From: a virus
Virus record (IMG/VR): IMGVR_UViG_3300033155_001866
Span: 1-29,977 of that record
Reading direction: 5' to 3' (one strand)
Length of the DNA stretch: 29,977 bases
A program made the translations under genes and the position numbers. Positions 1-29,977 of the stretch are shown here, in pieces. The number at the start of each line of letters is the position of its first letter. Within the stretch, counting starts at the first letter, position 1. The notes beneath the pieces were generated by a model. The model had not been told where the DNA came from, did not search any database, and saw nothing but the letters and a program-made list of their open reading frames with translations.

Positions 1-215
1 CTCTGGACGGCTGGCGCTGTGTTAATCCTGGTTGCTCAGAGACCTATCACAGATCGGAGCTACACTTCCACCACGTCGTCCCCAGGGGAAGGATTAGAAT
101 AGACACGGAGGATAATGGTGTAACTTTGTGTCCTGTGTGCCACAGACTTGTTGAAGATAAGCTTTTAAAAATTGATTTTAAGAAAATAATTAAAAAAAGA
201 AAGTTACAAATATAA
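1..215 (+). CDS. HNH endonuclease, C-terminal part (cut by window start)
   Basis: The open frame is read from base 3 and runs off the left edge, so only about 70 C-terminal residues are visible. They show the HNH/zinc-finger layout: a first Cys pair (WRCVNPGCSE), then LHFHHVVPRG carrying the HH catalytic step, then DNGVTLCPVCH with the Asn and the second CxxCH zinc pair. This is the beta-beta-alpha-metal fold that cuts DNA. The tail is Lys-rich (KKIIKKRK). Phage HNH proteins close to terminase genes often help genome packaging, while free-standing ones are homing endonucleases. The missing N-terminus prevents a choice here. It ends about 100 bp before the lysis module. Confidence 0.9.
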   Translation, partial: LDGWRCVNPGCSETYHRSELHFHHVVPRGRIRIDTEDNGVTLCPVCHRLVEDKLLKIDFKKIIKKRKLQI

Positions 216-280
216 AAACTGCTTGACAGTCCATTTCAAGGTTATTATTATCATCTCGTTTTCGCTTTCACCTCCATTCA

Positions 281-313
281 GGGGCGTGGGGTAAAACCGG
301 CGCCCCGAAGGGG
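281..313 (+). promoter_or_regulatory. Alternative hairpins covering the endolysin ribosome-binding site
   Basis: GGGGCG at 281-286 can pair perfectly with CGCCCC at 301-306. The same CCCC (303-306) can instead pair with GGGG at 310-313 across a GAA loop. That GGGG is the Shine-Dalgarno-like stretch five bases before the TTG start at 319. The two pairings exclude each other: one hides the ribosome site and the other frees it. The CCCC-GAA-GGGG-TTTTATT segment could also be a short, weak terminator. The pairing is read directly; the regulatory role is inferred. Confidence 0.4.
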
Positions 314-318
314 TTTTA

Positions 319-777
319 TTGTTTCTATTCAGAGCTAAAGACCAAGATAGGCTAAATACCTGTTGTGCGGATTTAATTTCGCTTTTTACGGAAGTTATTA
401 AGCACCGAGCTTGCAGAATCCTTAAAGGTAGGCGCGGTAAAAGAGAACAAAACGAGGCTTTCGATGCGAATAGATCAAAAGTCAAATACCCAAACAGTAA
501 GCATAACAAAGTCCCATCTGAAGCCGTTGACGCCGCCCCCGATCCTATCCCCAAAAATTGGGGAGAAGTCCACTGGAAACTCATTCCTAAAAGACACAGA
601 AAACAAATTAAAAGAGAAGTTAAAGAACTACATAAGTTTTATGAGTTCGCAGGATATATCAAGGGGATTGCTGACTGCAAAGGGATTAAAATACGGCAGG
701 GCCACGATTGGGATGGTGACCATGAGTTTAGTGACCAAAGCTTTGATGATTTAATACACACAGAAACAAAAGAATAA
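319..777 (+). CDS. M15-family peptidase endolysin, TTG start
   Basis: A 152-residue peptidoglycan peptidase of the VanY / L-alanyl-D-glutamate (M15) type, expected to cut the peptide stems of the cell wall at the end of infection. Visible signatures are an RGKREQNEAF stretch (37-48), the zinc motif SKHNKVPSEAVD with His62 and Asp71, and the C-terminal HDWDGD...DQSFDDLIH with Asp residues near 130-134 and zinc ligand His147. Length matches phage M15 endolysins. The start is TTG at 319: it follows a GAAGGGG ribosome site, the frame upstream closes at 292, and the N-terminus FLFRAKDQDRLNTC resembles family N-termini. There is no signal peptide, so it should need the holin-like protein downstream. 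Confidence 0.88.
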   Translation: MFLFRAKDQDRLNTCCADLISLFTEVIKHRACRILKGRRGKREQNEAFDANRSKVKYPNSKHNKVPSEAVDAAPDPIPKNWGEVHWKLIPKRHRKQIKREVKELHKFYEFAGYIKGIADCKGIKIRQGHDWDGDHEFSDQSFDDLIHTETKE

Positions 778-816
778 AGAGCATTAACCCGGAGGTATTC
801 TTACAAGGAGCTTAAA

Positions 817-1668
817 ATGTGCAAAATTCTAAGCAACTTATTTAATAAACCGCCCAGCGCGAGCCAACCAAGCGTAGAGGTGGGTGGCAAATACGCTCTA
901 CTTGTTGGCATAAACAAATACAGACCTGATCTTAATTGCGATTTACGCGGGTGTGTAAATGATGTGGAACACCTAAGAACCGTCTTAATTGAACAATTCG
1001 ACTTTAATGCGGATAATATTCGAGTAGTTACAGACGAAAGAGCAACTCACAATAATATTATAGACCGGCTGATATGGCTGGTGGACCATGCGAACAGTGA
1101 GCTTGTGTTTCAATACTCGGGACACGGTTCACAGGTAAGAGATAGGGATGGAGATGAGCTAAACGACGGGTTAGACGAAATCTTATGCCCCCACGATATA
1201 AATTGGGATCTACCGCTTACCGATGATTATTTATCCGAAATATTCAAAGAAATTCCTCAAAATTCATCCCTTACCTGCATAATCGATGCTTGCCATTCCG
1301 GGAGTATGACCCGGAACATCAATAATCCAACAAAACAACGGCCAAGATTCTTAACACCTCCCAGGGATATACAATTCAGAAGCGAATCAAAAGAGCTGCC
1401 TGTAAAGAAAATTGGAACCAGGGTGATAGAACTGAACCATATTCTATTATCGGGCTGCAGGGACGATCAAACATCAGCAGACGCTCATATAAACGACACC
1501 TGGCAGGGAGCTTTCACGCACAATTTAATCAAACATATTCATCCAGCTAAAAGTTGGAGCGATATTTATTCAGACGTTTTACTCGATATTGAGGCAGGAG
1601 GATTTACTCAGGTTCCTCAATTTAATGGCAAAAAGCTTAACGAAAGGCCAATGTTTGGTGGGATATAA
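817..1668 (+). CDS. Metacaspase-like C14 cysteine peptidase
   Basis: A 283-residue caspase-fold protease. Hallmarks in order are KYALLVGINKY (25-35), LRGCVNDV (43-50), the catalytic His in QYSGHGSQ (His103), the acidic DRDGDELNDGLDEILCP segment (109-125) typical of calcium-responsive metacaspases, the catalytic Cys in IDACHSGS (Cys159), SGCRDDQTSADA (212-223) and QVPQFNG (265-271). Both dyad residues are present, so it should be active. Metacaspases cut after Arg or Lys. No signal peptide or partner domain is seen. It has its own AAGGAG ribosome site and lies between endolysin and lipoprotein in a lysis-like cassette, an unusual place for a caspase. Its substrate is unknown. It might target host defence, regulate lysis, or process a virion protein. 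Confidence 0.92.
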   Translation: MCKILSNLFNKPPSASQPSVEVGGKYALLVGINKYRPDLNCDLRGCVNDVEHLRTVLIEQFDFNADNIRVVTDERATHNNIIDRLIWLVDHANSELVFQYSGHGSQVRDRDGDELNDGLDEILCPHDINWDLPLTDDYLSEIFKEIPQNSSLTCIIDACHSGSMTRNINNPTKQRPRFLTPPRDIQFRSESKELPVKKIGTRVIELNHILLSGCRDDQTSADAHINDTWQGAFTHNLIKHIHPAKSWSDIYSDVLLDIEAGGFTQVPQFNGKKLNERPMFGGI

Positions 1669-1690
1669 GGCAAAACAAAAAGGGGGCATT

Positions 1691-2158
1691 ATGTTTAACA
1701 AAAAGGGCAACATTGTGAAAGTGTTACTGATTTTAAGCATGACAATTTTTTTATTTACAGGCTGTGTCGGCATGAATACGTTTCTTGAATCAGAATCAGG
1801 GCAAGCCGTCATAGACCATGGTGGAATTATTGCCGGGGTGATGGTGGGCTCCAACAACTTGGACAAGATCGACGAAGTGGTTGAGATTTGCGACGCATAT
1901 CTAAAAGCAGATAATGAAACCGTAAGCCAAGCCGCATTGGAGTACGCTGCTACTTATATTTTTAAAAATTACGGGCAGACTCAGCAAACCATGGTTGTCA
2001 TGGCAGAAGTCCAAAAGCTGGTAGGTGTCTTTCTCAAAACTGACGGAACGCTTGGCTTTCTTGATAATTATAATCCGGTGCTATTGGGCAAATTCGTCTT
2101 TTCTTTCCGTAACGGGATGGCTATGGCTACACCGAGACAAATTAAATTTGTTCGTTGA
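1691..2158 (+). CDS. Small predicted lipoprotein of the lysis-like module
   Basis: The 155-residue protein starts at ATG 1691, chosen because it follows an AAAAGGGGG ribosome site and opens directly onto a lipoprotein signal: Lys-rich start, hydrophobic VLLILSMTIFLF, then TGC with lipidated Cys25. The open frame extends further upstream inside the caspase gene but lacks a good start there. The mature part has no recognised domain and contains an alpha-helical stretch (NNLDKIDEVVEICDAYLKAD). A lipoprotein next to endolysin and holin could be an outer-membrane spanin, but it is longer than usual o-spanins and not Pro-rich, so that is only a possibility. Confidence 0.72.
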   Translation: MFNKKGNIVKVLLILSMTIFLFTGCVGMNTFLESESGQAVIDHGGIIAGVMVGSNNLDKIDEVVEICDAYLKADNETVSQAALEYAATYIFKNYGQTQQTMVVMAEVQKLVGVFLKTDGTLGFLDNYNPVLLGKFVFSFRNGMAMATPRQIKFVR

Positions 2159-2216
2159 CGGAACGTGCTGATTATTCTTGGAACAAAATATAAACCCATA
2201 ACAGGAGGATAGAAAA

Positions 2217-2402
2217 ATGACAGGATGGAAAACAAAAGCCGGGTCGTTGGGTATTTTTTTAACTGGCGTCGTAATGATTATTGAAGGCGTTGTGGCAGAT
2301 GTGGTTAATCCAGACAAAATGTATCAAGGTGTAATGGTATGTTTTGGAGCTCTTACAGCTCTTGGAATTGGTCACAAGGTCGAAAAGGCTGCTAAAAAAT
2401 AA
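2217..2402 (+). CDS. Holin-like small membrane protein
   Basis: A 61-residue protein with two hydrophobic segments, LGIFLTGVVMIIEGVVA (about 11-27) and GVMVCFGALTALGIG (about 38-52), and a basic C-terminus HKVEKAAKK. Size, two membrane spans and charged tail fit class II/III holins, which open the inner membrane to the endolysin. Similar small phage membrane proteins of unknown role exist, so the name rests mainly on position within 1.5 kb of the endolysin. An excellent ribosome site (AGGAGG) precedes ATG 2217. Its TAA overlaps the next ATG (TAATG), indicating translational coupling. Confidence 0.65.
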   Translation: MTGWKTKAGSLGIFLTGVVMIIEGVVADVVNPDKMYQGVMVCFGALTALGIGHKVEKAAKK

Positions 2403-2803
2403 TGCTGAGACAGTTAGGTATTAAATACGAAGGGCCAGAAGTCCCCCTACACGCTATCGAAGCTTTTTGGCGAGCAACTAAAGAGGAAATCGATAGCTGT
2501 GCAGGGGGCTGCGGTCCTGGTAAGGTAGGGGACTGGATTGTCCCTGATACAGTTTGGGGCGGATTAAGTATTAAACGGGCCTGACGGATTCATGATTTTG
2601 AAGTGGACGCGGGCGTCCCTAAAGCAATCACAGATACAAAATTTCATATAAACATGAAGATAATCATTTACAGTTGTACCAGATGGCGATGGTTAAAAAG
2701 TCTCAGGATCTCCCAGGCTGATTTTTATTATTTCATGGTTCATCATCTTGGTGATTACAATCGCGCCATAGATAGAAGCTGCAAAGAAATCAATTTTATG
2801 TAA
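2402..2803 (+). CDS. Phospholipase-A2-like phage protein interrupted by in-frame UGA
   Basis: The frame opens at ATG 2402, overlapping the holin-like stop, and reads 60 codons to UGA at 2582-2584, then continues open in the same frame for 72 codons to TAA at 2801-2803. Both halves together resemble a family of roughly 130-residue phage proteins with IVPDTVWGLSI...A-x-RIHDF, reminiscent of the Cys-x-x-His-Asp active site of phospholipase A2, followed by a helix, an RWLK.LR stretch and YYF.V...GDY. UGA takes residue 61, just before RIHD (His64, Asp65), where I recall Cys or a small residue. Either UGA is read through or recoded (Cys or selenocysteine), or this is a recent nonsense mutation. At least seven other genes here end in UGA, so UGA is a normal stop in this phage. 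Confidence 0.6.
2582..2584 (+). other. In-frame UGA codon (candidate selenocysteine/readthrough site or nonsense mutation)
   Basis: UGA followed by C is the leakiest bacterial stop context. It lies directly upstream of the RIHDF motif of the PLA2-like protein, and the downstream frame stays protein-like to a normal stop. See the hairpin at 2605-2618. Confidence 0.5.
2605..2618 (+). promoter_or_regulatory. Hairpin downstream of the UGA, possible bacterial SECIS-like element
   Basis: GGACG (2605-2609) pairs perfectly with CGTCC (2614-2618) around a CGGG loop. The loop begins 25 bases after the UGA and has G among its first two bases. As I recall the general bacterial SECIS rules (loop 16-37 bases after UGA, upper stem at least 4 bp, early G in the loop), this fits. 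A five-bp stem is short and could arise by chance. Confidence 0.3.
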
Positions 2804-2819
2804 TTAAGAAGGGGAATCT

Positions 2820-3035
2820 ATGCCAAGTGTTAAATCAGTTATGAAAACAACAACCGACTATTGGGCTAAAAAGCTCGGGTTAGACCGGGACGTCGAAAAT
2901 CCTCAAAAAAGTAGAACGCTGCGCGAAGCAAGCAAGAAAAAACGGCAGGAAAGATACGGAAAAAGGCTCGGTCATAAAGTGGTCCGGAACCAGAGAAGAA
3001 AAAAGCAGCAGCTTAAGGAATCATACGGGGGGTAA
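2820..3035 (+). CDS. Small basic hypothetical protein
   Basis: A 71-residue, strongly basic protein with no recognised domain. It starts at ATG 2820 behind an AAGAAGGGGAA ribosome site. The second half is Lys/Arg-rich (KKKRQERYGKR, NQRRKKQQ), suggesting nucleic-acid binding or a structural role in small amounts. It follows the UGA-interrupted gene by 16 bp, in the run of accessory genes leading to the packaging module. Confidence 0.6.
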   Translation: MPSVKSVMKTTTDYWAKKLGLDRDVENPQKSRTLREASKKKRQERYGKRLGHKVVRNQRRKKQQLKESYGG

Positions 3036-3040
3036 TTAAT

Positions 3041-3124
3041 ATGGGGTGGTTAATTTTATTTATAACTATCTGTTTTGCGCTGGCAGCTTTCAGCTATGCA
3101 AAACGGAAATGTGTCGGGAAATAA
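3041..3124 (+). CDS. Very small membrane peptide
   Basis: Twenty-seven codons: MGWLILFITICFALAAFSY forms one transmembrane helix, followed by a positively charged tail AKRKCVGK. It starts five bases after the previous stop, with GGGG of that gene's end as ribosome site. Tiny one-helix proteins near lysis genes can be antiholins or pinholins, but nothing in the sequence decides this. Confidence 0.45.
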   Translation: MGWLILFITICFALAAFSYAKRKCVGK

Positions 3125-3197
3125 GCTAAAAACGGGCATACGTTACCATTGACCGGGGGGAGACAGTCCAGTACAGCGCATCTGAGGAAGGTGAAAA

Positions 3198-3434
3198 ATG
3201 GACAAAATCAGTAAAAATAACAATAACATAGAAAGAGACACCTTTTGTGCCTGTGGGTTGGAGAATGAGTGGATACAGCTTGGCTTTTCTTGTGATGGTC
3301 CTTTGTGTTTTTGGGGCTGCCTGGAATGTTATAAGAAGAAGGCGGGGGAAGATTTGCGAGAGGCTATGAAGAAAACTACCACAAAACATGATGGAAGTTT
3401 GGTTATTCCACTTGGGAATTATGGGGAAGTTTAA
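3198..3434 (+). CDS. Small Cys-rich hypothetical protein
   Basis: Seventy-eight residues with a GAGGAAGGTG ribosome site. Six Cys lie in the first half in the pattern CAC-G, C, C, C-LEC, compatible with one structural zinc site, so it may be a small zinc-binding protein. No known family is recognised. The stop overlaps the ATG of the MerR-like gene (TAATG), so the two are translationally coupled. Confidence 0.6.
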   Translation: MDKISKNNNNIERDTFCACGLENEWIQLGFSCDGPLCFWGCLECYKKKAGEDLREAMKKTTTKHDGSLVIPLGNYGEV

Positions 3435-3694
3435 TGGAAAAAGGGTATTTGTCAGCAGAAGCCGGAAGGCTCGCGGGTGGCATTCCTCAAAGGACAGTAC
3501 AATCTTGGACGGAGAAAGGGTTGATATCTCCAGACATTTCAGGGACAACAGGAACGGGCGACAGGCGTAGATATAGTGAGGCCAATATAAAAGAACTTGC
3601 AGAATATCGAATGTTTTTACAGGCGCAAAAGCAGTTAAGAAGAGAGTTTGAATCTAAAATGATTAGAAAAAAGACCGGAAAGTTGAGATTATGA
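3434..3694 (+). CDS. MerR-type helix-turn-helix DNA-binding protein
   Basis: The 86-residue protein is essentially one MerR-like winged helix-turn-helix: YLSAEAGRLAGGIPQRTVQSWTEKGLISP supplies the two recognition helices, and GTGDRRRYSEANIKELAEYR the wing and following helix, with the family's RRYS signature. No effector-binding domain follows, only a basic helix. Small proteins of this type often lie just before terminase genes, where they act as regulator or DNA-recognition component (lambda gpNu1 uses a similar fold). It is coupled to both neighbours: its start overlaps the preceding stop and its end overlaps the next start by four bases. Confidence 0.8.
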   Translation: MEKGYLSAEAGRLAGGIPQRTVQSWTEKGLISPDISGTTGTGDRRRYSEANIKELAEYRMFLQAQKQLRREFESKMIRKKTGKLRL

Positions 3695-4365
3695 AAGTTA
3701 TTAAGGGCGGAAAAGACAAACCGAAACCAAAAGCCTCTCAGTACGATCACGATTGGGAAGCTATTGAAAATGATCTGCTAACCACAACCATGTCCGTCAG
3801 AGCGATAGGAAGGAAAAACGGAGTATCAGAAGGGGCTATCCGGAAATACATCAAAAAAGAAGGAATTGAGCGAGATTTGAGCCTAAAAGTAAAGGCCGCT
3901 GTTCGGAGCAAACTGGTACGCAACCCGGTACGCAAAAAGACACAAGTGCGCACCGATGCGAAAACTAAAATGCGTACTCAAAAACCGACCGAAAAGGAAA
4001 TTGTTGAAGCGGCAGCAGAGGAAAACATTTCATTCATTCAAACCTGGGATGATCTTTTCCTGAAGACCGTTGAGGTTGGTAAGAAGCTAAAAGCTGAGAT
4101 TTTTAAAAAGGTTAAGGTTAAGCTTGAAGCAAAGAACGGGAAAAGGGCGAGAACCATTACCCTTGACAAGTTAGATTCAAAGGAAAAGGCTACGGTTTAT
4201 AATTCAGTGGTTAAAGCTGAAACGAGCGTGTTTGAGGCTATGAGAAAGAACCTGGGTGTTGATGAAACAGGAGGGTTGGAAGCGCCTGCAATCTTAACCG
4301 ATTACGGAACAGGCGATTATGATGCGGAACTCAAGAGAAGAAAAACCGGAACCGATAGCGTATAG
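3691..4365 (+). CDS. Candidate terminase small subunit
   Basis: The 224-residue protein has an N-terminal helix-turn-helix (about 22-60: DWEAIENDLLTTTMSVRAIGRKNGVSEGAIRKYIKKEGI), a basic linker (RNPVRKKTQVRTDAKTKMR) and a helical C-terminal half with KATVYNSVVKAETSVFEAMRKNLGV, a pattern seen in phage small terminases that bind pac/cos DNA and recruit the ATPase. It lies immediately before the large terminase and overlaps its start by 47 bp in another frame. The assignment rests on domain layout and position rather than a diagnostic motif. Confidence 0.78.
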   Translation: MKVIKGGKDKPKPKASQYDHDWEAIENDLLTTTMSVRAIGRKNGVSEGAIRKYIKKEGIERDLSLKVKAAVRSKLVRNPVRKKTQVRTDAKTKMRTQKPTEKEIVEAAAEENISFIQTWDDLFLKTVEVGKKLKAEIFKKVKVKLEAKNGKRARTITLDKLDSKEKATVYNSVVKAETSVFEAMRKNLGVDETGGLEAPAILTDYGTGDYDAELKRRKTGTDSV

Positions 4366-5956
4366 AGCAGAGCCAACAATATCTTGTTTTCACAGCTCAA
4401 ACGCATTTGTAAGAAACATTAGAGGTCCAATAGGATCTGGCAAAACGGTAGGATGCTGTTTTGAGATATTTAAAAGAGGAAAAGATCAGATCCCATACGA
4501 CAACATTCGAGCTACCAGGTGGGCGCTAATTAGAAACACCTACGGTGAGCTAAGGACAACCACTGTAAAAACATGGCTTGAATGGTTCGAATATTATACA
4601 AAAATAACATATTCTCAGCCCATAGAGGGGCTTTGTTCTTTGAAATTGTCTGACGGTTCTTTTGTGCGAATAGAACTATGGTTTATTGCACTGGACCAAC
4701 CACGGCATGTGAAGAAGCTTAAATCGTTGGAGCTAACCGGTGCGTTCCTGAATGAAGTTTGTGAAATAGACAAATCCATTCTTGATATGTGTACCGGTCG
4801 TGTAAACAGATATCCAGCGAAGCGCCGAGGCGGTCCAACGTGGAGTGGAATTATTACAGACACAAACGCAATGGATGACGATCATTGGTATTATGAGCTA
4901 TCAGAAGAGAACACTCCGATAAATTGGGAGTTTTTTACTCAGCCGCAGGCTTTATTAAAAACAGACGATGTGTCGAAAATCCCTCGGGCAATTCCCATGG
5001 TAAAAGCAAGAGAAGGAAAAAAAATCTTTTACTATTACCAGAATCCACTTGCAGAAAACGTGGACAACCAACCAGCAGGAGTCAATTATTGGTTAAATCA
5101 AGTCCCAGGGAAGACTCAAAACTGGATTAATGTATATGTTCTCAATAAATATGGAACCGTATCGTCGGGCCGGCCGGTTTATCCGGAATATGACGATGAT
5201 ACCCATTGTGCAAAACAAAACATTAAGCCGGACAAAGAGTTCGGAATTATATTTGGGTGGGATTTTGGGCTAACTCCTGCTTTTACTATTTTACAACTCG
5301 TTACTAATCAGTTGCGGATTATTGACGAGCTGTACGTTCCTATGCACGCTTCTATGGGAATCAGACAGTTTGCCAGGGATGTTGTTAGACCGTATGTGCT
5401 TAAACATTATCTTTGGTGGATAAAAGAAGCGGAAAGAACCGGTCAGGAATTGGTCATGTCGAGCGGAGACCCTGCCGGTAAAATAAGAAGCCAAACGGAT
5501 GAAGTAACGTGCCTGCAGGTTTTAAATGAGATTTTTAAAGAAGAGGGGATTGTTTCAAGACCAACTCACACAAATTCGACGATTGCGAGGCTGGACGCCG
5601 TGCAGAAGTTTTTAATTAATTTTCCGGACGATAATCCAGCTTTCCTATTATCGCCAAAATGTAAATTTTTAAGAAAGGGTTTCAGGGGCCGCTGGACATA
5701 TGAAAGAATACAGATCGGTGGAGCCGAAAAAAGGTATAAAGACAAACCTGACAAATCTATTTATTCCCATATCCAAGAAGCAGCTCAATATGGAGCTATG
5801 AGAGCAAGAGAAGTTATGTATAAGGTTGACGAAGAAAAGGAAGATCGAAGCAAGCATATAGAAAAGCGGAAAACTTTGGACAATATTGGCCAGGTTGCAT
5901 GGTCAGAACTTGACGAAATCAGGGAGAAATTAAACGAAGAGGAGGATTATTACTAA
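4319..5956 (+). CDS. Terminase large subunit (packaging ATPase and nuclease)
   Basis: The 545-residue packaging motor has Walker A GPIGSGKT (36-43), a hydrophobic strand ending in acidic residues LTGAFLNEVCE (139-149) as Walker B with catalytic Glu, and a C-terminal RNase-H-like nuclease domain starting at IIFGWDFG (Asp315), with SSGDPAG (Asp384) and DKSIYSHIQEAAQYGA (Asp478 onward) as later acidic positions. It docks on the portal, pumps DNA into the prohead and cuts concatemers. Two adjacent ATGs (4319, 4322) are possible starts. Full length for the family, with no disruption. The stop overlaps the next small gene by one base. Confidence 0.95.
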   Translation: MMRNSREEKPEPIAYRAEPTISCFHSSNAFVRNIRGPIGSGKTVGCCFEIFKRGKDQIPYDNIRATRWALIRNTYGELRTTTVKTWLEWFEYYTKITYSQPIEGLCSLKLSDGSFVRIELWFIALDQPRHVKKLKSLELTGAFLNEVCEIDKSILDMCTGRVNRYPAKRRGGPTWSGIITDTNAMDDDHWYYELSEENTPINWEFFTQPQALLKTDDVSKIPRAIPMVKAREGKKIFYYYQNPLAENVDNQPAGVNYWLNQVPGKTQNWINVYVLNKYGTVSSGRPVYPEYDDDTHCAKQNIKPDKEFGIIFGWDFGLTPAFTILQLVTNQLRIIDELYVPMHASMGIRQFARDVVRPYVLKHYLWWIKEAERTGQELVMSSGDPAGKIRSQTDEVTCLQVLNEIFKEEGIVSRPTHTNSTIARLDAVQKFLINFPDDNPAFLLSPKCKFLRKGFRGRWTYERIQIGGAEKRYKDKPDKSIYSHIQEAAQYGAMRAREVMYKVDEEKEDRSKHIEKRKTLDNIGQVAWSELDEIREKLNEEEDYY

Positions 5957-6063
5957 TGGCAAAAGGAACACCAAAAAGAGACGGAAGCGGCAAAGGGCGT
6001 AGGGCCAACCAGGGACGTGGAGGTTGTAAACCAACACAAAAAAGCGGAAAGGGGAAGAAATGA
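5956..6063 (+). CDS. 35-residue Gly/Lys-rich small protein
   Basis: The sequence begins MAKGTPKRDGSGKGRRANQG and continues RGGCKPTQKSGKGKK. Although tiny, it is bounded by overlapping codons on both sides: ATG shares a base with the terminase TAA, and its TGA overlaps the next ATG. I recall similar Gly/Lys/Arg-rich peptides beside terminase genes in other phages. It is highly basic and probably unstructured, perhaps nucleic-acid binding. Function unknown. Confidence 0.65.
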   Translation: MAKGTPKRDGSGKGRRANQGRGGCKPTQKSGKGKK

Positions 6064-6290
6064 GTATAGAGATAATCATACTTTCCGGAATTATCATTTT
6101 CCTGGTGATATTAAACATTATTGAAAAATGGCAATTCACCAAAAGGGAGAGCGACCTGTTTGACCGATTAATGGCTAAGTCTCACGATGATTACGCTGCA
6201 AACAAGGTAAGGATGTCAACCATAAAGAAAAAGCCACAGCACCTTGGGGATGTAAGCAAGCCCGAAGAGGTTGTCTTTCCGGTGGATTAA
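6060..6290 (+). CDS. Small single-pass membrane protein
   Basis: Seventy-six residues: an N-terminal transmembrane helix (EIIILSGIIIFLVILNII, about 4-21), then a cytoplasmic-looking segment KRESDLFDRLMAKSHDDYA and a charged tail. This layout (N-terminal helix, then DLxxRLMAKxxxDY) is common for small phage proteins near packaging genes with no known role. The ATG overlaps the preceding TGA. Its end sequence GGTGGATTAAATG is repeated exactly at the end of the next gene. Confidence 0.65.
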   Translation: MSIEIIILSGIIIFLVILNIIEKWQFTKRESDLFDRLMAKSHDDYAANKVRMSTIKKKPQHLGDVSKPEEVVFPVD

Positions 6291-6536
6291 ATGGTGATTA
6301 TGGTGATTACGGTAATATATTTAGTTGGGTTTATAGTCTCCGTCTTTATTTTAGCGAGGGTTGGGCATCCAAAAACCGGAAAATACAAAGATATGTTTTC
6401 GTCTGATTATAGCGGGAAAGCGTGTCGGACATATGGTGAACTTTGGGTGCTTTCTTTTTTAGATTCAACGATGTGGCCATTCTTGCTTGTTGTATATCTT
6501 ATTGAAAACACAAAAGAAATAGACTTGGTGGATTAA
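6291..6536 (+). CDS. Small two-pass membrane protein
   Basis: Eighty-one residues with two hydrophobic stretches: VIYLVGFIVSVFILARV near the N-terminus and MWPFLLVVYLIE near the C-terminus, joined by a polar loop. The start directly follows the previous stop with GGTGG as ribosome site. An in-frame ATG three codons later is an alternative. No family recognised. It could be an accessory membrane or superinfection protein, but this is not shown. Confidence 0.6.
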   Translation: MVIMVITVIYLVGFIVSVFILARVGHPKTGKYKDMFSSDYSGKACRTYGELWVLSFLDSTMWPFLLVVYLIENTKEIDLVD

Positions 6537-6794
6537 ATGAAAACATTTCTTATAAGGCTTGAGAGGTATAGCACACTGGAAGAGGTTGAGTGCGGAGCGT
6601 GGTACAAAAAGGCAAAAAACATACTTGTGCAATGCAAAGACGAGGGTTGTGTCGATAGTGAAATTAAAAAATTTAAAACAAAAGAGCCTGAACATAAAGA
6701 CTATAAGTGTGTCGATATTCAAGACTGGGATGCGCTCGGGCAGGCTCAAACAATGGCGAATATGCAATGGATACTAAACGCAACGTCACCATAA
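6537..6794 (+). CDS. Hypothetical protein, 85 residues
   Basis: A soluble-looking, mixed-charge protein (MKTFLIRLERYSTLEEVECGAW...). No domain recognised. It starts directly after the preceding TAA with the same GGTGGATTAAATG junction used by its upstream neighbour. Three Cys residues are scattered without a metal-site pattern. It overlaps the next gene's start by 28 bp. Confidence 0.55.
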   Translation: MKTFLIRLERYSTLEEVECGAWYKKAKNILVQCKDEGCVDSEIKKFKTKEPEHKDYKCVDIQDWDALGQAQTMANMQWILNATSP

Positions 6795-7087
6795 ATGCTT
6801 GTTTGTTAAGCATTATGATAGTCTTGGTTTTTTCCTGGTCTTTGGCAAGCGCTCAAGACTATTGCACAAAGAAAAAGATCAGGGAGTTTAACAGCCTGTA
6901 TCATCCCGAAAAGAGATATCACAGGCGACCATTGCCTTACTATCCTGTCATTATAGTTGTTGAAGAGCCAAGAGAAACCGACAGGGAAAGACGGTCCCGC
7001 GAATGGAGAGAAAGACCGTTTAGTAGGGAAAGATATTCTGAGCAGGTAATTATTAATGACGACAAGAATAGGGAACAGGAAAAATGA
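6767..7087 (+). CDS. Small secreted-type protein with Arg-rich tail
   Basis: The 106-residue call starts at ATG 6767 (MDTKRNVTINACLL) because this gives a regular Sec signal peptide: basic start, hydrophobic ACLLSIMIVLVFSWSL, cleavage after ASA. A longer in-frame start at 6707 lies inside the preceding gene and would bury the signal. The mature part has HPEKRYHRRPLPYYPVIIVVEEPRE and then an Arg/Glu-rich region with WRERPFSRERYSE, a motif repeated in the next gene. Function unknown. Its stop overlaps the next start (ATGA). Confidence 0.6.
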   Translation: MDTKRNVTINACLLSIMIVLVFSWSLASAQDYCTKKKIREFNSLYHPEKRYHRRPLPYYPVIIVVEEPRETDRERRSREWRERPFSRERYSEQVIINDDKNREQEK

Positions 7088-7356
7088 ATCTAAGAACAGC
7101 AATGAAACGGTTTAAAAGCTTTTACGGAAACAGGAAAGATCCTAAAAAGCTAAAAAGAGTTTACCGTAAGCGTAAACACGTTTTAGCGGGAAAATACGCG
7201 CGGGTTAGATGGAAAAAAAGACAGCGCGAAGAAAGGGACCGGGCTTGGAATGATCGTCCTTTTAGCCGGGACCGAAGATCAGAAGCAGAGAAGCCAGCAA
7301 AAAAGAAGAAAAAGGTTGATAGCTTTCGAAGGCCGACAAGGGGATGGTTCGATTGA
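7084..7356 (+). CDS. Highly basic small protein sharing the RPFSR motif
   Basis: Ninety residues, extremely rich in Lys and Arg, with AWNDRPFSRDRRSEAE (about 54-69) nearly matching WRERPFSRERYSE of the protein just upstream. The rest (RFKSFYGNRKDPKKLKRVYRKRKHVL) looks like a nucleic-acid-binding tail. No known family. Coupled upstream by an ATGA overlap and followed by an overlapping small gene. Confidence 0.6.
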   Translation: MNLRTAMKRFKSFYGNRKDPKKLKRVYRKRKHVLAGKYARVRWKKRQREERDRAWNDRPFSRDRRSEAEKPAKKKKKVDSFRRPTRGWFD

Positions 7357-7499
7357 GAGGCAATAAAGCTAAGAGAATTCGCAGAGATACATACGGTCAC
7401 TTGTCAATCCAGTTAAAGCATTACGCCAGGTTACAGTCTGGTCAGGTTGTTTGTGTCGGGACGAGGGCTAAATATTTAAAAGCAAAGGAAGGTAAATGA
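7344..7499 (+). CDS. 51-residue basic phage protein
   Basis: The frame begins at ATG 7344 inside the end of the previous gene behind AAGGGG, and ends in a TGA overlapping the next ATG at 7496. The product starts MVRLRGNKAKRIRRDTYGH and later has VVCVGTRAKYLKAKEGK. I recall small phage proteins with the layout RGNxAKRIRR..YG....V..G.RAKYxxAK, which supports it as real despite its size. Function unknown. Confidence 0.6.
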   Translation: MVRLRGNKAKRIRRDTYGHLSIQLKHYARLQSGQVVCVGTRAKYLKAKEGK

Positions 7500-7702
7500 A
7501 ACTATATTATTTTTCATTCGAGGGAGGATGTTACATGGCAGACGCCTGTATCATAGCTAACAGTGAGGAAGAAGCTGAAAAGTTCTTAAAATCCCAAGAG
7601 TTTGCGAACGTGCCACAACCCCTTGAAAGGGTAACGCTTACTTTCAAGTGCGATGTTCCAAAGAAAGCAATGGTCGTAACTTTTCACGATGGGGATGTTT
7701 AA
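7496..7702 (+). CDS. Hypothetical protein, 68 residues
   Basis: A short soluble protein, MKLYYFSFEGGCYMADACII..., with NSEEEAEKFLKSQEF as a helix. The beta-beta-alpha pattern (YYFSF..., ADACIIANSEEEAEKFL) resembles small phage proteins with a ferredoxin-like fold, but no family can be named. Start overlaps the previous TGA and its stop overlaps the next ATG by one base. Confidence 0.55.
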   Translation: MKLYYFSFEGGCYMADACIIANSEEEAEKFLKSQEFANVPQPLERVTLTFKCDVPKKAMVVTFHDGDV

Positions 7703-8022
7703 TGAAAAAATACTCCAACATAATAGCAACTATCGTTTCTCTTATCGTTATATCCGGCGCTGGATTTACCGCTGTGTCTCATTTTGCTAAAGCTGACGAC
7801 CTGAAAAAGTTAGAATTAACGGTAAATTATGGCTTCCTTGAGGTTAGGGCAAAGGCTTTACAGGAAAGAATGTGGGATCTGGAAAAACAATATGGAATAG
7901 CTAAAAGTTTATGGCCTTCGCATGTCATCACGGAATACATGAAACTCAAAGAGGAACGAGAGGCAATATTAAGAAAACTGGATATTATTTATACAGAGCA
8001 GCAAAGGAAGGGCAAGGGCTAA
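7702..8022 (+). CDS. Membrane-anchored coiled-coil protein
   Basis: The 106-residue call starts at ATG 7702, which overlaps the upstream TAA; the open frame extends 54 bases further upstream inside that gene. One N-terminal helix (IIATIVSLIVISGAGFTAVSHF, about 7-28) is followed by long charged helices (DLKKLELTVNYGFLEVRAKALQ, then YMKLKEEREAILRKLDIIYTEQQ) likely to form a coiled coil. A membrane anchor plus periplasmic coiled coil is the shape of an inner-membrane spanin, but similar proteins lie near head genes of many phages without a lysis role. Confidence 0.6.
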   Translation: MKKYSNIIATIVSLIVISGAGFTAVSHFAKADDLKKLELTVNYGFLEVRAKALQERMWDLEKQYGIAKSLWPSHVITEYMKLKEEREAILRKLDIIYTEQQRKGKG

Positions 8023-8181
8023 ATGCCATATAAAATAAGAAAAAAAGGCAATAAATATCGAGTAACAAGCCCCCATGGTGTAAAAGCTAAAGGAACGACG
8101 TTACGAAAAGCTCATAAAATGGTACGATTGCTAAACGCCGTCAAACACGGCTGGGAACCTACTAAAAGGAATCGCCGATGA
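8023..8181 (+). CDS. 52-residue basic phage protein
   Basis: The product starts MPYKIRKKGNKYRVTSPHG, then VKAKGTTLRKAHKMVRLLNAVKHGW. The pattern (three short beta strands, then THxxRKAxxxxRLL helix) matches a frequent small phage protein with the layout MPYxIRKxGxKYxVxSPxG. It begins directly after the preceding stop and ends in a TGA overlapping the portal ATG. The role is unknown; the fold suggests a small nucleic-acid-binding protein. Confidence 0.68.
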   Translation: MPYKIRKKGNKYRVTSPHGVKAKGTTLRKAHKMVRLLNAVKHGWEPTKRNRR

Positions 8182-10259
8182 ATAAGAAAACAGACAGAGA
8201 AGATAAACTTTCAGACGGATATGTGATAAGAACGGTAGAAGATTTCTTTAATAACGATCAGGACATATCAACTCAAATGCTTCATAAAGTCGTGTTCAGG
8301 AACATTCTTTATTATATGGGCGAGCAGTGGATGGATTGGGTCAAGTCTGAACAGATTTTCAGGCGCAGTATAAGGCAAATATCTGTTCCAACTCCGGTAT
8401 CGAATATTATAAGAGACTATGTTCGATCCATGAAAGCCCTGATATTAAACAAAGACTTTTCCGTTACGATATGGCCCAACAGTGACAACGCCGATGACGC
8501 CGAAGCTGCAAAACTTGGTGAGCTGCTGTTGTCCGATATGGAATCGGCGAATGATGAAGAATTCCTTGACGAAAAGGAAAAAGCTGCGATGTGGACAGTT
8601 TTGGCCGGCACTACGTTTATGAGAACCTTCCCTGAGCTTGATCGTGGAGAATGGTATCTTGACGCCAATGGAGATATGGCCAGGACCGGCGAAATTGTCA
8701 CAGAAAGTGTTCCAATATTTAATGTTGCTGTTGATCTTATGGGCGACAAGCTGAACCAAAAAAGATGTATCGGCGTCAAATCAGTTAAACCGCGAGAATG
8801 GGTTGAGGATACTTTTAAAGTAATCCTATCCACAGACGAGGAAGAGCAGGCTACCAACTATCAGAAAAAATTAATGAAAATGGTTGGGAGCGTATCACCA
8901 TGGAAAGGTGCTGGGCTTGAATCTTTAACCGATATTGAAGATGATGATATGGTTGTCTTTAAGGAAATCGAATATAAACCCGACCTTCAGTATCCAAATG
9001 GAAGATTTGTGGCTGCATGCTGTGGTCAAGTTTGCTTTGCTCACGATAAAATGCCAATTCCTATTTTAGACGGCAAGTGGGAATACTCGCTCACAGATTT
9101 CCATTATTATTATGTTCCTGGGCGGTTTTGGTCTGATGCGGGAGTAAACGATCTTATCAGTCCTCAGAACACAATAAACCAGATCGATCAAGCTCTTGAA
9201 ATTAACCGGAAATCACTTGGCCGAAACATGGTTGTCCTTGGGTCTGATGTTGAAATACAGCGTTTAACTAAGTTCGGAGAACACTTGCTCGTCTTAAAGT
9301 ATGACGCCCTGTTAAGCGGTGGGGCAAAACCAGAATTTAAGCAAGGCACTCAACTTCCCAATCAGATCCTCGATGAAAGAAACATTCATAGGCAGGTTGC
9401 CCAAGACGCAGGCGGAGATCCAAAAAGCGTAATGAAGGGTCAAGCTCCAAGTACTCAGGCGTCTGGTGTTCTTGTTGACACACTCAGGGAAGCCGCAGAA
9501 CAGGGACACACCCCGGATGTTATGAGGTTTTATCGTGGGATTAAAAGAACAAAGAGAAAAAGCCTTATACTCGCGAAATATACATACACTGAAGAGCGAA
9601 TGATTAAGGTCGCCGGTAAAGGCAAAAGAATTGAAATAAAATCTTTTGTTGGTGCGGACTTGAGGGATAATACTGACGTAAGGCTCGAATTAAGTTCAGG
9701 AATAGCCTCTACGAAAACAGGCCAGGTCCAGATGTTCCTTAAATTAATAGAGTCTGGGTTCTTTTCAATGGATTCACCAATAGAACCCGAATTCAGAGAA
9801 GAATTAATGCGCCGCATGGGGCTTTCCGGGTTTAGCGACAAAACTAATACCGACGTGCAGAGAGCCCAGAGCGAAAACTCCTTGCTTTCTCATACTGATG
9901 AAGAAAACACCTACGAAACAACTGTCGTAAAAACTCCACAAGGGGAAAAAGAAATTGACTTTATTCCAGGGATATTCTTAACCATGAACAATCCAATGGC
10001 AACGCCTGAAAATCCACAAGATTCTATTGTTTTAAGTCAAGACCCGATGTTTAAGTTTGACGATCATATGATTCACTATGGCGTCCACAGGGAAAAGATT
10101 TTAAGCCCTGAATTTAAAGATATGAGCCCGGATGCTCAAGCTATCTTAATCGGCCATACTGATATCCACCACTTGATGATGCAAAGGCAAGCGGAGGAAG
10201 AAATGCAGCGAGAAGCAGCTATGGAAGAACAAGCTGGAGGCGAAGAAGCGCGAAGATGA
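8178..10259 (+). CDS. Portal protein (P22-like podoviral type)
   Basis: The 693-residue protein follows the terminase block and precedes scaffold and capsid, the standard portal position. The N-terminal region (ILYYMGEQW, then PTPVSNIIRDYVRSMKALIL, 71-91) and the central FWSDAGVNDLISPQNTINQIDQALEINRKS match portal proteins that form the dodecameric DNA channel. The later GGDPKSVMKG...QASGVLVDTLREAAEQ segment is also characteristic. The length and acidic, Gln/Glu-rich C-terminus fit P22-type portals with a barrel extension. No truncation. Coupled to the preceding small gene by an ATGA overlap. Confidence 0.9.
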   Translation: MNKKTDREDKLSDGYVIRTVEDFFNNDQDISTQMLHKVVFRNILYYMGEQWMDWVKSEQIFRRSIRQISVPTPVSNIIRDYVRSMKALILNKDFSVTIWPNSDNADDAEAAKLGELLLSDMESANDEEFLDEKEKAAMWTVLAGTTFMRTFPELDRGEWYLDANGDMARTGEIVTESVPIFNVAVDLMGDKLNQKRCIGVKSVKPREWVEDTFKVILSTDEEEQATNYQKKLMKMVGSVSPWKGAGLESLTDIEDDDMVVFKEIEYKPDLQYPNGRFVAACCGQVCFAHDKMPIPILDGKWEYSLTDFHYYYVPGRFWSDAGVNDLISPQNTINQIDQALEINRKSLGRNMVVLGSDVEIQRLTKFGEHLLVLKYDALLSGGAKPEFKQGTQLPNQILDERNIHRQVAQDAGGDPKSVMKGQAPSTQASGVLVDTLREAAEQGHTPDVMRFYRGIKRTKRKSLILAKYTYTEERMIKVAGKGKRIEIKSFVGADLRDNTDVRLELSSGIASTKTGQVQMFLKLIESGFFSMDSPIEPEFREELMRRMGLSGFSDKTNTDVQRAQSENSLLSHTDEENTYETTVVKTPQGEKEIDFIPGIFLTMNNPMATPENPQDSIVLSQDPMFKFDDHMIHYGVHREKILSPEFKDMSPDAQAILIGHTDIHHLMMQRQAEEEMQREAAMEEQAGGEEARR

Positions 10260-10281
10260 AGAATTATGATTGGAAGCAAGT

Positions 10282-10419
10282 TTGATTAAAAGGGTTGACA
10301 CTATTACAAAAATATGCCATATGACAGAAGAAACAAAAACATTACTTAGATTAATTAAAAGAGCAGCGCTATTCCTTGTTTCGCTCATCGAGCGCATGGA
10401 AAAAGGGGAGAAGGTTTAA
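10282..10419 (+). CDS. 45-codon helical peptide after the portal, TTG start
   Basis: From TTG 10282, with GGAAG five bases upstream, the frame reads LIKRVDTITKICHMTEETKTL, then LRLIKRAALFLVSLIERMEKGEKV. The helical C-terminal half LLRLIKRAAxFLVxLIE looks like small phage proteins I recall between portal and scaffold. An internal ATG at 10321 would give 32 residues. It is amphipathic rather than clearly membrane-spanning. Function unknown. Confidence 0.5.
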   Translation: MIKRVDTITKICHMTEETKTLLRLIKRAALFLVSLIERMEKGEKV

Positions 10420-10449
10420 AATGAAGCAATAAAATAAAAATATTATAAT

Positions 10450-10506
10450 ATGTGCCACCCTGAAGCCTCCACCTGAACGCTACAGGGTAAGCCGAAAACG
10501 CGTAAA
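10450..10506 (+). ncRNA. Candidate structured leader before the capsid operon
   Basis: This gene-free stretch has ACCCTG (10457-10462) pairing perfectly with CAGGGT (10483-10488), enclosing GC-richer sequence than its surroundings, followed by GCCGAAAACGCG. It runs directly into the terminator stem at 10507. A TATAAT lies at 10444-10449 without a convincing -35 box. It may be a small transcript or an attenuator. I recognise no Rfam family. Confidence 0.3.
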
Positions 10507-10558
10507 GCCTCATCGGATAAATTTCTAAACAATTTTTATCTGGTGGGGCTTTTTTATT
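10507..10558 (+). terminator. Strong rho-independent terminator
   Basis: The left arm at 10507-10521 (GCCTCATCGGATAAA) pairs over all 15 positions with 10535-10549 (TTTATCTGGTGGGGC), counting three G-U pairs, and is followed immediately by TTTTTTATT. It separates the packaging/portal transcript from the scaffold-capsid block. Confidence 0.85.
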
Positions 10559-10566
10559 CACAACAC

Positions 10567-10603
10567 TTATGTAACATATTCACAAGTTGAATCTGTGGCA
10601 TGA
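10567..10603 (+). promoter_or_regulatory. Duplicated promoter/operator-like element, copy 1 (scaffold)
   Basis: TTATGTAACATATTC at 10567-10581, then exactly 16 bp, then GCATGA at 10598-10603. The same blocks with the same spacing recur at 21443-21479. TATGT-A-ACATA is a perfect inverted repeat, as expected for a dimeric regulator. It lies right after the terminator and before the scaffold gene, where a capsid-operon promoter is needed. Confidence 0.6.
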
Positions 10604-10615
10604 AACGGAGGAATT

Positions 10616-11401
10616 ATGACGGAAGAAATAAAAGATGAAACAACAGAGGTTATTGAGACTACACCTGATGATGACAAAGCCAAAGTCGTCAAAGATGACA
10701 AAAAGGACGACGATAAAGGTGCATTACCGGATGTGGACGAGAAGACAGACGAGAAAACTCAGGCGGTACAAAGCATTTTGGATGAGTACGATATCGACTC
10801 ACCAAAGCAGCTTGGAGAGTTTTTAAAAAACCTGTCAGGACTCAAAGACCAACTTGGCGATGTTGATCTTGAAGAGTTGAAGAAAAACTCAGCTTTACTC
10901 AAGAAATATCAAAAACATTGGGCAAAAGAAGAGGAAGCCAAAAAGGAAGATGGTGAAACACCGGAAGAAACTATCGCGAGGCTGAAAAAACAAAACGAGC
11001 AACTGGATAGAAAACGGCGTGACGAAGCTGAAATGTATGAAAATGCTGAGGCAGACAAGCGCGCATTAAATAATTTCAATTCAACCGTTACAAAAGCCGT
11101 TGACGCTTTGAGCGTTCCTTCGGCAATGCGTCCATTTCTATTAAAGGCGCTGGGTGTCAACAACGAAATCAACGAAGTTGACATGAGCGATAAGGTTGGA
11201 ATTAAGCGGATAACAAAGGCTGCTTTTAAAGATATGAAAGAATTGCAGCAAGCTTTTATTAAAGATTATCTGAAAGGTAAGACCGAAATACCTAAGATTT
11301 CAACATCCGCCGGTACACCCTCCGACAAGCCCGTAACAATAACGAAAAAAAACGCAAGGGCTATTGCAATCGAGAGGCTAAAGGGCCTCATAAAAAAATA
11401 G
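10616..11401 (+). CDS. Capsid scaffolding protein
   Basis: The 261-residue protein is strongly acidic at the N-terminus (DDDKAKVVKDDKKDDDKG), helical and coiled-coil in the middle (EETIARLKKQNEQLDRKRRDEAEMYENAEAD) and basic at the C-terminus (KKNARAIAIERLKGLIKK). This charge layout is the usual scaffold pattern: the basic C-terminal helix binds coat protein during prohead assembly. It lies directly before the major capsid gene, 15 bp away. A GGAGG ribosome site precedes ATG 10616. No protease motif is present, so scaffold release is probably non-proteolytic as in P22. Confidence 0.85.
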   Translation: MTEEIKDETTEVIETTPDDDKAKVVKDDKKDDDKGALPDVDEKTDEKTQAVQSILDEYDIDSPKQLGEFLKNLSGLKDQLGDVDLEELKKNSALLKKYQKHWAKEEEAKKEDGETPEETIARLKKQNEQLDRKRRDEAEMYENAEADKRALNNFNSTVTKAVDALSVPSAMRPFLLKALGVNNEINEVDMSDKVGIKRITKAAFKDMKELQQAFIKDYLKGKTEIPKISTSAGTPSDKPVTITKKNARAIAIERLKGLIKK

Positions 11402-11416
11402 CCCAGGAGGAATATT

Positions 11417-12733
11417 ATGGCTATTGATTATATAGACTTAACAGCGATAGACGATACTTTAAAGTATGTCTATGGAAACATGATCGAAAATCAGTTCGCT
11501 GATGAAACAACTACCTACAACCTATTCCCGAAATCGGACAGAAGCCCTAAAGGTTTGGGGTACGAGTTCGGAATAAGGTATGCAAGAGGCCAGGGTGTCG
11601 GTGGAGTTGCTGAGAGTGGCAGACTTCCTGACCCGGTTGTGGGTAAATTCGATAAAGGGCGAATCACACCTGCTTATATTTATGGTTCGATTCGATTGAC
11701 AGGTCCAGCGATTTACGCGGCCAAGGGTGATGTGGCGGCGTTTGTTGACAGCCTGGCAGATGCGGTTGACGATATCTACCAGAGCATTATCGTTGACCTT
11801 AACAGAATGGCCTGTGGCGATAGCCATGGCAAGCTGGCGACCTTGTCAGCTACTTCGGACACACTTTCAGTCACAGTAGAGTGGACAGGCACGTTTGATG
11901 ATAAGCTTGGAGTTTCAAGATGTATTCCGGGCATGATTGTCGATTTTGACGAGGCTGGAACGGTTGATATTACCTCCTCTGGTAGCCGAATTGCAAGTAT
12001 CGATCCCGCCACCAACATCATTACTTTTGAAAAGAACGATGGCACCTATAACGCAAACCATCCGCTTGGTGCTTCATACCAGGGTTCTCAGAGCGCGGCC
12101 ACCGTAGCAAGCGGTGCTGTGATGGTTCGGATAGGTGCGAGGGCAGCTTCATGGACCACCGCCTCAACTCCAAAAGAAATGATGGGTCTTGAGGGTATCT
12201 ATGACGATGATACTCTGCTTGCATCGTTCGAGAACATCGATTCAGGCACTTACCCCGAATGGCAGGGTAATGTACTCGGCAATTCCAGTGTCGATAGAGA
12301 ACTGAGCATGAATCTCATGCTTCAGTGTCTTGACCTTACCAGAACCAAATCCGGCGCGAAAGTCAATATTATCAGAATGGGTCTTGGCCAGCGAAGAAAA
12401 TACGCTAACCTGCTTATTCCTGATGTTCGTTTTGCACCTACCAAGTTGGAAGGTGGATACGAAGTGCTTTCATTCCAGGGTGGTGACGGTTCTGTTAAGA
12501 TGGTAGTCGATCCGGCAGTAGCACCAGGAAAGATATTTTTTGAGCCTAATGGAGCGATTAAAAAGTACGAGATGGCTTCGCTTGGCTGGGGGAATATTGA
12601 TCCAGGTATGCACCAGAGAGCAGGGTATGATGAATATGATAGGTTTATCAGGATTTTTACTCAGTTGGGTACAGAGCAGAGAAACTGCTTAACCTGCCTG
12701 ACCGATCTGACCGAACCTTCATTATACACCTAA
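11417..12733 (+). CDS. Major capsid protein
   Basis: The 438-residue coat protein follows the scaffold behind a CCCAGGAGGAA ribosome site. The sequence shows an N-terminal helix (IDDTLKYVYGNMIENQF), an E-loop-like region (FGIRYARGQGVGGVAESGRLPDP), a spine-helix segment (FVDSLADAVDDIYQSIIVDLNRMACGD) and a long beta-rich domain, as in HK97-fold coats with an inserted domain. Size and position match podoviral coats that assemble without a cleaved delta domain. No frameshift seen. A GC-rich hairpin follows the stop. Confidence 0.85.
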   Translation: MAIDYIDLTAIDDTLKYVYGNMIENQFADETTTYNLFPKSDRSPKGLGYEFGIRYARGQGVGGVAESGRLPDPVVGKFDKGRITPAYIYGSIRLTGPAIYAAKGDVAAFVDSLADAVDDIYQSIIVDLNRMACGDSHGKLATLSATSDTLSVTVEWTGTFDDKLGVSRCIPGMIVDFDEAGTVDITSSGSRIASIDPATNIITFEKNDGTYNANHPLGASYQGSQSAATVASGAVMVRIGARAASWTTASTPKEMMGLEGIYDDDTLLASFENIDSGTYPEWQGNVLGNSSVDRELSMNLMLQCLDLTRTKSGAKVNIIRMGLGQRRKYANLLIPDVRFAPTKLEGGYEVLSFQGGDGSVKMVVDPAVAPGKIFFEPNGAIKKYEMASLGWGNIDPGMHQRAGYDEYDRFIRIFTQLGTEQRNCLTCLTDLTEPSLYT

Positions 12734-12751
12734 AAATTAACTTTTAGCCAA

Positions 12752-12775
12752 TCTCTCCGGGGAAACCCGGAGGGG
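12752..12775 (+). terminator. GAAA-tetraloop hairpin after the capsid gene
   Basis: CTCCGGG (12755-12761), loop GAAA, CCCGGAG (12766-12772) form a perfect 7-bp stem that can extend three pairs outward with G-U pairs. It is followed by GGTTCTCTT rather than a clean T-run. It may be a weak terminator, or a stabilising or processing site that keeps capsid mRNA abundant. Confidence 0.5.
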
Positions 12776-12825
12776 TTCTCTTAGTATCCTCGAAAGAGGG
12801 GGAAACTAAAACAAGGAGAATTAAA

Positions 12826-13422
12826 ATGATTAAAGACAGAAACGTAGCGTGGAATCGGAAAAGAGTGTTTTTACCGTGTTTTAACATGATGGGTCTGCTC
12901 GCTGACGCTGCTCAGGGGACAGGTGCTCCGGCAATGGCGGCGGACCCTCTTGCCGCAAGTGAGCTTGTGGGGCTTTTAATACACGACGCAGGTGATGAAA
13001 TTTACACCGCATGGCCATTACCCTGGGATTTTGATCGAAAAGAGCCGATAAGGTTCAGGCTGTGGTTTACTCACAGCTCAACAGACACAGACGACCCGGA
13101 TTGGGTTGTTTCTTATAAGGCTATTGAGAAACAAGCCGCAGTTACAGACGCAAAATCAAGTGCTGACGAAGATATGGCTTTTGCAGCAAAGGCTGTTTCT
13201 GCTACTGCGAGTGCTCTTGAAATTCTTGATTGGGAAGAAAGCGTATCCGACACCAAGATAACAAGCGCAGATAAAGCATTAATGCTCGCGATTGAGTGCA
13301 ACGGTCTTGGAAGCGCAACGGGAGACGAAATCTGTTTGTGGGGTCTTGAAATCGAATACACGGTTGGGGCGACTCTGGATAGTAACAAGAGAGACATAAC
13401 CCGCGACGGGCCGGTGAATTAA
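12826..13422 (+). CDS. Probable capsid decoration / head-associated structural protein
   Basis: The 198-residue, mostly beta-strand protein (AWPLPWDFDRKEPIRFRLWFTHS, then ALMLAIECNGLGSATGDEICLWGLEIEYTV) lies right after the major capsid gene, where decoration or head-stabilising proteins are encoded. The alternating strands suggest a jelly-roll. Ala-rich stretches (ADAAQGTGAPAMAADPLAAS) look like loops. Good AAGGAG ribosome site. No named family recognised. Its stop overlaps the next ATG. Confidence 0.6.
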   Translation: MIKDRNVAWNRKRVFLPCFNMMGLLADAAQGTGAPAMAADPLAASELVGLLIHDAGDEIYTAWPLPWDFDRKEPIRFRLWFTHSSTDTDDPDWVVSYKAIEKQAAVTDAKSSADEDMAFAAKAVSATASALEILDWEESVSDTKITSADKALMLAIECNGLGSATGDEICLWGLEIEYTVGATLDSNKRDITRDGPVN

Positions 13423-13847
13423 TGTATCAACCAGACAGAGTGTTTATGCAAGACCTGAAAGCCTTAGACAGTCGTTTAGGTTGCAGGTATGAAACATCTC
13501 ACGGTCATTTCGTTGTTGACTATAAAAGAGCGCAAGGGCAGCCGGTTCCTATTTTCATGGTGAAGGGCGATAAGGACGAGTTCAGACAACCGGATAAGAG
13601 GGATTTAGACTTTCTCAAGTCCGGAGATCTGACAAAAGAGGATATGGAAACTAAAATCCAAAAGTCTGCTCTTTATATGGAGAAAGTAAGGGAAAAGAGT
13701 CGAAAAGATGCTGCGGACAACATCAGGGGCGCTACGAAAGACGGTAAGATACAGCTTGCAAACACTATGTCGAGAATTGCCGGAGGTGGAAAGGGTAATT
13801 CCGCTTTCCGGCGCATAAAAACTAAAACTAAAGGGAAGGTATTTTAG
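13422..13847 (+). CDS. Conserved-type phage head/tail gene, function unknown
   Basis: The 141-residue protein starts MYQPDRVFMQDLKALDSRLGC and continues YETSHGHFVVDYKRAQG, then FRQPDKRDLDFLKSGDL, and ends in a basic helical tail (GKGNSAFRRIKTKTKGK). I recall the MYxPDRxFMxxLKxLDxxLGC...SHGHFVxxY...FRQPDxRDLDFL pattern from other phage genomes at this position, where its role is undefined. Overlaps the preceding stop, so co-translated with the decoration-like gene. Confidence 0.6.
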   Translation: MYQPDRVFMQDLKALDSRLGCRYETSHGHFVVDYKRAQGQPVPIFMVKGDKDEFRQPDKRDLDFLKSGDLTKEDMETKIQKSALYMEKVREKSRKDAADNIRGATKDGKIQLANTMSRIAGGGKGNSAFRRIKTKTKGKVF

Positions 13848-13953
13848 GCTCCTTGGAGCGTTTTCGCCTCCTTGACATAGGTCGGGTTTGAAGCTGATGT
13901 AGCCTTCAAGCCCGGCCACACACTAACGCCTTTATTAATGGTCTGACTCAGAC
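13848..13953 (+). other. Hairpin-rich 131-bp gap between capsid-region genes
   Basis: Three foldable elements follow one another. GCTC/GAGC (13848-13859) is followed by GTTTTC and could be a weak terminator. A 15-bp stem with one bulge runs 13880-13917 around the GATGT loop, with no T-run after it. A small stem GTCTG-ACT-CAGAC (13941-13953) extends with AAT/ATT outside. An AAAGGAGAT ribosome site then leads to ATG 13979. This looks like a structured spacer or attenuator. Confidence 0.5.
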
Positions 13954-13978
13954 ATTATTTAAGGGAAAGGAGATAATT

Positions 13979-14737
13979 ATGAGTACAGTTTTATTTAATC
14001 CGACAAACGAAGAATTAAAAGCGCAGCATCAGGGTGTAGATGTGATTTTAGCTCCATACCCTGAAAGCGGGCATGTTTTAAAGGTTGATGACGCAAGGGC
14101 GAGGCATATTTTAAATATTCTGGCTCCTCGCGGACTTACTACGTTAGAATATGGCGATGACAGAGACAGTGGCGCTAAAAAGAAAACAAAAGCGGAAAGC
14201 GGCAGGGAACGAAACAAAGCTTTTAAAAGAAAACAGGTTATTGATTTTAATCAGCTTAACATAGCAAACAAGATGGGAAATCGTGACTATTTGCAGCCTT
14301 CGCAACAGCTTAAAGATTACGCTGACGAAATAGGCATAAAGCTTGAGCAACCTTACGCACCGCCCGACGAAGGCAGAGAGAAGCTTAGTGGGCTTATGGA
14401 TAAGGTTCGGAAGAAAGACACGATGATTAAAGAACAGGGGCAGCAGATTACCAATCTCGGAAACCAAGTATCGACTTTGAGCGATCAAGTTTCGACACTT
14501 TTAAAGACTTTTCAGCAACCGGATAAGGGGCTTGCCGAGCCCTCCGGAAAGACTACCGTTAAACCCGTTGACGATGAAATGCTTAAATTCAGGACACTTA
14601 ACAAGCCACAGTTCAAGAAATGGTTTAATAAAAACTTTGACAATTTGCAAGAATATCCCGACGAGATTCAGGATGAAGTAAAGGTTAGATACGAAAAGTT
14701 GTTCGAGACGCCCTTCCCGGAGTCTGTGTCGGCATAA
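13979..14737 (+). CDS. Coiled-coil virion-associated protein, function unknown
   Basis: The 252-residue protein has an N-terminal beta-type segment (MSTVLFNPTNEELKAQHQG, VILAPYPESGHVLKVDD), a Lys-rich linker, a coiled coil (MIKEQGQQITNLGNQVSTLSDQVSTLLKTF, about 143-172) and a C-terminal helical domain (FKKWFNKNFDNLQEYPDEI). The N-terminal strand region resembles small fibre-fold pieces found beside capsid genes. No family named. Lies between head genes and the connector. Confidence 0.55.
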   Translation: MSTVLFNPTNEELKAQHQGVDVILAPYPESGHVLKVDDARARHILNILAPRGLTTLEYGDDRDSGAKKKTKAESGRERNKAFKRKQVIDFNQLNIANKMGNRDYLQPSQQLKDYADEIGIKLEQPYAPPDEGREKLSGLMDKVRKKDTMIKEQGQQITNLGNQVSTLSDQVSTLLKTFQQPDKGLAEPSGKTTVKPVDDEMLKFRTLNKPQFKKWFNKNFDNLQEYPDEIQDEVKVRYEKLFETPFPESVSA

Positions 14738-14752
14738 AAAAGTGAGGGTTCT

Positions 14753-15607
14753 ATGGGAACATATGATAATTGTTACGATATCATTGCCGATGTCAGGCGT
14801 GATATTAACGAATACAGTGTCGCTTATGTCCAGGGCGCCGATATAGGCGCCTTCTCAAACGAATTAATAACCCAAAAAATAAACTTAGCTCAAAATTTCT
14901 TATACAACCTGCTTTTCAACAGAAAACCCCACTATTTCCGCAAAGAAATTTCTCTTACCGCTGTCGATTCTGCCTTCGCTCTTCCAGCCGATTTTGCAGA
15001 TTTAGAATGGTTTAAGGACGAAAACGGAACGCAGGTGTATCCGATGAAGATAAATGAAATTATGCCTTCTGGAGTGTCTGAAAATTTGTATTACAGAAAA
15101 GGTAATGAGCTTATCTTGGAAAAGTCTGGATCTACAAAAACATATACTCTGTTTTATAAATGGAAACCCCGCAAAATCTTTTCCGGAAAGTCAACCGCTG
15201 GCGCTGCCAACTCGATTACATTCCCAATAGAAGCCTCTAAACTCATTGATTTTTATAATGATATGATAATAGAGAATATCACTCAGGATTGGGTTGATAC
15301 TATTTCAGACTATACGACGGGAAGGGTCGCAACGATAACGGAAACCGCTGCCAAAGATGATTATTTCGGTCTTGTTTCAGAGCTTCCGAGCGTGTTTCAT
15401 CATCTTTTAGCTCCCAGGGCTTCAATGTTGCTTAGAGCTTCAAGTCCAATAGGCCAAAATAAGGTTGAAAAGTCAGAAATAACACTTTTCCAAGAAGATC
15501 TTGTCGAAACCTTCAGAGCATACGCTGGCTCAAGTAAAGATGCCAATATGCACGAAATCTTTACAGATTATAACTTAACCGGTCCGTCATCCGGTATTAT
15601 GTGGTAG
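14753..15607 (+). CDS. Head-tail connector / adaptor protein
   Basis: The 284-residue protein starts with helices typical of podoviral adaptors (YDNCYDIIADVRRDINEYS, LITQKINLAQNFLYNLLFNRKPHYFRKEISL), then a beta region (FALPADFADLEWFKDENG, LYYRKGNELIL, KTYTLFYKWKPRK) and C-terminal helices. This helix / RKPHYF / PADF pattern matches the gp4/gp6/T7 gp11 adaptor ring group that joins portal to tail. Its neighbour is the large tail protein. Confidence comes from layout and position. Confidence 0.68.
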   Translation: MGTYDNCYDIIADVRRDINEYSVAYVQGADIGAFSNELITQKINLAQNFLYNLLFNRKPHYFRKEISLTAVDSAFALPADFADLEWFKDENGTQVYPMKINEIMPSGVSENLYYRKGNELILEKSGSTKTYTLFYKWKPRKIFSGKSTAGAANSITFPIEASKLIDFYNDMIIENITQDWVDTISDYTTGRVATITETAAKDDYFGLVSELPSVFHHLLAPRASMLLRASSPIGQNKVEKSEITLFQEDLVETFRAYAGSSKDANMHEIFTDYNLTGPSSGIMW

Positions 15608-15614
15608 GTGAAAA

Positions 15615-18068
15615 ATGCTTACTCCCTTAACACCAATTAAGGCGCAACCGGTTCAGGGTGGTTGCGTTACCGTAAGAAACGCAGCTCAACTGCCGTTTGG
15701 ATCATACTCTATGGTTCAAAACGTGAGAGGCAAACATCCAAACTTTATTAAACGCCCAGGGCAAAGAAAATTACACACTTCTGCAGATGGCGTAAACGAG
15801 GTTCTTTCCTTATACCAATTCAGAAAATCAAGAGTTGACGAAAAACACCTATTTGCACAAATGTCAGACGGCGACATACTCGAAGCTACTAACGACCCTC
15901 CGACAATAACCACTGGAGCTTTTGGAAACGAGGCTTTTGATGGCGGAATTAATCAAATCCCAGCTTCATGGTCAAATGTCGGCGATAAAATGCTAATGGC
16001 GAATGGCGTTGATCAGCACAAAATCTATTGTGGAGACAGCAGCTTTGTAGAAAAATTTATCGTTTATAGAAACATTGAGGATGAGGTTGGCTTACCATCA
16101 GGCGGTGAAGACTTTACGAAAGAGATTTCAAACGTAAGAGATGATGTTGCGATTCTTGACGCTTTAAAGGGGTTTGTTGATGGTGACTGCATTTATATAA
16201 GGACTCCTTCTCCCATTAGCGGGTTTTATATAGAAGTTGATGCTCCGAACACCAATGCTACCGTTATGTCTATACATTATTGGAGAGGAGAGTGGAATTT
16301 CTTATCTTGGCTTACCGATGGTACATTCTCGGCAGGCGCATCTTTAGCTCACAGTGGGTACGTATCGATTGACACAGAGAAAGAAACGCAATCCGATATA
16401 TATTCAAAATACCAATTAGGGTCCTGCGGGTATTGGTATCAAATGAGATTTTCGCAGCCTTTGAGCGCTACCGTAAGACTTAAAAAGGTCACATTCCAGT
16501 CTGAATTTCGTTCCATTGCAAATGTTTGGGATGGGGTTTCTGTGTATGCCGTTGAGTGCCAGGTAGAAAGTGCTGAAAATCAAACATGGGAGCTATACGG
16601 TTCGGGGGCTGTTGAGATTGGTGATTTGCCATCTGGATCAAAGCTGATGGTAGCCTCGGCTGATCCTGTTGAGGGTATCTATTTTAATATCGGAGGTACA
16701 CCGAATATTGGCTCATCACTTGCAGCTATAAAGTATTGGAACGGAGAGGCTTTTGTTTCTGTTGGGGAGGTCGTTAACGGAACAGACCAAACCCCAATGC
16801 AAAATAGCGTCTTGAGTAATTCCGGATGGATGACGTTTGGCAGGAAGTCAGCAGCGCAACCCACACAGTTCCAGTCAGCCGATTTCCATGCTTACTGGTA
16901 CGAGGTTACGTTTAGCGGGCAACTCAGTTCTGATATAGTCGTTGAAATCCGAACAATGCCTTATTTTGACATAACAGAGCTCGGGATTAGCCAGTGTAAT
17001 ACAGTGTGGAAAGACAGAGCCGTTTACACTTTTGATAAATATGGTTCTTATTTATACATAACATCGCAGGGAAAGCCTCTTGTTCTCAACGGGACCGAGT
17101 ACGGCATTCTAAGAGCAGGCGACGGGCGAAACAATAAAGTGGTTGCCATGCGGAGCTATAAAGATTGGTTGATGGTGTGGCAGCAGGAAAAAGGGGTCGA
17201 AGGTGGCTGTGTGACGATCTTTTCAGGCTATAACCCGGCTTCTTATCAGAGAACCGTCCTATCTACCAGGATAGGTACAATGAATTCAAAATCTGTCGCT
17301 GTTGTCGAAGGCGTTAAGACGGCAACCGCAGACAAAGCAACAGCCCTCGAAGAAAAAATCGCAACCCTTGTCTTTTTTCTTTCAAATAACGGCGTATGCG
17401 TATCAAACGGACATACGATTTCAATAATATCAGACGATATCCAAAACTATTTCGACGCTTCAAAAGAAGAGTGTATCCGTCGCGGATACGAAGACAAAAT
17501 GTGGCTTACTTATGATTCTGCATATGGAGTTTTAAGGATCGGTCTTGTTTCTGGATCACTGGCAACAAAAGCAAACATATTTCCAGTATATGACCTGGCT
17601 GACGGAACATGGTCTTTTGATGTTTCCGGCCAAAAGTTTGCCTGTCTTACCGAAATTGAAGCCGGGTCAGGTAATATTCCGACTCTTCAAATAAGCGGAG
17701 GACAAGAGGATGGAACTATTTACCAGTCAAATTATGGCCTTAACGACGTTGACAAAGCCATCAGCACATATGCACAGCTTGAACTTAACTATAATGGAGA
17801 AGTGATAAATCTGAGAGAATTCTTAATCAGATTCGGAGCAATGGACTATGGAGAGGTTCTTTTAGAGTTTTTAAGAAATAATGTGCACGAAATGTATAAA
17901 ACCGTGTCTATGCTTCCGGAAAATCCAGGGCAAATCATAAAAAGAAAACGATTCGGCCTGAATATAACTGATCAGAACATATCCATTAAAATAAGCTGCG
18001 GAGAATACAATACCGAAATGAATTTGATTGAAATAGGTATGCTTACAAGCGTTTGGAGTGGAAGATGA
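15615..18068 (+). CDS. Large tail protein (tail tubular B / stabilisation-protein-like)
   Basis: The 817-residue protein is nearly all beta strand. It opens MLTPLTPIKAQPVQGGCVTVRNAAQLPFGS and continues VQNVRGKHPNFIKRPG, the start pattern of podoviral tail-nozzle proteins of the gp10/T7-gp12 class. Two similar internal segments are visible: SIHYWRGEWNFLSW around 220 and AIKYWNGEAFVSVGEV around 370, an internal repeat of a carbohydrate-binding-like module. The C-terminal half has propeller-like repeats (YKDWLMVW, LVFFLSNNGVCVSNG). It forms the tail tip distal to the adaptor. Start ATG 15615 lies seven bases after the previous stop. Ends in TGA overlapping a small gene. Confidence 0.72.
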   Translation: MLTPLTPIKAQPVQGGCVTVRNAAQLPFGSYSMVQNVRGKHPNFIKRPGQRKLHTSADGVNEVLSLYQFRKSRVDEKHLFAQMSDGDILEATNDPPTITTGAFGNEAFDGGINQIPASWSNVGDKMLMANGVDQHKIYCGDSSFVEKFIVYRNIEDEVGLPSGGEDFTKEISNVRDDVAILDALKGFVDGDCIYIRTPSPISGFYIEVDAPNTNATVMSIHYWRGEWNFLSWLTDGTFSAGASLAHSGYVSIDTEKETQSDIYSKYQLGSCGYWYQMRFSQPLSATVRLKKVTFQSEFRSIANVWDGVSVYAVECQVESAENQTWELYGSGAVEIGDLPSGSKLMVASADPVEGIYFNIGGTPNIGSSLAAIKYWNGEAFVSVGEVVNGTDQTPMQNSVLSNSGWMTFGRKSAAQPTQFQSADFHAYWYEVTFSGQLSSDIVVEIRTMPYFDITELGISQCNTVWKDRAVYTFDKYGSYLYITSQGKPLVLNGTEYGILRAGDGRNNKVVAMRSYKDWLMVWQQEKGVEGGCVTIFSGYNPASYQRTVLSTRIGTMNSKSVAVVEGVKTATADKATALEEKIATLVFFLSNNGVCVSNGHTISIISDDIQNYFDASKEECIRRGYEDKMWLTYDSAYGVLRIGLVSGSLATKANIFPVYDLADGTWSFDVSGQKFACLTEIEAGSGNIPTLQISGGQEDGTIYQSNYGLNDVDKAISTYAQLELNYNGEVINLREFLIRFGAMDYGEVLLEFLRNNVHEMYKTVSMLPENPGQIIKRKRFGLNITDQNISIKISCGEYNTEMNLIEIGMLTSVWSGR

Positions 18069-18217
18069 AAAACTGGAAAACTCAGTTTATTGAATGTAAA
18101 GAAATCGAGGTTAAGCCTGGTGGTAAAATAATACTCCCGGCTATTCATGGAATAAAAATAAAAAGGGAGAAAAGCCATGCCCGGAGCGATAGAAGAAACA
18201 GCAATAGAGCAAAGTAG
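18065..18217 (+). CDS. 50-codon small protein overlapping its neighbours
   Basis: ATG 18065 overlaps the tail-protein TGA and the frame reads MKNWKTQFIECKEIEVKPGG, then KIILPAIHGIKIKREK, to TAG at 18217. The last 14 codons lie over the next gene's start. The strand pattern (IEVKPGGKIILPAI) looks like a genuine small beta protein, and the junction overlap is typical of this phage. It may only serve translational coupling. Confidence 0.45.
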   Translation: MKNWKTQFIECKEIEVKPGGKIILPAIHGIKIKREKSHARSDRRNSNRAK

Positions 18218-18518
18218 TTTCAAGGTTACAGCAACCTTTTACGACGAGTCTGGTAATGCCGTTGCTCCCGATACGATGACATGGACGCTAACGGACGAGG
18301 GTGGGTCTGTTGTAAACAGCAAGGAGGATATTGTTATTACAACTCCGCAATCAACCGAAAATATTTTACTGCAAGGCGATGATCTCGCTGTTGACGGAAA
18401 CGACCCGGTTAAAAGAATAGTAACTTTTGAGGGTACTTATACGTCCTCAGATTTTGGAGCCGGACTGCCGCTTATAGATGAAAGCGTTTTCACCATAAAG
18501 CCAATCACAATAATTTAG
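18177..18518 (+). CDS. Ig-like small structural protein
   Basis: A 113-residue beta-sandwich-like protein: SSFKVTATFYDESGNAVAPDTMTWTLTDEGGSVV is the classic bacterial/phage Ig-like strand pattern, and the C-terminal RIVTFEGTYTSSDFGAGLPLIDESVFTI supplies the later strands. Ribosome site GGGAGAAAA precedes ATG 18177. It lies between tail nozzle and tailspike-like genes, suggesting a tail accessory or fibre base. Its exact role is not shown. Confidence 0.6.
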   Translation: MPGAIEETAIEQSSFKVTATFYDESGNAVAPDTMTWTLTDEGGSVVNSKEDIVITTPQSTENILLQGDDLAVDGNDPVKRIVTFEGTYTSSDFGAGLPLIDESVFTIKPITII

Positions 18519-18526
18519 GTGTGTAA

Positions 18527-20059
18527 ATGACACATTACTATGTAGATAGCAATACGGGGTCGAACGGGGATACAGGTTTAACCCAAGCCTTGGCATGGGC
18601 TACCATAGAATATGCTGTTGAATCTGGAAGTTTAGTTGCTGGTGATATTGTGTGGATAAGAAGAATCCATGCTGAATATTCTGGAGCTCCAACTTCTAAT
18701 ATAGTACCTGCGTATAGCGGAACAAGACTCAATCCAATTAAATTGATTGGGTGGCCAAGAGCAGCTCTTCCAAACACAACTATTACAGCGGCAACTTGGG
18801 TAAATGGAAGCACAACCGTTGATTTAGTAGTTGGTGTAACTCTTAGTAGAGAAGCTCACTGTGGAAGATGGATAACTGCCCCTAATGGGAATAAGTTTCT
18901 TATTACGCAGATAACCGATTCAAATACTTTGATAATTGATAGAGAATATTCTGGTGCAGGTGTTTCCTCAACAAATGGTAAGTTTCAAATAGAAGCTGAT
19001 GAAGATCATTCAAGCCGTCCAGCAGATGTTGATGGCTGGGATAGTGACGCAGATGACCTTCCTGTTGTAGATTTTCAAAGTGCAGCTTATTATTATCAAA
19101 TGAATGTAGATTTTAACATACTAAAGAATATAGAGTTTAAAAACTCTGGAACTTTTGTTGTTGTAAGTGTGTCATATGGTGGTATAGTCGGGTGTCTTCT
19201 TTCCTCCACTTATAATGGAGCACTTATTTATCCAAATTATAGTTTTATGGATAGATGTATAGTTACAGGTTCAGGAAGTGGAGGTTCTCAAATTGGCATA
19301 TCTGGGTTGGCAACTCGTGTTAGTAATTGTGCTATTTATAATTGTGGTAGTTATGGTTTTCAGGGAGGAAGTTCATACCTTGAAAATGTGAATATTGGAG
19401 TAGAACAAGTTAATGTGGGTGCTGATATAGCGCTTATGAATGGCCACCAAAATATCTATGGTAGAGATATAAAGCTCGGAAGTGCTACACCGTTTAGTCA
19501 TAATTTTATGCCAAGTATTCTTCCTCATAGTCTTAGAGTACAGATTGAAAACTACCAAAAAATACTTGGCAACCATAAAACTTTCCGTGGGGTTCAAACT
19601 CTTACCAGTAAAGATGTTGTAGCTGGCTCAGGAGACCCGTATAAAAGAACTGATGGAGCAGATAAAATAATAGAAGTAGATTGCAGTGTCAGCGCTACAT
19701 ACGGAGCTTCTATTAAAGAGCGAGCAGTTGTAATCTTTGAGCATGAATTTGAAACAGACACAACAAGCAAAGCCTACAGATATTATATTAACTGTAAAGA
19801 TCTGTCTCTCACTGCTTCGGAACTCTGGCTTGAAGTTGAGTACGTAGACTCCTATGATGATACAAGTGAGTATACGATAACCAAGGAAGAATCAGATGAA
19901 ACCTGTGCCCTTCGTGGAAGTGTCTCTGACTGGACTCAATATATAGAGGTAACTGGCATAGCTCCTGCAGTTGCTTCAAAAGTAAGAATAAAATGCTTTG
20001 TAGCTAAGTATGATGTAGATGGTTATATCTATATCGACCCCCTGGCGGTGGTGTCATAG
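18527..20059 (+). CDS. Right-handed beta-helix tailspike-like protein
   Basis: The 510-residue protein has the start typical of pectate-lyase-type beta-helix proteins: HYYVDSNTGSNGDTGLTQALAWATIEYAVE, with GDIVWI soon after. Irregular rungs follow (LKNIEFKNSGTFVVVSVSYGGIVGCLL, YSFMDRCIVTGSG, VSNCAIYNCGSYGF), then a C-terminal beta domain (about 380-510). Such proteins bind or cut host polysaccharide. No catalytic residues can be assigned. Base use looks more AT-rich than the capsid genes, as often seen for exchanged host-range genes. Start ATG 18527 follows TTTAGGTG. Confidence 0.75.
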   Translation: MTHYYVDSNTGSNGDTGLTQALAWATIEYAVESGSLVAGDIVWIRRIHAEYSGAPTSNIVPAYSGTRLNPIKLIGWPRAALPNTTITAATWVNGSTTVDLVVGVTLSREAHCGRWITAPNGNKFLITQITDSNTLIIDREYSGAGVSSTNGKFQIEADEDHSSRPADVDGWDSDADDLPVVDFQSAAYYYQMNVDFNILKNIEFKNSGTFVVVSVSYGGIVGCLLSSTYNGALIYPNYSFMDRCIVTGSGSGGSQIGISGLATRVSNCAIYNCGSYGFQGGSSYLENVNIGVEQVNVGADIALMNGHQNIYGRDIKLGSATPFSHNFMPSILPHSLRVQIENYQKILGNHKTFRGVQTLTSKDVVAGSGDPYKRTDGADKIIEVDCSVSATYGASIKERAVVIFEHEFETDTTSKAYRYYINCKDLSLTASELWLEVEYVDSYDDTSEYTITKEESDETCALRGSVSDWTQYIEVTGIAPAVASKVRIKCFVAKYDVDGYIYIDPLAVVS

Positions 20060-20571
20060 TGGAATACGATCTTGAATATTACGAGCGCACATTGCTCTTA
20101 AATAGCTCGACGGCTGAAAAAATATCCAATATACGGTGGGATTGGGTTAAATGTGCTGATGCAAAAACCGCACTCGATTACGGGTCCGGTGTCGGCTGGT
20201 TTAGAGCTTTCAGGCCGCCTGGGACAGAAGTTGATACATGCGATATAGGTGTTGCCCCGCAAACAGGAATTACAAGGGATGAATACGACCTTATAACGCT
20301 GTGGGACGTTTTAGAGCATGTATTGGAGCTCGGAGTAATAAAAGTTCTTTTACAGCAAGTTAAGTGGGCGGCTGTTACTGTTCCGGTGCTGCCTGATGGC
20401 AAATACCTTCATAAGTGGAAACATTATAAACCAGGCGAGCATATTCGATATTACACAGAGGAATCGTTGGTTTATTTTTTCAATAATAGTGGATTTGAGC
20501 TCGTTAAAAGCGGATATCCGGAGTGTCCACCCAGGGAAGATATATTTTCTGCATTATTCAGGAAAAATTAG
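20059..20571 (+). CDS. SAM-dependent class I methyltransferase
   Basis: A 170-residue Methyltransf_23-like protein. Motif I, AKTALDYGSGVGWFRAF (about 34-50), binds S-adenosylmethionine; YDLITLWDVLEHVLELG (about 76-92) is motif IV with the LEHV signature; and HIRYYTEESLVYFFNNSGFEL is the typical C-terminal segment. It starts with GTG overlapping the tailspike TAG (TAGTG). Relatives methylate sugars, lipids or small molecules. Within this island a glycan substrate is likely but unproven. Confidence 0.85.
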   Translation: MEYDLEYYERTLLLNSSTAEKISNIRWDWVKCADAKTALDYGSGVGWFRAFRPPGTEVDTCDIGVAPQTGITRDEYDLITLWDVLEHVLELGVIKVLLQQVKWAAVTVPVLPDGKYLHKWKHYKPGEHIRYYTEESLVYFFNNSGFELVKSGYPECPPREDIFSALFRKN

Positions 20572-21434
20572 TGGAAAAATTAATAATAAAACATGGCCTT
20601 GATATTGGCGATACAGCAATGCTCACCATTGCGGTCAGAGATTTACACTTAGCACATCCTGGTAAATACGAAACAGACGTTAGAACCAGGTGGCCGGATC
20701 TGTGGTTAAACAATCCATATGTAACTAAAGGAGAAGGGGGCCGAGAGTTAGATATAGGATATCCGCTAATCCAAAACCCGGGGTCTCAATCGTTTTCTGA
20801 TGGGTTCAGGCTGGATCTGGCCGATCAGCTCGGTGTTGATATTCCATTTACGTCAATGAATATCGATTTACACCTGAGCCTTGAAGAAAAAAAGCGCAAT
20901 ATTGTTAATGAGAAATTTATGTATTCTGGAAAATATTGGGTTCTTAACGGCGGGTATAAGGCAGATGCAATCCTGAAATATTATCCATTTTGGCAGGAAG
21001 TTGTTGATTTACTAAAAAACGACATACAGATTGTCCAGGTGGGGTCAAATTCCGACGTTCACACTGAGCTTGAGGGTGTTATGAGCCTTGTGGGGGAAAC
21101 AAGCCTAAGAGAGCTTATACAGATTATTTATCGGTCAGAGGGCGTTCTTTGCCCTATTTCATGCCATTTTGTTTTAGCAACAGCCTTTAATAAGCCTGCG
21201 GTTATCGTTGCGGGGGGAAAGGAGCCTCCAAGATGGCAAATGTATAATTATCATAGATATTTGTCTGTAAGCGGGTGTCTTCCGTGTTGTATAAACGGTG
21301 GATGCTGGACGGCTAAATATCAAGATTGTAAGTCAAGGGTCGGAGGGGTCCCGAAATGTTTTGCAATGATAAGCCCGAATGAGGTTGCGAGAAATGTAAT
21401 GTTATATTATAATGGTGGAGCTTTAACCCATTAA
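20571..21434 (+). CDS. GT9-type (heptosyltransferase-like) glycosyltransferase
   Basis: The 287-residue protein starts at GTG 20571 (again TAGTG) and opens MEKLIIKHGLDIGDTAMLT, then AVRDLHLAHPGKYETDV, the N-terminal GD-x-x-M-x-x-A signature of ADP-heptose:LPS transferases. The C-terminal nucleotide-sugar domain shows EGVLCPISCHFVLATAFNKPAVIVAGGKEPPRW. A Cys cluster near the end (CLPCCINGGCW...DC...KCF) is typical of a phage and genomic-island subfamily. The longer open frame starts upstream inside the methyltransferase and lacks a ribosome site. Predicted to add a heptose-like sugar to a surface or virion glycan. Confidence 0.78.
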   Translation: MEKLIIKHGLDIGDTAMLTIAVRDLHLAHPGKYETDVRTRWPDLWLNNPYVTKGEGGRELDIGYPLIQNPGSQSFSDGFRLDLADQLGVDIPFTSMNIDLHLSLEEKKRNIVNEKFMYSGKYWVLNGGYKADAILKYYPFWQEVVDLLKNDIQIVQVGSNSDVHTELEGVMSLVGETSLRELIQIIYRSEGVLCPISCHFVLATAFNKPAVIVAGGKEPPRWQMYNYHRYLSVSGCLPCCINGGCWTAKYQDCKSRVGGVPKCFAMISPNEVARNVMLYYNGGALTH

Positions 21435-21442
21435 TTCAAAGG

Positions 21443-21479
21443 TTATGTAACATATTCGCATAGCGACTATATTGCATGA
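21443..21479 (+). promoter_or_regulatory. Duplicated promoter/operator-like element, copy 2 (glycan island)
   Basis: TTATGTAACATATTC at 21443-21457, 16 bp, then GCATGA at 21474-21479, followed by AAAGGAGA and ATG 21494. Identical in both blocks and spacing to the copy before the scaffold gene. This is the only sizeable intergenic gap in the island. Confidence 0.6.
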
Positions 21480-21493
21480 CGAAAGGAGAAACC

Positions 21494-21838
21494 ATGGAAA
21501 CAGAAAAACCGGTTGTAAGATTAGAAGCAGCTCTTAAAAAGGCAGAGGACACGGCAAAAGAGATTATTAAAAAGATTGAGGAGCCAAAACTTACGGCAAC
21601 AGAACAAGTCATTAAGGACATGAACGAAAAAATAGAAGAAGCGGAAGAAAGCGGAAGCTATTTTGTGGCAATAACCCGAAAAGAAGGCGAGAAACTACTT
21701 CATTGGCAGGGTCGAATTAATTTTCCGAAGGATGATTGTGCGCACAGCCTGAGAGAACAGTTAAAGCTTGCGCCGTCGATTTTTAAAAACAAAACGGGGA
21801 ATGTTCGCAAGTTCGGACCTTCTAAGCCTGGAGGATAA
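21494..21838 (+). CDS. Hypothetical protein, coiled-coil N-terminus
   Basis: The 114-residue call starts at ATG 21494, six bases after AAAGGAGA; an in-frame ATG at 21476 overlaps the GCATGA block and is less likely. Residues 8-55 are a Glu/Lys-rich helix (LEAALKKAEDTAKEIIKKI, VIKDMNEKIEEAEES), followed by a small beta domain (GSYFVAITRKEGEKLLHWQGRINFP). No family recognised. It is the first gene after the second regulatory element and its stop overlaps the next ATG. Confidence 0.6.
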   Translation: METEKPVVRLEAALKKAEDTAKEIIKKIEEPKLTATEQVIKDMNEKIEEAEESGSYFVAITRKEGEKLLHWQGRINFPKDDCAHSLREQLKLAPSIFKNKTGNVRKFGPSKPGG

Positions 21839-22638
21839 TGAAATTAATAACAGACTACGACCAGGCCAAAGTATCTGATTATCTTATAAAAGAATCACCA
21901 AAGAAAGTATGTCTTATATTTTGGCATGGTCTTGGTGACGTTATTATGTTTATGTCCCCTCTCTCAGAGCTTAGGTCACTTTTTCCGGGGACACAAATTG
22001 ACATAGCCCTTCAAGATGGAGTCGGCCAAGAAGATTTATTCCCAAAAGGGTTGTTGATTACCACGCCCAACGAACCGATAGAGGGTTACGACTACACCTT
22101 TCAAATTCACTTCCCAATGTCTGAACATTTAGCTGGCGCCTATACCAAACAGGGTTGGTGCTGCGTTCAAGAATTGGGAATCGATCCGGTTGACGATTAC
22201 CTAAAATTAAAAGAATATCCAAGTAAATTGGTAGCCTGTCACTTTCAGGCAACCGCATTGCCTGATCCAATAAACCCCTCCGAAGAAACCACAGAACAAA
22301 TATGGAAAGAAATCATCGAGGCTGGCTTTATTCCGATAGAGGCCTTCTTTCAACACAGGTATTATAATCCGGTAAATGCTAAGTTTGGGTTTATTGATTG
22401 TACGATCAGGAGCGCAAAGCCGTCCATTAAAACTTTAATAGGTCTTTATCAGCATTGTGCGGCGTCTATTTGCGTTGCGTCCGGAAATTTACCGGTAAGC
22501 CTCGCAGTTATGCCTGGAAAAACACTGTATCTGCAAAAATCTTATAGCATAAAATGCTATACAAAACAGGATATTGCAACCATTGACATTAACAAATACG
22601 AGGAAGGAAGCGTAAAAGAATGGCTCGACAAATTATAG
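21838..22638 (+). CDS. Second GT9-like glycosyltransferase
   Basis: A 266-residue protein with KKVCLIFWHGLGDVIMFMSP (22-41), the GLGD N-terminal motif of heptosyltransferases, then LRSLFPGTQIDIALQDG. The C-terminal half carries SIKTLIGLYQHCAASICVASGNLPVSLAVMPGKTLYLQ, the equivalent of the acceptor/donor cleft. It is a shortened member (GT9 enzymes are usually over 300 residues). Starts at a TAATG overlap. Its 3' end overlaps the next methyltransferase start by 19 bases. Confidence 0.72.
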   Translation: MKLITDYDQAKVSDYLIKESPKKVCLIFWHGLGDVIMFMSPLSELRSLFPGTQIDIALQDGVGQEDLFPKGLLITTPNEPIEGYDYTFQIHFPMSEHLAGAYTKQGWCCVQELGIDPVDDYLKLKEYPSKLVACHFQATALPDPINPSEETTEQIWKEIIEAGFIPIEAFFQHRYYNPVNAKFGFIDCTIRSAKPSIKTLIGLYQHCAASICVASGNLPVSLAVMPGKTLYLQKSYSIKCYTKQDIATIDINKYEEGSVKEWLDKL

Positions 22639-23129
22639 AAGATCCTACCGAGTTGGGTTATTCAGGTTGGGGCGCTGGGAGTATCGGAGAAAAGGATTGG
22701 AAGGCTATTAAGAAAATCATAGAGGACTACAATGTGACCAGCATCCTTGAGGTTGGAGTGGGACTTTCAACCTTCTTAATGTCTCAAATGGTTCCGGTGT
22801 ATGTCGGGTACGATACTCTCCAAAGACACTTAGATTGGATGAAGCCTCGGCTTCTGAATCATGTAGAACTAAGACTGTGGGACGGAGAGGAACCGTTTGA
22901 TCCTGGTGCTGACTTTGATATGGCCTTTATCGATGGTCCTACCGGAGCGTTTAATCGCAAACCCAGCTTTGTGAGTGTGCTTGGTCGGGCAGAGATTATA
23001 TGTATTCACGATGCAGGTGATATCTGGAGAGAAAAGTGGAGATTTAAGCTTGATCCTAAAGGCGAATATAAAGCGATTTTCCCTGGAAGCAGATTTTCAG
23101 CATGGAAAAAAAGGAAAATGAATGGCTAA
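22620..23129 (+). CDS. Class I methyltransferase-like protein A
   Basis: The 169-residue protein has DWKAIKKIIEDYNVTSILEVGVGLSTFLMS (26-55): helix plus SAM-binding loop ILEVGVGLST. FDMAFIDGPTGAFNRKPSF is the strand-4 acidic motif and IICIHDAGD a later motif, recalling Methyltransf_24-type enzymes. Shares fold and several residues with the product at 24033, so the two look paralogous. No metal or catalytic residue can be assigned. Start overlaps the previous gene by 19 bp. Confidence 0.65.
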   Translation: MARQIIEDPTELGYSGWGAGSIGEKDWKAIKKIIEDYNVTSILEVGVGLSTFLMSQMVPVYVGYDTLQRHLDWMKPRLLNHVELRLWDGEEPFDPGADFDMAFIDGPTGAFNRKPSFVSVLGRAEIICIHDAGDIWREKWRFKLDPKGEYKAIFPGSRFSAWKKRKMNG

Positions 23130-24045
23130 ATACGCTTTCGTTGTTTCAGACAGCGGTTATACATACGGGATAAATGCCCTTATTAATGGACTTAAATATT
23201 ATGGGAATGATGTTACTTTCCATCATTTGTATTGGGGGCCTAAAGCGGAAGCGTGGTCTAAGTCTGTTCAAGGCTCTGGTAAGTTTGATTTTAAATCCAT
23301 AAACTTAAAAGACTTGGTAAATGATCCGAGATACCCAAAAAAAACAGGAAAAATGAGTCCAGCCTGGGTTTGCAAATTCTATCGTTATTTCTATTGTGCT
23401 TTGGAACTTTCCGAATATGACGCGGTTTGCATAATGGACGCCGACATGATGGTGGTTAATAATATTATGCAATGGTTTGAGGTAGCTGCGTGTTCGGATA
23501 AATTAATTATGCCAAACAACGATATGTCACCACAGCAACATGATTGCTATGCTGTTGATGATATAGGCGGGGGCTCGAGTCCACCTGTTCACAATATGCC
23601 TCTTTTCTTTCGACCCTCCTCTACGACAAAATCAATATTCCTTTCTCTCCTTAGAATAAGCGAGGAAAGGCAAATATCTGACATGGCGTCTATAAATCAC
23701 GCCATTATAGAAGCTGGGCAGATGGATAACATATTGATATTGCCAAACTACTTATGGCTGATATCGGTTCAGTATAATGTTCGCTTGGCTCTTCGGGAAA
23801 TTGGAGATTTGAGATACTTGCTGCTACACAAAAGCGGCGATAAGGTTAATTCAGTTCATAGGCCGTGGTGGTCTCCAGACTACTGCAAAAAATTTATCGA
23901 GGGTTGTTCTACTGAGCTAACCTGGGGTATTTCTTTTAATAATATCACTCTATTTTGGGATATGCTTTGTTTTTTTAACACTCAGCTTTACCACAAAATT
24001 CCATGGGATATAGAGTTCCCGGAGGTAAAAGCATGGAAACAATAG
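23122..24045 (+). CDS. GT8-like glycosyltransferase A (GT-A fold)
   Basis: A 307-residue protein. AFVVSDSGYTYGINALINGLKYYGND (5-30) is the donor-binding N-terminus; KFYRYFYCALELSEYDAVCIMDADMMVV (85-112) contains the DxD metal motif (Asp106, Asp108). HNMPLFFRPS and DMASINHAIIEA resemble later GT8 motifs, and SVHRPWWSPDY near the C-terminus parallels HGKWW in the product at 25910. Predicted to transfer a sugar from a nucleotide donor. Start ATG 23122 overlaps the preceding gene by eight bases. Confidence 0.75.
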   Translation: MAKYAFVVSDSGYTYGINALINGLKYYGNDVTFHHLYWGPKAEAWSKSVQGSGKFDFKSINLKDLVNDPRYPKKTGKMSPAWVCKFYRYFYCALELSEYDAVCIMDADMMVVNNIMQWFEVAACSDKLIMPNNDMSPQQHDCYAVDDIGGGSSPPVHNMPLFFRPSSTTKSIFLSLLRISEERQISDMASINHAIIEAGQMDNILILPNYLWLISVQYNVRLALREIGDLRYLLLHKSGDKVNSVHRPWWSPDYCKKFIEGCSTELTWGISFNNITLFWDMLCFFNTQLYHKIPWDIEFPEVKAWKQ

Positions 24046-24641
24046 AGTGTAGTATGTGCGGAAGCACCTGTGAAGCTAAAAAAGCCACAACCCTTATGGA
24101 ATTCCAGCTTTGCAACTGGTGTGGCTGGTTAATGAAAAGTACAGTGAGTTCGATGGTTCTGAGCCGGAACATGAAAATTTTGTGGGGAAACCGGAGCCTT
24201 GAGAAAAGGGATTGGGTTGAGCTAAAGGATTTTTTAAAAATCAACGATATTCGATCCGTTCTGGAATATGGAGTAGGGCTTTCCACCGAATTGTTATTAT
24301 TGGAGGGGTGTCAGGTATTTAGCTTAGAGTGTATTGATTTCTATGCTCGCATGTTTTGCAGGAAGGTCGGGCAAAACGTACTTCATTATGAAGCAGAACA
24401 CGGACCGCCGGAATTGTCTGAAAAGTATCCGTTTTCTTTGATTGATTCTCCAAAAAACGGAAGAAAGAAAGAAGCGGAACACGCTATCCGACACACCACT
24501 CGTTTTATTTATATGCACAACCCTTTACAAGATCAGATAGACGTTCTGGAGCCTGCTGGCTGGGTTCCAATAACATCTTTAAGTCAATACCATGGGTACT
24601 ATCGTTTTTATGAAAGGAAGGCAAAAAGTGGACTTGCATAG
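24033..24641 (+). CDS. Zinc-ribbon methyltransferase-like protein B
   Basis: The 202-residue call starts at ATG 24033, nine bases after GGAGG; the open frame extends to 24003 but that start lacks a good ribosome site. An N-terminal zinc ribbon is formed by CSMC (6-9) and CNWC (27-30). Then DWVELKDFLKINDIRSVLEYGVGLSTELL (about 60-88) gives the SAM loop EYGVGLST, and YPFSLIDSPKNGRKKEAEHAIRH a strand-4 acidic motif. Looks like a paralogue of the product at 22620 with an added ribbon. Substrate unknown. Confidence 0.6.
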   Translation: METIECSMCGSTCEAKKATTLMEFQLCNWCGWLMKSTVSSMVLSRNMKILWGNRSLEKRDWVELKDFLKINDIRSVLEYGVGLSTELLLLEGCQVFSLECIDFYARMFCRKVGQNVLHYEAEHGPPELSEKYPFSLIDSPKNGRKKEAEHAIRHTTRFIYMHNPLQDQIDVLEPAGWVPITSLSQYHGYYRFYERKAKSGLA

Positions 24642-25206
24642 TGGGATTTTAGATTTTGGACAAAATTTCAGAGAAGTTCTTTCTGGAAATCACAATCACA
24701 GGTCGGGTTCTTTCTTTACAGCCCCTCTTATGTATTGCTGGGCTAAACAAATAAAGGCCAAGAAAATACTTGAAGTGGGTGTTGGTTCAGGAGGCGCATC
24801 TTACTGGCTTGGTCACGCAGCACAAGAGCTGGACGGAAAATATTTTGGTATAGAATTGCACGAAGGCCGGGTTAAGGCACTGTCTGAGCTTATGGACACA
24901 TTTAAAATAAATCATCAAATATGGGCCATGGATAGCTTAAAGATGACGGATGAGTTTATAGGGAAACATATAGGCAGAATCGACCTTGCCTATTTGGACG
25001 GAAACCATAATCTTGAGTCAATTTGGCACGAAATAACAACTATATGGCCTTATTTGAGAATCAACGGCTATGTTTTTATACACGACATCCACTCAGTTTC
25101 AAAGGAGGGTTGGGCGAAAGTTAAGTCCGAGTTTGAAGAAACTTTTGAAATATTTGGTAATTCGGGAACCGGTGTTGTGAGAAAGTTAGCAGAAAAAAGG
25201 AAATAA
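24628..25206 (+). CDS. Class I methyltransferase (Methyltransf_24 / CmcI-like)
   Basis: The 192-residue call starts at GTG 24628, six bases after GGAAGG; in-frame ATGs at 24592 and 24610 would add up to 12 residues. KKILEVGVGSGGASYWLG is the SAM loop; GKYFGIELHEGR carries the acidic residue that holds the SAM ribose; RIDLAYLDGNHNLESIWHEITTIWPYLRINGYVFIHDIHS is the characteristic CmcI-type stretch with metal-binding Asp and His candidates. Such enzymes act on sugar rings or hydroxyl groups. No truncation visible. Confidence 0.8.
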   Translation: MDLHSGILDFGQNFREVLSGNHNHRSGSFFTAPLMYCWAKQIKAKKILEVGVGSGGASYWLGHAAQELDGKYFGIELHEGRVKALSELMDTFKINHQIWAMDSLKMTDEFIGKHIGRIDLAYLDGNHNLESIWHEITTIWPYLRINGYVFIHDIHSVSKEGWAKVKSEFEETFEIFGNSGTGVVRKLAEKRK

Positions 25207-25207
25207 A

Positions 25208-25900
25208 ATGAGCAAAATCGGAGTTTTAATAACATCACACCCAGGGCATAAGATATTTATTAAAGAAACCTTAAAGCACTATGCAGAAATAGCAAAGCTG
25301 CATCCGGTTGTTTGGGGTTGGGACAGCACTCCTGATACTTTCAGGCATGAATTGCCAGACAATATTGAGCTTATGCCTTTGGGTAGAAGATACGGCCTTC
25401 AGGAAGGGGAAAGGCTGCAATTATTAAAAGGAGCTGAAAAACTCAAAGAAAAGGGCTGTGATTATATGCTGAAAACAGCCGGGGATTACATTATCAGGAA
25501 ACCAGACAGCTTAAGCCTGCTTATCGAGTATATGGGAGATGATGATTTCTTGTCTATGCACGCACAACCAAGAGAGTATGCTCTCGGAACAGCGATCTTT
25601 TTTTGTAAAACCGAGGCTCTTATCAAAATTATAAATTATGTTGCTGAAGGCGGAACCGTCTCTATTCCTATTAAATCCGGGCAAGTAGTACCCAAAACAA
25701 TAGAGTGCCAATTAGGAGTATCGCTTAAAGAAAACGGATATAATCGTGCGACACAACTAAGACCATGGTGGGGTGAAATTATAGGGCTTAGGGATCTTCA
25801 AAGAGAATGGATTATGAAAACAGGTAAAAAGATGGGAGCTGCTTGGGAAGAGGGCCAAAAAGAATACGACTTAACCGAGGAACAGTTAAACCAACTATAA
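25208..25900 (+). CDS. Glycosyltransferase-like protein, GT-A candidate
   Basis: The 230-residue protein reads MSKIGVLITSHPGHKIFIKETLKHYAE, a GT-A-like opening, and GCDYMLKTAGDYIIRKPDSL (85-103), where a DxD would normally sit but only AGD is found. TAIFFCKTEALIKIINYV and QLRPWWGEIIGLRD follow; the WW motif recalls the other two GT-A proteins here. The missing DxD means it may be a GT2-like, metal-independent or inactive member. Starts two bases after the preceding stop, in the same transcript. Confidence 0.55.
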   Translation: MSKIGVLITSHPGHKIFIKETLKHYAEIAKLHPVVWGWDSTPDTFRHELPDNIELMPLGRRYGLQEGERLQLLKGAEKLKEKGCDYMLKTAGDYIIRKPDSLSLLIEYMGDDDFLSMHAQPREYALGTAIFFCKTEALIKIINYVAEGGTVSIPIKSGQVVPKTIECQLGVSLKENGYNRATQLRPWWGEIIGLRDLQREWIMKTGKKMGAAWEEGQKEYDLTEEQLNQL

Positions 25901-25909
25901 GGGGTAAAT

Positions 25910-26779
25910 ATGGGAAAATCATTAGTATTATCAGCCTCAAACGGATACCAGCAGGGGGTAATAGCTTTTCTAAACAGCTTTGAACACCATCACCCGGATA
26001 CCGATATTAAAGTGTATCTTCTGAACCTGAACATGGGAGACCCTTTCTTGGACGAGCACGTAAGGCATAGAAAGTATGTCGAAGTCGTGTCTCTTGATTG
26101 GGTGAATTACGCCGGTCAGAAAAATACTGCTTGGAGCACCAAAATTCCAAGATTCAAGTTTGCAGCCGAGCTTTCCGGTCAGGTGTTAGTGTGTGACGCA
26201 GATATGTTTTTTTGTAGAAATATCGATATGTTCTTTGATGTTGCAAAAGCTGGGTTTATTGTCGGTGGTTCAAACGGGTCCAACTTTTATTTCGGTGAAG
26301 CCTATGCTGAAAAGTGGGGTGAACCGATAGACTGTTTCTGGACAAAAACCCTTGGAAGTGTGCCAACTTGGATGGATGTGGATATATACGGTCATATATG
26401 GAAAGGAGTTTATGATTCTAAGTTCAGTGATAAGAACTTCTGTGATTTTGAACTGTTAAATATTTTACTAATAAAGAATGTCGATCCTGATAAAATCATA
26501 GTTTTACCGTCTCAGCAGGTTACAGGGTTACATCATTTTCAATTAAGACCGGACACAAGGGTTTATAGAAGACGCGGAGAGCTTGTTACGGCTGATGGCC
26601 TTGAAGTCTTAATGGTTCACGGAAAGTGGTGGCAAGAAGGTTGGGTCAACAATATGATGAAGGTTATGGAGAAATACTGCGCTGGGAACGAAAAATGCTT
26701 AAAAGGCGCTAAAGATAGCTGGAATTTACTTAAAAGCGAGTTTAAGAAATGGGAAAAGGGTGAAAAAAATGAAATTTAA
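25910..26779 (+). CDS. GT8-like glycosyltransferase B
   Basis: A 289-residue protein opening SLVLSASNGYQQGVIAFLNSFEHHHPDTDIKVYLL (donor-site strand-helix), KNTAWSTKIPRFKFAAELSGQVLVCDADMFFCRN (71-104) with DxD at Asp96/Asp98, and MVHGKWWQEGWVNNMM near the end. These are the expected GT8 features. Its ribosome site is AAGGGG, nine bases after the previous stop. It overlaps the next gene by 11 bases. Closest in layout to the product at 23122, suggesting duplication within the island. Confidence 0.75.
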   Translation: MGKSLVLSASNGYQQGVIAFLNSFEHHHPDTDIKVYLLNLNMGDPFLDEHVRHRKYVEVVSLDWVNYAGQKNTAWSTKIPRFKFAAELSGQVLVCDADMFFCRNIDMFFDVAKAGFIVGGSNGSNFYFGEAYAEKWGEPIDCFWTKTLGSVPTWMDVDIYGHIWKGVYDSKFSDKNFCDFELLNILLIKNVDPDKIIVLPSQQVTGLHHFQLRPDTRVYRRRGELVTADGLEVLMVHGKWWQEGWVNNMMKVMEKYCAGNEKCLKGAKDSWNLLKSEFKKWEKGEKNEI

Positions 26780-27521
26780 ACATTTAATAATAGGGGTTCT
26801 TGTTGGATTGCTTCTTGGTGGCGGTGTTGTATTAGCTGCGAAATGGTCCGATTTTGAAGAATTAACATCTGGCAACATAGCCGATGGAGACGATTTTCTT
26901 ATAAGAGATGTGTCAGATACACCCCCGGCTACCGGAAACCAAAAAAGATATAGTTGGGCTTCATTTAAAACTGATTTGGGCTCTGCTGATTTTACCTTGT
27001 CTGCTGATGTTGACATGGAGATGCTAAACGATGTTACGGGTGAGGGTAATTCTGGATATATTCTCGAAGATGATGGAGATGGATCTTACAGTTTTACCAA
27101 TACATTAGATGTTACTCTTGGCGGATTTACAGCGACAAGGACTTTGGTGTCGGATGGAAGCGGGGATGCAATAGTTTCTTCTGGAATTACTCTTGAAGGT
27201 ACAACGGCGATTGACTTAGACACGCCTGCAAAAGCAAGAGGAGCGATGATATTTAACAATGCTAATAGCGTTCTTGATATTACTTTACCACCAGCGGCTG
27301 CTGGATTAGAGATATGGGCTTATTCTCTTTATGCACAGGTTGTAACTATTGATGTTGATGATGGCGTTGATATTATTCTTCTCAATGGGGCAAGTGTGGG
27401 TGCTGGAGATTCTATTGATTCTCCAGGAACAGTTGGAGATTATATTCATCTTGTAGCTATAGATGGCACTTTTTGGGTAACTCTTGAACAATCTGGCGTA
27501 TGGATTGATGGGGGGCCTTAA
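26769..27521 (+). CDS. Exported beta-rich protein with phage-fibre-like C-terminus
   Basis: The 250-residue call starts at ATG 26769, behind AAGGG, giving a Sec signal (FKHLIIGVLVGLLLGGGVVLA, cleavage near AA|KW at 24); a GTG at 26760 is less suitable. The mature part is Asp/Gly-rich (SGNIADGDDFLIRDV) and ends in SVLDITLPPAAAGLEIWAYSLYAQVVTIDV, then GDSIDSPGTVGDYIHLVAIDGTFWVTLEQSGVWIDGG, a pattern I associate with phage tail-fibre-type proteins. Normal tail proteins lack export signals, so this may be a surface protein displayed on the host. Function unknown. Confidence 0.65.
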   Translation: MKFKHLIIGVLVGLLLGGGVVLAAKWSDFEELTSGNIADGDDFLIRDVSDTPPATGNQKRYSWASFKTDLGSADFTLSADVDMEMLNDVTGEGNSGYILEDDGDGSYSFTNTLDVTLGGFTATRTLVSDGSGDAIVSSGITLEGTTAIDLDTPAKARGAMIFNNANSVLDITLPPAAAGLEIWAYSLYAQVVTIDVDDGVDIILLNGASVGAGDSIDSPGTVGDYIHLVAIDGTFWVTLEQSGVWIDGGP

Positions 27522-29062
27522 TGAAGAAATATGTATTAGTTGTTATATCGCTCTTGTTTTTATTTTTGGGAACAGCAATAGGTGCTAATTATCCGCTTGA
27601 AATTGTCAGACCAGAGGCATCTGGAACAATTGGCTCAAGAGACAGAATACATAAAGCATATCCAGGTCTTACTTATACTATTAGAGTAGCTGTGTATGGA
27701 GGAACTTATCCTTTTACTTATGCTTTAAATAATGAGCCAAGCGGAATGACCATAGATACTGATACGGGGGTAATAACCTGGCTTAATCCGCAAAGTAATT
27801 CTGGAACAATAACCGTTACAGTAACCGATGCAGAAAGCTCAGACGATAGTGCAAGTTGGGTAATTACAGTGGGGACAAGCGGGTTTTATTTTGTAGAAGC
27901 ATCTGCGGGTAGCGGGGGTGATGGAACTATTGGTGATCCGTGGGATGATTGGAATGATTTTTACTTTGGGAAAACAGATAGTACATATGATGGGGCTATG
28001 ATCTATTTTAAAGATGGGACTTATGATTATCCTTCTCAGTATCCAGATGATACAGCAGGAAGTTCTAATCGTTTATGGATTGGCTCTGGAAACCCAAGGA
28101 TATTTTTAGCTTATCCAGGCGAAACAGCAGTTTATTTTGATGGGGAACGATCGGGCGAAAGAATTCATCTTTTTTCACTTCAGAGCAATATTTATTTTAG
28201 TGGAATCAATTTTGTTCGAGGATATGGTTTTAATATTGAACAGAATGCCGGTAATTATTTTTGTGTTCAGGATTGCACTTTTGATGATATAAGCGGATCA
28301 GGCAGTTCTTCAAATCAAGCTGCAATAAGTTTTAGAGTTGATGCCCCTAATGATGGCAACGAACCTCCGGTGAGTGATTCTGGGTTTACATTATATCCTG
28401 TTATACAGAATTGCACTTTTACAAATATTCTTATTAATGAATGTGGAATAAAAACTTATGGGATAAGATATGGAGTAATTTCTGATAGCAGTTTTGAAAA
28501 TATTGGTGGTGATGGGATTGATCTCAAATCTACTACTGATAAAACGATGATTAGACACAATACATTTACAGACATAGATAATGATGGTGTGATTCTACGA
28601 GCACAATATTATTCCCACAATACAGACATTTCTTTTAATTATTTTGATGATACATCAATGCAAGTTGGGGGTTATGAAGGCACGGCTGGGCCAGGCTTAA
28701 CTTATTTTTATAGAAATACACTTGTAGGCACTTTATTTTTTAGATTCATAGATAGTGGTGATGGGCCAGTTTATATTTCAAACAATGTTATTATAAATTC
28801 AGACCCAGCCGACCACATTAGAGATGAAATAGGGGAACATGAGACTATTACAGCAAATATGTCTGTTTTATCAGATAACTTAATGGGGGAATCGAGTGAT
28901 AATATTGTTGATTCTAACGGGGAGCTTTTAGGCACATATAGGGAGCAATATCTTGGATCAAGAGGGTGGGAGCTTGGGGAACCTGAAGATATTATATCAA
29001 TAACTCTTGGTGGGTCTGAAACAGTGATAATGGGGGGTAGTCAAACATTAACAATACAATAG
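27521..29062 (+). CDS. Exported Ig-domain plus beta-helix adhesin-like protein
   Basis: A 513-residue protein. Residues 1-22 form a signal peptide (KKYVLVVISLLFLFLGTAIGA). Residues 23-125 hold a putative He_PIG Ig domain (YPFTYALNNEPSGMTIDTDTGVITW, then TVTDAESSDDSASWVI). From about 126 the text FYFVEASAGSGGDGTIGDPWDDW starts a right-handed beta-helix with recurring GxxFxNI and FDDISG rungs, and a short Ser/Gly-rich end. Visibly more AT-rich than neighbouring enzymes. It could be a surface-carbohydrate binder or depolymerase, either displayed on the host or carried in the virion. Starts at a TAATG overlap with the preceding gene. Confidence 0.7.
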   Translation: MKKYVLVVISLLFLFLGTAIGANYPLEIVRPEASGTIGSRDRIHKAYPGLTYTIRVAVYGGTYPFTYALNNEPSGMTIDTDTGVITWLNPQSNSGTITVTVTDAESSDDSASWVITVGTSGFYFVEASAGSGGDGTIGDPWDDWNDFYFGKTDSTYDGAMIYFKDGTYDYPSQYPDDTAGSSNRLWIGSGNPRIFLAYPGETAVYFDGERSGERIHLFSLQSNIYFSGINFVRGYGFNIEQNAGNYFCVQDCTFDDISGSGSSSNQAAISFRVDAPNDGNEPPVSDSGFTLYPVIQNCTFTNILINECGIKTYGIRYGVISDSSFENIGGDGIDLKSTTDKTMIRHNTFTDIDNDGVILRAQYYSHNTDISFNYFDDTSMQVGGYEGTAGPGLTYFYRNTLVGTLFFRFIDSGDGPVYISNNVIINSDPADHIRDEIGEHETITANMSVLSDNLMGESSDNIVDSNGELLGTYREQYLGSRGWELGEPEDIISITLGGSETVIMGGSQTLTIQ

Positions 29063-29070
29063 GTTAAATC

Positions 29071-29550
29071 ATGCAACTTGTATTAATAGACATAGGAAAT
29101 TTAAACATCTTAATTAATGAAACCTATGATGTTGTAGCTCGCCAGGAAGACGATGTTGGTTTGGCTACTACTGGATATGAAGGCTACAGAGTGGTTAAAA
29201 TTACAGGGATTAGCGTGGCTCAATATGATGAGATAGTAAATGCCAAAATTCCTGAAAAAAGAATAGCATATAAACCAATTTCTGTACCGTCTAAGTGGAC
29301 ATTCATAGAACCGGAAGAGGGTAATATTGAACAGCAAAAGATGGTTTGGTTGAATACAGATAACAAATGGTATTTTCTGGAGGATAGACCAAAATATTCA
29401 ATAAACGTTCCTTTTAGTGTTCAGGGCATAGGCGATCTTGATAATATAACAATTCCGGCTAATGTTAAATTACAACTGATTAATTCAGTATCCAGGGAAA
29501 AGATACATTTGAAATCTGTTAATATGACTGATGTGAAGGATTTAAACTAA
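29071..29550 (+). CDS. Hypothetical beta-rich protein
   Basis: The 159-residue protein opens MQLVLIDIGNLNILINETYDVV, has VVKITGISVAQYDEIVNAK in the middle, and ends with long strands (TIPANVKLQLINSVSREKIHLKSVNM). No family recognised. Position after the adhesin-like protein and before a structural-looking gene suggests a tail-region or chaperone role. ATG 29071 follows AGGTTAAATC at 29062. Ends one base before the next ATG. Confidence 0.55.
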   Translation: MQLVLIDIGNLNILINETYDVVARQEDDVGLATTGYEGYRVVKITGISVAQYDEIVNAKIPEKRIAYKPISVPSKWTFIEPEEGNIEQQKMVWLNTDNKWYFLEDRPKYSINVPFSVQGIGDLDNITIPANVKLQLINSVSREKIHLKSVNMTDVKDLN

Positions 29551-29977
29551 ATGCCAGCACCAGTATTCTATAGTGTTTCAATGTTCGGAACTGGGAGTGT
29601 TGAAACCGGAGACGGAACCATTACTATCAGTGGTGGCGTTGCTTCGCTTTCCGTTCCGCAAACAGGCAATATTGGCGTTGGCGTTGAGATAGAATACAAC
29701 TCCTTACACGCTTATATTGCACCCAACAGGATAGCTTTTACAGGCGGTGGTACAGTAGAGCTTTTACCGGATACTAAAATTGAAGATAATGTGTCAGGGG
29801 CTACTGGAATTGTAAGATTTGTCGAGGTAACCTCTGGTACATGGGCTGGGGCGGATGCTGCGGGATGGATATACTTTGAAAAAACTACAGGAACTTTTGG
29901 TAGCAGCAATCAGATAAACCGAACAAAGCCTACAGCTTCAAGTGATATTTGTACTACGAACGGAAGCCTTGAAGGTA
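29551..29977 (+). CDS. Structural-type protein, truncated by window end
   Basis: The open frame starts at ATG 29551 directly after the preceding stop and runs off the right edge, giving 142 codons. The product is Gly/Ser/Thr-rich and beta-type: PVFYSVSMFGTGSVETGDGT, then SGGVASLSVPQTGNIGVGVEIEY, and later FTGGGTVELLPDTKIEDN and FVEVTSGTWAGADAAGW. This looks like part of a large tail or fibre protein. No domain can be assigned from the fragment. Confidence 0.6.
   Translation, partial: MPAPVFYSVSMFGTGSVETGDGTITISGGVASLSVPQTGNIGVGVEIEYNSLHAYIAPNRIAFTGGGTVELLPDTKIEDNVSGATGIVRFVEVTSGTWAGADAAGWIYFEKTTGTFGSSNQINRTKPTASSDICTTNGSLEG

Follow-up and report, generated by a model that had tools for sequence, protein, structure and literature searches.

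A phage-lineage metacaspase in a putative mobile lysis cassette that includes a probable selenoprotein resembling phospholipase A2

The window analysed here (a whole virus record of 29,977 bases) contains an open reading frame at 817–1668 that encodes an intact and apparently active metacaspase. On balance, and by a narrow margin over an even chance, we favor a reading in which this phage-lineage protease is built into a mobile lysis cassette and acts as a lysis switch on a cassette partner. The cassette comprises genes for the metacaspase, a lipoprotein, a holin-like protein with two transmembrane segments (two-TM), and a phospholipase A2 (PLA2)-like protein, and it was found in five uncultivated phages (the window phage, L002, L006, L007, and L146). 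An unexpected result was that one cassette gene, interrupted by an in-frame TGA, likely encodes a phage selenoprotein.

Metacaspase gene and its phylogenetic origin

The gene at 817–1668 (plus strand) encodes a type I metacaspase of 283 aa and is preceded by the Shine-Dalgarno sequence AAGGAG (805–810, plus strand), located 6 nt 5′ of the ATG; a ribosome site had been noted in the preliminary description and is present. The protein matched the Pfam Peptidase_C14 profile (PF00656; E = 6.3e-30) from profile position 2 to 228 of 233 (226 of 233 positions), and its top match among solved structures was yeast Mca1 (4f6o; E = 6.4e-29), with the p10 part aligned too; the protein carries a C14 caspase domain with both the p20 and p10 parts. 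His103 (1123–1125), Cys159 (1291–1293), and Asp157, the expected S1-pocket acid, were unchanged in all copies of an alignment of seven phage proteins; together with the Pfam match, this conservation bears out the earlier claim of a His103/Cys159 dyad within intact metacaspase motifs. An N-terminal prodomain is a feature of many, but not all, type I metacaspases; none was found in the alignment, where the domain starts after only about 24 residues, and we label the protein type I-like because its p20–p10 linker is short. The predicted structure was of modest to weak quality (pLDDT 59), and a fold search still ranked metacaspases first. The window and L002 proteins share 90% aa identity, with dN of 0.06 against dS of 0.5–0.7 (dN/dS about 0.1), indicating purifying selection.

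When 84,980 genomes of bacteria and archaea were scanned, 201 metacaspase relatives were recovered, with a best full-length identity of about 49%; by eye, the contig neighbors of the best bacterial relatives looked chromosomal. In a maximum-likelihood tree, eight phage copies (window, L002, L006–L010, and L016) clustered without any bacterial row (98/89), although a bacterial member of this clade may exist because sampling consisted of pattern hits only. No C14 gene and no lipoprotein were found in 13 other relatives of the window phage identified by capsid protein (MCP), many of them fragmentary; L146, a structural relative, retains the metacaspase. The phage-only clade and the retention in L146 indicate that the window metacaspase is a phage-lineage gene and not, as the preliminary description had allowed, a recent stray bacterial gene lacking from related phages.

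Further, more divergent metacaspases of phages fall in other lineages. Several phage copies, inside the clade and outside it, have features of their own. The metacaspase of the clade member L016 (4516–6594) contains an intein (PF14890, 6.5e-21, with HNH_3) that splits the catalytic His motif exactly between its SGHG and SQ parts; in L123, it is the terminase large subunit (3466–5559) that also bears an intein (PF14890, 1.5e-9). Metacaspases with an N-terminal transmembrane anchor were observed in L008 (3678–4613) and L009 (5839–6792), and several other phage metacaspases have short hydrophobic or amphipathic N-termini. In the lineage of L128, L129, L131, and L132, an ORF for a YkuD-like L,D-transpeptidase lies directly upstream, with HSP20-like and ClpS genes downstream. 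A minor head protein (Phage_Mu_F) of L138 (1605–3167) has a C-terminal HExxH zinc-peptidase-like part, with a weak Pfam match only.

Gene content, order, and mobility of the cassette

Directly upstream of the window metacaspase lies a gene (319–777, plus strand; start codon uncertain) for an M15-type endolysin (L-Ala-D-Glu/D-Ala-D-Ala peptidase-like), which matched PHROG 465 (1.3e-15) and had no Pfam hit. The downstream gene (1691–2158, plus strand) encodes a lipoprotein with lipobox LFTGC and a C-terminal ATPR that is kept in all five cassette phages; the placement between endolysin and lipoprotein is thus as described earlier. Homologues of this lipoprotein are present in L002 (88%), L006 (44%), L007 (41%), and L146 (38%). 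It represents an orphan family: no Pfam, NCBIfam, or PDB profile assigned it to a family, and its structure prediction was uninformative (pLDDT 53). No host was found through the lipoprotein, because searches of 19 metacaspase-bearing bacteria and of 395 genomes of one bacterial phylum, carried out without a positive control, returned nothing. The next gene (2217–2402, plus strand) encodes a 61-aa protein with hydrophobic segments at residues 11–27 and 35–51; as no family matched, we infer its holin-like nature, and positional two-TM counterparts were found in L002 and L007, as well as, by eye, in L146. While these neighbors agree with the preliminary description, its cassette extent needed correction, as the cassette ends at 2803 and includes a missed gene at 2402–2803. 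A small basic protein is encoded just beyond (2820–3035, plus strand), and L146 has a probable homologue in the corresponding position (8275–8484, minus strand; blastn segment 2845–3226, 67%). Elsewhere in the window, a run of probable glycosyltransferase and methyltransferase genes was seen by eye at 20059–26779, and a small Gly/Lys/Arg-rich ORF (MAKGxPKRDGSGKG...) occurs in both the window (5956–6064) and L002 (8876–8984), in different places.

Comparison among phages shows that the metacaspase, lipoprotein, two-TM, and PLA2-like genes move together between phages with unrelated heads. The matching DNA of the window and L002 (84–91% identical) covers the metacaspase, lipoprotein, two-TM, and PLA2-like genes; similarity sets in where the metacaspase starts (window 816) and runs to 2807, where the PLA2-like gene ends, beyond which L002 matches comprise two short pieces only. 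Both phages share an HNH gene, and the endolysin between it and the metacaspase does not match. The L006 and L007 metacaspases (67–69% to the window protein) are surrounded by the lipoprotein homologue (41–44%), two-TM proteins, and the PLA2-like gene in altered order. In L146, which was found through its PLA2-like gene, the window's order recurs (endolysin, metacaspase [58%], lipoprotein, two-TM protein, PLA2-like protein, terminase small subunit). The five phages represent at least three unrelated head modules: portal and capsid DNA is common to the window and L146 (69%), L002 carries a different P22-type portal and terminase, and L006 has an HK97-type portal, an S78 prohead protease, and a capsid gene. 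No spanin pair was identified within the window; an Rz-like match was seen only in L006 and was weak (0.0022).

A TGA-interrupted phospholipase A2-like gene

Two listed ORFs (2402–2584 and 2603–2803) represent one frame split by a TGA at 2582–2584, and the gene was missed at first because of this interruption. Read through the TGA, 2402–2803 (plus strand, 133 codons) is predicted to encode a PLA2-like protein in which Cys37 is TGC (2510–2512), UGA61 is the interrupting codon, and the catalytic His64-Asp65 pair lies at 2591–2596. The family profile matched secreted PLA2 structures in the PDB (1faz, 2.4e-9; also 4aup, 7ygk, and 8k1w), with the His-Asp pair aligned and the Cys three residues before the His corresponding to UGA61 (site 2); Pfam PLA2 matches of relatives fell below cut-off. 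The annotation of a homologue in Vibrio phage 1.097.O names a phospholipase A2 domain. Site 1 (Cys37) falls, by position, in the calcium-loop region, and from general knowledge of PLA2 structures sites 1 and 2 would probably be a bonded pair. Among genomes of the bacterial phylum searched for the lipoprotein, the family gave one weak match, inside a 2439-aa frame. A large phage family (L145–L203) with a PLA2-type HD motif shows weak DUF1353 and PF09056 matches and often adjoins endolysins.

This gene probably encodes a selenoprotein. Whereas the window gene has a single TGA, at site 2, and TGC at site 1, two TGAs occur at identical positions in each of the homologues from L002, L006, L007, and L146; a more distant member, L150, presents TGA at site 1 and TGT (Cys) at site 2, and the Vibrio phage protein has Cys at both. 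We retrieved 59 viral loci with a pattern permitting TGA, TGC, or TGT at site 2, leaving site 1 unselected. In the core alignment of 55 distinct members, site 1 showed 48 Cys and five TGA and site 2 showed 50 Cys and five TGA; TGA was confined to these two otherwise 100% Cys columns, and TAA and TAG were absent. Between the window and L002, synonymous changes were in excess (6 to 0 between the TGAs and 13 to 10 after), showing that selection persists downstream of the TGA.

A bacterial-SECIS-like hairpin (GGACG-CGGG-CGUCC; 2605–2618, plus strand) places its loop 25 nt after the window UGA, and about 1 in 1000 synonymous recodings match it. UGA hairpins were present in all five cassette phages, with the apical loop 21–25 nt past the UGA; the L150 hairpin lacks a G at the loop start. 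Hairpin energies at UGA were stronger than those of the Cys homologues, with p = 0.02 for site 1 and p = 0.0002 for site 2, in comparisons among related, not independent, sequences. They were also stronger than those of most synonymous-codon recodings, against which p ranged from <0.001 to 0.115. The site 2 stems of L006 and L146 have different bases at equal paired positions, and one of these differences replaces A-U by G-C. We consider the hairpins supportive of, but not proof for, selenocysteine.

The TGA could instead reflect readthrough of a stop codon, a gene that is split or decaying, or a recoded genetic code, and two observations lean that way, as neither selenocysteine machinery nor tRNA-Sec was found in the window or L002 record and hairpin support was weak in some members (p of 0.07–0.12). 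We nevertheless regard these explanations as unlikely, given the confinement of internal TGAs to two Cys columns, the selection that continues past the TGA, and the complementary pattern of L150. An altered genetic code for TGA was rejected, because TGA is the normal stop of 5 of the 38 window genes, including those for portal and lipoprotein. No phage selenoproteins were found in the literature searched.

Role of the metacaspase

The strongest argument for a metacaspase role in lysis is that non-homologous endolysins replace one another at a fixed position: the slot upstream of the metacaspase is occupied by the M15-type enzyme in the window, by an Amidase_2 protein in L002, and by a GH24 phage lysozyme in L146, and these three families lie 39 nt before, or overlap, the metacaspase start. 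No endolysin was identified in the L006 and L007 fragments. In L123, which carries a distant metacaspase, an M15 endolysin overlaps the metacaspase start. A lysis role is favored because three unrelated endolysin families lie directly upstream and the other co-travelling genes are lysis-like. In 14 of 59 loci of PLA2-like relatives, a same-strand endolysin-like ORF lay within 0.15–1.8 kb (searched with five query endolysins only). Since PLA2-like genes in other phages thus often adjoin endolysins, we read the entire cassette as one for lysis. The preliminary description had proposed three roles (countering host defenses, timing lysis, and processing a virion protein); bursting of the cell is the best-supported of these, with the other two less favored.

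Most other phage metacaspases (L008–L015 and L114–L136) have no recognised endolysin beside the gene, so the phage metacaspase family is not restricted to lysis; we make no statistical claim that phage metacaspases in general adjoin endolysins, as only two independent lineages do so. The lysis region is a frequent site of accessory gene accumulation, and the metacaspase, perhaps with the lipoprotein, could be a moron that merely sits there and cleaves a host defense or superinfection-related protein. This alternative, which we consider credible but rather unlikely, would fit the rarity of endolysin neighbors elsewhere, the patchy distribution of the metacaspase among MCP relatives of the window phage, a match to the PADLOC caspase model (E = 7.7e-23), and the occurrence of caspase-fold proteases in bacterial antiphage systems (PMC9612521). 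However, in unrelated phages the gene stays linked to those for the lipoprotein, the holin-like protein, and the PLA2-like protein, which exceeds what a free-floating moron would show, and the position immediately after three unrelated endolysins also argues against it. An accessory or stress-type protease acquired from bacteria, with a function such as host takeover in place of lysis, appears improbable; bacterial homologues do exist (the best at about 49%) and related phage metacaspases lie near HSP20, ClpS, and ClpX genes (L127–L132), but the latter belong to a different lineage and the window copy sits in the phage-only clade and the lysis cassette. Although phages use proteases in head maturation and the metacaspase is located in the late region, cleavage of a head or tail protein is very improbable, because L006 already encodes a dedicated prohead protease (S78) next to its HK97 capsid gene, and the cassette occurs with unrelated heads.

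Under the lysis reading, the layout would be any peptidoglycan hydrolase, the metacaspase, an outer-membrane-type lipoprotein, the two-TM holin-like protein, and the PLA2-like probable selenoprotein, and late in infection these would together burst a Gram-negative cell. The hydrolase would cut the wall, while the lipoprotein and phospholipase may open the envelope instead of spanins. The metacaspase, putatively Arg/Lys-specific by its conserved S1 acid, would serve as the lysis switch by trimming a cassette partner; candidate cut sites are the C-terminal ATPR of the lipoprotein and, in the PLA2-like protein, the basic N-terminus. Sites 1 and 2 of the latter are possibly bridged by a diselenide. 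We put forward only tentatively, as somewhat less than an even chance, the complete scheme, in which metacaspase-run lysis involves a phospholipase A2 with UGA-encoded selenocysteine, the disulfide between calcium loop and catalytic helix having become a diselenide (a selenosulfide in the window phage) and a protease triggers envelope collapse.

Comparison with known systems

The usual account of phage lysis involves holin, endolysin, and spanin. The window cassette resembles canonical holin-endolysin-spanin cassettes in its tandem endolysin, two-TM holin-like protein, and lipoprotein, but adds a metacaspase and a PLA2-like protein, while a spanin pair was not among the genes identified. With type I metacaspases (yeast Mca1/Yca1 and Candida glabrata Mca1; MEROPS C14) the window protein shares the p20/p10 caspase fold, the His/Cys dyad, the S1 Asp, and the short p20–p10 linker; it differs in being phage-encoded, in having a short N-terminus in place of the prodomain, and in its location in a lysis cassette. 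Phage-related metacaspase operons have been noted in Clostridium botulinum (PMC3501461). No relevant paper on the role of phage metacaspases was found in the literature searched, in agreement with the earlier statement that no settled role is known.

Bacterial antiphage systems that combine a caspase-like protease with a gasdermin likewise place a C14 protease beside a candidate membrane-acting partner, but here the system is phage-encoded and groups the protease with a lipoprotein, a two-TM protein, and a PLA2-like protein. A gasdermin partner was rejected, as none was found among the metacaspase neighbors by Pfam or PADLOC. Bacterial gasdermins are cut near the C-terminus by caspase-like proteases (PMC9612521), which offers an analogy. 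LypABC, required for lysis in the Caulobacter GTA system (PMC13236601), is a precedent for proteases running particle release; the Caulobacter crescentus system resembles the proposed one in protease-dependent lysis that releases phage-like particles, but LypA and LypC are trypsin-like proteins that the host encodes, an ATPase is their partner, and holin-endolysin genes are not seen in C. crescentus.

Secreted phospholipases A2 (Streptomyces violaceoruber 1faz, fungal group XIII; PF09056) have the same His-Asp pair and the Cys three residues before the His, but the window protein is phage-borne, has no visible signal peptide, and has TGA at conserved Cys sites. Bacterial selenoproteins are similar in having UGA at conserved Cys positions and a downstream hairpin with G in the loop; the present case differs in being a phage gene with two UGAs at a likely bonded pair.

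If confirmed, the UGA gene would be a phage selenoprotein, unusual for a phage, and one of few natural examples in which two selenocysteines pair in a structural bond; phage genes of this kind are split or lost by standard gene calling. The caspase-family fold is used by bacteria and animals in cell suicide, and a caspase-family protease in a lysis cassette would arm the attacker with this same fold and would turn lysis into a proteolytically switched event.
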